Source: Olivibacter sp. SDN3 (GTDB taxonomy: Bacteria > Bacteroidota > Bacteroidia > Sphingobacteriales > Sphingobacteriaceae). From it: DNA of 64,000 bases. The notes beneath the pieces were generated by a model that did not search any database, was not told where the DNA came from, and saw nothing but the letters and a program-made list of their open reading frames with translations. Each line of letters begins with the position of its first letter. Positions within the stretch are counted from its first letter, which is position 1. Below are positions 1 through 64,000 of this stretch, piece after piece. A program made the translations under genes and the position numbers. Location of the stretch: the NCBI RefSeq assembly GCF_014334135.1, contig NZ_CP060497.1, positions 372,001 through 436,000 on the forward strand, read 5' to 3'.

Positions 1-367
1 ATAAGAATAAATGCATTTTTTGAATAGCTGTCAAAATTCAGTTATCACGCTATTCGGTTAAACTTTTGTTAACACCCGATATCCACATCTTTTTAGTGAA
101 ATAGCAGGTCAACTTGCCAATAAAATTTCCGCAAAGTTAAAAATATAAACGTAATTATAGTTTTAATAGTATATTTGTTTCAGCTTTTTTTGGTAAATGG
201 GATTCATTGATTAAATAAAGCCTATCATTCAACATTCAGTCGCAATTTCTATTTCTTTTCGAAATGCTAGATAGATCACGCTAACGGAAATACTGCCTTG
301 ACAATGGTTTTATAACACCAATACGATATTGGCAACTAAACGAACCCAAAAAACAAACCAGACTCTC
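1..367. other. Intergenic leader before rlmH
   Basis: No convincing gene is visible. Two promoter-like -7 elements of the Bacteroidota type (TAnnTTTG) occur: TATATTTG at 170-177 reading rightwards, possibly serving rlmH, and the complement of TAACTTTG at 132-139 reading leftwards, which could serve a divergent gene outside the window. Neither has a clear TTTG at the -33 position, so both are weak calls. Confidence 0.35.
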
Positions 368-841
368 ATGAAAATAACACTCCTTTGTGTAGGAAAAACA
401 GACGAAGCCTATCTCAGTACTGGTATAGAAAAATATGTTAAAAGACTCAAACACTACATTAACTTCCATTTTGCTATTATCCCTGATGTAAAAAACACGA
501 AAGGCCTAACAAAAGACCAACAGAAACTTAAAGAGGCAAAAATGATTGTCAAACACATTCAGCCGACGGATACGCTTATCCTTCTAGATGAACAAGGGAA
601 AAGTTTCCGTTCAACAGAATTTGCTCAGTTTCTTGACAAAAAAATGATAAATAGCACTCAAAATTTAGTTTTTGTTATAGGAGGGCCTTATGGTTTTGAC
701 ACATTATTAAATCAGTACACTACACAGAAGCTTTCCCTCTCGAAAATGACTTTTTCCCATCAAATGGTTCGGCTATTTTTTATTGAGCAGCTATATAGAG
801 CCCTGAGTATTCTAAAAGGCGAACCTTATCATCATGAATAA
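368..841 (+). CDS. rlmH: 23S rRNA (pseudouridine1915-N3)-methyltransferase RlmH
   Basis: RlmH methylates pseudouridine 1915 in helix 69 of 23S rRNA, using S-adenosylmethionine, in the cytoplasm on assembled ribosomes. The 157-residue product has the usual family length. The SPOUT knot is recognisable: a glycine-rich SAM loop IGGPYGF at residues 104-110 and the conserved C-terminus YRALSILKGEPYHHE at 143-157. An upstream in-frame TTG at 329 would add 13 residues, but the ATG at 368 begins exactly where the family begins (MKITLLCVGK), so it is preferred. It is transcribed alone or with the small membrane peptide that follows about 100 bases later. Confidence 0.96.
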   Translation: MKITLLCVGKTDEAYLSTGIEKYVKRLKHYINFHFAIIPDVKNTKGLTKDQQKLKEAKMIVKHIQPTDTLILLDEQGKSFRSTEFAQFLDKKMINSTQNLVFVIGGPYGFDTLLNQYTTQKLSLSKMTFSHQMVRLFFIEQLYRALSILKGEPYHHE

Positions 842-942
842 TAGCTATCCCTTTTATGGAATTTCAATAAAATTGCATCAAACAAATAGACGTGTTAACT
901 CTTTTTTTATAAGAAAGCTTTTTTTAACTTAGGAGAACAAGG

Positions 943-1068
943 ATGAAATTACCAAGCACAAGAAAGTACCGCTTCAAGGGAGCAAATACCAGTAAAGAAA
1001 GTCAAAATTTATGGCTTATGATTGTTATTGGCATAATATTCGTCGCGATTATAATCTTTTTTTTATGA
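943..1068 (+). CDS. Small single-pass membrane peptide (41 aa)
   Basis: A 41-codon reading frame with an unusually good Shine-Dalgarno sequence (AGGAGA at 931-936, seven bases before the ATG), rare for this phylum. The N-terminal half is basic and polar (KLPSTRKYRFKG at 2-13); residues 24-41 form one hydrophobic segment (LWLMIVIGIIFVAIIIFFL) running to the C-terminus, so the peptide should sit in the inner membrane with a cytoplasmic basic tail. I do not recognise a family. It lies about 100 bases behind rlmH on the same strand and may be co-transcribed. Confidence 0.6.
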   Translation: MKLPSTRKYRFKGANTSKESQNLWLMIVIGIIFVAIIIFFL

Positions 1069-1072
1069 AGAA

Positions 1073-1097
1073 CGCTTAGCCTAACTTTGGTTAAGCG
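1073..1097. terminator. Possible hairpin between convergent genes
   Basis: Nine-base stem CGCTTAGCC (1073-1081) with GGTTAAGCG (1089-1097), one G-T pair and a 7-base loop, between the rightward small membrane peptide and the leftward DUF5606 gene. There is no T-run on either side, so an intrinsic terminator is only possible, not certain. Confidence 0.35.
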
Positions 1098-1144
1098 CCT
1101 TCAAAACAAGCATACCCGGCGATTTTCCCAAGTACCGATAAAAC

Positions 1145-1567
1145 TTAGGTTTCTTTTGTTTCTTCGCCAATAGGTGTAGGAGCGGCCTCTTCAAATAAAG
1201 GAAATCCTTTTAAAATTCCGTACCAACTGATAATTTTTTTAATATCAGAGGTATAAACGCGTTCTTCATCATGCGCTGGTGCTACTTCTCTAAAAAACGC
1301 TCGCAGCCTTTCTCCCTTATCCTTTTTAACGTCTGGCAGGGATGAAACTGCCTTCATTTTTTCTAGTATATCCAAAAGCCTAATATCACCATCGTCACCA
1401 AAAATCGTAATATCTTCCAACGAGGCCATTTTAGCGGTCGATATATTGACAACAGTCTTTATTTTCTTTTCATCAAGGCTTTCTAAAATAAATCCCGATT
1501 TATTTTGTCCAACCAATTTAAACAATCCCGGTTTTCCTGTAACGGACACTATTCCTCTTAAATTCAT
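1145..1567 (-). CDS. DUF5606 family protein
   Basis: A 140-residue cytoplasmic protein of a family conserved across Bacteroidota and of unknown function. The N-terminus MNLRGIVSVTGKPGLFKL and the SxKMASLEDITIFGDDGDIRL-like stretch at about residues 44-64 are typical. The C-terminal region (about 90-130) is charged and helical and includes YTSDIKKIISWYGIL. The last dozen residues are acidic and low-complexity. It sits 26 bases downstream of a cyclophilin gene on the same strand, so the two probably form an operon. Nothing in the sequence points to a specific biochemical role. Confidence 0.85.
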   Translation of the reverse strand: MNLRGIVSVTGKPGLFKLVGQNKSGFILESLDEKKIKTVVNISTAKMASLEDITIFGDDGDIRLLDILEKMKAVSSLPDVKKDKGERLRAFFREVAPAHDEERVYTSDIKKIISWYGILKGFPLFEEAAPTPIGEETKET

Positions 1568-1593
1568 TGACGCTCTACTATAATGGATGTTAA

Positions 1594-2031
1594 TTATTCT
1601 TCTACAATCTCTATACTCAGAATCTTATCGCCCTGCTTGATGTTGTCAATTACTTCTAGGTTTTCAACAACTTTGCCGAAGCAGGTATGATGTCGGTCAA
1701 GGTGGGCAGTATTGTTACGGCTATGGCAAATAAAAAATTGTGATCCTCCTGTATTCCTGCCTCTATGAGCCATCGATAGCACGCCTCGGTCATGATACTG
1801 ATTATCTCCATCTAATTCACAATCAATAGCGTAGCCAGGTCCACCAGCACCGGTACCCGTGGGATCTCCTCCCTGTATTACAAAATCAGGTATAACACGA
1901 TGAAACACCGTACCATTGTAAAAACCCGATTTTGAAAGTTTTATAAAATTAGCGACGTGCCCAGGTGTATCCTTATCATAAAACTGCACGGTCATATCAC
2001 CCTTTTCTGTTTTTATAACTGCTTTGCTCAT
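1594..2031 (-). CDS. Peptidyl-prolyl cis-trans isomerase, cyclophilin type
   Basis: A cyclophilin that catalyses cis-trans isomerisation of X-Pro bonds, aiding protein folding. The 145-residue single-domain product lacks a signal peptide, so it is cytoplasmic. Diagnostic motifs are FHRVIPDFVIQGGDPTGTG (catalytic Arg in FHR, about residues 43-61) and MAHRGRNTGGSQFFI (about 87-101). The start is chosen at MSKAVIKTEKGD; another ATG two codons upstream (2037) is equally possible. The DUF5606 gene follows after 26 bases. Confidence 0.95.
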   Translation of the reverse strand: MSKAVIKTEKGDMTVQFYDKDTPGHVANFIKLSKSGFYNGTVFHRVIPDFVIQGGDPTGTGAGGPGYAIDCELDGDNQYHDRGVLSMAHRGRNTGGSQFFICHSRNNTAHLDRHHTCFGKVVENLEVIDNIKQGDKILSIEIVEE

Positions 2032-2313
2032 AATCATTCAAATTAATCGGCAAAGGTAATCATTTGGTTTTTGTTTTAAAACGAAAAGTGATAATGCTAC
2101 AGGCAACGCGTTTAACATGCGATTTGTGAAGCCCTTCCGTTTTGCTTGAATATGAATACTGCATGAGCTAGCTGCAATTGCATTGGGAGACATTATCGCA
2201 TCATCTGCTAGGTACAGCAACGAGTTTTATTCACTTGTGCCGCTTTTAGAGGTGTTCATGAGCTTGCTTCGCTCGGTTTGCGTCTTTTTGCGGGAAAAAA
2301 GAAAAGGGGGCCC

Positions 2314-4353
2314 CTAGTCGTAAAATTTCCAGCTCAATCCAAACCTAAGGCTAGCTGGAGCCATTGGGTAGCGCCTCACCGTATAATAGCCTTTTGAGAA
2401 GAGCCCTTGATTGGCATAATCATAACGCAGAAAAAAATTTGTTCGTTTCAAAGTCGCTGTAACCCAAACATCTACTATCGGATAGGTCGAGAACTCAATA
2501 GGCTGAACGTCTGTTCCATCATAATATGGCAAATAAAACTGACCTATGTTAATTGCGTAAGACGGCGCCACAAAAGGCGTATTAAACCTCACATCGAAGC
2601 CTGCATTTAAGTTGATCACCTTTACCACGTTTGTGTTATAATAGAAACTATGCCAGGTATAGAGCTCCGGAGTTAATAAAACATTGTTAAAATCTGACTT
2701 TTGATAAACTACGTAGTTGTCAAAATGCCATTTCCCGAAAAACGTAAAATCTTTCCCTAATGTAAATTTAAGCACATTTATCGGACTTTCCAGCTGAGCG
2801 GCCTCGATCTGCCTAAAAAGGTTGGGGTCATAGTTTTCGTTATCGATCTCCTTAAAATAAGTGTAATTATTTACCAGAAAATATTCCGCTTTCGCTGAAA
2901 ATCTAAATCGGGGGTTTTCGTAAGTTGCAGATAAATTAGTAGTTTTTATTTTACTTAACTCGTTATCCCACTTATGATACGTGTAGTTCACAGACTCATA
3001 GACATGCTCAGGTGTCTGGTTTTGAAAATAGCCAGCTAACACCAATCGTCCAACAGTATTGCTATACAGTACATTCGCTTGAGCACCATAGTGGAAATCA
3101 CCAAAATTCCTACCAACAATAATTTGCTTTAAATCACCCAATATATCTACTCGATCACTAAACCTATAACGCAAACCTCCTTTTAAAGTGATGTTTTGAA
3201 AAGACATGTCAGTAGCCGTTTCACTATCATTTAATCCTAATGTATCCCGTCCCTGCTTGAAGAAAAAGAGGTCATGCTGTATGCCTACATCTAATTTAAC
3301 TTCATTTTTTATTAAAGAGTTCGACTTTCCTCTCAAAGAGAAACTATAGGTGAAATCGTTGGAAATAGTCGTTAGAACACTAGAATCGCGAGTAAGAGAA
3401 GATTCACTAAATGGGAAAGCGCCATTAGCATCCTCTTCATTTTTATAAAATTTGAATTTTTGACGATTTAACTTTAAACTATGTGCTACCGCAATCGTTG
3501 GAAGTATCTGCTGCTCTTGGGTTCCTCTATTGAGTGTATCTAATCGACCAATAAACATGCTTTGTCTTAAAAAGAAAGAATGATCTGTCCAGGTATTGCG
3601 AGGTCGTTCTTCCCGTTGTTGGCGTAATCGAACTTGTTGAGCTTCTGGATTTGGATTTTCGGGCGGATTTATAAATAAATCATCCTGAACAACCGAACCA
3701 TTTTCTGTCGCAATAAGCGTATTAAACACTAAATTAGAAACCAAATTATATCGGTTGTTTGGTGACTCATACCACGTATATACAGCTGGTTGTATGTCAT
3801 TATACCGCTGATTTTGGTAAAAACCTCTAGCTAAGGAGGCATCAAAATTAGCTCCAAAACTCCAATTAGGTTTAATATTCTGGCCAATTTTTGCACTAAA
3901 TACCTGATCACCGGTCACGAAATATAATTCAGAATAGGGCGCTCTGGCTCGATAATATCTAACTGAATCAGGTTTTAAAAGGTATCGTTCCATTGCTCTG
4001 AAACCAGTCCTAAACCCTATATCCGTAGAAGGATTGAATAACAAATCTCGCGTAGCCAACCCGTAGTTTCCATTATTAATACTCGGGTTACGGGGCTGAT
4101 TCTGTGGATTATAGTATTGAAAACCTTTAAGCGTCGTATCAATAGGCACTGTAAATGTCCCCTGCTTTAGAAGGTCGAGTGTAGTATAACGGATATAAGA
4201 TGCGTTATAGATAATAGAGTCCTGCTGCGCTTCTTCTGCCTGTCGTAAAGAATCCAAATCAGCTCCCCATTCTTCCTCCTCCTGTCCGAATGAGGAAGTA
4301 CTAATAGCGCATAAAAATAAAAGCACCAAAAGGTTTCGCAACTGCTTGATCAT
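2314..4353 (-). CDS. Putative outer-membrane porin (PF14121-like)
   Basis: A 679-residue secreted beta-strand-rich protein matching the Bacteroidota 'putative porin' family. Residues 1-23 are a signal peptide ending in SSFGQ. An acidic segment (EEEEWGADLDSLRQAEE) follows, then long alternating aromatic/polar strands through to a C-terminal ASLRFGLSWKFYD, typical of an outer-membrane barrel ending in an aromatic residue. Its ATG overlaps the stop codon of the nucleoside phosphorylase gene (TAATG), implying translational coupling. The lpxK-PNP-porin order suggests envelope maintenance. The transported substrate is unknown. Confidence 0.82.
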   Translation of the reverse strand: MIKQLRNLLVLLFLCAISTSSFGQEEEEWGADLDSLRQAEEAQQDSIIYNASYIRYTTLDLLKQGTFTVPIDTTLKGFQYYNPQNQPRNPSINNGNYGLATRDLLFNPSTDIGFRTGFRAMERYLLKPDSVRYYRARAPYSELYFVTGDQVFSAKIGQNIKPNWSFGANFDASLARGFYQNQRYNDIQPAVYTWYESPNNRYNLVSNLVFNTLIATENGSVVQDDLFINPPENPNPEAQQVRLRQQREERPRNTWTDHSFFLRQSMFIGRLDTLNRGTQEQQILPTIAVAHSLKLNRQKFKFYKNEEDANGAFPFSESSLTRDSSVLTTISNDFTYSFSLRGKSNSLIKNEVKLDVGIQHDLFFFKQGRDTLGLNDSETATDMSFQNITLKGGLRYRFSDRVDILGDLKQIIVGRNFGDFHYGAQANVLYSNTVGRLVLAGYFQNQTPEHVYESVNYTYHKWDNELSKIKTTNLSATYENPRFRFSAKAEYFLVNNYTYFKEIDNENYDPNLFRQIEAAQLESPINVLKFTLGKDFTFFGKWHFDNYVVYQKSDFNNVLLTPELYTWHSFYYNTNVVKVINLNAGFDVRFNTPFVAPSYAINIGQFYLPYYDGTDVQPIEFSTYPIVDVWVTATLKRTNFFLRYDYANQGLFSKGYYTVRRYPMAPASLRFGLSWKFYD

Positions 4354-5168
4354 TACGGCAAAGCTATTAATTCTTTTAGAATAACGGTCATCTTTGGTTC
4401 TGCGGCTCTGGCTACGGAAATAATGTCGGCTATTGCAACAGGTTCTAAATCTTCATGAAAACCTTCGTCTGTTACTACTGAAACCGCAAAAACCGACAGT
4501 CCCATATGATTAGCGACGATCACTTCCGGAACTGTACTCATTCCAACTACGTCTCCACCTATAATTCGCATATATTTATATTCTGCTCTAGTTTCTAAGT
4601 TCGGGCCAGGCGCCGAAACATAAACGCCACTGTGGGCAACAATGTTATGTTCTTGAGCAATTTTTACTGCCTGTTCGATCATTTTGCTATCGTATGGCCT
4701 ACTCATATCCGGAAACCGTGGCCCCAATTCTTCATCGTTCGCTCCCCTTAGTGGATTATCTGGTAACAGGTTAATATGATCATCAATAAATAACAGGTCA
4801 CCCTTTTTGACCGCAGGATTTAATGATCCTGAAGCATTTGACACAAACAGTTTCTCGATGCCTAAAAGCTTTAATACGCGAACGGGAAACGTAATTTCCT
4901 GCATGCTATACCCTTCATAATAATGTAACCTTCCCTGCATAGCTACAACTGGCTTCCCATTAAGTAAACCAAAAATTAATTTTCCCGAATGAAACTCCAG
5001 CGTTGAAACAGGAAAGTTCGGTATATGAGAATACATCAATTGATGCGCAACCTCTATATCACTAACCAATCCTCCCAAGCCGGTTCCTAAAATAATACCA
5101 ACGGTAGGTTTAAACCCACCTATCTTTTGCTGAATAAAGTTTACTGTTTCAGTCAAAGTTCCGTACAT
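4353..5168 (-). CDS. punA: Purine nucleoside phosphorylase
   Basis: A cytoplasmic enzyme that splits purine nucleosides with phosphate to free base and (deoxy)ribose-1-phosphate in purine salvage. The 271 residues match the trimeric PNP/MTAP family. Visible are the phosphate-binding loop GTGLGG (28-33), the VSNASGSLNP segment (about 109-118), SAPGPNLETRAEYK (about 185-198) and the GGDVVGMSTVPE nucleoside-binding motif. It is the middle gene of a minus-strand operon: 21 bases after lpxK and overlapping the porin start by one base. The gene name is by function; punA/deoD naming varies. Confidence 0.94.
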   Translation of the reverse strand: MYGTLTETVNFIQQKIGGFKPTVGIILGTGLGGLVSDIEVAHQLMYSHIPNFPVSTLEFHSGKLIFGLLNGKPVVAMQGRLHYYEGYSMQEITFPVRVLKLLGIEKLFVSNASGSLNPAVKKGDLLFIDDHINLLPDNPLRGANDEELGPRFPDMSRPYDSKMIEQAVKIAQEHNIVAHSGVYVSAPGPNLETRAEYKYMRIIGGDVVGMSTVPEVIVANHMGLSVFAVSVVTDEGFHEDLEPVAIADIISVARAAEPKMTVILKELIALP

Positions 5169-5189
5169 ACTTAATATGATATATTTATT

Positions 5190-6233
5190 TTATTCATTAC
5201 CTATGTTGGCTATATAATTCATTACCGATTTATCAAACGACTCTTGACTATGAAAAGCTACCTCCACAGGGAGGTAATAAATAGGAATATTCGACAATAA
5301 GGTTATCAACTTAGGATCCAGCAATCTCATGGCATCTTTTTCAGTGGTAACTATAATCGTCTGTTCATCGCAATCAGCCGCCTTTCGAGTCACATACACA
5401 ATATCTTTTTTTGTAAACCGATAGTGATCTGGATAGACATGAGTTTGTACAACTTCTCCTTTTGATTGTAAATACGCTATAAAAGGGGTTGGGTTAGCAA
5501 TACCTGTAAGGACCGTCATTCGTGGTTTCAAATCGAGCAACTCCGTTGCGTTATTATCTAGCAAGCCTATAAGTTGCCCATATACCAAATACGAAAAATA
5601 TATGGGCTTATACTTTTCTAATCTCAACATATTTATTGCGCTTTGCTTATCCTCTACTGTCAATTTTTCTGGACTTTTCGTTATTACAATAATATCAGCA
5701 TTATTCCTCCTAGAAAAAAGATCCCTATAATTTCCTGCTGGCAATAACAACTTATGGTTATAAAGGCTAGGATAGTCAAACAATAAAATACTTATTCCCG
5801 GCTTCAAACTCCTGTGTTGATAAGCATCGTCTAACAATACAACCTGGTGATTCTTCAATAATTCTTTTACACCATCCACCCTGTTTTCGCAAACAGCTAC
5901 CGTAAGCTGCGGGAATTTTCGCTTGAATTGTAATGGTTCATCTCCAACATTAGCTGCTAGACTTTCTATATCAACAAGAAAAAAACCCTTTGTACGCCTC
6001 CCGTAACCTCTACTTAATGTAGCTACATGATATTTTTTAGACAACAAACGGATGAGATATTCCGTCATTGGACTCTTACCTGCTCCCCCCACTATCAGGT
6101 TACCTATAACGATCACCTTCCCGTCAAAAAAAACGCTCTTAAAGCCCCCTTTATCATACAGATAATGCCTAATAGATAAGACAATTCCGTAGAGAAAAGA
6201 CAAAGGTAAAAGCAAGAGTCGCAGTAATTTCAT
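5190..6233 (-). CDS. lpxK: Tetraacyldisaccharide 4'-kinase
   Basis: LpxK phosphorylates the 4' position of the lipid A disaccharide precursor at the inner membrane, with ATP. The N-terminus has one membrane segment (about residues 4-20), then a P-loop GNLIVGGAGKSP at 44-55, and the family motif LLDDAYQHRSL further on. The longer open frame begins at 6269, but a leftward promoter core (TACCTTTG, complement of 6254-6261) lies inside that extension, and the family starts with the membrane helix, so the ATG at 6233 (MKLLRLLL) is chosen, giving 347 residues. First gene of the lpxK-PNP-porin operon. Confidence 0.95.
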   Translation of the reverse strand: MKLLRLLLLPLSFLYGIVLSIRHYLYDKGGFKSVFFDGKVIVIGNLIVGGAGKSPMTEYLIRLLSKKYHVATLSRGYGRRTKGFFLVDIESLAANVGDEPLQFKRKFPQLTVAVCENRVDGVKELLKNHQVVLLDDAYQHRSLKPGISILLFDYPSLYNHKLLLPAGNYRDLFSRRNNADIIVITKSPEKLTVEDKQSAINMLRLEKYKPIYFSYLVYGQLIGLLDNNATELLDLKPRMTVLTGIANPTPFIAYLQSKGEVVQTHVYPDHYRFTKKDIVYVTRKAADCDEQTIIVTTEKDAMRLLDPKLITLLSNIPIYYLPVEVAFHSQESFDKSVMNYIANIGNE

Positions 6234-6253
6234 TCGAATTCTAGTCAAGGTAA

Positions 6254-6261
6254 CAAAGGTA
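6254..6261 (-). promoter_or_regulatory. Promoter -7 element for lpxK operon
   Basis: The minus strand reads TACCTTTG, a perfect TAnnTTTG core, about 20 bases before the chosen lpxK start. No good -33 TTTG is seen at the normal distance, so confidence is moderate. Confidence 0.5.
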
Positions 6262-6291
6262 CTAAACATACTGTTAAAATACCTGTTTCAA

Positions 6292-6322
6292 TTGCACAGC
6301 TATCTATGTTTTGGTAACTTTG
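6292..6322 (+). promoter_or_regulatory. Promoter for pruA
   Basis: TTG at 6292-6294 and TAACTTTG at 6315-6322, separated by 20 bases, match the primary sigma-factor promoter of Bacteroidota (TTTG/TTG - N19-21 - TAnnTTTG). Transcription would begin near 6329, about 25 bases before the pruA ATG. Confidence 0.7.
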
Positions 6323-6353
6323 TTGCATATTTTTTAAAAACAAATTTTATACT

Positions 6354-7988
6354 ATGTTAAAAGGATTTTTTAATGTCCCGACTCCCATAAACGAACCCGT
6401 TTATTCTTATGCTCCTGGAAGCAAAGAGCGCGCATTGTTACAACAAGCACTACAATCTGCCAGTGCACAGGAATTAGATATCCCAATGTACATCGGAGGA
6501 GAAGAGATCCGAACCGGCAATAAAGGTGAAATACACCCCCCCCACAATCATAAACATCTTCTAGCTTATTACCACAAAGGTGAAAAACAGCATGTTGAAG
6601 CAGCTATTAAGGCAGCTCTAGACGCTAAGAATAATTGGGAAAACCTCCCTTGGGAAGAGCGTGCAGCCATTTTTTTAAAAGCAGCGGATCTTATTGCCGG
6701 AAAATATAGATATAAATTAAATGCGGCCACAATGCTTGGACAATCAAAAAATGCATTCCAGGCAGAAATAGACTCGGCGTGTGAAATCGTTGATTTCTTA
6801 CGATTCAATGTAAAATACATGACGGAGATATATGCGCAGCAACCTCCCGTTTCTCCAAGCGGCGTTTGGAACAGGTTGGAGCAACGGCCTTTAGAAGGAT
6901 TTGTTTTTGCGCTTACACCCTTCAATTTTACCGCGATTGCCGGCAACTTACCAAGTTGCGTCGCGATGATGGGAAATGTGGTAGTTTGGAAACCGTCCAA
7001 TACACAAATCTATTCTGCCAATGTATTAATGGAAATATTCCGCGAAGCAGGGTTACCTGACGGCGTAATTAATCTAATCTATGTTTCAGGCCCGGATGCC
7101 GGTGAAGTAATATTCAACCACCCCGATTTTGCAGGTATTCATTTCACAGGTTCAACTGCTGTATTCCAAGATATCTGGAAAACGATAGGTAATAACATTC
7201 ATAAATATAAAAGCTATCCACGTATAGTGGGTGAAACTGGTGGTAAGGATTTTATATTGGTTCATCCCTCTGCAGATGTCAAGGTGGCCAACACAGCTAT
7301 TGTACGAGGAGCCTTTGAATTCCAAGGCCAAAAATGTTCGGCGGCTTCACGCGTTTACATTCCAAAGTCATTATGGCAACAATTAAAGGAGATGATGACC
7401 GAAGATATCCAGTCTTTCAAAATTGGCCCTACAGAAGATTTTAGCAATTTCATTAATGCAGTAATAGACGAAAAATCATTTGACAAGTTAGCCAAGGCGA
7501 TCGATCAAGCAAAAGCGGACGAGGATGCAGAGGTTATTATCGGCGGAAATTATGATAAAAGCAAAGGGTATTTTATACATCCAACTGTCATCTTAGCTAA
7601 AAAAGCTGATTATGTGACTATGACAGAAGAGTTATTTGGTCCTGTTCTAACCGTATATGTTTATGAGGATAACCAATGGGAGGAGACGTTAGAACTGGTA
7701 GATCGTACATCCATTTATGCATTAACAGGTGCTGTTATCGCTCAAGATAGGTATGCGATAGCACAAGCTACATCCTTTCTAAAAAATGCCGCTGGTAATT
7801 TTTATATAAACGACAAGTGTACAGGTGCAGTAGTGGGTCAGCAACCTTTCGGTGGGGCAAGAGGTTCAGGAACAAATGATAAAGCTGGTTCTATGATCAA
7901 CTTACTGCGATGGGTATCTCCTCGCACCATCAAAGAAACATTTAATGCAGCGACTGACTATCGATACCCTTTTCTAGAACAGGAATAG
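6354..7988 (+). CDS. pruA: L-glutamate gamma-semialdehyde (P5C) dehydrogenase
   Basis: Oxidises L-glutamate-gamma-semialdehyde (from pyrroline-5-carboxylate) to glutamate with NAD+, the second step of proline catabolism, in the cytoplasm. The 544-residue protein is an aldehyde dehydrogenase of the stand-alone P5CDH group. The nucleophile is Cys328 in FQGQKCSAASR, and the general-base glutamate is Glu294 in IVGETGGKD. The dinucleotide region (FTGSTAVFQDI) and the C-terminal substrate loop (GQQPFGGARGSGTNDKAG) are present. No proline dehydrogenase is adjacent, so the two steps are encoded apart. It has its own promoter and terminator. Confidence 0.96.
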   Translation: MLKGFFNVPTPINEPVYSYAPGSKERALLQQALQSASAQELDIPMYIGGEEIRTGNKGEIHPPHNHKHLLAYYHKGEKQHVEAAIKAALDAKNNWENLPWEERAAIFLKAADLIAGKYRYKLNAATMLGQSKNAFQAEIDSACEIVDFLRFNVKYMTEIYAQQPPVSPSGVWNRLEQRPLEGFVFALTPFNFTAIAGNLPSCVAMMGNVVVWKPSNTQIYSANVLMEIFREAGLPDGVINLIYVSGPDAGEVIFNHPDFAGIHFTGSTAVFQDIWKTIGNNIHKYKSYPRIVGETGGKDFILVHPSADVKVANTAIVRGAFEFQGQKCSAASRVYIPKSLWQQLKEMMTEDIQSFKIGPTEDFSNFINAVIDEKSFDKLAKAIDQAKADEDAEVIIGGNYDKSKGYFIHPTVILAKKADYVTMTEELFGPVLTVYVYEDNQWEETLELVDRTSIYALTGAVIAQDRYAIAQATSFLKNAAGNFYINDKCTGAVVGQQPFGGARGSGTNDKAGSMINLLRWVSPRTIKETFNAATDYRYPFLEQE

Positions 7989-8012
7989 AGAATCTATAAT
8001 ATACTTATGAAC

Positions 8013-8036
8013 AAGGGGGCTGTTGCCCCCTTTGTT
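8013..8036 (+). terminator. Rho-independent terminator after pruA
   Basis: Stem AAGGGGGC (8013-8020) / GCCCCCTT (8025-8032) with the loop TGTT, followed by TGTTTG. It begins 25 bases after the pruA stop and may also serve the facing porin gene. Confidence 0.8.
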
Positions 8037-8074
8037 TGCGTCATAGTCATATATACTACAATAGTATATTAATG

Positions 8075-9283
8075 CTATATTCCCAATTCTACTTGAAAAA
8101 CGCCTCCCCAACGGCTCGACGCTCCCTCTAAAGCATAAATTCCCTCTTTTGTATGATAATTCACGTTCAATTGAAGTTTAATTCGGTGTGCATGAAGGTA
8201 TTTCGTAAGCCCCAGTTCCACCACTTCTGTTTCCTGTTGTAAGGACCGTATGTTTCTTCCTGGTTCCAGCCACGAATAACGTCCGGCGATTTCATAGTTG
8301 TTCTTAAACAGGTAAGATAACTGTTGATTCAGACCCTGACCATTAAACACATATTGCATATCACCTTCTTCATTGTAGAGGAAGACATGATCTACATTCC
8401 TTTTAAGATATTCTATCTGATAGGCCCAACCGTTATATTTAAAAATAGCATCTGTAAAATAGGTCCCTAGCGTTACAGGTGAGTAAAGATAAAATCCAAT
8501 TTGACCACCACTTCTAGTAGTACCAACATTTCTACTATAACCACCACCTACCGCTAATTTCGGTCTTTCCTCTCTCATCAAGTCACCTTCTGAATAATCT
8601 CCATCGTCTTTAAAATCGCCAAATGGCAGAAATTCCAAGCGACCGGTATATGCCAGTCCTTCATCAGTATTATTTGCCACCCTTCCTTCCCCAGTGGTAA
8701 TAGCACCTTTTACATGATATACAGCGTCACCAATTAAGCCTTTATAATATGCTTTAACACCAAAATCACGGTCAATATTCATCGCCGCATTTACTATCGA
8801 ACGATCCGCGAACTGTAGCTGACCGGATGAATTAACGCGCTGTCTATTTCCTGGAAGCTTATTTAATCCAAATGCCACATAAAAATTCGGCGTGAAGTTG
8901 TAAAAGACAACAGCATCTCTTACTATGTTAGCTACGCCCGTATCATCAAAATCTTGATCGCCACGTGTAAACGCAAGTTGGATGGTGTAAGAAAATTTCG
9001 GCGAATATAAATAACCATCCACCCGCATGCGCAAACGTCTCACGCGTGCATCAAATTCCCGTATAGCTAGTCCATCACCTTCGGTAGTATATGCGCCCAA
9101 GCGATTCTGCATTCTAAACCGGAAATTCATATAGATAGTTGAATCCGCCGATTTAAACTGTAAACCTTTAAAGTTCTTTAGCGTCGCAAATTCGTCCCGT
9201 TCCCGCTGCCCGAAAGCCTTTTTTGTAAAAAGAAAAAAAAAGACTAAACAAACATAACCTATTAATCGTGTTGATTTCATCAT
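8075..9283 (-). CDS. Phosphate-selective porin O/P family outer-membrane protein
   Basis: A 402-residue outer-membrane barrel of the porin O/P type, expected to let phosphate or other anions through the outer membrane. Residues 1-25 form a signal peptide ending in KKAFGQ. Next comes the family's N-terminal strand pattern with FRFRMQNRLGAY and RVRRLRMRVDGYLYSPKFSYTIQLAF (split between about residues 53-110), then regularly alternating strands to the C-terminal GVFQVELGI. A monocistronic gene with a 26-bp palindrome 35 bases upstream. Anion preference cannot be read from sequence. Confidence 0.85.
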   Translation of the reverse strand: MMKSTRLIGYVCLVFFFLFTKKAFGQRERDEFATLKNFKGLQFKSADSTIYMNFRFRMQNRLGAYTTEGDGLAIREFDARVRRLRMRVDGYLYSPKFSYTIQLAFTRGDQDFDDTGVANIVRDAVVFYNFTPNFYVAFGLNKLPGNRQRVNSSGQLQFADRSIVNAAMNIDRDFGVKAYYKGLIGDAVYHVKGAITTGEGRVANNTDEGLAYTGRLEFLPFGDFKDDGDYSEGDLMREERPKLAVGGGYSRNVGTTRSGGQIGFYLYSPVTLGTYFTDAIFKYNGWAYQIEYLKRNVDHVFLYNEEGDMQYVFNGQGLNQQLSYLFKNNYEIAGRYSWLEPGRNIRSLQQETEVVELGLTKYLHAHRIKLQLNVNYHTKEGIYALEGASSRWGGVFQVELGI

Positions 9284-9317
9284 AAACTTAAATAACGGTT
9301 ACGAAAATATAGACAAT

Positions 9318-9343
9318 ATGTTAAGTTAATATTAACTTAACAT
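9318..9343. promoter_or_regulatory. 26-bp perfect palindrome upstream of porin gene
   Basis: ATGTTAAGTTAAT followed directly by its exact reverse complement, with no spacer. It lies 35 bases before the porin start and fits a dimeric regulator's operator. The regulator is unknown. Confidence 0.6.
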
Positions 9344-9824
9344 TAATGATTTTATTGTTTACAACGATCTAACATTAACGCAATACAGTTTTCATATTAC
9401 GAATAGTTTCTGCAGTTGCCCATAAATCACAACAGCCCGCTGTAAAACAAATAATTAAATTACATAATAGCAGAATCGCCACTATCGAGTATATCTATTT
9501 TCCCCGCGTCAGGCAAAAAGCCCATTTTAGAAAATTTGCTCCAACTCAACGATACCAAGCATAGATGTTATGGATCGTAACTTTGCGACAACAGTCCAAA
9601 CTAAAAAACAGCGCATTGAAAAACTGAGATGTAATATGAGATTACCAGCTTTAGATTGCTATTATAAACACTGTTTTGTTTGATGTAACGAAACCCTTGC
9701 AAAAAATGACATGAAGTGCGGAAAGCTTGAAAAATTTTTGTAACTCCTGATAAAAAAATAGCGAATATTACCTTTATAAAAGTTATTTTAGCAGATATTT
9801 TAATGAATCAACCAAATACTTGAG
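9344..9824. other. 480-bp divergent intergenic region
   Basis: This region separates the leftward porin gene from the rightward secreted-protein gene. I find no RNA gene. One short frame (9570-9683, 37 codons, MDRNFATTVQTKKQRIEK...) is open but has no ribosome-binding site and overlaps a TAACTTTG core (9578-9585), so it is more likely promoter DNA than a gene. TTACCTTTAT near 9768 could be a degenerate -7 element for the downstream gene. Confidence 0.4.
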
Positions 9825-10436
9825 ATGATAAAAAAAGCTTTATTATTAGGTGTCTTAATATTTTCTTTGCAGCAAGCCGTTGCGCAAAAAATATTTGTGT
9901 GGTGCCCTCCTTCGGCAGAATTAACCCCTAATAACGATAAATTAAAAGGACTAAATATCAATATAGTGCTTTCCGATGCTAGAATAATAACAGACAGTAC
10001 GCGTGTCGAATGTAGTTCACAAGACTTATTAGACATCGTGGCCAATACAATCGTTACCAATTACCCTGCTGCTATAATTAATATCCTAGATACAAATCAG
10101 TACCGCGCAGAGGCTCAAAAGGAAAAAATCACAGTACGTATAGGTGTATCAGCTTACCATTCTGCTTCTGGCAACGATGTGTCTACCGCAATAGGCAATG
10201 CCGGAGGAAATTTCAATTGGGGTGCATTACCGAAAAATAAATGGAACTCCGTGGCAGGTTTTCATGTAGTTATAGAAGACTATCGAACAAACGAGCTCAA
10301 AACACTCACAAGAGATATTGCGAACATTGTTTCAAGACCCAATATAGGTGGTGCGCTAACAGCAAAAAAGGCCCTTTTCGAGGCCTACAAAGAAGCCCAT
10401 CGAGAATTGCTCTATTTCATTGAAAGTATCTTCTAA
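9825..10436 (+). CDS. Secreted protein of unknown function
   Basis: A 203-residue protein with a clear signal peptide (MIKKALLLGVLIFSLQQAVAQ, cleavage after AQ at 21), so it is periplasmic or outer-membrane associated. The mature part begins KIFVWCPPSAEL; it contains two cysteines (26 and about 64) and segments resembling an alpha/beta fold (GLNINIVLSDARII; KEKITVRIGVSAYHS). The C-terminal 35 residues are probably helical. I do not recognise the family and assign no function. A terminator follows it. Confidence 0.7.
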   Translation: MIKKALLLGVLIFSLQQAVAQKIFVWCPPSAELTPNNDKLKGLNINIVLSDARIITDSTRVECSSQDLLDIVANTIVTNYPAAIINILDTNQYRAEAQKEKITVRIGVSAYHSASGNDVSTAIGNAGGNFNWGALPKNKWNSVAGFHVVIEDYRTNELKTLTRDIANIVSRPNIGGALTAKKALFEAYKEAHRELLYFIESIF

Positions 10437-10461
10437 GTGACGATGTATTTAATATTAAGCC

Positions 10462-10486
10462 AAGCTACCAATGGTAGCTTTTTTTT
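10462..10486 (+). terminator. Rho-independent terminator
   Basis: Stem AAGCTACC (10462-10469) / GGTAGCTT (10473-10480), 3-base loop, then a run of eight T. It ends the secreted-protein transcript 26 bases after its stop. Confidence 0.9.
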
Positions 10487-10521
10487 ATCAATATTATTAT
10501 CTCAAAAAATACTAATATCAA

Positions 10522-10908
10522 ATGAAAGATTTTAAAAAATACTATATCATACCGGCACCGCCAGAAGAGGTATATTTAGCGCTTACCAAGGAACAAGCTA
10601 TTCGTTTGTGGACTGGAGAAGAAGCGATTATGAGCACCGATGAGGGGAGTGAATTTTCTTTATGGGACGGTAGCATAAGTGGCCGAAACATCCGTTTTTC
10701 TCAAGATAAAGTCATTGTACAGCAATGGTATTTTGGAGAACAACAAGAAGATTCTATCGTTACAATAAAATTGCATCCACATAAAAAAGGAACTTCACTG
10801 GAGCTGACGCACACGAACATACCCGTCGGGGACCACGGTGACATCGCCCACGGATGGGACCGGGTCTATATGGCCTCCCTGGCCGGTTTCTTTTCCGCGG
10901 GGGAATGA
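10522..10908 (+). CDS. START-like (SRPBCC-fold) domain protein
   Basis: A 128-residue cytoplasmic protein of the START/AHSA1-like helix-grip fold common in Bacteroidota (N-terminus KKYYIIPAPPEEVYLALT, C-terminal GWDRVYMASLAGFF). These proteins have a hydrophobic ligand pocket; no ligand is known here. The protein sequence looks normal throughout, but codon use changes sharply: by hand count, codons 57-92 have G or C in third position in 6 of 36 cases, while codons 93-128 have 29 of 36. The GC-rich part is the side facing the rRNA operon, which ends 53 bases further on. Confidence 0.85.
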   Translation: MKDFKKYYIIPAPPEEVYLALTKEQAIRLWTGEEAIMSTDEGSEFSLWDGSISGRNIRFSQDKVIVQQWYFGEQQEDSIVTIKLHPHKKGTSLELTHTNIPVGDHGDIAHGWDRVYMASLAGFFSAGE

Positions 10909-10960
10909 GGGGCCCCTGCCCCGGGGGGAGGGAACGTCAGGGTACCGGGGGCCCGTTAAC

Positions 10961-10991
10961 GCAAAAAGCCCCGCTGCAGTGCAGCGGGGCT
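10961..10991 (-). terminator. Terminator of the rRNA operon
   Basis: A 12-bp perfect stem (AGCCCCGCTGCA at 10967-10978 with its complement at 10980-10991, one-base loop in the drawing) followed on the minus strand by TTTTT. It lies just after the 5S rRNA in the direction of transcription. Confidence 0.93.
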
Positions 10992-10998
10992 GTGAAAA

Positions 10999-11108
10999 TG
11001 GGCACCGACCTACTCTCCCACGTGTTACCGCAGTACCATCGGCTCTGGCGGGCTTAACTGCTCTGTTCGGGATGGAAAGAGGTGGACACCGCCGATATAG
11101 GCACCTGA
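10999..11108 (-). rRNA. rrf: 5S ribosomal RNA
   Basis: The minus strand reads AGGTGCCTATATCGGCGG..., with the conserved CACCTCTTTCCATCCCGAAC and GTGGGAGAGTAGGTCGGTGCC blocks (each shortened here) of bacterial 5S. About 110 nt; ends are approximate. It is the last gene of the operon, about 60 bases after 23S. Confidence 0.95.
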
Positions 11109-11169
11109 ATACCTTATATAGACATATACCGGAAGAAAAAAATACGGGAAGACAACAGCCCTGTTCCCT

Positions 11170-14052
<2,883 letters not shown>

Positions 14053-14056
14053 TTCT

Positions 14057-14119
14057 CCCGGCAGCCTTTTGCGCCTGCCGGGATGCCTTTGTCCGGGCCG
14101 TGCACCAAAGGCACGGCCC
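14057..14119 (-). other. Hairpins in the 16S-23S spacer
   Basis: Two GC-rich stems lie between tRNA-Ala and 23S: CCCGGCAG (14057-14064) with CTGCCGGG (14075-14082), and GGGCCGTGC (14095-14103) with GCACGGCCC (14111-14119). The first abuts the 23S 5' end and could be part of a processing stalk. Confidence 0.6.
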
Positions 14120-14196
14120 TGCTGTTGTCTTCTCTCGTGTTTTTTTTCTTCCAATATGTCAAAGAACTTCTATCCCGGTACAATCACCGGAAATCG

Positions 14197-14270
14197 TGGA
14201 GAATAACGGATTCGAACCGTTGACCCCCTGCGTGCAAGGCAGGTGCTCTAGCCAGCTGAGCTAATCCCCC
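14197..14270 (-). tRNA. tRNA-Ala (TGC)
   Basis: The minus strand begins GGGGGATTAGCTCAGCTGG; the anticodon loop holds TGC (CTTGCAC), and the T-arm is GGTTCGAATCC. The acceptor stem has two G-T pairs. The discriminator A is followed by CG, so CCA is not encoded and must be added after transcription. It lies in the 16S-23S spacer as usual. Confidence 0.97.
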
Positions 14271-14273
14271 GTC

Positions 14274-14350
14274 TGGTAGTCCCGAGCAGATTTGAACTGC
14301 TGACCCCTACATTATCAGTGTAGTGCTCTAACCAACTGAGCTACGGGACT
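14274..14350 (-). tRNA. tRNA-Ile (GAT)
   Basis: The minus strand begins AGTCCCGTAGCTCAGTTGG; the anticodon loop CTGATAA gives GAT. The acceptor stem AGTCCCG/CGGGACT is perfect, and ACCA is encoded at the 3' end, unlike the adjacent tRNA-Ala. Only three bases separate the two tRNAs. Confidence 0.97.
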
Positions 14351-14474
14351 GCACTCTTCTTCTCTTCTGCTCCGGTACCCCGGTAGGGGAGGGTACTGCT
14401 TCCTCTTTCCTAATTCTGTTCTGTATCTTCAAAAGAAATCTTCATGGCGCAGCGGGTGCACCGGCGGGCACTCC

Positions 14475-16006
<1,532 letters not shown>

Positions 16007-16218
16007 TAATGAATGTTCGCGATCCGGACCCTCTCCTCTGTAGCGAGGCGGCCCCGATCTTTTCTTGTCTTCCGACCCGACCGGTGCGAACCCCGCTGCG
16101 CTACATGAATCATTTCTCTTCTATTAAAGAACTCTTACGCCCCCGCTTCGCGCTTCGGCTTCCGCTGTATCCTTCGGCTATCAAAGCCCCAGGTACATCA
16201 ATCCCCCTTCCGGGGCTG

Positions 16219-16249
16219 CAAAGGTAGAAAACTTTTCCGTACCCGCAAA
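16219..16249 (-). promoter_or_regulatory. rRNA operon promoter, proximal
   Basis: The minus strand reads TTTG (16249-16246), 19 bases, then TACCTTTG (16226-16219): an exact match to the Bacteroidota promoter. The start would be near 16212, leaving a leader of about 200 nt before 16S. Its spacer has GGTACGG at positions 3-9. Confidence 0.85.
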
Positions 16250-16360
16250 ATATTTTTTCTGTTTTTTTCCCGGCCCGGCCCACAGGGGAAAACTCCCCAA
16301 AAAACACCCCAAGACCCCGGAAACCTCAAAAAACAACCGCATCCCTTCGTTTGCGGAGTG

Positions 16361-16391
16361 CAAAGATACGCACTTATGCCGTACCGCCAAA
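16361..16391 (-). promoter_or_regulatory. rRNA operon promoter, distal
   Basis: The minus strand reads TTTG (16391-16388), 19 bases, then TATCTTTG (16368-16361). It lies 142 bp upstream of the proximal promoter and has the same GGTACGG at spacer positions 3-9. Tandem promoters are usual for rRNA operons. Confidence 0.85.
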
Positions 16392-16769
16392 TACTTCCCC
16401 ACTTTTTTTTGACCCAGATCCGCAAAACACTGTAAATCAAATAAATTATTTTTTCACCGTAACCAAGGAACGCTCCCGTCACCCGAAGGGACATATGCCG
16501 GTAAGCCCTCCGAACCCTGTCAAATCCACACCATATTCCCATCCAATAAGGAGTTAGCAATGGGTTAACAAAGGTTTAACAAAGGGTTGATAAAGGTATT
16601 ACCTCTGTTAACCCTCTGTAAACGCTCTATGAATACACCATTAATCCTTTCTTTTTAGGGAATTTAATGGAGAATTGGTACAGACTTAAATAAACTTCAA
16701 CTAAAAACAAACACCTTTTTACACCTTTTGTTTTCATCAAAACACAATAACCCCTCAAAAAATAGCTTT
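16392..16769. other. Region between rRNA promoters and MscS gene
   Basis: Holds no gene I can support. It contains three imperfect iterations of GG-TTAACAAA type (16563-16597: GGTTAACAAA, GGTTTAACAAA, GGGTTGATAAA), about 11 bases each, which may be an upstream activating segment for the rRNA promoters or simple low-complexity sequence. Composition falls from GC-rich to AT-rich here. Confidence 0.4.
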
Positions 16770-17840
16770 ATGGTTGATCATTTAGGAAATTTATCAGAAA
16801 AAATGCCCTATTGGGTGTGGAACACACTGCTTGTAGTATTCTCGATTTGTATAGGCATTTTTATCAAATCGATCCTCGTTCCTGTAGTCAAACGCCAATC
16901 TCAAAAAACGTATTCTTATTCTATCATTAGATCGATCATAAAAAATTTCAACAAGATCTTTACTTTTTTTATCCCGTTATTGGTTTTTAGCTCTATGCTT
17001 CCATTAATGAAATTCAATCAAACAACGCACACTATAGTTTCTAGAATCACCGAGATAGCTATTAGTATATGTTTTGCAATAATTGTTATACGTATATTAT
17101 ACGTATTTGAAGATTACCTCTATCATCGTTTTGACATCACTAAAGAAAACAATCTTAGGGAAAGAAAAATTCGTACACAGATTGTTTTCATCCGAAAACT
17201 ATTAATTACATTAATCATATTAATCACTACGGCGATTATTCTTCTAAGTTTCGAAAACATGCGTAAAATCGGCGCTGGGCTTTTAACTGGTGTTGGTATT
17301 GGCGGTATCATCATCGGTTTCGCCGCTCAAAAATCATTAGGAAATTTACTCGCAGGCTTTCAAATTGCATTCACACAACCTATTCGGGTGGATGACGTTT
17401 TAATTGTAGAGGGGGAATGGGGCAAAGTAGAGGAAATCAATTTGACCTATGTCGTGGTAGCCATTTGGGATAAGCGAAGACTCGTCCTGCCTATTAATTA
17501 TTTTATAGAAAAACCTTTTCAAAACTGGACACGAACTACCGCAGAAATTCTAGGCACAGTCTTTATATATATAGATTTTACGATTCCTGTTGGAAGTTTA
17601 CGACAGAAATTAAGCGAATTGCTACATGGGCACCACCTGTGGGACGGTAAGGTAAATGTATTACAGGTAACCGATCTAAAAGAACGGACAATGGAAATTA
17701 GGTGTCTAATGAGTTGTCGGAATTCAGGAAATGCTTTTGATTTAAGATGTTACGTACGTGAAGAAATGATTGCTTTTATCAAAGAACATTATCCAGACAG
17801 CCTAGCAAAAACACGAATAAGTTTAGACCATGACCAGTAA
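16770..17840 (+). CDS. Mechanosensitive ion channel, MscS family
   Basis: An inner-membrane channel that opens on membrane tension to release solutes after osmotic downshock. From the ATG at 16770 it has 356 residues; the frame also runs upstream to a TTG at 16728, which is less likely. Several N-terminal hydrophobic helices (about 15-35, 65-85, 95-120, 145-170) precede the pore helix, which has the Gly/Ala-rich pattern GAGLLTGVGIGGIIIGFAAQ (about 180-200). Then comes the conserved KSLGNLLAGFQIAFTQPIRV and the cytoplasmic beta domain with VEEINLTYVVV. Not in an operon; a hairpin follows. Confidence 0.93.
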   Translation: MVDHLGNLSEKMPYWVWNTLLVVFSICIGIFIKSILVPVVKRQSQKTYSYSIIRSIIKNFNKIFTFFIPLLVFSSMLPLMKFNQTTHTIVSRITEIAISICFAIIVIRILYVFEDYLYHRFDITKENNLRERKIRTQIVFIRKLLITLIILITTAIILLSFENMRKIGAGLLTGVGIGGIIIGFAAQKSLGNLLAGFQIAFTQPIRVDDVLIVEGEWGKVEEINLTYVVVAIWDKRRLVLPINYFIEKPFQNWTRTTAEILGTVFIYIDFTIPVGSLRQKLSELLHGHHLWDGKVNVLQVTDLKERTMEIRCLMSCRNSGNAFDLRCYVREEMIAFIKEHYPDSLAKTRISLDHDQ

Positions 17841-17867
17841 AAAGTCGGGATAATATTACCCGACTTT
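17841..17867. terminator. Hairpin between convergent genes
   Basis: AAAGTCGGG (17841-17849) pairs with CCCGACTTT (17859-17867) across a 9-base AT loop, immediately after the MscS stop and 18 bases from the end of the facing DJ-1/PfpI gene. The symmetric A/T ends would give short U-runs in both directions, so it probably serves both genes. Confidence 0.7.
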
Positions 17868-17885
17868 CCATGATGCCTTACTTTC

Positions 17886-18446
17886 CTAAGCATGCTGCCC
17901 TTCATGCTTACCTTCCGCGAACTCTTCTACTATCTTAGCATTAAATGCAGGAAGATCGTCGGGAGTTCTACTGGTCACTAATCCTTCATCAGTAACCACC
18001 TCACTATCTTCCCAATCCGCTCCGGCATTGATAAGATCCTTTTTAATAGCCGCCACTGAGGTGAGTCGTCTTCCTTCAACAACTTCAGCATCAATCAACA
18101 CTTGCGGACCATGACAAATCGCTGCAACCGGTTTTCCCGCTTCAAAAAAAGCTTTCACAAAATTAATAGCGTCATTATTTGTACGAAGTTTATCTGGATT
18201 TATCACCCCTCCGGGAATCAATAAACCATCATAATCGACTGCAGAAGCGTCGTTCAGATTTATATCAACCTTATAATCGCCTTTCCATTCATCTCCCGCT
18301 TTTGCTCTTACCGTGTCTTTCTTAGGGGATACAAGATGCACCGTTGCTCCAGCGTCCTCCAGTGCCTGTCTAGGATTGGACAGCTCCACCTCTTCAAAGC
18401 CATCTTCTGTCAAAATGGCAATTTTCCTTTCACTTAATGTTCCCAT
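17886..18446 (-). CDS. DJ-1/PfpI superfamily protein (YhbO-like)
   Basis: A 186-residue cytoplasmic protein of the type 1 glutamine-amidotransferase-like DJ-1/PfpI superfamily. The nucleophile elbow AICHGPQVLIDA (cysteine at about 111) and the N-terminal KIAILTEDGFEEVELSNPRQAL are typical of the PfpI/YhbO branch, reported as stress-induced proteases or deglycases; the exact activity is debated. It stands alone, facing the MscS gene. A general stress role is an inference from the family. Confidence 0.9.
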   Translation of the reverse strand: MGTLSERKIAILTEDGFEEVELSNPRQALEDAGATVHLVSPKKDTVRAKAGDEWKGDYKVDINLNDASAVDYDGLLIPGGVINPDKLRTNNDAINFVKAFFEAGKPVAAICHGPQVLIDAEVVEGRRLTSVAAIKKDLINAGADWEDSEVVTDEGLVTSRTPDDLPAFNAKIVEEFAEGKHEGQHA

Positions 18447-18721
18447 AATTATTTCGTTTTTTTATAAACAATGTTATCATGGTACCATTTTAACTCCTGT
18501 TTTGTTTCGATAAAACGCAAACTTTACATTATATTAACAGCAGGATCTGGATATTAGTGCCAGGATTCAACTAGGTTGTAATGGCACGGTTTTTTACACC
18601 ATTATATTTAATATTGTAAATAACAACCAACAAGACCAATTTAACATTTAACAAATTCAACACGAATATTGTTGTAAAACCATTAGCTCATTGTATCAAA
18701 CGATCCTTAACCCTAGCACCA

Positions 18722-20356
18722 ATGAAAAAAAATCACCTCTTTACAATGCTAATTTTACTCTTAATAATTATTGGTTGTAATCAGAACAATAAAAAGAAAG
18801 CATTACCTCCAATAGACTCTTTACAAAATAAGGCTTTAGAAGAATGGAATAGAACCATCCCCGGCAATTTTAGTGGACAAACAGATCTGAACTTTGACAG
18901 TACCGCACTCACTGCTTTTTTTAATAGTCATCCTGACTTCAAGATTTACGAAGACAATATTAGAACATTTTATAACAATCGCTCTTACAACCATGCTTGG
19001 TTCGATCATAATGGATTAATTGAGCAGGCCGGCAATTTGGCCGACAGGATGCTCAACCTACAAAATGAAGGTATTAATCAAAAATTGCCCTATGATCAAA
19101 CGTTAGACTCACTATTATCAAAATACGATCATCAGCAACAAAAAGATATCTTAGATCTCGAGCTAATGCTTACTGCCCAATATTTTGCTTTTGCTCACTT
19201 CGCATGGCAAGGTCTTGATACGACGATTAGTAAAGCAAATGATTGGTTTGTTCCGAGAAAAAAGGTCGCTTATGAGCTTTACCTTGACAGCATGTTAAAA
19301 CAACCTCTAAATAAAAGAGGTGCTTCTATAGAACCGGTCTATCGCCAGTATGAACAGTTACGAACTTACCTTCTTCAATATAGGCAGTTAGATGCCGTTA
19401 CGGACTGGCCGATAATTACCTCCGATAAGAAGTCCTATAAAATAGGTGACAGTGCGATTGCGATCGGCGCAATCAAAAAAAGACTTCACAAACTCCAGGA
19501 CTATACGGGTGATACCACAACAAACATATTTGATTCCGTTTTATTTAAAGCTGTAAGAAACTTTCAGGGGAGACATGGCCTGGAAAATGACGGAGCAATC
19601 GGCCCCAGCACAATGGCAGCATTGAATGTGTCCATTCAAGAACGGATAAAACAAATCATTGTAAACATGGAGCGTAGCCGCTGGCTTCCCGTTAGTCTAA
19701 AAACAGACTATCTCGCCGTTAATATACCCGAATTTAAACTACATGTATATAATGCCGACAGTCTTCTTTGGAGTTGCAATGTCGTTGTAGGAAAAGCAGT
19801 CCATAAAACAGTCATTTTTCATGGAGATATCAAATATGTAGTTTTCAGTCCATACTGGAACGTACCGCCAAGTATCGTCAGAAACGAAATCTTGCCGGGT
19901 ATACGTAAGGACCCTAAATACATCACTAAACATAATATGGAAATTACCGGTAATAGTGGTGGACTTCCTACAGTTCGTCAAAAGCCAGGACCAAAAAACT
20001 CACTTGGATTAGTAAAATTCTTATTCCCGAACAGCTATAACATCTACTTGCATGATAGTCCTGCTAAATCATTATATAACCAGGCATCGCGCGCTTTTAG
20101 TCATGGTTGCATTCGCGTGAGTGAGCCTGATAAACTAGCGAATTTTTTACTGAAAAATGATTCGTCCTGGACTAAGGAAACCATTTATCAGGCAATGCAT
20201 GCGGGTAAAGAAAAGTATGTAACATTAAAGCAACCCGTCCCGGTATACATTGCTTATTTCACTGCTTTTATTGATCGGGAAGGAAAAATTAATTTCCGAG
20301 ACGACATATACGACAGAGATAGACGTCTGGCTAGTATGCTCATCGCCGAAAAATAA
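18722..20356 (+). CDS. L,D-transpeptidase (YcbB-like lipoprotein)
   Basis: A periplasmic enzyme that makes 3-3 peptidoglycan cross-links or anchors proteins to peptidoglycan. 544 residues. The N-terminus is a lipoprotein signal (LLLIIIGCNQN, cysteine about 19). After a helical N-terminal region comes a peptidoglycan-binding domain (about 250-305, ending DGAIGPSTMAALN), then the YkuD catalytic domain with SHGCIRVSEP (His461, nucleophile Cys463). Length and domain order match the YcbB/LdtD group. It is monocistronic. Confidence 0.93.
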   Translation: MKKNHLFTMLILLLIIIGCNQNNKKKALPPIDSLQNKALEEWNRTIPGNFSGQTDLNFDSTALTAFFNSHPDFKIYEDNIRTFYNNRSYNHAWFDHNGLIEQAGNLADRMLNLQNEGINQKLPYDQTLDSLLSKYDHQQQKDILDLELMLTAQYFAFAHFAWQGLDTTISKANDWFVPRKKVAYELYLDSMLKQPLNKRGASIEPVYRQYEQLRTYLLQYRQLDAVTDWPIITSDKKSYKIGDSAIAIGAIKKRLHKLQDYTGDTTTNIFDSVLFKAVRNFQGRHGLENDGAIGPSTMAALNVSIQERIKQIIVNMERSRWLPVSLKTDYLAVNIPEFKLHVYNADSLLWSCNVVVGKAVHKTVIFHGDIKYVVFSPYWNVPPSIVRNEILPGIRKDPKYITKHNMEITGNSGGLPTVRQKPGPKNSLGLVKFLFPNSYNIYLHDSPAKSLYNQASRAFSHGCIRVSEPDKLANFLLKNDSSWTKETIYQAMHAGKEKYVTLKQPVPVYIAYFTAFIDREGKINFRDDIYDRDRRLASMLIAEK

Positions 20357-20446
20357 ATGTCCTCAATTTCAAATCAATTTCTTAAGAGCTGACATAGGGT
20401 TGTCAATTACCGTCAATACCTTTACAGGTAACAAAAATTACTGATC

Positions 20447-20941
20447 ATGGACTTAATAAAAGAATTAAAAAAAGAACTTCAAGAGGAGGCAGCTACTACA
20501 CGAAAATTCTTCAAACAGTTACCTGAAGACAAATACGATTGGGCTCCGCATGAAAAAAGTATGCCGTTGAAATCATTAGCCACACATATTGCTGAAATTC
20601 CCGAGTGGATCGCCATGGCTGTTGATACCAATGAGCTTGATTTAGCAGACGGGTACCACCCAACACCCATTAACAGTAATGAAGATCTCTTAAATTTACT
20701 TGAAAAATCCGTAAAAGCAGGATTAGCCTCATTGGACCAAATCGACGACGAGCAGTTTGATGAACGCTGGGCATTGCGTCACGGGGAACAGGTGCTTTGG
20801 GATGGCACAAAATACCGGATGGTTCGGCTCGCTTTCAGTCAAACATCACATCATCGGGCGCAACTAGGCGTTTATTTACGCTTACTGAATATTCCAATCC
20901 CCGGAAGTTACGGTCCTAGTGCCGATGATAACCATTTTTAA
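20447..20941 (+). CDS. DinB-like protein
   Basis: A 164-residue four-helix-bundle protein of the DinB/YfiT type, often a metal-binding protein of unclear function that may use a bacillithiol-like thiol. The putative metal ligands are His47 in ATHIAEIPEW and the HH pair in SQTSHHRAQLGVYLRLL near residue 130. It begins with charged residues and has no signal peptide, so it is cytoplasmic. Ninety bases separate it from the L,D-transpeptidase gene; co-transcription is possible. A hairpin follows. Confidence 0.88.
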   Translation: MDLIKELKKELQEEAATTRKFFKQLPEDKYDWAPHEKSMPLKSLATHIAEIPEWIAMAVDTNELDLADGYHPTPINSNEDLLNLLEKSVKAGLASLDQIDDEQFDERWALRHGEQVLWDGTKYRMVRLAFSQTSHHRAQLGVYLRLLNIPIPGSYGPSADDNHF

Positions 20942-20963
20942 CGAAAGTTTTGCGTTACGACAA

Positions 20964-20996
20964 ACCCTAGCTGATGGATGTTTTATCAGTTAGGGT
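20964..20996. terminator. Hairpin between DinB-like gene and era
   Basis: A 12-bp stem with one G-T pair: ACCCTAGCTGAT (20964-20975) with ATCAGTTAGGGT (20985-20996), 9-base loop. It lies between convergent genes and lacks a strong T-run. Confidence 0.6.
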
Positions 20997-21020
20997 GTAT
21001 AGCATATACGTCCTAACTAA

Positions 21021-21899
21021 CTATTGATCATAGCCAAAGCTTTTTAGATAATTTTTTTTGCTTCTCCAATTGGCAATCACCTTAACAAAAAGCTCCAGAA
21101 AAACCTTTTTCTGTAAAAATTCTTCTATATCCTCTCGAGCATACGTACCAACCTTTTTTATCATCGCACCCCCTTTTCCTATAATGATATTCTTTTGAGA
21201 ATCCCGTTCAACAATTATTTCAGCACTTATACGTACGATATCTTCCTCCTGTTTAAAAGAGGTAACAATTACCTCCGTGCTATATGGGATTTCTTTCTCA
21301 TATAATTTAAAGATCTTCTCTCGAATCATTTCCGAAACAAAAAAACGCTCCGTTTTATCAGTTAATTCTTCTTTATCATAATAAGGCGGATGAATGGGAA
21401 GATTTTCCAAAACAAACTCAAAAATTGCTTGCACATTATGTCCTAACAGCGCCGAAACAGCGAAAATCGCTTGAGGATTTAACGTCTCCTGCCAATAAGC
21501 AATTTTCTTCTTCACATTCTCCTCAGTAGATTTATCAATTTTATTCACCAGCACAGCCACAGGGGAAGATGTTTTTCTAAGTTTCTCTATTACATCTCCC
21601 TCGTCATACCGTTCATTTATATCTGTCACAAATAATATAACATCTGCATCAATCAATGAACCTTGAACAAAACTCATCATCGATTCTTGCAAACCATACA
21701 CTGGTTTGATTACCCCAGGGGTGTCTGAAAAAATGATTTGGTAATCCTCTTCATTAACAATCCCTAAAATTCGATGCCTGGTAGTTTGAGCTTTCGGAGT
21801 AACTATAGACATCTTTTCTCCTACTAATGAGTTCATTAGTGTTGATTTACCTGCGTTAGGCTTCCCGATAATGCTAACGAATCCGGCTTTATGTGACAT
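21021..21899 (-). CDS. era: GTPase Era
   Basis: Era is an essential GTPase that binds the 3' end of 16S rRNA and assists 30S assembly. 292 residues, normal length. G1 is GKPNAGKST (about 12-20), G3 DTPG, G4 NKID; the C-terminal KH RNA-binding domain carries IIIGKGGAMIKKVG (about 239-252). A single gene, divergent from the initiator tRNA gene; the two start regions share about 110 bases. Confidence 0.97.
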   Translation of the reverse strand: MSHKAGFVSIIGKPNAGKSTLMNSLVGEKMSIVTPKAQTTRHRILGIVNEEDYQIIFSDTPGVIKPVYGLQESMMSFVQGSLIDADVILFVTDINERYDEGDVIEKLRKTSSPVAVLVNKIDKSTEENVKKKIAYWQETLNPQAIFAVSALLGHNVQAIFEFVLENLPIHPPYYDKEELTDKTERFFVSEMIREKIFKLYEKEIPYSTEVIVTSFKQEEDIVRISAEIIVERDSQKNIIIGKGGAMIKKVGTYAREDIEEFLQKKVFLELFVKVIANWRSKKNYLKSFGYDQ

Positions 21900-21914
21900 T
21901 TTTTTTCAATTTTA

Positions 21915-21946
21915 TTTGCACAGCAAAGAAACAAAATATATCTTTG
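21915..21946 (+). promoter_or_regulatory. Promoter for initiator tRNA
   Basis: TTTG (21915-21918), 20-base spacer, TATCTTTG (21939-21946). It lies 66 bases before the mature tRNA 5' end. Confidence 0.75.
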
Positions 21947-22011
21947 CACTCCAATCAAACGGAAATAAATATTGTTTTCTCTGCATTGAGAGAAGGATTT
22001 TGAAAATACAT

Positions 22012-22084
<73 letters not shown>

Positions 22085-22089
22085 CTACA

Positions 22090-22120
22090 AGCCGGTCAAA
22101 AAAATTGATCGGCTTTTTTT
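22090..22120 (+). terminator. Terminator of the tRNA-fMet gene
   Basis: A ten-base stem AGCCGGTCAA (22090-22099) / TTGATCGGCT (22105-22114) with one G-T pair, an A5 loop, then seven T. It starts six bases after the tRNA. Confidence 0.93.
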
Positions 22121-22411
22121 ATACTGCACCTACCAAAAAAAGATTTACAAAAATTTGATCAACCAGATCGTCGTTGACCAGACCAATTCCGTCAATGAAA
22201 ATGAATAGGAGAAAAAAAGATATACAATTTCCTGTTAAACCCACCTCATCCACACATTAGGTTCACGTTAGCCCAGCGAGCACGAAGCATTATCCGTCAG
22301 GTTATTATCACACCTTTAATACGAGAAGGGTATTGGTCAAGAATTGAAATTTAGTTTTAATGTTCAACAGATTTTTTCTATTTTCCCTTCGCTACACCAA
22401 AAGAAAACGAA

Positions 22412-23242
22412 ATGGGAACCATTATCATTGCAACGGATTTTTCCAATGCTGCCAGCAACGCAACTCGTTATGCCGCGGCCTTAGGAGAACATCTACAGAT
22501 TAAAAACCTTATTTTGTATCATTCTTACCACCATATGATCCTTAAGGACAATATCTCGCAAGAAAAAGGTTTACTTCATCAGTTAAAGAATAAATCGCTT
22601 TTAAATTTAGAACAACAAAGGTCGTCTGTACAAAATAAGATTCCTTCCAGTATTTCCATTCAATTAATAACCGATGAACTTCCGCTTGTTAAAGGGGTCG
22701 ATAGGATTGCACAAAAGCAACAGGCAAAACTAGTCATCGTCGGGACAACAGGCAAAAGTAAAATTGAAAAAATGTTTATAGGCAGTAATGCAGCGAGTTT
22801 AGCACGAGACTCCTCGATACCACTTCTTTTAGTACCTGAAGATGCCATTTTTAAAGCTTTTGAAAAAGCGGTTTACGCCTGTGACCTTATCAAGGTAGAC
22901 AAAATGACTCCTGTAGACACGCTCTTCAATATCGTAAAAAAATGGCGGTTGAAACTGCTTATTCTTCACGTCTCGCATCCAAATGCAACATTTAGTCCGA
23001 ATTTCATAACAGAGCAATATCATTTACATGAATTGATGGATGAATTACATCCGGAATATCATTTTATTGAAAACAAAAATATTGTACTAGGCATCATGCA
23101 ATTTGCAGACGATAAGGCTGCAGATTTAGTGATAGCATCTCCCAAACCACATAGTTTTATCGAAAGCTTATTTCACCGCAGCACAACCAAGAAATTAGCC
23201 GTGCACGCTAATTTACCATTGATGATTTTACGATCATCATAA
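22412..23242 (+). CDS. Universal stress protein, two-domain
   Basis: A 276-residue cytoplasmic protein with two UspA domains in tandem (about 1-145 and 150-276). The first carries an intact ATP-binding signature G-x2-G-x9-G-S (GTTGKSKIEKMFIGS), the second only a partial one (IASPKPHSFIESLFHRSTTK). Such proteins respond to starvation or stress; the exact role is unknown. The roughly 290 bases upstream hold no gene. It is followed after about 130 bases by der. Confidence 0.9.
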   Translation: MGTIIIATDFSNAASNATRYAAALGEHLQIKNLILYHSYHHMILKDNISQEKGLLHQLKNKSLLNLEQQRSSVQNKIPSSISIQLITDELPLVKGVDRIAQKQQAKLVIVGTTGKSKIEKMFIGSNAASLARDSSIPLLLVPEDAIFKAFEKAVYACDLIKVDKMTPVDTLFNIVKKWRLKLLILHVSHPNATFSPNFITEQYHLHELMDELHPEYHFIENKNIVLGIMQFADDKAADLVIASPKPHSFIESLFHRSTTKKLAVHANLPLMILRSS

Positions 23243-23306
23243 CATCTACATAATTAATTTAGTTGCTAATAAAACTTTTACCACGCACAATATCAATCCT
23301 TATCGT

Positions 23307-23314
23307 TAACTTTG
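23307..23314 (+). promoter_or_regulatory. -7 element for der
   Basis: TAACTTTG, 63 bases before the chosen der start and inside the longer alternative frame, which supports the shorter protein. No matching -33 element is clear. Confidence 0.5.
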
Positions 23315-23376
23315 CTCGCAAAATATATCAAATATTCTGTCAGAAACCTGCCAGATTAATTTATAATACAAAAATA

Positions 23377-24678
23377 ATGTCTAATATTATCGCTATCGTT
23401 GGCCGGCCGAATGTCGGCAAATCCACTCTTTATAACCGTTTAACTGAAAGTCGAAAAGCTATTGTTGACGATTTTAGTGGGGTAACGCGTGACAGGCATT
23501 ACGGACAGGCGGAATGGACAGATAAAACATTTACGGTGATTGACACAGGGGGCTATGTGCACGGATCTGACGACGTTTTTGAAGTTGCCATTCGTGAGCA
23601 GGTCCTCATTGCTATTGAAGAGGCTACGGTCATTTTGTTTATGGTAGATGTAACCGTAGGTATTACCGATCTTGATGATGACATTGCGGATTTATTACGT
23701 CGATCTAAAAAACCCGTATTTGTAGTGGTCAACAAAGTCGACCACCATCAATTACATAATGAAGCTTCTGTTTTTTATAGCTTTGGTCTAGGTGAAATTT
23801 ATAATATATCATCTATGACTGGTTCCGGAACTGGTGAATTGCTGGATGAAGTTATCAAACATTTTGACGAAATCACCGATGAGGATAGTACCTTGCCAAG
23901 GTATACGATAGTTGGTAGGCCAAACGTTGGTAAGTCATCATTAATAAATGCACTTATTGGAAAAGAGCGTAATATAGTAACTCCTATTGCGGGCACCACG
24001 CGTGATTCCATACAAATCCATTACAATCAATTTGGTCATGAGTTTATGCTGATTGATACTGCAGGATTACGTAGGAAAACAAAAGTAAAAGAAAATATTG
24101 AATTCTATTCTGTCATGCGCACCATCAAAGCACTGGAAGAAGCAGATGTGGTTATCTTAATGATAGATGCATTGGAAGGGATAGAGTCGCAAGACATCAA
24201 TATTTTTCACTTAGCTGAGAAAAATAAGAAAGGAGTCGTTCTTTTAGTAAACAAATGGGACTTAATCGAAAAGGATCATAAATCGACGAAGAAATTTGAA
24301 GATCTTATTCGTGAAAAAACCGCTCCATTTGTAGATTATCCCATTATTTTCACATCGGTAACCGAGAAGCAACGTATTTTCAAAGCGATAGAAGCAGCCT
24401 CAAAGGTATATGAAAATAAATTCAAAAAAATAGCTACCTCGAAACTTAATGATATTATGTTGCCCATCATTGAGAATTATCCTCCACCTGCCACAAAAGG
24501 GAAATACATTAAGATAAAGTACATCACACAGATAACCGGACGCTCACCTATGTTCGCATTTTTCTGTAATCTCCCCCAATATATCAAAGATCCTTATAAA
24601 AGGTTTATTGAAAACAAACTGCGCGAGCATTTTGATTTTGAAGGGGTACCTGTACAAATATTTTTCAGGCAGAAGTAA
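23377..24678 (+). CDS. der: GTPase Der (EngA)
   Basis: A ribosome-assembly GTPase with two G domains, needed for 50S maturation. From ATG 23377 ([17 protein letters not shown]) it has 433 residues, the normal size; the open frame extends upstream to a TTG at 23263, but this extension is not family-like. G1 motifs occur at GRPNVGKST in both domains (about 8-16 and 181-189); NKVD and NKWD are the two G4 motifs. The C-terminal KH-like domain ends [10 protein letters not shown]. Cytoplasmic, single gene. Confidence 0.97.
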
Positions 24679-24821
24679 TAAGCTAGCTTTACTCCCTTTT
24701 TATCTTATTCTTTCGAATTATTTTTATCTTTACAAAAGAGACGCAACCAATTTAACCATCGTTGCTGGGGTAATAACATAAGTTGTATAAATGGCTTATG
24801 GAATAATATGATGGACTGCAT

Positions 24822-25877
24822 ATGCCTAATCTGGTAACAATTAAAGATATAGCTCGAGCGCTTAATATATCGGTATCAACCGTTTCACGCGCACTTAGAG
24901 ATACGTACGATGTGAGCCTGGAAACAAAAAGCAAGGTACATGCGATGGCTAGCGAACTTCAGTACAAGCCAAATTTCAATGCTACAGGTCTAGCTAATGG
25001 CAAAACGCATAATATTGGCATTATCATTCCATTTATCACCAATTATTACTTTTCAACGGTCATAACCGGTATTCAGGAAGCAGCTTATAAAAGCAACTAC
25101 AACATTATCCTTTACGTCACCAATGATTCGGCTGAGCGAGAAGTTTGCATTACACAAGAGTTGTCCATTGCTAGCCTAGATGGACTACTTGTTTCGTCTT
25201 GCTGTGACACAGGAGATCATTTCCACAAACATCTTTTACAAGGTATGCCCATTGTTTTTTTTGACCGTGTAATCGATAGTATAGAAGCTTCCAAGGTTAT
25301 GCAGGATGATTATAATGGTGCTTACCAAGCTACAGCACATCTTATAGAACAAGGCTATACAAAAATTGCACATATCACGGGGCCAAAAGGGCAGGCGCTT
25401 ACAAGCAGAAGGCTCAAAGGCTATCTTGACGCCATGAAACGTTTTTGTCTCCCTATAAAAGAAGAATGGGTCGTACATTCTGGCTTTTCTCAAAATTTTG
25501 GTGAAGCAGATACTTTAGGGTTATTGCAATTACCCAAAAACAGTATACCCAACGCCATATTCGCTGTTAATGACCGAAAAGCAGTTGGAGCAACGCTGGC
25601 TTTAAAAAAGAAAAACATTGCTATCGGTCGAAAAATAGGAGTTATCGGCTTTACCGATGACCCCATATCATCTCTGCTATCACCCACTATCAGCACCATT
25701 GCAGAGCCCGCTTTTGACATTGGTTATACCAGTTGTGAACTCTTACTTCAACATATCTACAAAAAAAATAAAATACGTGAAGAAATTACACTTTCAGGTG
25801 AACTGATAATAAGAGAATCAACCCAGCGAAATTATCTAGTGAACAAACGCTCTCACTTACCGTCATCAAGCCTTTAA
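24822..25877 (+). CDS. LacI-family transcriptional regulator
   Basis: A 351-residue DNA-binding regulator. The N-terminal helix-turn-helix (TIKDIARALNISVSTVSRAL, about 6-25) and the hinge helix are followed by a periplasmic-binding-protein-like sensor domain (about 62-335) for a small sugar ligand. It lies next to, and convergent with, the NagB-like gene (4 bases between stop codons), so it most likely controls the adjacent susC-to-nagB amino-sugar operon. Candidate operator: the GGTATnATACC palindrome at 28105-28115, an inference only. Confidence 0.93.
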   Translation: MPNLVTIKDIARALNISVSTVSRALRDTYDVSLETKSKVHAMASELQYKPNFNATGLANGKTHNIGIIIPFITNYYFSTVITGIQEAAYKSNYNIILYVTNDSAEREVCITQELSIASLDGLLVSSCCDTGDHFHKHLLQGMPIVFFDRVIDSIEASKVMQDDYNGAYQATAHLIEQGYTKIAHITGPKGQALTSRRLKGYLDAMKRFCLPIKEEWVVHSGFSQNFGEADTLGLLQLPKNSIPNAIFAVNDRKAVGATLALKKKNIAIGRKIGVIGFTDDPISSLLSPTISTIAEPAFDIGYTSCELLLQHIYKKNKIREEITLSGELIIRESTQRNYLVNKRSHLPSSSL

Positions 25878-25881
25878 GTAA

Positions 25882-26616
25882 CTATCGCGATAATAATGCT
25901 GCTGATGAACTATCCAGATAAAATCTACAATGATCATGCTGTTGTAAAATGCTTGCAGGAAACCGATTACTTACTTCATTTTCCAAACTATTCTTAACAG
26001 CCTGTGCTTTTCGTCCGTCAGGTACTGAACAAATTATATGGTCTGATTTAAGGATTTGTTGTATTGACATACTAATGGCCTGCAATGGTACTTCTTCCAA
26101 ATTATTGAACCATCCCTCTCCCAACTGCTGTTCACGACATTGCTTATCTAAGTCTACCAATAAATATGGTTCTTCGGTATCAAAATCTGCTGGCGGATCA
26201 TTAAAAGCTAAATGCCCATTTTCGCCAATTCCAACTAAAGCAACATCAATCGGATGTTGACGGATCAAATCCCCAAGGCGAGCACGCTCTTCTTCCGGAT
26301 CCGCTTCTCCATTAATAAGGTAGGCAGCAGCCAGCTCAGGCACCTGATCAATAAACCTTTCCTTTAGATATTTTCTAAAACTTGCCGGGTGATTTATTGA
26401 CATCCCTATATATTCATCTAAATGGAACATAATTACTTTTCTCCAATCGATTTCTTCCTTTACAAGTTGTTTTATCGTTTCAAACTGACTGGTTCCGGTG
26501 GCTAAAATAATATGGGCCTTTCCTTTCTCGTTAATTGACTTTGTAATTATTTCTGCTGCTGCTGCTCCTGCTGCTTTTCCTAATTCAATAGGATTTTCTA
26601 AAGTGAAAATATTCAT
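25882..26616 (-). CDS. NagB-like amino-sugar-6-phosphate deaminase/isomerase
   Basis: A cytoplasmic enzyme of the glucosamine-6-phosphate deaminase family, which converts an amino-sugar phosphate to a ketose phosphate and ammonia. 244 residues from MNIFTLENP. The LDEY motif (E. coli Asp72 region) is intact, but the catalytic relay D-G-H...F-N-E is N-G-H...F-N-D here (GENGHLAFNDPP), changing the equivalents of Asp141 and Glu148. The relative AgaI acts on galactosamine-6-phosphate, so substrate identity is open. Last gene of the operon, 26 bases after the GH109-like gene. Confidence 0.85.
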   Translation of the reverse strand: MNIFTLENPIELGKAAGAAAAEIITKSINEKGKAHIILATGTSQFETIKQLVKEEIDWRKVIMFHLDEYIGMSINHPASFRKYLKERFIDQVPELAAAYLINGEADPEEERARLGDLIRQHPIDVALVGIGENGHLAFNDPPADFDTEEPYLLVDLDKQCREQQLGEGWFNNLEEVPLQAISMSIQQILKSDHIICSVPDGRKAQAVKNSLENEVSNRFPASILQQHDHCRFYLDSSSAALLSR

Positions 26617-26642
26617 AACTGTTAGTTTTATTCGCTTAAATT

Positions 26643-28085
26643 TCAAACTTTAACACCTGTTGTCCCCCCCTTCTCTAGGGATAAGTCGACCGATTTGTTT
26701 TTCTGCCATTTTCCTCCTGTAAAATCCGGCACTTCGATCGGTCGGCTTTTATTCGCTACCGACCATTCGCTTAAAGGACCAATGGCACTCCATGAGGCCG
26801 CATCGTAAACATCCATATCCATCGGCAAGCCATTCCGCAGGCAATCCACCAGTCGCCAATCCATCATGAAATCCATCCCTCCATGCCCTCCTAGATGCTT
26901 GGCCAAGTCACCAATTTTTTTTACAATTGCCGGTGTATATTCCGCCTCTATTTCGCGCATTTCCTCATCACTTAACCAGCCTTCATGGCTAACCGCAATT
27001 TTGCCAGGCAAGGGATACTTCTGAGCTGTGGCTTTTGTTCCACTTAATAAATGGATACGAGAGTACGGTCGAGGGGAGGAAACATCGTGTTGTACCATGA
27101 TGGTACGTCCTTTATTTGTACGGATCGTGCTTGTATTCATATTTCCTCGAAAATGCTGACGTCTATATGCTTCAAATGCCGTATTTTTCTCCGCTTCTTC
27201 TGCCGCTCGCGGCGCTAACATAAAGTCGTTCGACGACATAGACACCATGTATTCGAGCTTATCTCCCCTGTTGATACCCATGGCCTGACAAATTGGTCCA
27301 AAACCATGCGTAGGGTATAAATTGCCATTTCTTTCGGCATTCTCCTTTAACCGCCAAAAATCCCAACGTTTATCTTGATCAAAAAAACTTTCGAGTATAT
27401 CATGTATGTACGCCCCCTCCCCGTGTACCAATTCACCAAAGAAACCTTTTTGTGCCATATTGAGTGTTAATAACTCAAAGAAATCGTAGCAACAATTCTC
27501 TAACATGACGCAATGTTTCCTTGTTTTTTCAGAGGTTTCTACCAATTGCCAACAATCTTCCATCGTGGTTGCCGCCGGTATCTCCACGGCTACATGCTTG
27601 CCTTGCCTCATAGCGTACAGGGCGATGGGTGTATGTAATGCCCAGTGCGTACAGATGTATACCAAATCGATTTTTGGACTATCACAGACCTCTTTCCAAG
27701 CTTCAGCACCACTGCTATAAAATTGCGGATCATGTCCAAGACCCTTGATACGCGCTTTGGCAGCGTTAACTTTTTCGGGTTGGACATCACATAGTGCATT
27801 GATCGCGACACCGTCCAAATAACTTATCCGTTCTACGGCCGCCCCACCCCTATTTCCCAAGCCGATAAACCCCACACGAACAGTTTCAATCTTAGGAGCA
27901 GCATATCCGCTCATATTAAATTGCTGTTCATATTTTTTCTGGCTGGCTTCCCATGTATGCGTCAACGTTCCTTTTTCTGCTGACGTTTGTTTGCCGTCTG
28001 CACAGGACAAAAGACTCGTGCTACCCACCATATGGATGCCAGCGATCCCTGTAAACTTTAAAAAATCCCTACGATTGCTCTTCAT
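26643..28085 (-). CDS. Gfo/Idh/MocA-type enzyme, GH109-like (alpha-N-acetylgalactosaminidase)
   Basis: 480 residues from the ATG at 28085. The start MKSNRRDFLKF is a twin-arginine signal (RR at 5-6) followed by a lipobox (LLSC, Cys28), so the folded enzyme is exported and lipid-anchored. The Rossmann motif GFIGLGNRGG (72-81) binds NAD. Stretches such as ICTHWALHTPIAL, AVEIPAATTMEDCW and HGEGAYIHD resemble GH109 enzymes, which remove terminal alpha-GalNAc by a redox mechanism. The open frame extends 76 codons further upstream through an odd GC-rich segment; that part is not family sequence. Exact specificity is unproven. Confidence 0.8.
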   Translation of the reverse strand: MKSNRRDFLKFTGIAGIHMVGSTSLLSCADGKQTSAEKGTLTHTWEASQKKYEQQFNMSGYAAPKIETVRVGFIGLGNRGGAAVERISYLDGVAINALCDVQPEKVNAAKARIKGLGHDPQFYSSGAEAWKEVCDSPKIDLVYICTHWALHTPIALYAMRQGKHVAVEIPAATTMEDCWQLVETSEKTRKHCVMLENCCYDFFELLTLNMAQKGFFGELVHGEGAYIHDILESFFDQDKRWDFWRLKENAERNGNLYPTHGFGPICQAMGINRGDKLEYMVSMSSNDFMLAPRAAEEAEKNTAFEAYRRQHFRGNMNTSTIRTNKGRTIMVQHDVSSPRPYSRIHLLSGTKATAQKYPLPGKIAVSHEGWLSDEEMREIEAEYTPAIVKKIGDLAKHLGGHGGMDFMMDWRLVDCLRNGLPMDMDVYDAASWSAIGPLSEWSVANKSRPIEVPDFTGGKWQKNKSVDLSLEKGGTTGVKV

Positions 28086-28459
28086 ATTTATTTTATAATT
28101 ATCGGGTATCATACCTAAAGATTTTATTTTTAAGCTTTTTGGATACGCCGCGCCAGCTGTAACGATCGCTCTGCTCACGCCACAAGTTTGCTTATGCGTA
28201 TCCAAAGCTGCCCCCGAACTTCCAACAGGTTTTGTGACCGCTGCAGACACGACCTTGGAGAAGGCAGCGGAGCGCGTCCGGATCCAGACGTGGAGCAACG
28301 GGCGCAAAACCAATTTTGTTAAAAGTGAAATCCCTGTATCATACCCTAAGATTTATTTTATGTTCGTGTTACTTCTTTTTTCATCAATTGTCCATAAAAG
28401 GTATTCAATTTTTCGCTAACGAAAAGGTTGCCGCAAGAGAAAGAGAACCAGGGACAGAT
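28086..28459. other. 374-bp gap in the operon with direct repeats and hairpins
   Basis: No gene is supported. Two similar stretches (28106-28132 and 28336-28360), both beginning GTATCATACC and continuing TAAAGATTTTATTTT-like, lie 230 bases apart and flank a GC-rich core at 28138-28311. The core holds an 11-bp inverted repeat (TTTGGATACGC 28138-28148 / 28196-28206) and a possible three-way junction (GGTTTTG 28228-28234 with CAAAACC 28305-28311; CCGCTGC 28238-28244 with GCAGCGG 28264-28270; CGTC 28275-28278 with GACG 28287-28290). Confidence 0.6.
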
Positions 28460-30502
28460 TCACTCTGTCCAATAAATCCTTTGTATTTCCTTATTCAGCT
28501 TTTGACAATAACTGGCTACTTCTTTCTCGAACTCCCTCTTTCCGCTGTTTCCCAGAACACTCCCGGACATGCTTCTGGCATTAAGAAAATGTACTTTAGC
28601 TGTACTTAAAGCGGTCATTAATGATACATTGCCCCATTTTAAAATTCCGGGAAGATGAACAGCCATATTATAAAAATCGATTCCGGTGCGCCCGTCAAAC
28701 TGATAACTATAGGGGCAATGATAAAGCGCCAGCGATCCCACCGGATGCTTTATAGAAAAAATCAACGCAGCTATAGCCGTTTCCCGATGAGCTTCAATTG
28801 CACTTATTTTTCCTCCTTTTTGATATATCCAGGACATCATAGCCTCTAAATCCCGTACCCATTCGCCCATCACCGTTCTTCCTAACCACAACGCGGATCT
28901 GGATAAGGTGTGAAATGGAGGTAATTGACCGTCAATCTTTTTTGCTTCGAAAGAATACTGTTCTCCTGTCCCCCACACATCCATAAGGATAACATGTTCA
29001 CCATTATCTATGGCTTTTCGCACGGCTTCTAAGGCTATACTATCTTTACCATTCGTATGGATAAATATGCGATAAAGCTGTGAAGTCTCTTTCGGTCGTT
29101 TCCATAAGAAAGGAATATGCTGTTTTTGTTGGGTAAGCAAAGCACGTTTCCACCAGCCATCTTCCTCACCGAATGCCAGTATTTCATTCGCTAGGCTCCC
29201 TTCATTTTTCCCTAGAATGGCTAACAGTTGGTTCTCCTTATCTTGTACGGAAAAAGATGCAGACGTCAATAAAGAATCTTTTAATGCTTCTCCTCGTTCC
29301 CGGCAAAAGGAGGCAGTGGTCATGACGTTATTATCCCGATCCTTTGCCCCAAAAGTTGCCAAATCTGTTGCATCCATTGGTTCGATCTTCATCTCTTGCC
29401 TTTGCTCTTCTGTTCCTTTTAATTCCCTATCAAACCAATTTAGCATAGCTAATCGCATTTCAGGCCAATAACCGTGACCGGTATCAAAAAGCACGTAATT
29501 TAATTTCTCCTCGCTGTTCACTGCTGCAAATAATTGCTTTGCGTGATCAAAAGTCCGTAACATTTCCGAAGGGAGAAATGCCGGATTCGTATCCTTTGTA
29601 GCATTGAATATATTCAATGCTCGTGGTGCAACTAGACCAAGTACTCCTGATTCCTCAGTAAAAGTCAAACCTTCCGGCAGCAATTCGCAAACGCAATTAC
29701 TATTCATTACATACGATTGGAACGTACCCACGCTCACTACCGGAATAGCGGCTTTTATCCTTTCATCCAAGGCGGCCAACCACATCACTTGATTACCACC
29801 CCCACTGGCACCTGTGGCGCCTATACGATTAACATCAACCTCCGGTAGAGTACTTAACAAATCAACTGCCCTGATATTATCGGTCAGTTGCACCCCCAAT
29901 AACGTCTCCCCCACATTCAATAAGGAAGCACCCAAATTAGCGCCATGGTACTCTTGGATACCGGCTTCACTGCACCGCTCTCCGGCACCCCAGGCATCGA
30001 GCGTTAAAGCTACATATCCTGCTTGCACGAGCGACTGCGCTACGGACTGGAAGATTTCGGAACGCCGTGCATCCGGCCAATGGCCATGTGTCACCACAAC
30101 TGCTGGGAAAGGCCCTTCCCCCACTGGCAGATAGAGGTTTGCGGTTGCGTAAATCCCCGGTCTGCTTTGGAAGTAGATGTTCTTGATTACATAATCTTTT
30201 TGTCGAATAGTTCGTGTTACCCGCACATCAACAGGTAGCTCAGGATACAATTTCATCCCCGACTTATCGATGATCAATTGCTTCAGTCGTTCGCGTTGTT
30301 CTTGCCAATCAACTGGCCGATAGGTACGCTGCCAGTCTTCAAAAGCTGCCGCAGCTAACCCGCGATAATGCGCGGCTATAAAGTCTTTTTTTGGAACGGC
30401 ACCGCTCAAAACTTTCGGCAGACGATTTGGCTCTTCCACCGCAAAACAGGAGATCATCATGCAGATCATGAGCGTTATCTTAACATGTATTATAAACATC
30501 AT
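28460..30502 (-). CDS. Exported alpha/beta-hydrolase (esterase-like), duplicated domain
   Basis: A 680-residue exported protein with an N-terminal hydrophobic signal (IIHVKITLMICMMISC). The first half is a serine hydrolase similar to acetyl-xylan-esterase-like proteins: nucleophile Ser233 in GATGASGGGNQ, a candidate Asp304 (NATKDTNP) and His343 (FDTGHGYW). The second half repeats the fold, but where the serine elbow should be the sequence is EAHRETAIAA, so this copy looks inactive. The start is placed at MMF, 17 bases after the susD stop; an upstream ATG (30538) would overlap susD. Likely removes an ester group (acetyl?) from the imported glycan; substrate unknown. Confidence 0.78.
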   Translation of the reverse strand: MMFIIHVKITLMICMMISCFAVEEPNRLPKVLSGAVPKKDFIAAHYRGLAAAAFEDWQRTYRPVDWQEQRERLKQLIIDKSGMKLYPELPVDVRVTRTIRQKDYVIKNIYFQSRPGIYATANLYLPVGEGPFPAVVVTHGHWPDARRSEIFQSVAQSLVQAGYVALTLDAWGAGERCSEAGIQEYHGANLGASLLNVGETLLGVQLTDNIRAVDLLSTLPEVDVNRIGATGASGGGNQVMWLAALDERIKAAIPVVSVGTFQSYVMNSNCVCELLPEGLTFTEESGVLGLVAPRALNIFNATKDTNPAFLPSEMLRTFDHAKQLFAAVNSEEKLNYVLFDTGHGYWPEMRLAMLNWFDRELKGTEEQRQEMKIEPMDATDLATFGAKDRDNNVMTTASFCRERGEALKDSLLTSASFSVQDKENQLLAILGKNEGSLANEILAFGEEDGWWKRALLTQQKQHIPFLWKRPKETSQLYRIFIHTNGKDSIALEAVRKAIDNGEHVILMDVWGTGEQYSFEAKKIDGQLPPFHTLSRSALWLGRTVMGEWVRDLEAMMSWIYQKGGKISAIEAHRETAIAALIFSIKHPVGSLALYHCPYSYQFDGRTGIDFYNMAVHLPGILKWGNVSLMTALSTAKVHFLNARSMSGSVLGNSGKREFEKEVASYCQKLNKEIQRIYWTE

Positions 30503-30519
30503 ACAAAAATTATGCAGTG

Positions 30520-32076
30520 TTAATCGACATCCCACCATACACGAGTCGCCGCGTTATCTGGCCCGCCTAACAATCGCCTTCCTTCCTCCAGAGCTTCGCC
30601 ATTCGTTGAAGCTTCTACAGAAGAATAAGGCAGCCGGTTAATAAACGTTCCCACAGGCAAATCTCCGTTGTCCGACTGCAATAAGGGATACATTTCCGGA
30701 TAACCTGTGCGACGAAACTCCGCCCAAGCCTCCACACCATCAGGGAATAACGCTATCCATTTCTGTGTGGCAATCTGCGCACGCTGTGTAGATTCCGTGT
30801 TTGTCCAACGTATCGGCGTATTGGCCACTGCTGGAGAATTCGCTTCGTCTTCCGGTGGAATCGGTAAGGCATCGCTCCGGATATACGTTTGGATAGTCTC
30901 CTCGTCAGTCACGCCCCATTGTTGCAGACTCAATGCAACACCTTCTTCATAATATTCCTGCGCTGTCCCTCCTCCCATATTCCAACCATTTAATGCACCT
31001 TCAGCACGTAGAAAATAAGCTTCCGCCGCGGCCATTACTTCCTGCCTAGCTTCCAGGTGAGCCACCCAAGCAGTTCCTTCGGTATTCCGCTCTACCCACT
31101 TGGCACCGATATTCGACGTTTGATTCGGTCGGTTTCCCGGGGAATTAATAGCGGTTGCCGAAGAACCATTTCTTAAACCTTTAAATTCTCGCGTTGCTAC
31201 CGCTGGCTGGAAATATATTGCTAAACGGGGATCTTGATAACCTTTCAAGTAAGATGCTACCGTTGAGCTCATACTAAATTCATTATTGGCAGCATTAAAC
31301 GCCAGTCCATTTCCATCATCACCATTCAATGAGCGCGCTATGCTCGCGTTTTCTTCATTGCTCATCATTACACCGCTTGCTACCGCTGCCTCAGCTTCTT
31401 GCTGGGCCCTCCCTGGATCTACCTTAGAAATACGCATAGCCATTCTTAACCGGAGGGTATTGGCAAAACTTATCCACTTCGCCACATCTCCTCCATATAG
31501 GAGATCTTGATTACCAAAAACGTTACTTACATCTCCGTTTTTTAGGTTAACAACTGCCGAGTCCAATCGTTTAAACAGATCGTCGTAAATAGCCTCCTGC
31601 GGATCATAGGGAATACTGCTTTCTGCTGTACCAGCGTTAAAATAAGGGACCGGACCAAATTGATCGGTATAGCGGTGAAAAGCATATGCCATCATAATAT
31701 TGGCTAATGCATGTTCTCCGGAAGAAGCTTCAGTGTTATCAAAAATCGCCTGTAACTGCGGAACGGTCATCACGTAAGTCACAATACCGGGTCGCGACAG
31801 CCAGGTATCGTTCAACGCATAACGATCGGTAGTAAAGCTTGTTGTTGTCAGCGCATAATATTGCGCATATAAGTCAGGCATTAAAATCGATATGGTTTGA
31901 TAGTAAGGCCTATTAATAGTTGATGCTGATTGCGCCTGGGAGAACATGAATGGCAGTTCCCGGGCACCAGCCTCTGTCAACTTTGATGGGTTGGTATTAA
32001 TTTCTTCGAAATCACCGGTGCATGCTGCTGCCCATAACAAGCCTATCGACAATATATAGCTATAATAACGTTTCAT
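30520..32076 (-). CDS. SusD/RagB-family outer-membrane lipoprotein
   Basis: A 518-residue surface lipoprotein that caps the SusC transporter and binds the nutrient. The lipobox WAAAC puts the lipidated cysteine at 19. The opening TGDFEEINTNPSKLTEAG and an alpha-helical TPR-like body place it in the SusD-like group 2 family. It follows susC by 17 bases and precedes the hydrolase. With the LacI regulator and GH109-like enzyme it defines a polysaccharide-utilisation-type locus. The ligand cannot be read from the sequence. Confidence 0.92.
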   Translation of the reverse strand: MKRYYSYILSIGLLWAAACTGDFEEINTNPSKLTEAGARELPFMFSQAQSASTINRPYYQTISILMPDLYAQYYALTTTSFTTDRYALNDTWLSRPGIVTYVMTVPQLQAIFDNTEASSGEHALANIMMAYAFHRYTDQFGPVPYFNAGTAESSIPYDPQEAIYDDLFKRLDSAVVNLKNGDVSNVFGNQDLLYGGDVAKWISFANTLRLRMAMRISKVDPGRAQQEAEAAVASGVMMSNEENASIARSLNGDDGNGLAFNAANNEFSMSSTVASYLKGYQDPRLAIYFQPAVATREFKGLRNGSSATAINSPGNRPNQTSNIGAKWVERNTEGTAWVAHLEARQEVMAAAEAYFLRAEGALNGWNMGGGTAQEYYEEGVALSLQQWGVTDEETIQTYIRSDALPIPPEDEANSPAVANTPIRWTNTESTQRAQIATQKWIALFPDGVEAWAEFRRTGYPEMYPLLQSDNGDLPVGTFINRLPYSSVEASTNGEALEEGRRLLGGPDNAATRVWWDVD

Positions 32077-32093
32077 TTTCTTGAAATTTAAAT

Positions 32094-35000
32094 TTAGAAG
32101 GACAAGTTTATGTTAAAGCCAAAACTACGGGTAGCAGGTAATAGACCACTCTCTATACCTTGGAAATTACTTGTTCCAATCGCAACTTCCGGATCAACGG
32201 GTAAGGTACGTCTACCTATTCCAGGAATATCCAATTTTGATTTCCCACGATAAAAGAAGAACAAATTTCTTCCGGTAAGGGAGAACCGCGCTGTTTTTAT
32301 AGGACTGTTCTTGATTTGCAAGGTATATCCCAACGACAATTCCCGCAACCGGAAGTTTGTGGCATCATAGGCAAAGAACTCACCATAAGCATTTGTTCCT
32401 CCTTGCGAAACCTGTGTCCAAAATTGCTCAGCAGATATAGCGACGTCATTTTGGCTACCATCCGGCAATACACCGGGTAAAACCAGTCCACCATCTCTGT
32501 AAGGTACCGTATAATCTCCTAAGCCAAAATAACCCAGCATGGCATCGGTACCAGAAATAACAGTTCCCCCCACTCGCCCATCTATCATAAAGGAAAAATT
32601 AAAGTTTTTATAGTCGATCTGGTTTAACCAACTTAGGGTATAATCTGGGTTAAAATTACCGATCTGCTGCAATTGCTGCACTACTGGAAGTCCTGCATCA
32701 TTGATCTGATATTGCCCTGCCGGATCCTGTGCCCATTTAAAGCCATAGATATCGCCATAAGCACCTCCTGGCCGGATTAACAGACTACCAAAATTAGCCG
32801 AAGGAGATAAACTTGCCTGTTCTACACCGGGCAATAAAGACAATACCTTATTACGGTTCAATGCGAAGTTCACGGTGCTATTCCAACTAAGTTCTTCCTT
32901 CCTAATTGGGTTTCCGGTAAGCATAACTTCCATTCCTTTATTTTCAATATCCCCTACATTAACGTATTGGTTATTATAACCGGATGGCTGGGGTAATCCA
33001 ATAAAGATAAGTTGATTCACCGTATTTGTTTTATATAGGGATGCATCGACACCTAAGCGCCCTTCAAAAAATCGCCATTCGGTACCCACCTCCCAGGCTT
33101 TGGTACGTTCGGGCTTTAAATTATCGATGTACTTAATCTGATCCCGTGCAACAAAACCTTCCCCAGCACCCTGGCTATAGGTATACGTCTGCTGCAGCAA
33201 ATAGGGGTCGGCATCGTTACCCACCTGTGTATAAGCGCCCCTTACTTTCGCATAATTAATCCATGAAGGCAAACTAAGCATCTCGGAAAGCAATCCCGAA
33301 AGTCCAAAAGAAGGATAAAAATAGCTATGTGGTGCCGGAAGGGTAGACGACCAATCGTTCCGTGCGGTTACGTCTAAAAATAATAATTGTCTATAATTTA
33401 ATTCAGCACTTCCATAAACAGACTGTATTTCTTTTCTGGCCACAATATTTGCAAAAGTTGGCGTACTGGCGAAATTAAGGTCAAACATATTCGGGATGCG
33501 CAAACCATTGGCCAAAGATTGTGTATTGTAACCGCTGTTATTAAGCAATGCCGCTCCAACATTATAATTAATGCCGAAATTGCTGCCTATGTCGTTGGTA
33601 CCTGATAGCAAGAAGTCTATATTACGCTCCCAACGATTTACATGGTTTTCCTGATAACGGCCACCGGCTAAGGTCGGGATTGGCAAAGTACCTTCATGAA
33701 AGGCTCCGGTAATCTTATCGTCATATCGGTCCAGACTATAACGGCCCTGAGCAAACAACCAATCCGTGATTTGATATTTTACGCTACCCACTAACATCAC
33801 CCGGTTACGTTCTTCATTAAGTGACATCCGATACACATCCCAATAGGGGTTTTGGAAGAAAGAACTATTTGTCCAATAATTCGGCAAGGGTTGTGCTGTT
33901 TCCGGGTTAACCGTCTCAAAGTCCCTTAATTCATCGGCAGACATATCCCTTGGCATAATTAGGGCCTCATTGGTTACGCCATTATCGCCTAATCTCGGTT
34001 TATTTTTTGTTTTTTGATTGACATACGTAATTTTGAGATCCGTTGTCAGACCAGGAAGCACCTCATTATTTAGCCGAAGGTTGAGGGTATTACGATCCAT
34101 GCGGTTCGTCGGGACAATTCCACCAATGGCATTATTGGTATAGGAAGCATAACCTTGCATTTTTTCGGTTCCCCCGGAAATATTGATGGAATTATTGATC
34201 GTTGTACCTGTATTATAGAAACTGCGGACATTGTCCGGATGAGTTATAGTAGGCTGACCCCAACTTCCGGCGGCATCTTCACCAAATGTTCCTCCATTAC
34301 CCCGCCCATATACGTTTTGAAAATCCATCAAAAGAAAGGGCCGATCGCTTGTAATACCTCCACTATAATTCAGTCGAACAGCACCTTCTTTCCCTTTTTT
34401 AGTTGTGATCATTAAGGCGCCATTGGCCGCGCGGCTGCCGTACAAAGCGGCGGCTGCCGGGCCTTTCAATACGGTTATCGACTCCACGTCTTCCGGATTG
34501 ATGCTCGCGGCCCCATCACTCCCGGAATAGCCACTGCTCAAACTCTTTTGCTGGGTAGCTACCGTGTTAGCAGATCCACCTCCCCCTTGCTCAGTTGTCA
34601 TGGTATTATCAATAGGTACCCCGTCCACAACAATTAACGCATTATTATTCCCACTGATGGATCGGTTCCCTCTCAACACTACCCTTACAGCACCCCCCGG
34701 GCCACTGGCCGCCGGCGTCACGACCGCTCCGGCTACTTTACCATTCAGGCTGTTCATGACATTTCCTCCCGGATCTTTCACGTTGGTTAGATCGGTATTC
34801 CGCAGTTCCTGTGTTGCATAGGTTAGTGATTTTGTTTGCCGCTCTATTCCCAAAGCTGTAACCACAACTTCACTTAACTGTGCGGCATCTTCAGTTAATA
34901 TGACATCGATAACAGGATTATTTCCAACTAAAATTTCTTTGGCCTGATAACCTACAGAGGAAAAAATCAGGGTGGCGCCTTCTTTGACTTGCAGGTTATA

Positions 35001-35207
35001 GTGTCCATTGACATCTGTGGAGGCTCCTTCGTTACCGTCCTTCACTTGCACACTAACTCCCGGGATAGGCGTGTCATCTGTTTGACTCTTGACCCTTCCC
35101 GTAACTTGTCGGATTTCTTGACTGTAGGCAATTATTGGTAAATACTGTACTACAATAAGGAGCAAAATTTTTATACACTGTTTTCGAAAAGGTGATGTTC
35201 TTTTCAT
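32094..35207 (-). CDS. SusC/RagA-family TonB-linked outer-membrane transporter
   Basis: A 1037-residue TonB-dependent transporter, first gene of the amino-sugar operon. The start is placed at MKRTSPFRKQ (35207) because a signal peptide ending IIAYSQ follows directly; the frame opens 18 codons earlier. A carboxypeptidase-regulatory-like domain (about 33-105, TGRVKSQTDDTPIPGVSVQV) precedes the plug (LSEVVVTALGIERQTK, about 118-133; GSRAANGALMITTKKGK) and the 22-strand barrel, ending FGFNINLSF. Energised by TonB/ExbBD located elsewhere. Confidence 0.95.
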   Translation of the reverse strand: MKRTSPFRKQCIKILLLIVVQYLPIIAYSQEIRQVTGRVKSQTDDTPIPGVSVQVKDGNEGASTDVNGHYNLQVKEGATLIFSSVGYQAKEILVGNNPVIDVILTEDAAQLSEVVVTALGIERQTKSLTYATQELRNTDLTNVKDPGGNVMNSLNGKVAGAVVTPAASGPGGAVRVVLRGNRSISGNNNALIVVDGVPIDNTMTTEQGGGGSANTVATQQKSLSSGYSGSDGAASINPEDVESITVLKGPAAAALYGSRAANGALMITTKKGKEGAVRLNYSGGITSDRPFLLMDFQNVYGRGNGGTFGEDAAGSWGQPTITHPDNVRSFYNTGTTINNSINISGGTEKMQGYASYTNNAIGGIVPTNRMDRNTLNLRLNNEVLPGLTTDLKITYVNQKTKNKPRLGDNGVTNEALIMPRDMSADELRDFETVNPETAQPLPNYWTNSSFFQNPYWDVYRMSLNEERNRVMLVGSVKYQITDWLFAQGRYSLDRYDDKITGAFHEGTLPIPTLAGGRYQENHVNRWERNIDFLLSGTNDIGSNFGINYNVGAALLNNSGYNTQSLANGLRIPNMFDLNFASTPTFANIVARKEIQSVYGSAELNYRQLLFLDVTARNDWSSTLPAPHSYFYPSFGLSGLLSEMLSLPSWINYAKVRGAYTQVGNDADPYLLQQTYTYSQGAGEGFVARDQIKYIDNLKPERTKAWEVGTEWRFFEGRLGVDASLYKTNTVNQLIFIGLPQPSGYNNQYVNVGDIENKGMEVMLTGNPIRKEELSWNSTVNFALNRNKVLSLLPGVEQASLSPSANFGSLLIRPGGAYGDIYGFKWAQDPAGQYQINDAGLPVVQQLQQIGNFNPDYTLSWLNQIDYKNFNFSFMIDGRVGGTVISGTDAMLGYFGLGDYTVPYRDGGLVLPGVLPDGSQNDVAISAEQFWTQVSQGGTNAYGEFFAYDATNFRLRELSLGYTLQIKNSPIKTARFSLTGRNLFFFYRGKSKLDIPGIGRRTLPVDPEVAIGTSNFQGIESGLLPATRSFGFNINLSF

Positions 35208-35336
35208 AATTTCTCTTTTAGGATTGGTGTGATCAAGGACTAACCTCCTTGACATAGCCAAATCACCGAGAAATATGAATCAATAACAAAAAATCGAAAA
35301 AAAAACAGCGAGAACGTTACCGAAGAAACACCAACA

Positions 35337-36956
35337 CTATCGTTTTAATGTCTCTATAGCTCTAGTGAGCATCCGGTCGGCCTCATTTCTAATCCTAAAA
35401 AAGGCTTCTCCTCCAAAGAAAAAACGAGCAACTAACGCTTTCATATCAGCTTCGATTAATTTTTGCGCAACTGCTGTTTCTTTATCACTAACTTCAATAC
35501 CCCTATTTCGTGATAGCTCAACGAAATCACTATAGGTATTTCGCGGCAGTGTATAATGGTCCATGTAATGATCGATGGAAAAATCTGGTGGGGTGGTCAC
35601 CAAATTCGTGTATACATAATCGTTAATTATATTTTCTTTGATTACCTTTTTATAAAAACTATTGGCTCCCAGGCTATCAACGGGCACATAAATATCAGGC
35701 ATAATCCCTCCGCCTCCATAAATAGGCCGACCAGATGAAGTATGGTATAATGCTCCTCTAAATAGCGTCGTATCAATTGTATTCGTAGCTGTGTCTCTCG
35801 TCAGTTCTCCCGAACTATATCGTCTACTAATCTCATTAAAATAGCTTTCGACACCATCTTTGTATGATTTTTGTATACATCTCCCTGATGGCGTATAATA
35901 CCTAGCGATTGTTAGATTAACGGCAGACCCATCATCAAAATCAAATTGATCCTGTACCAGTCCTTTTCCGAAGGAACGTCTACCTAGCACAATACCACGG
36001 TCGAGATCTTGCACAGCACCTGCAACAATTTCACTTGCAGACGCCGACTTCTCGTCAATTAACACAACCAATTTTCCCTCACTAAAAATACCGTTCCCAT
36101 TAGAATAGTATTCTCGACGTGTTTCATTTGCTCCCTGTGTATACACCAGAAGTTCCTTTCCTTTAAAAAACTCACTGGCTAGAGCTGTAGCAGATCGGAG
36201 ATACCCCCCACCATTCTCCCGAAGATCAAGTATAAGCTTATCTACACCATACTGTTTCATTCTTTTTAAATTATCTCTGAAATCATTTGCAGTTTGCGCA
36301 CCAAAGCGTTTTATTTTGATATACGCAATCGCCGTATCAATAATATAAGCAGCATCGATACTGCTCACTACTATTTTGTCGCGGGTTACTTTAATTGGTT
36401 CTGGCAAATCTTCTCCCGTTCTATTAATCCAAAGATTTACCGTTGTACCTCTTTTTCCTCTGACTCTTGCAGCTACTTCCTGCTCTTTCATATACTCCCC
36501 AGCGATAGGTCTATCGTCTACACCGATTAACTTATCACCTATTTTTACGCCGGCTTTCTGCGCAGGCCCACCAGGTGTTACCGAAGTAATCATGAGGGTA
36601 TCTTGAAGTCTATAATATTCTACACCTATACCATCAAAACTCCCGTTCAGATCCTCTCCCATTGCTTTAGCCAAAGCGGGCGGCATATAAGTTGAATGTG
36701 GGTCTAAATTAGATAAGACTTCCTTAATTGCATAATCCTGCAAGGTATCTACACCAACTATATCTACGTATTTATCTTGAACAATTTGTATAAGACGCTG
36801 AAGTTTCCCGTTCCTATCGACCAAAACTGTAGGTAGTAGTGTATTACTTGTTCGGGCATTTTCATTCTCAAAACTTTGACCCAACAATAAACCCACAAAG
36901 AGTACCCCAGCATAAGTAGCGGCAGTAAGTAAATTTTTTTTAGTTTCAGGGCTCAT
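35337..36956 (-). CDS. S41 family C-terminal processing peptidase
   Basis: A 539-residue periplasmic/membrane-anchored serine protease of the CtpA/Tsp type. One N-terminal membrane segment (about 8-25) is followed by a PDZ domain (about 85-170, with GIGVEYYRLQD and GGPAQKAGVKIGDKLIGV) and the S41 catalytic domain, with Ser in KSASASEIVAGAV and the general-base Lys in SFGKGLVQ. These proteases trim or degrade periplasmic proteins. It is transcribed alone, 129 bases upstream of the susC start on the same strand. Confidence 0.93.
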   Translation of the reverse strand: MSPETKKNLLTAATYAGVLFVGLLLGQSFENENARTSNTLLPTVLVDRNGKLQRLIQIVQDKYVDIVGVDTLQDYAIKEVLSNLDPHSTYMPPALAKAMGEDLNGSFDGIGVEYYRLQDTLMITSVTPGGPAQKAGVKIGDKLIGVDDRPIAGEYMKEQEVAARVRGKRGTTVNLWINRTGEDLPEPIKVTRDKIVVSSIDAAYIIDTAIAYIKIKRFGAQTANDFRDNLKRMKQYGVDKLILDLRENGGGYLRSATALASEFFKGKELLVYTQGANETRREYYSNGNGIFSEGKLVVLIDEKSASASEIVAGAVQDLDRGIVLGRRSFGKGLVQDQFDFDDGSAVNLTIARYYTPSGRCIQKSYKDGVESYFNEISRRYSSGELTRDTATNTIDTTLFRGALYHTSSGRPIYGGGGIMPDIYVPVDSLGANSFYKKVIKENIINDYVYTNLVTTPPDFSIDHYMDHYTLPRNTYSDFVELSRNRGIEVSDKETAVAQKLIEADMKALVARFFFGGEAFFRIRNEADRMLTRAIETLKR

Positions 36957-37201
36957 AGCAAAACAGAGGTGCTAAGGTAATTATTATCACGCATATTATA
37001 GAGCAAAACAATCTATTTTATAATGCTCGAAACACCAATGGAAATTTGATTTTTAGAATTATCTTTACGTAGAAAATGTGCCGTCAAATAAATCTTCTAT
37101 ACACGGTACAATATATAAAACAGCATGACAATTAATTATGCTAACAATATAGCTAGAAAAAAGTTTACTTGACAAGTAAAGCGCAAAAATTTAGACACAA
37201 A

Positions 37202-37768
37202 ATGCATGAAATAGAACCTTTTTACCGATGGCGTGATGACTACATTGCTTCCGAAGATGAACTATCACCATTTTATGGAACTGAGTATAGTGAATTTGAA
37301 TTTGACAAACAGATATATAATTTCCTATTACACCCTCAATGGGATTACTTTGGGTCTACTACGCTCTATTTAAAAATATTATATGCAGATTATGATCATA
37401 ACTATGCGATCATTGAATTTATTGGCGAATGGAATGATGCCATTTACAATGACATTATGCTCCTCAAACGTGAGATACTAGAACCTATGATGTCGGCAGG
37501 AATCAATAAATTCATTTTAATAGGAGAGAACATTCTCAATTTTCATTCATCTGATGATTGTTACTACGAAGAATGGTTTCAAGAAATTGAAGATGGATGG
37601 ATTGCGGGTATTAATTTCAGGCAACACGTAATTGAAGAGTTTAAGAACTCCAATATTGATTATTTCATTAATTTTGGAGGTGCCTTAGACGAAGTGAGCT
37701 GGCGCAACCATAAACCCATACAAGTTTATCGCGCTGTGGAAGAACAGTTAACCAAGCGATTGTACTAG
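37202..37768 (+). CDS. Conserved Bacteroidota protein of unknown function
   Basis: A 188-residue acidic cytoplasmic protein rich in aromatic and acidic residues (EPFYRWRDDYIASEDELSPFYG near the start, shortened here to its two ends EPFYRWRDD and ELSPFYG). No signal or membrane segment. It looks like a compact alpha/beta domain (TLYLKILYADYDHNYAIIEF; KFILIGENILNFH). I believe similar proteins occur across Sphingobacteria, but no function is known to me. The ATG at 37202 is preferred over a TTG 33 bases earlier. Confidence 0.75.
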   Translation: MHEIEPFYRWRDDYIASEDELSPFYGTEYSEFEFDKQIYNFLLHPQWDYFGSTTLYLKILYADYDHNYAIIEFIGEWNDAIYNDIMLLKREILEPMMSAGINKFILIGENILNFHSSDDCYYEEWFQEIEDGWIAGINFRQHVIEEFKNSNIDYFINFGGALDEVSWRNHKPIQVYRAVEEQLTKRLY

Positions 37769-37980
37769 TTCGTTAGTAACAATGTAGCATAGCCTCTTGT
37801 ATTGCTCATCAAACCTGTATTTTAGTATTTATCTTCACTGAAGGTTCTTCGGCGCCTATCATAAATTCCCAACAAATAAGTTTAAGCCTTTTTATCAGTT
37901 GTTTGTATCTTTTGGTATGAAGCTTGTTGCACTTTAATAATAAGACAATACTAACTTAAATAAAGAAAAGCCAATGATCT

Positions 37981-38532
37981 ATGAATTCATCTCTTTATTT
38001 ATTTATCGCAGTATCGCTCTGCTACACAAAATTAACAGCGCAGGAGCATAGCAAACAAGTGGATACAGCTGCCTTGCCAGTTCCAAACGAGAAGGGTCAA
38101 TTATTCTATCTCCAGCGGGATCCTAATACCAATACTGTTGTTTACACGCTCAATAAAAAGAATGGTAAAATTGACGAAAGCAATCCAGTTAACGCCTATT
38201 GGATTCTCTACGAAGAGGATGGTGAACGGAAAAACCTTTCTTTTATCCAGAAAAAACTCGCCTATGGTATACAACATAAAAAACTTGCCAACGACGAATT
38301 TGAGATCAATCTGACATCTTGCAAAAAAGTACCTCTACGGCTCGCCTATTGCCCGGAGAGTGCACAATACGAGGCTTTCGCCTCTATAAATAACAAGCAG
38401 ACAATAATAGACAGGATATTTGTAAGGATCAATGGAGGTAGTTTATTCAAACCGAATATTGATTATATTGAATTAATTGGGCGTGAAAGCAAGTCCGGCA
38501 AAGGCGTTAAACATATCCTAGAAATGGACTAA
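37981..38532 (+). CDS. DUF4833 family secreted protein
   Basis: A 183-residue protein with a signal peptide ending LTAQ (about residue 21). The mature part has the DUF4833 features: FYLQRDPNTNTVVYTLN (about 42-58), PVNAYWILYEEDGE (about 69-82) and NGGSLFKPNIDYIELIG (about 151-167). Expected in the periplasm; the function is unknown in this family. It is monocistronic and convergent with the formylglycine-generating enzyme gene. Confidence 0.85.
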   Translation: MNSSLYLFIAVSLCYTKLTAQEHSKQVDTAALPVPNEKGQLFYLQRDPNTNTVVYTLNKKNGKIDESNPVNAYWILYEEDGERKNLSFIQKKLAYGIQHKKLANDEFEINLTSCKKVPLRLAYCPESAQYEAFASINNKQTIIDRIFVRINGGSLFKPNIDYIELIGRESKSGKGVKHILEMD

Positions 38533-38565
38533 CTTCCTATTTCATCAAGAAGATTCGTTTCGTCT

Positions 38566-39642
38566 TTACTCTGCCTCAGGCGCTTGATCACTCACACATC
38601 TAAAACCCAGGTTATTGCTGGCACTACTCACCTCGCCTTTGCCTCGGCTTCCGGCTTTGTAACGTTCGCAATACTGCTCATTACATAAAAAAGAACCCCC
38701 TCTCTGTACGCGCTTTACGAGCCCCGGCTCTGTAGGATCGTAACTATCGGAAGGTCCTTTGGGATTATCCTTCACCGAATTCTTATAGGTGTCTGGTCTA
38801 TAGTAATCTGAACACCATTCCCAAACGTTGCCATCCATATCGTACAGTCCAAAGGCATTTGCCGGAAACGATTTTACTGGTGCCGTTTCTTCAAAACCAT
38901 CTTCTCCTGTATTTTTAGTCGGAAAATTTCCTTGATATACATTAGCAACCCACTTACCGTCAGGTTTAAGGTCATTCCCCCAATAAAATGTCTGATCTTT
39001 TTTTCCAGCGCGTGCAGCATATTCCCACTCCGCCTCGGTTGGTAATCTTTTCCCCGCCCATTTAGCAAATGCTTCCGCATCTTCATAGCTAACATGCACT
39101 ACTGGGTCATTGTCCTCAATAGTACTTCCGGGACCTTTTGGATGTCTCCAAGAGGCGCCAGGCACATATTTCCACCACTGTAGGTGATTATTTAAGTTCA
39201 CCTGCTCTTCTGGCGGGCTAAATACTGCCGACCCCGGGACTAACAAGTCTCTTGAAACACCCGGAAAGTCCTCGGGATTTAATGCCCGTTCAGCTACAGT
39301 GATATATCCTGTAGCCTCCACAAATTTAGCAAACTGCGCATTGGTAACTTCATGCTCATCCATCCAAAAATCGCTTATAGTTACGTCATGTATAGGCTGA
39401 GCATCGGCAAATTCCGTTGATCCCATTCGGAAATCACCTCCTTTTATCAACACCATCTTTCCATCATCAGCACCTAAAAGAATTTCGTTTTGCACATTCT
39501 TCACGGCCGCTACACGCGAAGGCATTCCTTCAGACACGCACATGGCAACAGAATCCTGCTCATCAACCCTACGTTCGTTTCCCGTATTACATGCCGAGAG
39601 AAAAATGATGCTGATACATGCTATAGATTTATATTTTTTCAT
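38566..39642 (-). CDS. Formylglycine-generating enzyme, lipoprotein
   Basis: 358 residues. A lipobox LSAC gives a lipid-anchored Cys18, so it acts outside the cytoplasm. The FGE-sulfatase domain spans about 60-352, with GGDFRMGS near its start, LPTEAEWEYAARAG and NVWEWCSDYY. Both copper-binding/catalytic cysteines are present: Cys320 and Cys325 in GGSFLCNEQYCERY, same spacing as human SUMF1 Cys336/Cys341, followed by NNLGFRC. It should convert the sulfatase CAPTR cysteine to formylglycine. The upstream part of the open frame (to 39768) overlaps the YeiH-type gene, so the ATG at 39642 is chosen. Last gene of the sulfatase operon. Confidence 0.92.
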   Translation of the reverse strand: MKKYKSIACISIIFLSACNTGNERRVDEQDSVAMCVSEGMPSRVAAVKNVQNEILLGADDGKMVLIKGGDFRMGSTEFADAQPIHDVTISDFWMDEHEVTNAQFAKFVEATGYITVAERALNPEDFPGVSRDLLVPGSAVFSPPEEQVNLNNHLQWWKYVPGASWRHPKGPGSTIEDNDPVVHVSYEDAEAFAKWAGKRLPTEAEWEYAARAGKKDQTFYWGNDLKPDGKWVANVYQGNFPTKNTGEDGFEETAPVKSFPANAFGLYDMDGNVWEWCSDYYRPDTYKNSVKDNPKGPSDSYDPTEPGLVKRVQRGGSFLCNEQYCERYKAGSRGKGEVSSASNNLGFRCVSDQAPEAE

Positions 39643-39695
39643 ATTTACATTCAAGTTCTCAAATCTAAAGTTACTATTCCCCGCTAATCCTCCTC

Positions 39696-41012
39696 CTATC
39701 CAAAGAGTAAAAACGCAAGAATCAACGTAATAATAATATTGAATAACTGGGCTATAAGAAACACCCAAAAAGGACGTTTGCTGTTTTCTTTTATTAACTC
39801 CTTAAAATTTGTCTCCAATCCAATACTTGTAAAAGCCAGTGCAAACCAAAGACTTTGTATACTCTTTATGTCTCCTTTTACAGTCGCTATGGTGTCTTCG
39901 CTCAAAACAAAAGAGAATAATAAAGATGCTGCAATAAATCCCAGAACAAACTTAGGAAACCGCTCCCAAATAACACCTAAACCCGGTTTGGTACCCGGTT
40001 GCTGGCCAGCAGGGTGGTTAGTGTAAGTCCAATAAATTGAGATAGCCAGGGCGGCCACACCTAAAAGAACATTTTGTGAAAATTTTACAATAGTACTGAT
40101 TTTTAATGCAGTCTCTCCAACAAGCGAACCAGACGCAACCACTGCTCCTGACGTATCTATACTTCCTCCTAACCAAGCACCTGTCACCTCTTCAGAAAAA
40201 CCAAAATAACTAGCAATATAAGGCATACCGATCATCATTGGAACAGCCGTGATTAATACCATAGACACTACATACGACAATTTTTTTGAATCTCCCTGAA
40301 TGGCACCCGAGGTAGCAATAGCGGCTGAAACACCGCATATAGAAACAGCACTCGACAGCATCAAGCCCAGTTCTTCATCTATTTTAAATTTTTTGCACAG
40401 CCAAAAAGCAAAATACCATACGGATAAAACCACCACTAACGATTGTATAAGTCCCAAAGACCCAGCCTTTAAAATATCTGAAAAAATGACACTGGTACCC
40501 AACAGAACCAACCCGATCTTCACCAAAAGTTCCGCTGATAAGGACTCCTTTAACCAAACAGGTAATTTCACGGTATTTCCTATTAATAAACCTATACATA
40601 AGCTAAAGATTACCGCTTCTAGCCCCAACTCCTCCATACTGGCGTTTCCCGCAAACAGTAATGCAACCACTGTCAATATAAAAACAACAGGAAAGCCCTT
40701 TAGATATGGAGCCACTTTTCTTCCCGTTAGCAAAGCTCCAAAAATGAGTATGGCAAATGTAAATAGAAACTGTAACAATAATCGTTGTGAATTTTCCAAA
40801 GAAAATACAGCTAGTAAACCACTTAGATCAGACCATTTATACTGGGGAGCACTGATATGTAAGCCGGCAATTGCCGAAACGATGATAATAGCTCCCAAGA
40901 TGACTACGGTCCAGTCTTCTGTTAAATAATTCTTTTTAGGCAGATTCTGTAATTCTGCAGATAGGTCTTCTTCCGGAACTTCAAGTTCATTTACCACATT
41001 TTCTTGACGCAT
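39696..41012 (-). CDS. YeiH-type putative sulfate exporter (UPF0324)
   Basis: A 438-residue inner-membrane protein with about ten hydrophobic segments after a cytoplasmic N-terminus of roughly 35 residues (LTEDWTVVILGAIIIVSAIAG). It belongs to the 'conserved hypothetical 698' family annotated as putative sulfate exporters; conserved stretches include AVSICGVSAAIATSGAI (about 222-238) and GGSIDTSGAVVASGSLVG (about 284-301). Export of sulfate by this family is not firmly proven, but its position between a sulfatase and the sulfatase-activating enzyme supports a link to sulfur/sulfate handling. Confidence 0.88.
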   Translation of the reverse strand: MRQENVVNELEVPEEDLSAELQNLPKKNYLTEDWTVVILGAIIIVSAIAGLHISAPQYKWSDLSGLLAVFSLENSQRLLLQFLFTFAILIFGALLTGRKVAPYLKGFPVVFILTVVALLFAGNASMEELGLEAVIFSLCIGLLIGNTVKLPVWLKESLSAELLVKIGLVLLGTSVIFSDILKAGSLGLIQSLVVVLSVWYFAFWLCKKFKIDEELGLMLSSAVSICGVSAAIATSGAIQGDSKKLSYVVSMVLITAVPMMIGMPYIASYFGFSEEVTGAWLGGSIDTSGAVVASGSLVGETALKISTIVKFSQNVLLGVAALAISIYWTYTNHPAGQQPGTKPGLGVIWERFPKFVLGFIAASLLFSFVLSEDTIATVKGDIKSIQSLWFALAFTSIGLETNFKELIKENSKRPFWVFLIAQLFNIIITLILAFLLFG

Positions 41013-41164
41013 GTTTTAGTAGCTGATTAGTAAAAAATCAAAACTATTGATAATAAGTTAAAAGGAAAAAGGAAAAACGTAAAATTTCGCAGACATTAAC
41101 ACTTAAATACAGTAAGCAGGTCATCAAGTTTACAAAAACAAGCCCTGTGCCTTATCGGAAGATC

Positions 41165-42115
41165 TTACGTAAGCCCTGATGAAATAGCATCTGTACCAAA
41201 AGAAGTTTCCGTGTTTTTTTCGGCAACCGCTACCTCGTTGGTATCTTTTACGTCTTGCCTTACAACAGGCCCATTCGCAGCCAATTCACTTCCCTTAACT
41301 TTTGATTTAAAGATTGGCCAAAGTAATTGTGCATACCATTCATCACCTTCATAATGTGAAATGCCATATGTTTTTGGATATTTACGTGTAATTAAGGCTG
41401 TTCCAAAAATAATATCCCATATAAAAAACATATTTCCAAAATTTCCTTTGTAATATCCAACACCATCATCGGTCCTATCTGCATGATGCGCATGATGTGT
41501 CGCAGGTGTAGAAATCGTTCTTTCCAGAACCCATGCAATTGGATGCAACCACTTTTTTTCATAAAGAGGCCTATCCCATTTAATACTCGAATGTGCCATT
41601 TTTGTTATGAGCGATTTGATACCCCTCGCAAATAAAGCTGGATATCCCAATCCTAAATAAACCAATAAGGTTGTCAAATACGTTTGCGAAAAGAAAATGG
41701 TATAGATCATATTCTGTCTGGAAGCCATTGCCATTCCCATGTAAGGTGCCGAATGATGCGTTCTATGGAACCTCCATAACCACGGAATTTCGTGATGTAG
41801 GCGATGATACCAATATTGTGTCAAATCATCGTAAACGCAGATAATAACAAAACCCCAAAAGAAAGGTATCCAGTCAAAAGCATCTTTTGCATAGGGAAGA
41901 ATATAAGGCAAAAACTTTAAGCCAAAATAGGCTACTAATGGTCGGGTAGCCAATCGAGGCAGGGCGTAACAAGCTATATCCAACATTTTTTCGTTTCGGT
42001 TCCATTCCTTACCGTAAAGGCCAAACGAAAATTCAAAAACACCTATAATCAGTGTCAGTACCGGCAACCCCCAAGTATTGAGGTTCGTAAAAATTGATTC
42101 TATAAATTCTATCAT
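41165..42115 (-). CDS. Sterol desaturase / fatty acid hydroxylase family protein
   Basis: A 316-residue integral membrane di-iron oxygenase. Histidine clusters typical of the family are present: YWYHRLHHEIPWLWRFHRTHH (read as HRLHH and HRTHH, about 105-125) and HHAHH (about 213-217). Several membrane helices surround them. Members hydroxylate or desaturate sterols, carotenoids or fatty acids; the substrate here is unknown. The last 40 residues are polar and poorly conserved. It lies within the sulfatase operon, which may hint at a lipid or sterol-like substrate. Confidence 0.9.
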   Translation of the reverse strand: MIEFIESIFTNLNTWGLPVLTLIIGVFEFSFGLYGKEWNRNEKMLDIACYALPRLATRPLVAYFGLKFLPYILPYAKDAFDWIPFFWGFVIICVYDDLTQYWYHRLHHEIPWLWRFHRTHHSAPYMGMAMASRQNMIYTIFFSQTYLTTLLVYLGLGYPALFARGIKSLITKMAHSSIKWDRPLYEKKWLHPIAWVLERTISTPATHHAHHADRTDDGVGYYKGNFGNMFFIWDIIFGTALITRKYPKTYGISHYEGDEWYAQLLWPIFKSKVKGSELAANGPVVRQDVKDTNEVAVAEKNTETSFGTDAISSGLT

Positions 42116-42159
42116 AATCTTTGTTATTAACGAAAAAAATCTAATACTTAATCATCAGG

Positions 42160-42291
42160 TTATTCCAACCAAGGTCGCTGGTCTGTAACAAAAAAATACA
42201 GAAACATCAACAAGATAGGTAGCGCATATATCAATAGGCTCAATAATACGTTGCGAATAATTCGGTCTTTGACGTCTTTTTCTAATTTCAT
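42160..42291 (-). CDS. Small membrane peptide (43 aa)
   Basis: MKLEKDVKDRIIRNVLL..., 43 codons: a charged N-terminus of 13 residues, one hydrophobic helix (VLLSLLIYALPILLMFLYFF, 15-34) and a short polar tail ending RPWLE. It fits 44 bases before the sterol-desaturase gene within the operon, and codon use looks normal. No family recognised. Reasonable as a real gene because position, strand and topology all fit. Confidence 0.6.
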   Translation of the reverse strand: MKLEKDVKDRIIRNVLLSLLIYALPILLMFLYFFVTDQRPWLE

Positions 42292-42349
42292 TTAAAGATC
42301 AATTAGGCATAATCATTAATAATTTCAAACACATACATGCCATCTACGC

Positions 42350-42466
42350 TTACATCAGTTTTTGTAAAAGTGTAATACCCAAACATATGATGAGCGCCGG
42401 GATGAGTGCTACTATAATACCCACCAGAATTTTCTTTAAGAGTAGGATAATATCTTGAAAGGTCAT
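42350..42466 (-). CDS. Possible small membrane peptide (38 aa)
   Basis: MTFQDIILLLKKILVGIIV..., 38 codons, almost entirely hydrophobic from residue 5. Its ATG lies 4 bases after the stop of the rhodanese/thioredoxin gene. A different frame over the same DNA (42303-42470, in phase with the preceding gene after its stop) also encodes a protein-like sequence, so which frame is real is uncertain. Confidence 0.45.
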   Translation of the reverse strand: MTFQDIILLLKKILVGIIVALIPALIICLGITLLQKLM

Positions 42467-42470
42467 TTTT

Positions 42471-43178
42471 TTAAAGTTTATGTTTATTTAACTGATTAAC
42501 AATCTCCTCCTTAGAGGATAAACCAGTTTTCTTCCACACCACTTCATTTTCTTTGTAAAGAATAAGTGTTGGCAAAGCTTCAACAGCTAACTCTTTTATC
42601 AATTGCTTATTATCATACGCCTCGATATCGACCAATTTGAATACATCTGAATGTTCGCTAACAACCTCTGCCACTACTGGCTTTAGTTTTTGGCATCCTC
42701 CGCAATAGCGGGATCCTACATCCACCAACACCAATTGATCAGCTTTCACCTGCTCTTGAAAATCAGCAAGTGAAAGTCCCTCATCCACCGTTGATTCTAC
42801 TGGCTTTCCTTTCCCGATCCATTTGCTGAGTCCTCCTGGAAATTCATACACCTCCCCAAAACCAAGCTCTTGCAAAAGAACAGCTAACTTTCCGCTCCTC
42901 CCATTACCTATCGAATAGACAAACACAGGTTTCTCTTTATTAAGTTGTTTTACAACAGCGCTTAATTGTTCTTCATCTACGACGTTTACAGCGCCTTTCA
43001 CGTGATTCTGTTGGTACTCTTCGTAAGAACGTGCATCTAAGATCTGTGCTTCGCCCGCTTGGGCTTCCAATTTTTGCTCAAAATCGACAAAGGGGATTAA
43101 TGTCTTTTTGGTTTGCTGTTGTCCAGACACCATACTTTGTGCCGATAGCAACAACATCATCATAATTAACTTTTTCAT
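42471..43178 (-). CDS. Rhodanese-thioredoxin fusion, rhodanese site lost
   Basis: A 235-residue exported protein (signal peptide 1-20, SMVSGQ). Residues about 30-128 form a rhodanese fold, but the active-site loop reads VYSIGNGRSGK with Ser89 where a catalytic cysteine belongs, so sulfur transfer is unlikely. Residues about 135-233 are a thioredoxin domain with CGGC at 159-162, a redox-active pair. It lies 25 bases after the sulfatase gene. It may keep cysteines of the sulfatase or of the formylglycine-generating enzyme reduced (inference). A paralogue at 59617-60348 keeps the rhodanese cysteine. Confidence 0.9.
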   Translation of the reverse strand: MKKLIMMMLLLSAQSMVSGQQQTKKTLIPFVDFEQKLEAQAGEAQILDARSYEEYQQNHVKGAVNVVDEEQLSAVVKQLNKEKPVFVYSIGNGRSGKLAVLLQELGFGEVYEFPGGLSKWIGKGKPVESTVDEGLSLADFQEQVKADQLVLVDVGSRYCGGCQKLKPVVAEVVSEHSDVFKLVDIEAYDNKQLIKELAVEALPTLILYKENEVVWKKTGLSSKEEIVNQLNKHKL

Positions 43179-43203
43179 CGTGTATTGTACTTTATCATTG
43201 TTA

Positions 43204-45042
43204 CTATTTTGTTTCCGTACTGCGCCTATCTACCACGTCATCCCAATTAATTAATGGATACACATTGTTTACTTTCGCTTCCTCGTCGAATAGCGCTTTC
43301 AGTTCTTCCAGCTTTTCCGGATGCTGCTTTGAAAGGTCATTTTGTTCATTAAAGTCCTCGTCGAGATGGTATAATTGCCAGTCAATATTAGCCGGATCAT
43401 CGAAGCTAACATTACGTATTCTTCCTCCTTTATTTTCATCTATTTTAAAAGCTAGACTGGCTTTCCACCCATCCTTATATATTGCCCGAGAACCAAAAAT
43501 GTAATAATATTGCACTAAATGTTGTGAAGGGGCCTCTTTATCATTAAACGAGTAAAATAAAGAAGTTTGTATGCTATCTTGTTTGATGCCCCTGATATAT
43601 GTTGGAGCTTCGATATTCAGGAACTCCAAAGTTGTAGGAAGTAAATCGTTCACATATCCATATTGATGCCTTAAACCGCCTTTCTCCTTAATCGTTTTAG
43701 GATAGAAAACAATCAGGGGATTGCGCGTACCTCCTTCGGCATGCGCATCCTGTTTCCAATATTTAAAGGGTGTATTCGTGGCCTGGGCCCATCCTAGAGG
43801 ATAGTTTCCATTAGTTGCCTCTGGCGTACCTATCAAGTCGAAATTTTCTAGATGCGCTTTAATAGCTTCTTCTTCTGATTGTTCTTGTAAAAGGGCTGTT
43901 GCCGGTGCACGCTTGATCGTCCCATATTGGGTTCCTTCTTTGCTCCCGCCATTGTCGCCTATCACCAAAAGTATTAAGGTATTATCTAATTGATTGATCG
44001 ATTGCAGATGATCAATTAATCTTCCCACCTCATAATCGGTATACGTTAAATATCCGGCATAGACCTCAAAGAAACGTGTATATACTTTTTTTGCGTCATC
44101 TGAAAGGTCATTCCACGCTTTAATATATGGGTTACGGGCGGGCAAAGTAGCATTGGCCGGGATAAGCCCTAATTTCTTTTGGCGCTCAAACACCTCTTCA
44201 CGATAAACATCCCAGCCATCGTCAAATTTACCTTTATAGAGATCACGCCATTTCTTTTCTACCTGATGTGGCGAATGGACTGCAGCAGGCGAATAATATA
44301 AAAAGAACGGTTTAGCTGGGTCAGCTTTCTTTTGACGATCAATAAAACTGATCGCTTTATCCGTAATTTGTTCACTGAGATGCCGACCATCAGGGTCCAC
44401 ATGTGCATTATCCTCCACTAAATCCGGTTTGTATTGGTCCGTTGCAGATCCTAAGAAACCAAAAAAATGGTCAAAGCCTTTACCGGATGGCCACCTATCA
44501 AAGGGACCGGCATCGGTGGCGTCCTGATCCGGTGTTAGTCCGTATTTTCCTACAGCAAACGTATTGTAACCATTTTCTCGCAAAATTTCGGCAATGGTGC
44601 CTTTGTCAGAAGGGATTCTACCATCCCAACCAGGAAAACCAAAAGATGCCCATTTATGAGAAAAACCACCTTCATGCACCCGATGGTGATTACGACCAGT
44701 TAATAATGCCGCTCTCGTGGGAGCACAAATCGCTGCAGTATGAAAATTCGTATACCTCAGTCCATTATTTGCCAAACTATCAAAGGTGGGTGTAGGAATT
44801 AACCCACCGAAAGCACTTGCTGCTCCAAAACCTACATCGTCCAAGAGAATCCAAACTACGTTTGGTGCACCTTCCGGTGCTTTGACCGGATCCGTCCAAG
44901 ATTCCTTAGAATCCTTATATTGCTCACCGATTATTCCTTTAAAGGTCTCTTGCTGCTGCGTAATATTTTGTGCACCCAGATAACCGGGGGTTAGCAGTGT
45001 GCCTAAGCAAACACCCAAAATGATTGATTTTTTCATGATCAA
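43204..45042 (-). CDS. Arylsulfatase (type I, formylglycine-dependent)
   Basis: A 612-residue exported sulfatase (signal peptide to about 24, YLGAQ). Metal-binding LLDDVGFG (66-73) and the formylglycine motif CAPTRAALLTGR with Cys106 are intact. The FGGLIPTPTFDSLANNG and TGRNHH contexts resemble aryl-sulfatases of the Pseudomonas AtsA type rather than glycan sulfatases. It hydrolyses sulfate esters in the periplasm after Cys106 is converted to formylglycine, presumably by the enzyme encoded at the end of the same operon. The start may be two codons later (MKKSII). It follows susD by 58 bases. Confidence 0.95.
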   Translation of the reverse strand: MIMKKSIILGVCLGTLLTPGYLGAQNITQQQETFKGIIGEQYKDSKESWTDPVKAPEGAPNVVWILLDDVGFGAASAFGGLIPTPTFDSLANNGLRYTNFHTAAICAPTRAALLTGRNHHRVHEGGFSHKWASFGFPGWDGRIPSDKGTIAEILRENGYNTFAVGKYGLTPDQDATDAGPFDRWPSGKGFDHFFGFLGSATDQYKPDLVEDNAHVDPDGRHLSEQITDKAISFIDRQKKADPAKPFFLYYSPAAVHSPHQVEKKWRDLYKGKFDDGWDVYREEVFERQKKLGLIPANATLPARNPYIKAWNDLSDDAKKVYTRFFEVYAGYLTYTDYEVGRLIDHLQSINQLDNTLILLVIGDNGGSKEGTQYGTIKRAPATALLQEQSEEEAIKAHLENFDLIGTPEATNGNYPLGWAQATNTPFKYWKQDAHAEGGTRNPLIVFYPKTIKEKGGLRHQYGYVNDLLPTTLEFLNIEAPTYIRGIKQDSIQTSLFYSFNDKEAPSQHLVQYYYIFGSRAIYKDGWKASLAFKIDENKGGRIRNVSFDDPANIDWQLYHLDEDFNEQNDLSKQHPEKLEELKALFDEEAKVNNVYPLINWDDVVDRRSTETK

Positions 45043-45100
45043 CGTTTCTTATCAAGGTTTAAAATCATTTTATTCATATAGCCTGTATACTTTTGCTTTC

Positions 45101-46663
45101 TTAATTCCACTCCGGGTTTTGCTCCAACAGATGATTATTGTCTATTTCCGATTGCGGTATAGGGTATAAATAATGCTTATCGGCAGCATTGGTCTTGCCA
45201 ACTTTATGCAGATTTCTAACTAAAACACCGCTCCCCGAAGCATCTTTCTGTCTAATCAGGTCAAACCAGCGCTGATATTCAAATGTCAGTTCAAGCCGTC
45301 TGTCGAAATAGACCGAATCCCGAAATTGATCTTTTGTAAGACCTGCAGTGAGATCTGGTAGTCCGGCCCTATTTCTCACGCGATTTAATGAACGGTAGGC
45401 CTTTGGTGTCGGGCCGTTTAATTCATTTTCCGCCTCTGCATGGATCAACAATAAATCGGCGTATCTTATAATAGCTACATTTGCAGCAGATTCGCTGGTT
45501 ACAGCTAATGAATTGGGATCCCATAGTTTATTGAAAAATGGTGTAGAATCCTGCGGAACGGCAGGATTATTTATAGGTAGACCGTACTGCTGATTGTTGG
45601 TCGGACTGTTAAAATGAGTAACGAAAGTAACGTACTTACGCTTATCTTGTGGTGAAAACAATTTAAATATACTAAAATAGTTGTCTTCACCCTCCCTATA
45701 GAAACGCACCATATGTGCATAAGTCCCTCTTAAACCTGGTATTCCACCTAAGATAGCCCGTAGCATCTCACTATTTCCCTGATTAAGGGAATTAGACTTG
45801 AACTGTGCAGAAAAAATATGTTCTACACCATTTTTATGTGCCGGTAAAAAAACTTCCGCATAGTTCTCGATCAAGTCATAACCATATTCACCACTACCAC
45901 CATCCTGTGGAGAAAGCGCCTCTTCTGCCGTACGGACAGCGTCTTCATAGTGCAACTGGATATTTAATGGTAGGGAAGCTTTGGTGAGATACACTTTCGC
46001 TAACAGCGCTTTAGCTGCTCCCGCAGTCGCTCTACCTACGTCTGGCGAAGAATAAGATGGCGGCAAAACGTCGGCAGCTTCTTTCAAATCGGTTTCGATC
46101 TGCGTATAAACTTCAGCGGCGGTTGATTTGGCAACAGCATAATCATTTGCATCTATGAACTCCTGATTTTCAATAATTAAGGGCACACCACCGTATAGTC
46201 GAACCAAATTGAAATAATATAGCGCGCGTAAAAACTTCGCCTCTCCGAGCAGCCGGTTTTTCAGCTGTTCATCGAATTCAATCTCTGGAATTTTCTCCAG
46301 TGCTACATTCGCTTTTTTTATCGCGGCATAATGTTGCTGCCAAATTTCATAAACCCGTAGATTTGTGGAAGAGTGCGCTAACACAGAAAGTGAGCGAACG
46401 TCCGGATTCGTCGCTCCCGGCCCGGGATCTTCATCGTCTCCCGCCATATTCATCCCTGTATTGAATAAGGTATTATAAGGCGTTTGCAAACCGCCCGCAT
46501 TCAGAAGAAAATACACGGCATTCACAGCATTTACTGCATCCTCCTGTGTATTATAAAATTGATTATCCGAAATGATCGCCGCAGGTTCTTCTTCCAAAAA
46601 CTTTTTGCAAGAAACAAGGCAAAAAAGGGATAGTATAATTAAGAGATTATTAACAGATTTCAT
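45101..46663 (-). CDS. RagB/SusD-family nutrient-binding lipoprotein
   Basis: A 520-residue surface lipoprotein, lipobox LVSC with Cys19, followed by KKFLEEEPAAIISDNQFY, the classical SusD opening. The C-terminal RRLELTFEYQRWFDLIRQ and the ending YPIPQSEIDNNHLLEQNPEW (read as two halves) are standard SusD motifs. Works with the SusC protein encoded 12 bases upstream to bind the substrate of the sulfatase operon. Ligand unknown. Confidence 0.95.
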   Translation of the reverse strand: MKSVNNLLIILSLFCLVSCKKFLEEEPAAIISDNQFYNTQEDAVNAVNAVYFLLNAGGLQTPYNTLFNTGMNMAGDDEDPGPGATNPDVRSLSVLAHSSTNLRVYEIWQQHYAAIKKANVALEKIPEIEFDEQLKNRLLGEAKFLRALYYFNLVRLYGGVPLIIENQEFIDANDYAVAKSTAAEVYTQIETDLKEAADVLPPSYSSPDVGRATAGAAKALLAKVYLTKASLPLNIQLHYEDAVRTAEEALSPQDGGSGEYGYDLIENYAEVFLPAHKNGVEHIFSAQFKSNSLNQGNSEMLRAILGGIPGLRGTYAHMVRFYREGEDNYFSIFKLFSPQDKRKYVTFVTHFNSPTNNQQYGLPINNPAVPQDSTPFFNKLWDPNSLAVTSESAANVAIIRYADLLLIHAEAENELNGPTPKAYRSLNRVRNRAGLPDLTAGLTKDQFRDSVYFDRRLELTFEYQRWFDLIRQKDASGSGVLVRNLHKVGKTNAADKHYLYPIPQSEIDNNHLLEQNPEWN

Positions 46664-46675
46664 AGTTTAAAATTG

Positions 46676-49600
46676 TTATAATGCAAGTTGAACACCTAGT
46701 TGAAAAGATTTATTGTTGGGATAGATACCGTTATCTATACCCCTATTAATCAGCGACTGCTCACTGGAGCTTACTTCCGGATCAAAACCGGTATAATTAG
46801 TTAGTGTCCAAGCATTTTGTGCAGAAACATATATACGAAGACTTTCTAAGCCACTTTTACCAAGAAAGCTTTTTGGCAAAGTATAGCCTAAGGCAATATT
46901 CTTTAAGCGCAGATAGGAAGCGCTTTCTATAAAACGATCAGAAATAGTGATCGCGGGATCCTGAAAAGCTGCTTTTACTTCCGTATCCGTATTTGTTGGC
47001 GTCCATCGATCCAACATTACCCGGGACGCATTTACGTAACCTGTACCGAGCTCAAGATTGGCGCGGTTTGCATTATAGATTTTCCCTCCTGCCTGTCCTT
47101 GAAAGAAAACAGAGAGATCAAAGCCCTTGTATGAAAAAGTGTTTGTTAGACCCGCAACTAAACCCGGTTGATTGGAAACGACCACCCTGTCGCCAGCCTG
47201 CGTGATCTGTCCATCGCCATTGATATCTCGATATTTTTGCCCGCCTGGACTTCTATTCTGTTGCGGAGTGAGTGGCACATCCCCTTCCTGGATAATTCCA
47301 TCCGTTTGATATACGATGAACGAACCCAAAGGATAACCGACCTTGGCAATAGAAGGCTCAGAAATTGTTGGTATAATCTGATCAACCCCTTCACCCAAAT
47401 CCAAAATCTTATTGGTATTTCTCGATACCATCGCGATGGTCTTCCAGCTGAAAGGGCCTGTCAGGTTATTTGAATTAACATATAACTCAATACCCTGATT
47501 GGAAACCGCACCAATATTTTGATAGATGGTAGCAGCCTGCCCTCCCCCGTGTTCGGCGAGCCCAGAACTACCCGGAACGGTCCTGCTCAATAACAGGTCG
47601 GTAGTCTTTTTATAATAATAATCAGCTACGATACTAATTCTGTTATCAAAGAGACCGATATCGATTCCACCGTCAAACTGAAAGGTTTTCTCCCAACCTA
47701 GATTAGGATTTACCACAGTTATCGGAGCAAAGCCGTGCACAGTGGTATTTGAAAAGTTGTATCTAAAGTAGTCTAACCGAGCTAACGATTGATAAGAAGG
47801 GATGTTCTGGTTCCCAGTGGTTCCCGCACTTAAACGCAACTTAAGCTGACTAATGTTTTTAACATTAAAAAAGTCTTCATTATTAACGTTCCATCCAAAA
47901 GCAGCCGATGGGAAATAACCCCACTTATTTCCGGCCCCAAATCTCGAAGATCCATCTGAACGGAAAGTTAACGTCAATAAATAACGATCATCATAAGCAT
48001 AGTTTACACGCCCAAGGAATGAAGCAAGCGACCAGTCATTGGCATCGGAACGAGGAATTCTATTCGTTACCCCAGTAGCTAAATTATTAAAACTGAAGGC
48101 ATCAGTAGCGAAACCTGCTGCTTCAGCGACAGCGCCTTCACTCTTGGATTGCTGCGCAGTAAACCCTACTATCGCATTAATTCGATTTTTATCGTTAATC
48201 GTTTTATCATAACTCAACGTATTTTCGTTTAACCAATTCGAGGTAAACAAAGAACCCACCTGCGCTAAACCATCTAAATCCAAACCTTCGGACGTTGTTT
48301 TCGGCAAGTAGCGGTTTTGTTTATTGTCGAGAATATCCACTCCCAATAATACTTTCGCCTTTAGTCCGGTTATAATTTCATATTCTCCAGAAACGCTACC
48401 CAAAAGACGATTGATTTTTGACTCGTTAAGTTGATTATATAAAGAATTGATTGGGTTCTGCAAAGTAGATTCAAACGGACTGTTGATTACAAAAGAGCCA
48501 TCATCCTGATAAACCGGTAAAGCAGGAGGGGTTAACAACAGGTTCCCCACGACAGCAGTTGGCGCGATATCGGCTTTTGACCCGCTCGCTGCCAGGTTAG
48601 CCGTCAATTTCAAGCGATCATTATAATCGTGAAGTACATTAATTCTACCAGAAATCCGGTTAAATCCTGTATTCTGCAAAATTCCTTCCTGATTGAAATA
48701 GTTACCGGAAATGGCCAATCGGGTACGCTCGCCTCCAGACAGGATAGAAAGGTTATGGTTCTGTATGGGTGCTTGCCTAAATGCCGCAGCCTGCCAATCT
48801 GTTCCTACACCACTGGTATCCAGCGAATATCCAATAGGCGTTGGTAATGTAGCCGTTCTACCCGAATTTGCTGCCGCATCTTTACGCAACTGCCACCATT
48901 CTCCAGCATTTAGTAAAGGGATAGTTCGCACAACTTCTTGATAACCATAGAAACCATCGTAGTTGATAGAGGATTGATTTCTTGAGCCACTCTTTGTTGT
49001 GATGATTACCACTCCGTTTGCACCCCTCGAACCGTAAATTGCCGTTGCTGAGGCATCTTTTAATACATCGATAGACTCGATATCAGAAGTATTAATGGTT
49101 GATAATGGATTAATTTTTGAACCTGTGTTCACACCTGCATCATTCGAAGAGTAATCGTTATCTATTGGAAAACCATCGATTACATAGAGCGGATCACTCC
49201 CGGCAGTAATCGAATTATTCCCTCTTATCTGAACACTTACACCACCACCAGGTTGACCGGAAGTCTGCGTTACAGACACACCAGGAACGGATCCTTGTAA
49301 CAAACGCTCTGCCGAAGCAACAGGCTGAGCTTTCACCTCAGCAGGTACCGTCGCTATTGCTCCAGTTAAATCGCCCCTTCTTTGTGTACCGTAACCAACT
49401 ACCACCACATCTTCTAATTGATTAAAATCTGGTTCTAAAGCAATCTCGACAGGACTGCCGTTGACAACTACATTGGCAGTCTTATATCCAACGTAATGAA
49501 CAATCAAGGTATAGGGAAACTTCTGCCCCGTTATAAATTTAAATTTTCCATCTCCATCGGTACCAGCTTTATGCGTAGTTCCTTCGATATCTACAGTTGC

Positions 49601-49756
49601 TCCAGCGAGTGGCTCCCCCGTACCTGCATCAACAACCTTTCCATCTAACGTGGAGTTAATCAGTGGCTTCGTTTGCCCAAAAGACATGTGACCTAGGCTC
49701 ATAAACCAAAGCCAGAACAAAACTGTATAAAAATTTCTCCATCGCTTTTTTTCCAT
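46676..49756 (-). CDS. SusC/RagA-family TonB-linked outer-membrane transporter
   Basis: 1026 residues from MEKKRWRNFYT; the open frame extends 16 codons further. Signal peptide ends MSFGQ (about residue 28). Domains: carboxypeptidase-regulatory-like (about 38-110), a plug with EDVVVVGYGTQRRGDLTGAI and LLQGSVPGVSVTQTSGQPGG, then the barrel ending KSFQLGVQLAL. First gene of the long sulfatase operon. No sigma/anti-sigma pair is adjacent, so regulation must come from elsewhere or from the long leader upstream. Confidence 0.95.
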   Translation of the reverse strand: MEKKRWRNFYTVLFWLWFMSLGHMSFGQTKPLINSTLDGKVVDAGTGEPLAGATVDIEGTTHKAGTDGDGKFKFITGQKFPYTLIVHYVGYKTANVVVNGSPVEIALEPDFNQLEDVVVVGYGTQRRGDLTGAIATVPAEVKAQPVASAERLLQGSVPGVSVTQTSGQPGGGVSVQIRGNNSITAGSDPLYVIDGFPIDNDYSSNDAGVNTGSKINPLSTINTSDIESIDVLKDASATAIYGSRGANGVVIITTKSGSRNQSSINYDGFYGYQEVVRTIPLLNAGEWWQLRKDAAANSGRTATLPTPIGYSLDTSGVGTDWQAAAFRQAPIQNHNLSILSGGERTRLAISGNYFNQEGILQNTGFNRISGRINVLHDYNDRLKLTANLAASGSKADIAPTAVVGNLLLTPPALPVYQDDGSFVINSPFESTLQNPINSLYNQLNESKINRLLGSVSGEYEIITGLKAKVLLGVDILDNKQNRYLPKTTSEGLDLDGLAQVGSLFTSNWLNENTLSYDKTINDKNRINAIVGFTAQQSKSEGAVAEAAGFATDAFSFNNLATGVTNRIPRSDANDWSLASFLGRVNYAYDDRYLLTLTFRSDGSSRFGAGNKWGYFPSAAFGWNVNNEDFFNVKNISQLKLRLSAGTTGNQNIPSYQSLARLDYFRYNFSNTTVHGFAPITVVNPNLGWEKTFQFDGGIDIGLFDNRISIVADYYYKKTTDLLLSRTVPGSSGLAEHGGGQAATIYQNIGAVSNQGIELYVNSNNLTGPFSWKTIAMVSRNTNKILDLGEGVDQIIPTISEPSIAKVGYPLGSFIVYQTDGIIQEGDVPLTPQQNRSPGGQKYRDINGDGQITQAGDRVVVSNQPGLVAGLTNTFSYKGFDLSVFFQGQAGGKIYNANRANLELGTGYVNASRVMLDRWTPTNTDTEVKAAFQDPAITISDRFIESASYLRLKNIALGYTLPKSFLGKSGLESLRIYVSAQNAWTLTNYTGFDPEVSSSEQSLINRGIDNGIYPNNKSFQLGVQLAL

Positions 49757-49925
49757 AAAGGGATAGGATGCCTTAAAAGACAAATAGTTGTTAAAATTGA
49801 TCATTATAAATAAAATGTAAATGCAAATGATACGAGGCCACGTAATCGATAGTGCGTGACAGTATCTATTTATTTAGCTCCTAAAAACAGTGTCTTTATA
49901 TGGTTTTAAAGACGCAATAAGTATG

Positions 49926-50012
49926 TTACCAGGTGAGGTCATTGTTTAGCAACAACAGCGGTTGCGCATCATCGCATATAACATCGATGAATAAGTTCTT
50001 GAAGGTCGACAT
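49926..50012 (-). CDS. Possible 28-aa leader peptide
   Basis: ATG at 50012, stop at 49926; MSTFKNLFIDVICDDAQ then PLLLLNNDLTW. The frame is open for 44 codons including the part before the ATG. No clear ribosome-binding site. It would be translated from the leader of the susC-sulfatase transcript. Could be chance. Confidence 0.3.
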   Translation of the reverse strand: MSTFKNLFIDVICDDAQPLLLLNNDLTW

Positions 50013-50135
50013 GATAATAAATCGAAGTGATCTTTCAGGTGATTTGCTGTTAGGTTGGCTTTAATCTGTTTCATCGTTTTAACATCGAATACGTTAATAA
50101 TTTAATCTACTATTTTAGTAGACATTTCAATCATA

Positions 50136-50143
50136 CAAATATA
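50136..50143 (-). promoter_or_regulatory. Putative -7 element for the sulfatase operon
   Basis: The minus strand reads TATATTTG, fitting TAnnTTTG. No TTTG at 19-21 bases upstream; a weaker call. Confidence 0.4.
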
Positions 50144-50247
50144 GCGCTACAACAAACAGATCGTTAGGACTAAAATATTCATAAAATAGCTATAAAATAT
50201 TCGTAAAAACCGATTATAAGTAAAAAATTAAGCTATCTCTACTATTA

Positions 50248-51678
50248 TTAATGCTTTTTAAAAAGATCTTTTAAAACGCGATGAGCAGCATGGTAACCGC
50301 ACATACCGTGTACTCCACCTCCCGGTGGGGTTGATGAGGAGCATATATATATGCCCTTTACAGAAGTTTTGTAAGGAGATCCAAACAACGCAGGTCTCGT
50401 AAATAACTGTGTTATATCCATTGCCCCTCCGTTAATATCTCCACCAACATAGTTTGGATTGTAAGCGGCAAACTGCTGCGCATTCATTGTCTTTTTCGAT
50501 ATGATATTATCTATAAACCCAGGAGCAAAACGTTCGATCTGCCGTTCAATCTGCTTGTTCATATCTTTTGTCGAACCATGCGGAACATGACAATACGCCC
50601 ACACAATTTGTTTTCCTTCCTTTGTTCTTTTGGTATCAAATAAACTTTGCTGCGCTAAAAGTACGAAAGGTTTTTCCGGATGTCTCCCATGCCACGTCTG
50701 ATACTCTGCTTCAGCTATTTCTGAAAAAGTATTCCCTATATGTACTGTGCCTGCATTTAAACATATTTCTGAACGGAAAGGTACCGGCCCTTCTAGCACC
50801 CAATCCATTTTAAACACTCCCATGCCGTAGCGATATCGCTGCAATTGTTTTTGGTACCAATTTGAAAACTTATGTCCGGCTATCTCGAGTAATTGTTTTG
50901 GGCCTATGTCGAAAAGCAAGGCTTTAGCGGCTGGTAATTTTTGCAGGGAGTCTACGTGGTAATTGGTCTTGATTTCACCTCCCAATGATTTAAAATAAGA
51001 GGCTAATGCATTAGCTATACTTTGTGAGCCGCCTTCAGGAATAGGCCACCCTGCAGTATGGCCAGCCAGTAGCAATACCAGAGCAACCGCAGAAGTGCCG
51101 GCGTAGCTTAATGGCAGCATGGCATGTCCTGCCATACCCGCCCATAATGCTTTTAATTTTTCGGTTTTAAAGTTTCGGGCAGTATAACTTGCCGAAGGGA
51201 GCGCTTTATATCCAAAACGCATCATATCCAAAGGCATCTTCGGTATATGTAACGGTGCCAATACATCTTCGATGAGCGCGGGCCATGATTGGGAAAGGCT
51301 ACCAAGGAAGCGCATATACCTGCCTTCATCCACGCCCAACTGAACCGCAGTGGCCCTTAAAGAAGGAAAGAGCCCCACACTATCTCCTCCATCCATAGGA
51401 TGAGCAGCTAATACGGAAGGATGGATAAAATTAAGTCCATGTTCTTCCAGGGCTAGAGATTTAAAAAAAGGCGATTGTAAAGCCATGGGATGAATAGCCG
51501 AACAAACATCGAGTGTATAACCAGGTAGTAATTGTTGAGAAGAACGGAGCCCTCCTCCTATCGTTTCCTTTCCTTCAATCAGCAATACATCCAGCCCTTT
51601 TTGCTGCAACACAATAGCGGCGGCCAAACCATTTGGACCCGAACCAACTACAACCGCGTCATATTTATCTTTCAGCAT
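50248..51678 (-). CDS. FAD-dependent oxidoreductase, phytoene-dehydrogenase-like
   Basis: A 476-residue flavoprotein. The N-terminal dinucleotide-binding motif VVVGSGPNGLAAAIVLQQKG (about 9-28) with LIEGKETIGGGLRS, and a C-terminal FAD segment STPPGGGVHGMCGYHAA, are typical of the phytoene dehydrogenase-related group (COG1233). The substrate is unknown; carotenoid, retinoid or other lipid oxidation is possible. It follows the DoxX-type gene by 6 bases, so they are co-transcribed. Confidence 0.88.
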   Translation of the reverse strand: MLKDKYDAVVVGSGPNGLAAAIVLQQKGLDVLLIEGKETIGGGLRSSQQLLPGYTLDVCSAIHPMALQSPFFKSLALEEHGLNFIHPSVLAAHPMDGGDSVGLFPSLRATAVQLGVDEGRYMRFLGSLSQSWPALIEDVLAPLHIPKMPLDMMRFGYKALPSASYTARNFKTEKLKALWAGMAGHAMLPLSYAGTSAVALVLLLAGHTAGWPIPEGGSQSIANALASYFKSLGGEIKTNYHVDSLQKLPAAKALLFDIGPKQLLEIAGHKFSNWYQKQLQRYRYGMGVFKMDWVLEGPVPFRSEICLNAGTVHIGNTFSEIAEAEYQTWHGRHPEKPFVLLAQQSLFDTKRTKEGKQIVWAYCHVPHGSTKDMNKQIERQIERFAPGFIDNIISKKTMNAQQFAAYNPNYVGGDINGGAMDITQLFTRPALFGSPYKTSVKGIYICSSSTPPGGGVHGMCGYHAAHRVLKDLFKKH

Positions 51679-51684
51679 TTTGGA

Positions 51685-52926
51685 CTACCTGTTGTAAGGA
51701 TATTCATTTATCCAACGAAACCCTCTATTCATCAATCGGAAGGTGTTTAACTCTCTTCTTTTTAAGCGGATCAGTAAACTATCTCCTTTGATATGACCTC
51801 GCAATATAAGATAATTATTATCCGTTTCATATGTCAAGCGGCCTTTATATGTACTATCGGTGTAAGGATAAAGGTCGATCGCCTTATTAAGTGTATCCGT
51901 AGTAAAACTGTAATATTTCAGGGAATCATTCATCATTTTTAAGGTAGCATTCCTATCCCATTCAATCACTAAATTTCTCCAACGTCCTGTATCGGTAATT
52001 AACGGGGGAATAGTATCTCCGTTTTTAATCATCAACTCCGCATCATACAAGCCATATAATGCAGGTTTCTTGCGCTGATCACCGTATGCCTCCATTCCCC
52101 TTATGCCAATGAGCATAATACCATTGTAAAACAAATAACCAATAAATAGGCTTTTGAGTACAATTCGTGAAATTTCCATCCATTTACTTTTGAAATATAC
52201 TATATGTGGCTTTGCCGCTGTAAACCTATTAAGTACAAAGAAATCAAGCAATCTTTTGAAATCTCCTGCCAGCAGGAAAACACTCATTAAAAAAAGTGTT
52301 ATCGAAAAAAGCTTCACCGGTACATCAAAAAACAAATTAATAGCGACAATATTTAGCGTTACAATAGCTGTTAATATAGCACCCAAAACTGCGCTTTTCC
52401 TAAAAAGCAGGAAGAAACCCGCCACTATTTCTGCTGCGCCGGTAAAAAAACTAAACCCTTTGGAGAAGCCGACATATGCCCAAGCCAACCCCATAGGCGA
52501 TTTGTCGCCTAATGGTTGAATGAGTTGACTTAAATTAGGATACGACATTTGCAGATGAAAAACCTTATAAAAACCGTATACAAACATATTCAAGGCCAAA
52601 AAGTAACGAACCAATACTCCAATCCAATAGTAAAATCTATCGTAACTTCGCTCTCTTCTATCGATTATACTCCATATAAACGTTATCATTAATGCTAAGG
52701 ATACATAGAGAAGCATCGTCACATAATCATAGGTCGTGTCACCACTCCCATTGGTAAATATGGTAATAGTTCTTTTTAATTGCAGTATATAGGAGCCAAA
52801 CCATGGTACGATTATTTTAAAAAGACCAGCAATGAAACCACCCAAAATATAAATTAAAAAAAAGGAGCCAAAAAAACGGAACAGTATCCTTTGACCGAGC
52901 GTCCAGTTCTTAGCAGTATATTCCAT
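51685..52926 (-). CDS. DoxX-type membrane protein
   Basis: A 413-residue inner-membrane protein with about eight hydrophobic segments (for example 12-40, 68-86, 100-118, 150-175, 180-205) and a polar C-terminal domain of about 150 residues. The region YWIGVLVRYFLALNMFVYGFYK and GFSFFTGAAEIVAGFFLLFR (each up to 22 residues, abbreviated) is DoxX-like. The family is linked to quinone or thiol redox, but its function is uncertain. The C-terminal extension is unusual and may be periplasmic or cytoplasmic. First gene of a two-gene operon with the FAD oxidoreductase. Confidence 0.75.
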   Translation of the reverse strand: MEYTAKNWTLGQRILFRFFGSFFLIYILGGFIAGLFKIIVPWFGSYILQLKRTITIFTNGSGDTTYDYVTMLLYVSLALMITFIWSIIDRRERSYDRFYYWIGVLVRYFLALNMFVYGFYKVFHLQMSYPNLSQLIQPLGDKSPMGLAWAYVGFSKGFSFFTGAAEIVAGFFLLFRKSAVLGAILTAIVTLNIVAINLFFDVPVKLFSITLFLMSVFLLAGDFKRLLDFFVLNRFTAAKPHIVYFKSKWMEISRIVLKSLFIGYLFYNGIMLIGIRGMEAYGDQRKKPALYGLYDAELMIKNGDTIPPLITDTGRWRNLVIEWDRNATLKMMNDSLKYYSFTTDTLNKAIDLYPYTDSTYKGRLTYETDNNYLILRGHIKGDSLLIRLKRRELNTFRLMNRGFRWINEYPYNR

Positions 52927-53138
52927 AACGCTGTATCATCATTTAGGTAAACCAATTTAACATAAGCAATATAGCATATTTACATACAAGCCTCCATACG
53001 GTTTAACAAAAAAAACAACAAAACATAGACTCGAAAACACCAAATAACTTTCTTGTTTAAAAAGTCGTCATAGAAAATCTTAACCGTTTTGAAGAATAAG
53101 GAAGCAAACAAACCTTAAAGGGGTATAAATAAATTCCA

Positions 53139-53170
53139 TTTGATAATCACCAAATTAATAACGACATTTG
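53139..53170 (+). promoter_or_regulatory. Promoter of the metH transcript
   Basis: TTTG (53139-53142), 20-base spacer, GACATTTG (53163-53170). The -33 is good and the -7 keeps only TTTG. Transcription would start near 53177, at the first bases of the riboswitch. Confidence 0.5.
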
Positions 53171-53174
53171 CAAT

Positions 53175-53272
53175 GCTTATTGAGAAAGACGGAGGGATTA
53201 GACCCTGCGAAGTCTTAGCAACCTGTGCTTACAAGGTGCTGCATTCTACCCAAATAGAAGGGAAAGATAAGC
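53175..53272 (+). promoter_or_regulatory. SAM riboswitch (SAM-I/S-box type)
   Basis: The P1 stem GCTTAT (53175-53180) / ATAAGC (53267-53272) closes an aptamer with the conserved GGAGGGATTAGACCC block, GCAACC after AGTCTTA, the AAGGTGCT arm and GGAAAGATAAG at the 3' side. It senses S-adenosylmethionine and sits 96 bases before metH, as expected for methionine-synthesis control. Downstream hairpin AAAGTC (53274-53279) / GACTTT (53289-53294) lacks a T-run, so control may be translational. Confidence 0.92.
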
Positions 53273-53367
53273 AAAAGTCAATTTTCTAGACTTTCTCTCA
53301 ATGCAAGCAACATTTAAAAATAACAGAAGACCTGGTATCAACAATCCAGCACGAGATATAGTGCAGT

Positions 53368-56300
53368 ATGAATATTAGAGAAGAACTGAACAAGCGTATT
53401 TTAATTATTGACGGTGCGATGGGCACCATGATTCAGCCTTACGAGCTGAGTGAAGACGATTTTCGTGGCGATCGATTTAATGATCATCCTTGTGAAGTTA
53501 AAGGCAATAATGATCTTTTGAATATTACCCAGCCAGCCATTATAAAAGATATCCACAGAGCCTACTTAACGGCTGGTGCAGACATCATAGAAACCAACAC
53601 CTTTAGTTCGCAGGTGATCTCCATGGCCGACTATCAAATGGAATCAATAGTTTATGAACTCAACTATGAAGGGGCAAGGCTTGCAAAAGAAGCTACCATA
53701 GAATACACAAAACTTACACCCGAAAAGCCCCGTTTTGTTGCCGGCGCTATAGGGCCTACTAATCGAACAGCCTCTCTTTCTCCAGATGTAAACGACCCCG
53801 GATATCGTGCAGTAACCTTCGACAACCTAGTAGATGCTTATTATGAGCAGGTAAGGGGTTTAATAGATGGCGGTGCTGATGTGTTGCTAATTGAAACTAT
53901 CTTCGACACGCTGAATGCTAAAGCGGCCATTTTTTCTATCATCAAATATGAAAATGAGTTAAAGGCATCTGGTAAAGGTAACGCCCCAATAGATATTATG
54001 ATATCTGGCACCATTACAGATGCGAGCGGACGAACACTGTCCGGACAAACCGTTGAAGCTTTTCTAAACTCAATAAACCATGGAAACATTCTTAGCATTG
54101 GATTAAACTGCGCCTTGGGGGCCAAGGAAATGCGTCCGCATATTGAAGAGCTGGCCCAAAAAGCGGGGTGCTATGTTTCTGCTTACCCCAACGCCGGCTT
54201 ACCAAATGAGTTTGGAGGATACGATGAGCAACCTCATGAAACGGCCCATCTCATAGAAGATTTTATACAGAACGGTTTTGTCAACATTGCCGGAGGATGT
54301 TGTGGCACAACCCCCGAGCATATCAGTTGTATTGTAGCAAAAGCGGCAAAAGCGACACCCAGAAAGGTTCCTAAACCCGAACCTTTTCTTCGATTGAGTG
54401 GACTTGAACCCATAACCTATTCATCGGAAAGCGTTTTTATGAACATTGGTGAACGTACAAACGTTACGGGTTCCCCAAAGTTTGCTAAGCTTATCCTTAA
54501 TGGTGACTTTGAAGCCGCTCTTTCCGTTGCGCGTCAGCAAGTAGAAGGAGGAGCGCAGGTTATCGACGTCAATATGGATGAGGGAATGCTTGATTCAGAA
54601 GAGGCAATGGTACGCTTCCTTAACCTTATTGCTTCCGAACCAGACATTGCCAAACTTCCTATCATGGTCGACTCATCCAAATGGAGTGTCATTGAGGCCG
54701 GACTCAAATGCTTGCAGGGCAAAGGTATTGTTAACTCTATTTCTCTCAAAGAAGGCGAACAGCTTTTCAAAGAACGTGCACAAACGATTATGCGCTATGG
54801 TGCTGCTGTAGTCGTAATGGCCTTTGACGAAGAAGGACAGGCCGATTCTTATGAAAGACGAATCGAAATCTGTAAACGCTCTTATGATATCCTAGTGAAC
54901 GGCATAGGCTTTCCTCCACAGGACATCATCTTTGATCCTAATATTTTAACGGTTGCAACCGGTCTGGAAGAACACAACAATTATGCGGTTGACTTTATCA
55001 ATGCCACACGATGGATCAAAGAAAACCTCCCATTGGCGAAAGTAAGTGGAGGTGTTAGTAACATCTCTTTTTCCTTCAGAGGAAACAATGTGGTCCGTGA
55101 AGCTATGCATTCAGCCTTTCTATTCCATGCTATTAAGGCTGGCTTAGATATGGGAATTGTAAACGCTGGTATGTTGGAGGTATATGAGGAAATTGATCCT
55201 ACCCTACTCAGCTATGTCGAAGATGTACTACTTAATCGACGGGAAGACGCGACAGAACGTCTGGTAGATTTTGCTGAAACGGTAAAAAGCAAGGGTAAAA
55301 CAGAAGTAAAAAGTGCTGAATGGCGTAATACTTCTGTTGAAGGACGCCTATCGCATGCGTTGGTAAAAGGTATTATTGATTACCTTGATGACGACGTGGA
55401 AGAGGCGCGCCTGGCCTATGCACAACCATTAGAAGTCATTGAAGGTCCTTTAATGGACGGAATGAATATTGTTGGCGACCTGTTCGGCGAGGGTAAAATG
55501 TTTTTACCTCAAGTGGTTAAATCTGCCCGGGTAATGAAGAAGGCAGTGGCCTACTTATTACCATTCATTGAAGCGGAGAAGGCAAAAAACCCCTCTTCCG
55601 GAGACCGAAAAAATGCTGGCAAAATATTAATGGCAACGGTTAAAGGGGATGTACACGATATCGGGAAAAACATTGTTGGTGTCGTATTGGCGTGCAACAA
55701 TTTCGAAGTCATCGATTTGGGAGTTATGGTACCTAGCCAGAAAATATTGGACGAAGCCAAAACACAGCAGGTGGATATCATTGGCTTAAGCGGACTCATT
55801 ACACCTTCATTAGACGAGATGGTACACGTAGCAAAGGAGGCAGAAAGGCAAGGATTCGATATACCGATTATGATCGGCGGCGCAACAACTTCCCGTATAC
55901 ACGCGGCAGTAAAAATAGCCCCTAACTACTCCAATACCATCGTACATGTCTTAGATGCCTCACGTAGCGTAACGGTTGCCAGTAACTTGATGAATAACGA
56001 TACACGGGCAGCCTATGCGGCCAACATACGGGCTGAATATGATAAAGCTAGAGAAAACCATTTAAAAAAACGCTCGGAGAAAAGGTTGTTGAGTATTAAT
56101 GATGCGCGAAAACATCACTACAAAATAGATTGGAGTAACTACCAAGCACCAAAACCCGCGTTTTTAGGCACTAAAGTTTTCGACAGCTTCCCTTTAGAAG
56201 ATTTGCTCCCTTATATTGATTGGACACCTTTCTTCCATACCTGGGAATTAAAGGGTAGTTATCCCCGCATCCTTACGGATAAAACTTTCGGCATAGAAGC

Positions 56301-57060
56301 CACAAAGCTTTTTAATGATGCTAAAAACCTATTGGATAAAATAGTTAGTGAAAATTTGCTTACTGCTAAAGGAGTTATAGGCTTTTGGCCTGCAAATACC
56401 GTAGGTGATGATATCATTTTGTTTGAAGATGATACCCGTCAGCAGGTACTAACCACCATTCATACCCTGCGACAACAAGCCGAGAAAGCGAAAGGTCAAC
56501 CTTACTACGCTTTATCGGATTTCATTGCTCCCAAAGCGAGTAGAATTGCTGATTACTGGGGTGGGTTTGCTGTTACCACCGGAATCGGGTGTGATGAATT
56601 AGTGGCCGAGTATGAAAAAAAATATGATGATTATAACAGTATTATGGTAAAAGCATTGGCCGACCGCTTAGCAGAGGCCTTTGCCGAAAAAATGCATGAG
56701 CTGGTCCGGAAAGAGTATTGGGGATACGCTGCTGACGAATACCTGACGAATGAGGATCTTATAAAAGAGCAGTATGCCGGAATCAGGCCTGCCCCGGGAT
56801 ATCCTGCCTGCCCCGAGCATACTGAAAAAATTACGCTTTTTAATTTGCTGGAAGCAGAGCAAAACACAAGTATATATTTAACAGAGAGCTTAGCTATGCA
56901 TCCTACAGCTGCCGTTAGTGGCTTTTATTTTTCCCACCCGGAATCCCGTTATTTTGGTGTGGGAAAAATAGGCAAAGATCAGGTAGAAGATTATGCCATA
57001 CGTAAAAATGAATCTCTGGAAGTAATAGAAAAATGGTTGGGGCCAAATTTAGGCTATTAG
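53368..57060 (+). CDS. metH: Cobalamin-dependent methionine synthase
   Basis: 1230 residues, full length. It transfers the methyl group of 5-methyltetrahydrofolate to homocysteine via methylcobalamin. Domains in order: homocysteine-binding with zinc ligands (LNCALG and [10 protein letters not shown], about 1-330), pterin-binding (about 350-620, [11 protein letters not shown]), cobalamin cap and B12-binding (about 650-900, with DVHDIGKN as the DxHxxG motif) and the SAM-dependent reactivation domain (about 920-1230, ending [10 protein letters not shown]...). Controlled by the upstream SAM riboswitch. A vitamin B12 supply is required. metF follows. Confidence 0.98.
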
Positions 57061-57325
57061 TAAGGTATAAATACAGGCAGTTTAAGGCTTATTCGATCAT
57101 CTAATGTGACTAAAACAAATTTAAACAAATATTAAAGATAGAGCTATTGCAATCAGATGCTTGATAACCGAGCGCTGACACCTAATATTAAAATGAAACC
57201 ATCATGATTTTCAAAATCACACAGCTGAATGGATAGACGAGCTTGTGAGCTATTGAACACCAAACAGCTAAGTACTTGTAAAAAATCATGACAACTTCAT
57301 CACCTTTGCATACAAATTTATACGG
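57061..57325. other. 265-bp gap between metH and metF
   Basis: No gene. CACCTTTG near 57302 with a TTG 22 bases before it could be a weak promoter for metF; otherwise metF is read through from metH. No second riboswitch is visible. Confidence 0.4.
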
Positions 57326-58282
57326 ATGAAAATTACAGAACATATTGCTAGCGCCAAAGGCAAACCTCTTTTTTCCTTTGAGTTGCTTCCTCCTATCAAA
57401 GGGCAAAGCATCCAGGGTATTTTTAACACGATTGACCCATTAATGGAATTCAACCCTCCCTTTATAGACGTAACCTACCTTAGGGAAGATTATATCTATA
57501 AACAACATCCCAGCGGGTTACTGGAAAAAGTCGCATATCGAAAACGTCCAAGTACCGTAGCAACTTGTGCGGCAATTATGAACAGATATAAAGTGGATGC
57601 CGTACCACACTTAATATGTGGAGGGTTTACTAAGGAGGAAACGGAAAACGCATTGATTGACCTGCAATTTCTAGGTATCGATAATGTGTTGGTTCTACGA
57701 GGTGATGCGCGGAAAAGCGACAGTACATTTATCCCGACACCCGGAGGGCACGCTTATGCCACTGAATTATTAGAGCATGTGGTAAATATGAATAATGGTG
57801 TTTACCTACATGATATGATGGAGGGCTCCGAAAAAACAGATTTTTGCATTGGCGTGGCTGGTTATCCTGAAAAACACTTTGAGTCTCCAAATTTAGAGAC
57901 AGATTTTAAATACCTCAAACGTAAAGTTGAACTTGGCGCTAATTTTATCGTCACACAGATGTTCTTCGACAATAACAAATACAGAATATTTGTGGAAAAG
58001 TGCAAAAAGCATGGTATCAACGTACCCATCATTCCAGGTCTTAAACCAATCACCACCAGAAAACAACTGGTAAGTTTACCAAAAGTATTTCATCTTGATA
58101 TCCCATTGGAATTAAGTGAAGCGATTGAAGCATGCAAAAATCCCAAAGATGTAAAAGAAGTGGGTATTGAATGGATGATTCATCAATGTAAGGAATTAAT
58201 AAAACTAGGGGCACCCGTTCTCCATTTTTACACTATGGGTAACCCGGAGCCTACTAAACGTATTATTCAGGGGGTATTTTAG
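57326..58282 (+). CDS. metF: 5,10-methylenetetrahydrofolate reductase
   Basis: A 318-residue TIM-barrel flavoprotein that reduces methylene-THF to methyl-THF, the methyl donor for MetH. The opening MKITEHIASAKGKPLFSFELLPP supplies the catalytic glutamate region (in FSFELLPP, about 17-24). NVLVLRGDARK (about 124-134) and FIVTQMFFDN (about 206-215) are typical. Same strand as metH and the same pathway; likely controlled in part with it. A short hairpin covers its stop codon (58269-58288). Confidence 0.96.
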   Translation: MKITEHIASAKGKPLFSFELLPPIKGQSIQGIFNTIDPLMEFNPPFIDVTYLREDYIYKQHPSGLLEKVAYRKRPSTVATCAAIMNRYKVDAVPHLICGGFTKEETENALIDLQFLGIDNVLVLRGDARKSDSTFIPTPGGHAYATELLEHVVNMNNGVYLHDMMEGSEKTDFCIGVAGYPEKHFESPNLETDFKYLKRKVELGANFIVTQMFFDNNKYRIFVEKCKKHGINVPIIPGLKPITTRKQLVSLPKVFHLDIPLELSEAIEACKNPKDVKEVGIEWMIHQCKELIKLGAPVLHFYTMGNPEPTKRIIQGVF

Positions 58283-58286
58283 CCCC

Positions 58287-58802
58287 CTACTCCTTTATTC
58301 TTTCCTTTCCATAATAGGCAATCACTTTATATTCATCATTTATTTTGCCAAATATAAAGGCAAAATAATCGTCACCAACACTGCTCCCTTCCGAGAATTG
58401 ACAATACAGCTCCAACAACGAACTCTTGTCGTCTATCAGTTTCCCCAATCTTTTGTAGTAATCGCCGCTGGCCTCAACATCGATCTGCTGTATGCGTTCC
58501 ACTTCCATTGTTGGTACCAAACGCTGTACATCCTGGTGAAATATAACATCCGAGTATTTTTCAAATTGTTCAGCATTGATTAAACCGTCTGCTTTTTCCT
58601 CGTCGGTAAAATGGTTCAATTCGTCAATCCAATAAATAGTCTGTAAAGGGTAATGCATCATTTCTTTCAACGCGTCAATATTCTTAATCGTCACGTTTTC
58701 CTGGAAATCGCGGTAAAACTGCTTAAACTTTTTATCTATTTTTTGAGCAAAAACATTTGTTGCACATAAAGACATCAGCCCTATACCAACAAAACATTTT
58801 CT
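58287..58802 (-). CDS. Secreted protein of unknown function
   Basis: 171 residues from MRKCFVGIGLM; the signal peptide ends VFAQ (about 20). The mature protein is charged and helical at first (KIDKKFKQFYRDFQENVT), with FAFIFGKINDEYKVIAYYGKE near the end in the manner of an NTF2-like fold. No family recognised with confidence. It is convergent with metF, only 4 bases between stop codons. An upstream ATG (58823) is less likely because the signal peptide begins at the later one. Confidence 0.65.
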   Translation of the reverse strand, partial: RKCFVGIGLMSLCATNVFAQKIDKKFKQFYRDFQENVTIKNIDALKEMMHYPLQTIYWIDELNHFTDEEKADGLINAEQFEKYSDVIFHQDVQRLVPTMEVERIQQIDVEASGDYYKRLGKLIDDKSSLLELYCQFSEGSSVGDDYFAFIFGKINDEYKVIAYYGKERIKE

Positions 58803-59149
58803 CATAAAAGCAAATGTTAACATCTAATACTCCTTTTTTAAAACGTACGCCCCTCTACCTAATTATAGGCTTAGACCTTTCGATCATCCTTCTTACGCTA
58901 TCAACCGAAACAAAAGCCACAAGGTAATTGTTCTCTTCTAATATTACAAAACATTAGTTAATTGAACATATAAATCAGGTATGCTTAAAATAAGCAAAAG
59001 CTCTTCCATATTGACGATTGAACAGCACTTACGCGTTCATTGACACCTTAGAACAACGCAAAACAGCAATAAAGACAGAACCCACTTAATTGAACTGGTT
59101 CATGAGTACATTGATTGGAGTATACATAAAAACGAATAAACATATACAG
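58803..59149. other. 347-bp divergent intergenic region
   Basis: Separates the leftward secreted protein and the rightward OsmC gene. AT-rich, no gene or RNA recognised. No clear TAnnTTTG element on either strand was found by eye. Confidence 0.4.
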
Positions 59150-59563
59150 ATGAAAAGAAAAGCGACTGCCATATGGCAAGGATCAGGAAAAGAAGGACAA
59201 GGAAAACTATCTACTGAAAGTGAAGTTTTACAAGAAACCCAATATTCCTACAAAACACGTTTTGAAGACGGAAAAGGCACCAACCCAGAAGAACTTGTTG
59301 CAGCAGCACATGCTGGTTGTTTCACCATGAAGCTTGCCTTTAATATTGATGCAGCTGGTTTCAAAGCCGACAGTCTGGAAACTACTTGCAGCATTGAACT
59401 CAAAGATGGTTCCATCACCACATCTTCGTTAACAGTGAAAGCAAAGGTGCCGAGCATTCAGAAAACAAAGTTCGACGAGCTGGTTACCGATGCAGAAAAG
59501 AACTGTCCGATTTCCAAATTGCTTAACACTAATATTACCGTTGATGCACACTTAGAAAACTGA
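59150..59563 (+). CDS. OsmC-family peroxiredoxin
   Basis: A 137-residue cytoplasmic thiol peroxidase that reduces organic hydroperoxides. The two redox cysteines are in HAGCFTMKLAF (about Cys56) and KNCPISKLL (about Cys121). The start is placed at MKRKATAIWQGSG, the family start; the frame opens 20 codons earlier. A typical OsmC-like single-domain protein. It is monocistronic and convergent with the rhodanese/thioredoxin lipoprotein gene, sharing a terminator. Confidence 0.93.
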   Translation: MKRKATAIWQGSGKEGQGKLSTESEVLQETQYSYKTRFEDGKGTNPEELVAAAHAGCFTMKLAFNIDAAGFKADSLETTCSIELKDGSITTSSLTVKAKVPSIQKTKFDELVTDAEKNCPISKLLNTNITVDAHLEN

Positions 59564-59571
59564 GGTCTTAA

Positions 59572-59623
59572 TTAAAAAATCTAACGATGGGTCTTGACAA
59601 TTTCAGCAACCTATCGTTAGATT
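59572..59623 (-). terminator. Terminator between osmC-like and rhodanese/thioredoxin genes
   Basis: AATCTAACGAT (59578-59588) pairs with ATCGTTAGATT (59613-59623); on the minus strand the stem is followed by TTTT. The right arm overlaps the stop codon of the minus-strand gene (59617-59619). Probably serves both convergent genes. Confidence 0.8.
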
Positions 59624-60348
59624 GCATCAATCACTGTTTTCAAATCTTCCTCCTCTTGAAAGCCCGTTAATTCCCGAACCAATTTGTCTCCTTTATATAC
59701 ATGAAATAACGGAATACCTTCTATCTTTAACGTTTCTGAAAGTAGCGTCGCTTCGTCTACATTTATTCTATATATAAAGACCTTATCTTTATAATCTTTG
59801 GCCAGTTTCTCCAGTGTAGGTTCCATTTCCTTACAAGGAACACACCAATCGGCATAGAAATCCACCAACGTAATTTTATTCTTACGGAGTACGTTGTGAA
59901 GGTCATCCATCGTCACACGATCTGCCGTTTTCTCGATATTTCCTCCTTCAATAGGTAAATTTTTATTTTTCCAAGCCATGATACCACCCTTCAGGTCATA
60001 TACCTGTGTAAAGCCCATGCCGGCCAACTCTTCAGCAGTTGCATTACTTCTTCCGCCACCAAGACAATACACGAAGACAGGTGCGTTTCTATCTAAGTCA
60101 CTTATTCTTTCTTTAAAATCATTACTGTTATAATTGATATTCTTTGCTCCTGCCAAATGCCCTTGAGCAAATTCTTCCTCCGTACGCACATCAATAAGTT
60201 GTCCATTCTGTGCATATGTAGCTAACTCTTCCTGAAAAGCCTCCGCTTTCAATATTTTATGCGCACCGCCACGCTTCCCACAACCTGCGAGTAAAAACAG
60301 AACAGCCATTAGCATGATTGCCTTGCATCCAATTAGTTGATTCTTCAT
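59617..60348 (-). CDS. Rhodanese-thioredoxin fusion lipoprotein
   Basis: 243 residues. The lipobox LLAGC (Cys23) anchors it to a membrane. Residues about 32-135 form a rhodanese domain with an intact catalytic cysteine, Cys95 in VYCLGGGRS; residues about 145-243 form a thioredoxin domain with CVPC at 169-172 (DFYADWCVPCKEMEP). It is the same architecture as the operon gene at 42471-43178, but there the rhodanese cysteine is serine. Suggests periplasmic sulfane-sulfur or disulfide handling; partner proteins unknown. Its upstream region carries a palindromic promoter. Confidence 0.92.
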   Translation of the reverse strand: MKNQLIGCKAIMLMAVLFLLAGCGKRGGAHKILKAEAFQEELATYAQNGQLIDVRTEEEFAQGHLAGAKNINYNSNDFKERISDLDRNAPVFVYCLGGGRSNATAEELAGMGFTQVYDLKGGIMAWKNKNLPIEGGNIEKTADRVTMDDLHNVLRKNKITLVDFYADWCVPCKEMEPTLEKLAKDYKDKVFIYRINVDEATLLSETLKIEGIPLFHVYKGDKLVRELTGFQEEEDLKTVIDAI

Positions 60349-60361
60349 CTGCTATATTATC

Positions 60362-60379
60362 TTACCTTTACAAAGGTAA
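60362..60379. promoter_or_regulatory. 18-bp palindrome with overlapping -7 elements
   Basis: TTACCTTT-AC-AAAGGTAA. The minus strand reads TACCTTTG (complement of 60371-60378), 23 bases before the lipoprotein gene's ATG, so the palindrome overlaps that gene's likely promoter. Confidence 0.6.
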
Positions 60380-60440
60380 CAATTGAAATTTAGATCTTCT
60401 GCTTTTATGTTCTTTCTGACTGTTTTGTTACTACTAATTC

Positions 60441-60480
60441 GCTATTTTATTATGTACCTTTGGTTACATAATAAAATAGC
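60441..60480. promoter_or_regulatory. 16-bp perfect inverted repeat around a promoter core
   Basis: GCTATTTTATTATGTA (60441-60456) and its exact complement (60465-60480) flank CCTTTGGT. The rightward -7 core TACCTTTG (60455-60462) spans the left arm end and loop. It ends 15 bases before the ATG of the PorD-like gene. Confidence 0.65.
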
Positions 60481-60495
60481 CATGTTTTTGCTACT

Positions 60496-61374
60496 ATGAT
60501 AAAAAGACTGTTGCTTTTATTCACCATCTGTGTGGTGTTTTCAGGAGAAGTTTCTGCTCAGGAACTTCAAGCGCGTGTACAGATTCTCTCACCTCAAGTA
60601 CAGGCTACCAACAAACGTGCATTAGCAATGTTGCAATTGGCTATGACCGATTTTCTAAATAACAAACAGTGGAGTAAACATAATGTGCACCCTGAAGAAC
60701 GCATAGACTGTAATTTCGTCGTAACCATTAAAGAATGGGACGGAAGCTCAAATTTTAAGGCGGAAGCTCAAATAATATCTACCAGACCGATTTATAACAG
60801 CCCCATCTTAACACTTTCAGATCGAGATTTTGATTTTAATTATACAGCAGGTGAACCACTCGATTTTTCCGATCAGCAATATTTAAGTAACTTAACCTCG
60901 CTATTGGCCTATTATGCCTATTTGATAATTGGGCTAGACGCCGATACCTTCAGCCTAAATGGAGGGGCCTCTTTCTATCAGTCGGCACAAAACGTTCTTA
61001 ACAATGCACAAAATTCGAATTTTACCGGTTGGAAATCCATTGAGGGTTTTAGTAACCGCTTTTGGCTTATCAGTAATATGCACGATAGCAACTATCAATC
61101 GCTTCATAATTTTGCATATCGATACCATATACAAGTCTTAGATAAAATGGCAGACAATCAGCAGCTTCCTCGTAAAGAAATATTAAATTTGTTGCCGTTG
61201 TTAACACAGGTAGATCGTATGGCACAGGGAGCGCTGTATAATCAACTATTTTATACCGCAAAGGCTGAAGAACTCATTGGCATCATCAGTGGACTACCGA
61301 GCCCCGAGCGCGTGAAAGCAATAAACTTATTATCAGCGGCAGACCCCGCTAATATTAACAAATACGAAAATTAA
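60496..61374 (+). CDS. PorD-like / DUF4835 family protein
   Basis: A 292-residue exported protein (signal ends VSAQ, about 22) of the DUF4835 family, related to PorD of the type IX secretion system and widely found directly before recN in Bacteroidota. Recognisable stretches: QELQARVQILSPQVQ at the mature N-terminus, NVHPEERIDCNFVVTI (about 62-77) and YAYLIIGLDADTFSLNGG (about 141-158). Location: periplasm or outer membrane. A direct role in secretion is likely but not shown by this sequence alone. Confidence 0.9.
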   Translation: MIKRLLLLFTICVVFSGEVSAQELQARVQILSPQVQATNKRALAMLQLAMTDFLNNKQWSKHNVHPEERIDCNFVVTIKEWDGSSNFKAEAQIISTRPIYNSPILTLSDRDFDFNYTAGEPLDFSDQQYLSNLTSLLAYYAYLIIGLDADTFSLNGGASFYQSAQNVLNNAQNSNFTGWKSIEGFSNRFWLISNMHDSNYQSLHNFAYRYHIQVLDKMADNQQLPRKEILNLLPLLTQVDRMAQGALYNQLFYTAKAEELIGIISGLPSPERVKAINLLSAADPANINKYEN

Positions 61375-61403
61375 GAAGCCTTTAACCGACTATTTCAAAC
61401 ACT

Positions 61404-63059
61404 ATGCTGAGTCGATTATCCATACGAAACTACGCACTGATAGACAAGCTCGATATCCAACCCTCCAATGGTCTTAATATATTAACAGGAGAAACCGGAG
61501 CGGGAAAATCAATTATACTTGGAGCTTTGTCACTTATTCTTGGTCAAAGAGCCGAAAGTAAATATTTCTACAAACAAGACCAAAAATGTATCATCGAAGG
61601 TTTTTTTCATATCAATGATTACCACCTAAAACCATTTTTCGAAGAGCAAGATCTCGATTACGAAGAAGAGACGATTTTACGTAGGGAAATCAGTGCCGAC
61701 GGAAAATCCCGGGCATTTATCAACGACAGCCCTGTTAATTTAGCGATCTTGAAATCTCTAGGCGAGCGGTTAATTGATATCCACTCACAGCATGCTACCC
61801 TGGAAATCAACAATGAAAATTTTCAGTTATTGACCTTGGATAGCGTCGCTAACAACAACTCTCTTCTTAACCGTTATCAAGAGATCTTTAAACGTTATAA
61901 GCAAGTTGACCACACCTTAAAAAGTCTGTTAGAGGACGTAAAGCAAGCTCAAACGGAGGCCGACTATCACCGGTTTTTGTATGAGGAGCTTTCAACAGCT
62001 AACTTATCCGCTGATGAACAAGAAGCTTTAGAGCAAGAACAAAACCAGCTCAGCCATGCCGAGGAAATTAAACGCGCACTACTTGCCGCAAAATATTTGT
62101 TTACTGAACAAGAACAACCGATCATCCCGAATTTAAAAGAAGCTCTTCAGCACGTACAGCAGGCCGCACAATATATACCCGACTTAAATGAACTAACCCA
62201 GCGTCTTGATAGTACCTTTATAGAAATTAAAGATATTGCAGAAGAAATTGAGCGGACGGAGCAAGGCGTACTATTCGATGAAAGCCGTTTATCCGAAGTA
62301 AATGATCGCTTGAGTTTTATTTACCAATTACAGCAAAAACACCACGTAAATACGGTAGAGGAATTGTTAGCCATACAACAGGATTTAGAAAACAAGTTGG
62401 CCAAGCTCTCCTCAAATGATGAGGAGGTGACAGCACTCCAGCACCAACTCGAAGCGTTAAAAAAAGAAAGTGATGATCTTGCAACTGAGCTAAGTGTGGC
62501 AAGACAGCGTATTATCCCGATCGTTCAGCAAGAAATCATCCATATTCTGAAGGATGTGGGTATACCCAACAGCACCTTAAATATCGAATTAACACGAACC
62601 GATCACTTGCGCCCATCAGGAATCGATACCGTTCGTTTTCTTTTCAGTGCAAATAAGGGACAGCAGCCCCAGCCCCTAAACAAAGTAGCATCGGGAGGTG
62701 AACTATCTCGATTAATGCTTGCCATCAAATCACTTATCGCAAAAACATCTGCATTACCCACTATTATTTTTGACGAGATTGATACCGGTATTTCAGGTGA
62801 AGTTGCATTAAGAGTTGGAAATGTCATGGAAGAAATGGCGAAAAATATGCAGGTGATCGCTATTTCGCATCTACCGCAAATTGCCTCCAAGGGAGAGACC
62901 CATTATCAAGTTTATAAAGCGGACGACCAAGATAAAACACGTACCAACATGCGTAAATTAAACGCAGATGAACGTATATTTGAAATTGCCCAAATGCTCA
63001 GCGGTAGCATCCCGGGCGAGGCGGCAATTCAACATGCAAAAGAGTTATTGGCCGGATAA
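61404..63059 (+). CDS. recN: DNA repair protein RecN
   Basis: A 551-residue SMC-like ATPase acting in double-strand-break repair. N-terminal Walker A GETGAGKSIILGAL (about 29-42), a long coiled-coil middle (about 150-390, rich in Q, E, L), the ABC signature ASGGELSRLMLAIKSL (about 430-445) and Walker B PTIIFDEIDTGISGEV (about 452-467). Normal length. It begins 29 bases after the PorD-like gene, so the two are probably co-transcribed. Confidence 0.97.
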   Translation: MLSRLSIRNYALIDKLDIQPSNGLNILTGETGAGKSIILGALSLILGQRAESKYFYKQDQKCIIEGFFHINDYHLKPFFEEQDLDYEEETILRREISADGKSRAFINDSPVNLAILKSLGERLIDIHSQHATLEINNENFQLLTLDSVANNNSLLNRYQEIFKRYKQVDHTLKSLLEDVKQAQTEADYHRFLYEELSTANLSADEQEALEQEQNQLSHAEEIKRALLAAKYLFTEQEQPIIPNLKEALQHVQQAAQYIPDLNELTQRLDSTFIEIKDIAEEIERTEQGVLFDESRLSEVNDRLSFIYQLQQKHHVNTVEELLAIQQDLENKLAKLSSNDEEVTALQHQLEALKKESDDLATELSVARQRIIPIVQQEIIHILKDVGIPNSTLNIELTRTDHLRPSGIDTVRFLFSANKGQQPQPLNKVASGGELSRLMLAIKSLIAKTSALPTIIFDEIDTGISGEVALRVGNVMEEMAKNMQVIAISHLPQIASKGETHYQVYKADDQDKTRTNMRKLNADERIFEIAQMLSGSIPGEAAIQHAKELLAG

Positions 63060-63119
63060 TTAAAAAAAATGTATTTTTACCGCCTTAAACTAGTATATAA
63101 TAAAAAAAAACAAATTGAC

Positions 63120-63938
63120 ATGGCATATAACCTATTAAAAGGGAAAAGAGGAATTATATCTGGTGCATTAAATTCCAGCTCCATTGCTTGGAAAGTTGCT
63201 GAGAAAGCACATGAAGAAGGTGCTACTTTCGTCTTAACGAACGCGCCTATTGCGATGCGCATGGGTGAATTGAACGGATTAGCAAAACAAACAGGATCAG
63301 AAATCATTCCGGCAGATGCTACCAGTGTTGATGATCTCACCAATCTTTTCACCAAATCACAGGAAATCTTAGGTGGAAAAATAGACTTTGTACTGCACTC
63401 TATCGGTATGAGCGTGAATGTCCGTAAGAATATCCCTTATACAGAAGCCAATTACGATTATTTCCAAAAGGGTATGGATGTTTCTGCCCTATCCTTTCAT
63501 AAAATGTTAAGTGTCGCTAAAAAGCTGGACGCCATAAACGAGTGGGGCAGCGTAGTGGCATTAACTTATGCTGCTGCTCAACGCACCTATTCTTTCTATA
63601 ATGATATGGCCGATATCAAAGCGGCTTTGGAATCCATTGCCCGTAGCTTCGGATACCACTATGGTGTAGCGAAAAAAGTACGCGTTAATACAGTTTCGCA
63701 GTCACCCACCAAAACTACTGCCGGAACAGGTATTAAAGGTTTTGGCGACTTCTTTGACTTTGCCGATGCCATGTCTCCATTAGGCAATGCCTCTGCTGAA
63801 CAGTGTGCTGACTATTGCATTACCTTGTTCTCTGATCTTACCCGCATGGTAACCATGCAGAACCTATACCACGATGGTGGCTACTCTTCAACTGGTGTTA
63901 CCAGTGCAGTGTTGGAGAAAATGGGAATAGATTCTTAA
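63120..63938 (+). CDS. fabI: Enoyl-[acyl-carrier-protein] reductase (NADH)
   Basis: A 272-residue short-chain dehydrogenase that reduces the enoyl-ACP double bond in the last step of each fatty-acid elongation cycle. The start MAYNLLKGKRGIISGALN is chosen over an ATG 17 codons earlier. The active-site YNDMADIK (Tyr-x6-Lys) and the neighbouring SFYN are the FabI pattern; the NADH-binding GALNSSSIAWKVA is at the N-terminus. The C-terminal segment contains SQSPTKTTAGTGIKGF. It follows recN by 60 bases. Target of triclosan-type inhibitors in general. Confidence 0.96.
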   Translation: MAYNLLKGKRGIISGALNSSSIAWKVAEKAHEEGATFVLTNAPIAMRMGELNGLAKQTGSEIIPADATSVDDLTNLFTKSQEILGGKIDFVLHSIGMSVNVRKNIPYTEANYDYFQKGMDVSALSFHKMLSVAKKLDAINEWGSVVALTYAAAQRTYSFYNDMADIKAALESIARSFGYHYGVAKKVRVNTVSQSPTKTTAGTGIKGFGDFFDFADAMSPLGNASAEQCADYCITLFSDLTRMVTMQNLYHDGGYSSTGVTSAVLEKMGIDS

Positions 63939-63963
63939 TTTTCACTTACTTATATAACAAAAA

Positions 63964-63995
63964 AGCACAACGGATGACCTCCGTTGTGCTTTTTT
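63964..63995. terminator. Rho-independent terminator after fabI
   Basis: AGCACAACGGA (63964-63974) pairs with TCCGTTGTGCT (63980-63990) across TGACC, preceded by A-run and followed by six T, so it can work in both directions. Confidence 0.93.
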
Positions 63996-64000
63996 GCCTC

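Follow-up and report, generated by a model that had tools for sequence, protein, structure and literature searches.

Gene content of the operon

The window analysed here is the whole 64,000 nt stretch of the Olivibacter sp. SDN3 genome. Nine genes lie on its minus strand with intergenic gaps of 4-152 nt, a gene set which an earlier, sequence-only reading had described and in which every named gene was present as placed. We infer that the nine genes are transcribed as one unit; a search for terminator-like sites across 36900-53500 found 10, vs. 15.0 in shuffles. The SusC-type TonB-dependent outer-membrane transporter (46676-49804; TIGR04056, 875 bits) has a longer frame than had been thought, the ATG at 49756 formerly taken as its start being internal to a frame starting at 49804, and is accompanied by a SusD-type surface lipoprotein (45101-46663; PF07980, PF14322) and an exported type I sulfatase (43204-45036; PF00884, 200.6 bits). 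The sulfatase combines the PF00884 profile with the Cys-type formylglycine motif CxPxR of S1 sulfatases, in the form CAPTR, and its best solved relative is the arylsulfatase structure 1hdh (E 6e-60), which we take to be that of P. aeruginosa; it had earlier been described as a CAPTR-bearing, AtsA-like enzyme. Its N-terminus, read by eye, is of the export type. On the residue numbering that we assume for P. aeruginosa AtsA, it matches the positions of the metal Asp pair, the Arg, Lys113, His211, Asp/Asn317-318 and Lys375, and has Gly at the His115 position (GKYGLT); in 64 window-type sulfatases this region reads GKYG in 29, GKWH/GKYH in 31 and otherwise in 4. A Pfam profile search of the operon proteins found no glycoside hydrolase or lyase, and the operon does not show the combination of SusCD with such an enzyme that defines a polysaccharide utilisation locus. 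GH109 occurs elsewhere in the window, in a separate cluster at 24822-35261.

The next gene encodes an exported fusion of a pseudo-rhodanese and a thioredoxin (42471-43178; PF00581 + PF00085, CGGC). Both domains of the previously named rhodanese/thioredoxin gene are present, but the rhodanese active-site Cys is not: it is missing in 10/10 aligned fusion proteins, where YSI[GA]NGRS stands in place of the YC[RH]SGNRS of single-domain rhodaneses from the same loci, and an active rhodanese was rejected on this ground. The YCGxC thioredoxin motif is kept in all ten. The two small membrane peptides and the sterol-desaturase-family gene reported before are likewise there, as P1 (38 aa, 42350-42466), P2 (43 aa, 42160-42291) and FAH (41165-42115; PF04116, 82.8 bits, cut-off 31), a membrane histidine-cluster oxygenase, presumed di-iron. 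Its profile match and its clusters HRLHH, HRTHH and HHAHH, invariant in 22/22 aligned proteins, place FAH in the fatty acid hydroxylase/sterol desaturase superfamily; the sole NCBIfam relative is the ornithine lipid hydroxylase OlsE (NF052566), at 46.7 bits far under its cut-off of 475, and a sequence search of solved structures gave no convincing relative (best E 0.21).

FGE and the YeiH-like transporter

The formylglycine-generating enzyme (FGE; 38566-39642, minus strand; PF03781, 270.7 bits) has a lipoprotein-type N-terminus, which by eye is of the export type, and maturation would therefore occur outside the cytoplasm. Its listed frame begins upstream at a TTG; counted from the ATG the protein has 358 aa, and the Cys320/Cys325 pair noted previously is the CNEQYC pair in this numbering. 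Both catalytic Cys align with those of PDB 1y1e (E 7.6e-75), and the protein joins PF03781 with the CxxxxC catalytic pair that characterises FGE. It is the only CxxxxC member among the six PF03781 proteins of the genome, the other five comprising two GldK-type and one EgtB above cut-off, one GldJ-like just below and one unclassified, and the anaerobic maturase model TIGR03942 has no match in the genome; by elimination, FGE would be the maturase of the whole sulfatome. With 24 Cys-type sulfatases in the genome, and with FGE persisting at the same site in a same-genus genome that lacks the operon and has just two weak PF00884 matches, the idea of a sulfatase activator dedicated to this operon was not borne out. 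In genome G037 the same site is present without the block.

The YeiH-like inner-membrane transporter (39696-41012, minus strand) matches PF03601 at 176 bits (cut-off 24.5) and TIGR00698 'YeiH family' at 88.5 bits (cut-off 232.6), so that its YeiH-type identity stands for the wider family but not at the TIGR00698 cut-off. Upstream of susC, two same-strand genes that the earlier reading did not include (50248-52926) encode a phytoene-desaturase/CrtO-like FAD-dependent oxidoreductase (50248-51678; PF01593, PF13450) and a DoxX-like membrane protein (51685-52926; PF07681, a sub-threshold label at 18.5 bits, cut-off 23.6), relatives of which occur in 14/40 YeiH stretches. Within ~6 kb of window-type YeiH in 40 other loci, the FAD oxidoreductase occurs in 30, a sulfite oxidase in 8 and one or the other in 32, which favours sulfite over sulfate as the probable substrate. 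The export-type N-termini of the sulfatase and FGE mean that sulfate release would be outside the inner membrane, and in Salmonella sulfite resistance requires yeiH (PMC12880088). On these grounds a dedicated sulfate exporter was dropped in favour of sulfite handling, and the YeiH-like protein probably handles sulfite, not sulfate.

A polycysteine leader 5' of susC

Also absent from the earlier account is a polycysteine leader mini-ORF, MRNRCCC-stop (49946-49969, minus strand), ~140 nt 5' of susC in its longest frame. Further 5', TATATTTG (50136-50143, minus strand), invariant in 4 leaders, matches TAnnTTTG, presumably the Bacteroidota -7 promoter element, and is a candidate promoter element of the susC operon; a search with the Bacteroidota promoter consensus, TTG being fixed at -33, gave no match 5' of susC. 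Three congeners keep the CCC-stop in their leaders (...SCCC, MCYSCCC and MCHSCCC, each before the stop). A comparable mini-ORF precedes 44/74 FAH-linked susC genes (with L077 and L141 taken as FAH-linked), vs. 0.05 in shuffles and 0/35 unrelated susC genes; runs of any other amino acid reach at most 15/74, and the same test over 1,128,017 bases of the same genome gave no match. TGT and TGC are mixed in 35 of the 44 Cys runs, and 37 of the runs reach the stop. Counted over close-ortholog FAH loci, the leader is present in 67/88 (66 from the locus scan united with L150 from the susC-leader scan), among them 12 of the 16 without a nearby sulfatase, and is undetected in 21/88 under the criteria used. 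It precedes FAH-first and SusC-first operons alike, and is found too at a G088 locus without FAH but with SusCD, a window-type sulfatase and FGE. Being a conserved mini-ORF with a run of Cys codons, placed 5' of a sulfur operon, it has the make-up of a polycysteine leader attenuator. No terminator/antiterminator was found in the window leader, and a terminator-like hairpin lies 3' of the mini-ORF in 2/44 leaders.

Separately, a conserved element consisting of a GTAACGCCAATCAC block and an upstream hairpin is shared by 11 FAH leaders and by L268, a locus without FAH. The first hairpin shows changes on both sides at 5/9 pairs, and the second stem forms 5.75 bp with its own arms, 5.05 with swapped arms and 5.92 at maximum. 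Six loci with the element gave no Rfam match at gathering scores, and the fuzzy matches that the window leader gave to it did not rise above a chance-like level.

Conservation across Bacteroidota

The conserved core of the locus is P1-P2-FAH. FAH orthologs in 13 other genomes of the family share 63-87% identity vs. ≤37% for the paralogs listed, a sharp gap, and the unit spans Sphingobacteriaceae, Chitinophagaceae, Spirosomataceae, Fulvivirgaceae and others. The named FAH loci are the best 80 of 346 by score, and the counts are therefore valid for close orthologs. A P1 profile match occurs upstream of FAH in 84/88 close-ortholog loci and a P2 match in 83/88 (0/56 controls in each case), and 32 of the 83 P2 loci have P2 and FAH fused as one reading frame. 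Across 27 usable mini-protein pairs (32 minus 4 out of register and 1 with saturated dS) dN/dS is 0-0.31, and P1 is under purifying selection. We infer that P1, P2 and FAH act as a three-part complex; a literature search found no description of a membrane oxygenase with two mini-protein partners, nor of a sulfatase with a sterol desaturase or fatty acid hydroxylase in a SusC/TonB/operon setting.

A sulfatase lies within 10 kb of FAH in 72/88 close-ortholog loci vs. 0/20 FAH-paralog loci, and in 29/30 genus-level groups; the count is conservative, L072 being scored as a miss despite two weak sulfatase relatives, and no sulfatase was detected within that distance in the other 16/88. The window-type sulfatase is found in 53/88, and in Pedobacter zeae (G087) it is absent from the four sulfatase loci examined, of six PF00884 matches. 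The window SusC falls in a 55-row clade (local support 100) with no control SusC inside, and FAH-linked SusCs group on the tree with 8 label changes vs. at least 22 in shuffles, where the operon SusCs L071, L077 and L141 were labelled 'near' (intervening ORF or edge). YeiH is present in just 5/88 loci and the thioredoxin fusion in 10/88, and the core therefore does not need them. The thioredoxin-FGE association is weak after collapsing Olivibacter (4/7 vs. 16/78, p 0.05), and a literature search for FGE paired with thioredoxin found nothing. The neighbourhood check suggested by the sequence-only reading thus gave a divided answer: the link of FAH, sulfatase and SusCD is kept across many genera, but YeiH, FGE and thioredoxin all join FAH in no more than 4/88 loci, those of the Olivibacter group.

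Proposed function

Building on the gene content, conservation and association reported above, the model proposes cysteine control, a substrate and a chemistry for FAH. A cysteine-controlled organosulfur-scavenging operon is the best explanation, and we consider it probable. When cysteine is scarce, translation of the MRNRCCC leader would be held up at its Cys codons, and operon expression would rise. SusCD, judging from its class and conservation, would take in a sulfur-bearing, probably lipophilic molecule, and the exported AtsA-like sulfatase would cleave sulfate esters once FGE has made formylglycine, with the thioredoxin of the exported fusion perhaps holding the cysteines of both enzymes reduced. 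P1, P2 and FAH, at the inner membrane, may then oxidise the imported molecule, either as such or after desulfation, releasing sulfur or carbon for use, and the YeiH-like protein, with its sulfite-linked neighbourhood, may vent surplus sulfite. A bolder and only tentative proposal is that P1-P2-FAH is a new three-part membrane di-iron oxygenase that frees sulfur from lipophilic organosulfur under polycysteine-leader control, a Bacteroidota counterpart of SsuD/TauD; for example, FAH might hydroxylate a sulfonate-bearing carbon so that sulfite leaves. This would explain both the Cys leader without a nearby sulfatase and the sulfite transporter in the Olivibacter operon.

That SusCD, sulfatase and membrane hydroxylase share an operon, that the sulfatase is AtsA-like and that glycoside hydrolases are absent would also suit a model after the earlier reading, in which the operon serves carbon catabolism of a sulfated compound (aryl, steroid or lipid), encodes an activator and a sulfate exporter of its own, and has FAH hydroxylate the freed sterol or lipid. 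Its core of import, sulfatase and FAH without a glycoside hydrolase stands, but the dedicated FGE and exporter do not: the genome has one FGE for its 24 Cys-type sulfatases, and FGE sits at the site without the operon too, the YeiH neighbourhoods indicate sulfite, and the leaders, which occur without a nearby sulfatase as well, indicate sulfur supply rather than carbon, making this explanation quite improbable. FAH could instead modify the cell's own lipids in a low-sulfur response, for example by hydroxylating membrane lipids or sulfonolipids, with SusCD and the sulfatase as co-regulated passengers, as its distant relative OlsE is a lipid hydroxylase and as two loci (L119 and L138) have FAH, P1/P2 and the leader with no SusC or sulfatase detected within 10 kb; however, import is unnecessary for an endogenous lipid, yet one-clade SusCs accompany FAH in most loci and in several gene orders, and we regard own-lipid modification as unlikely. 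A loose sulfur island in which FAH merely hitch-hikes, unrelated to the sulfatase, would fit the variation of YeiH, FGE and thioredoxin between loci, the mosaic locus and the G037 site, but it is very hard to reconcile with the enrichment of sulfatase near FAH over paralog loci and with leaders before operons of either gene order, and is the least credible account.

If organosulfur scavenging is right, it would reveal a route by which part of the Bacteroidota draws on organic matter for its sulfur, and searching for the leader signature could turn up further sulfur-regulated genes in the phylum.

Comparison with known systems

The YeiH-like protein resembles Salmonella YeiH in transporter type (YeiH/PF03601) and in its sulfite link, and differs in falling under the TIGR00698 cut-off and in that no LysR/YeiE-type regulator was found among the window's neighbouring genes scanned (Salmonella YeiH after PMC12880088). 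The window FGE belongs to the same sequence family as the solved FGEs 1y1e and 6muj, and differs from them in its lipoprotein-type N-terminus. These two we take to be from human and Streptomyces.

The proteobacterial sulfate-starvation operons ssu, tau and ats combine import with a sulfatase or oxygenase that frees sulfur, under CysB/Cbl control. The window operon shares this plan, and like them is predicted to be silent while cysteine is abundant, but it has SusCD, an exported FGE-dependent sulfatase and a PF04116 oxygenase with two mini-proteins, no SsuD- or TauD-type gene within the operon, and a leader-peptide signature instead of CysB/Cbl. Mycobacteria have polycysteine leader attenuators, short ORFs that carry Cys codons in a row and lie immediately 5' of sulfur genes; the leaders described here, putative attenuators, are of the same form and position, but belong to SusCD/FAH operons of Bacteroidota and mostly end their Cys run at the stop. 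With the SusCD-sulfatase polysaccharide utilisation loci of Bacteroidota the operon has in common SusC, SusD and an S1 sulfatase, whereas it has no glycoside hydrolase and carries a membrane oxygenase core and a polycysteine leader. SusCD and sulfatase alone would place such operons among the polysaccharide loci; the conservation of the polycysteine leader offers a way into their physiology through sulfur instead of carbon, and points to an oxygenase with two mini-protein partners common to several Bacteroidota families.

Gene content and setting of the operon

All nine genes of the sulfatase operon proposed in the sequence-only reading were found, on the minus strand and with intergenic gaps of 4 to 152 nt, in a genome that is one contig of 6.12 Mb. 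They encode SusC, SusD, a sulfatase, a pseudo-rhodanese/thioredoxin protein, two membrane mini-proteins (P1, 38 aa; P2, 43 aa), a PF04116 membrane histidine-cluster oxygenase (FAH), a YeiH-like transporter and a formylglycine-generating enzyme (FGE). By eye, signal-like N-termini can be recognised on the sulfatase, thioredoxin protein and SusC, and lipoprotein-like N-termini on FGE and SusD; desulfation and formylglycine formation would thus be extracytoplasmic. A separate cluster lies next door (24822-35261: LacI regulator, NagB-like protein, GH109 (PF21252), esterase, SusD, SusC), separated from the operon by an S41 protease (35337-36956); relatives of this SusC and the S41 gene likewise adjoin in Olivibacter domesticus (locus L061), which with genomes named O. 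jilunii falls in the window's genus group. Divergent from the operon, a SAM riboswitch (53174-53273) precedes the B12-dependent methionine synthase gene (53368-57060), and a full rRNA operon (5S, 23S, tRNA-Ala, tRNA-Ile, 16S) occupies 10997-16005 on the minus strand.

A membrane oxygenase and two mini-proteins form the conserved core

FAH orthologs (at least 63% identity) occurred in 14 of 151 family genomes, the window's included, the next matches having at most 37% identity among the matches listed. Scanning named genomes yielded 346 confirmed FAH relatives, and the best 80 of these, 7 others and the window gave 88 distinct loci after six duplicates were dropped (L061 and L074, and L063 and L075, are duplicate loci in the set). 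The "small membrane peptides" noticed earlier are present and resolve into P1 and P2, which are kept with FAH. Profiles built from 11 sequences each, drawn from the FAH loci themselves, matched P1 in 84 of the 88 loci, always on the same strand upstream of FAH, and P2 in 83, with neither matched in 56 control loci. Against Pfam, P1 matched no family and P2 none significantly. P2 makes up the N-terminal portion of the FAH reading frame in 32 of the 83 loci (16 Chitinophagaceae, 16 Spirosomataceae), a fusion state needing four changes on the FAH tree (87 rows). Across the 151 genomes strong P1 and P2 matches fell in the same 12, all beside FAH and all within the 14 FAH genomes; the remaining two carry the most divergent FAH, one with a weak P1 at the expected place, and a weak P2 match occurred in one unrelated genome. 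P1/P2 dN/dS values were 0 to 0.31 (27 usable pairs). The conserved core is therefore the oxygenase and its two mini-proteins.

Conservation of the wider gene set in relatives held in part. Within up to 10 kb on each side of FAH we found SusC in 74, SusD in 80 and sulfatase in 72 of the 88 loci, but FGE in 23 and YeiH in five; a rhodanese/thioredoxin match was near FAH in 11, ten of them true fusions, and gene order was highly variable. Twenty FAH-paralog loci had SusC in 10 and neither sulfatase nor FGE (sulfatase 72/88 vs. 0/20, Fisher 2e-12, not corrected for relatedness). At least one sulfatase-bearing FAH locus was found in 29 of 30 genus-level groups, the exception being Pedobacter (0 of 3 loci); in Pedobacter zeae none of the four sulfatase loci examined (of six PF00884 matches) held a window-type sulfatase. 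Downstream of FAH in the Pedobacter locus (L065/L126) adjoin a SUFU-domain protein and LuxR/TPR regulators. In a FastTree phylogeny of 106 SusCs the FAH-adjacent sequences cluster (8 label changes vs. 22 or more across 500 shuffles); one 55-row clade includes the window's SusC and no controls, and there is a second lineage of 13 rows.

The FGE is not dedicated and the transporter points to sulfite

The FGE (38566-39642) had been taken as a dedicated activator, a claim that fails: it is the sole protein with the catalytic CxxxxC pair for the 24 Cys-type sulfatases of the genome (24 of 27 PF00884 matches), and it persists without the operon in a genome of the same genus (G037). It is not dedicated to the operon's sulfatase. 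It aligns with both catalytic cysteines of solved FGE 1y1e and is the only one of six PF03781 matches with the pair, the other five comprising two GldK-type proteins and one EgtB over cut-offs, one GldJ-like protein just under cut-off (425.9 of 458.2) and one unclassified. PorK, GldK and GldJ are reported to use the fold of FGE while lacking both key cysteines (PMC12421860). The anaerobic maturase model TIGR03942 had no match in the window genome, and each of five genus genomes searched has exactly one PF03781 protein with the pair. In G037, which has no FAH ortholog and where PF00884 matched only two proteins, both weakly (27.6 and 26.1 bits), the FGE (L243:9179-10270) lies 0.5 kb from metH with the same downstream genes adjoining as in the window, and apparently lacks sulfatase substrates. 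The block bounded by the DoxX-like gene and YeiH (39696-52926) is missing at this site, and G037's YeiH is found at a different place; the block may have been either gained in the window genome or lost in G037.

The YeiH-like protein (39696-41012) matches PF03601 and not TIGR00698. The surroundings of 40 relatives encoded elsewhere in the same family were compared (20 + 20; stretches mostly 12-13 kb, with one of 4 kb and another of 10 kb). The FAD oxidoreductase lying 5' of susC in the window had a relative in 30 of them and the DoxX-like gene in 14; a sulfite-oxidase-type molybdenum enzyme (PF00174 + PF03404) occurred in eight, its cytochrome c in seven, FGE in five, sulfatase in three and FAH in none. 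In the 20 control loci of FAH paralogs, one FAH match was the only hit among these gene types. A Salmonella yeiH deletion is reported to be sulfite-sensitive (PMC12880088). Such neighbourhoods and this phenotype point to sulfite rather than sulfate as the probable cargo of the transporter, against its earlier assignment as a sulfate exporter. On these grounds the Olivibacter locus looks like a SusCD-sulfatase-thioredoxin-FAH block inserted into a sulfite-linked group (DoxX-like, FAD oxidoreductase, YeiH) beside a resident FGE. Four other loci of the genus (L244, L245, L246, L247) have the order SusC, SusD, DoxX-like, DoxX-like, cytochrome c, sulfite oxidase, with the FAD oxidoreductase next in three of them, and their SusCD pair seems to be linked to sulfite oxidation.

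Polycysteine leaders in front of FAH-linked genes

Alignment of four genus leaders revealed a short frame ending in CCC-stop (MRNRCCC-stop in the window). Scoring ATG-initiated frames up to 40 codons long that hold at least three consecutive cysteines and lie within 600 nt 5' of susC, we found a polycysteine leader at 44 of 74 FAH-linked susC genes (shuffled mean 0.05) and at none of 35 others (FAH loci 0/13, the genome's other sulfatase loci 0/6, sulfite-oxidase loci 0/5, FAH-paralog loci 0/7, YeiH loci 0/3, the susC next door in the window 0/1). Runs of other residues were rarer (Leu 15/74, Ser 6/74, Val 4/74); the cysteine runs mix TGT and TGC in 35 of 44 and end at the stop in 37 of 44. 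The one susC of a locus with window-type sulfatase and FGE and no FAH (G088) also has a leader, MCCYCCCW. When each locus was scanned in full for frames that lie outside longer ORFs and at most 600 nt from the next gene, 67 of 88 FAH loci had a polycysteine frame (66 and L150), and 1,128,017 bases of the window genome outside the operon had none. The next gene of at least 100 codons was FAH itself in 16 leader cases, among them L119 and L138, two loci with neither SusC nor sulfatase detected within 10 kb. Leaders occurred in 12 of 16 FAH loci without detected sulfatase and in 55 of 72 with one, therefore the leader tracks FAH/SusCD rather than the sulfatase. In L119 (7106-7675) and L138 (6862-7431) a 189-aa gene has its own polycysteine mini-ORF (MSVYCCC) in front; the L119 product has only a weak, below-cut-off carbonic-anhydrase-like match.

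Some relatives (L082, L114, L122, L125, L126, L127, L130, L133, L137, L139, L150, L268) carry a conserved element between the mini-ORF and susC or FAH, in the order hairpin (mostly CCGGCAAGGNAGCCTTGCCGG-like), GTAACGCCAATCAC and TTTTACTAACAA-like block, its structure supported in part; it was not found in the window leader. This hairpin/GTAACGCCAATCAC element is possibly a new leader RNA.

A possible cysteine-controlled sulfur-scavenging system

Low cysteine would raise operon expression, SusCD would import an organosulfur compound, the sulfatase would free sulfate, FAH with P1 and P2 may oxidise the lipophilic part or free sulfur oxidatively, and YeiH would export sulfite. The aryl or lipid sulfate suggested earlier as substrate would fit an arylsulfatase being the closest solved relative of the operon sulfatase, but is not proven by it. 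The rhodanese domain of the thioredoxin protein is dead; the fusion co-occurs with FGE (7/10 vs. 16/78 loci, p 0.003; with Olivibacter collapsed 4/7 vs. 16/78, p 0.05), hinting weakly that it provides reducing power for FGE and the sulfatase cysteine. Against cysteine-controlled scavenging, no leader was detected in 21 of 88 FAH loci, YeiH and the thioredoxin fusion are rare among these loci, and a search of the leader for an attenuator structure found none. The leader itself has the pattern of a peptide sensing cysteinyl-tRNA, and cysteinyl-tRNA-sensing leader peptides are known in mycobacteria.
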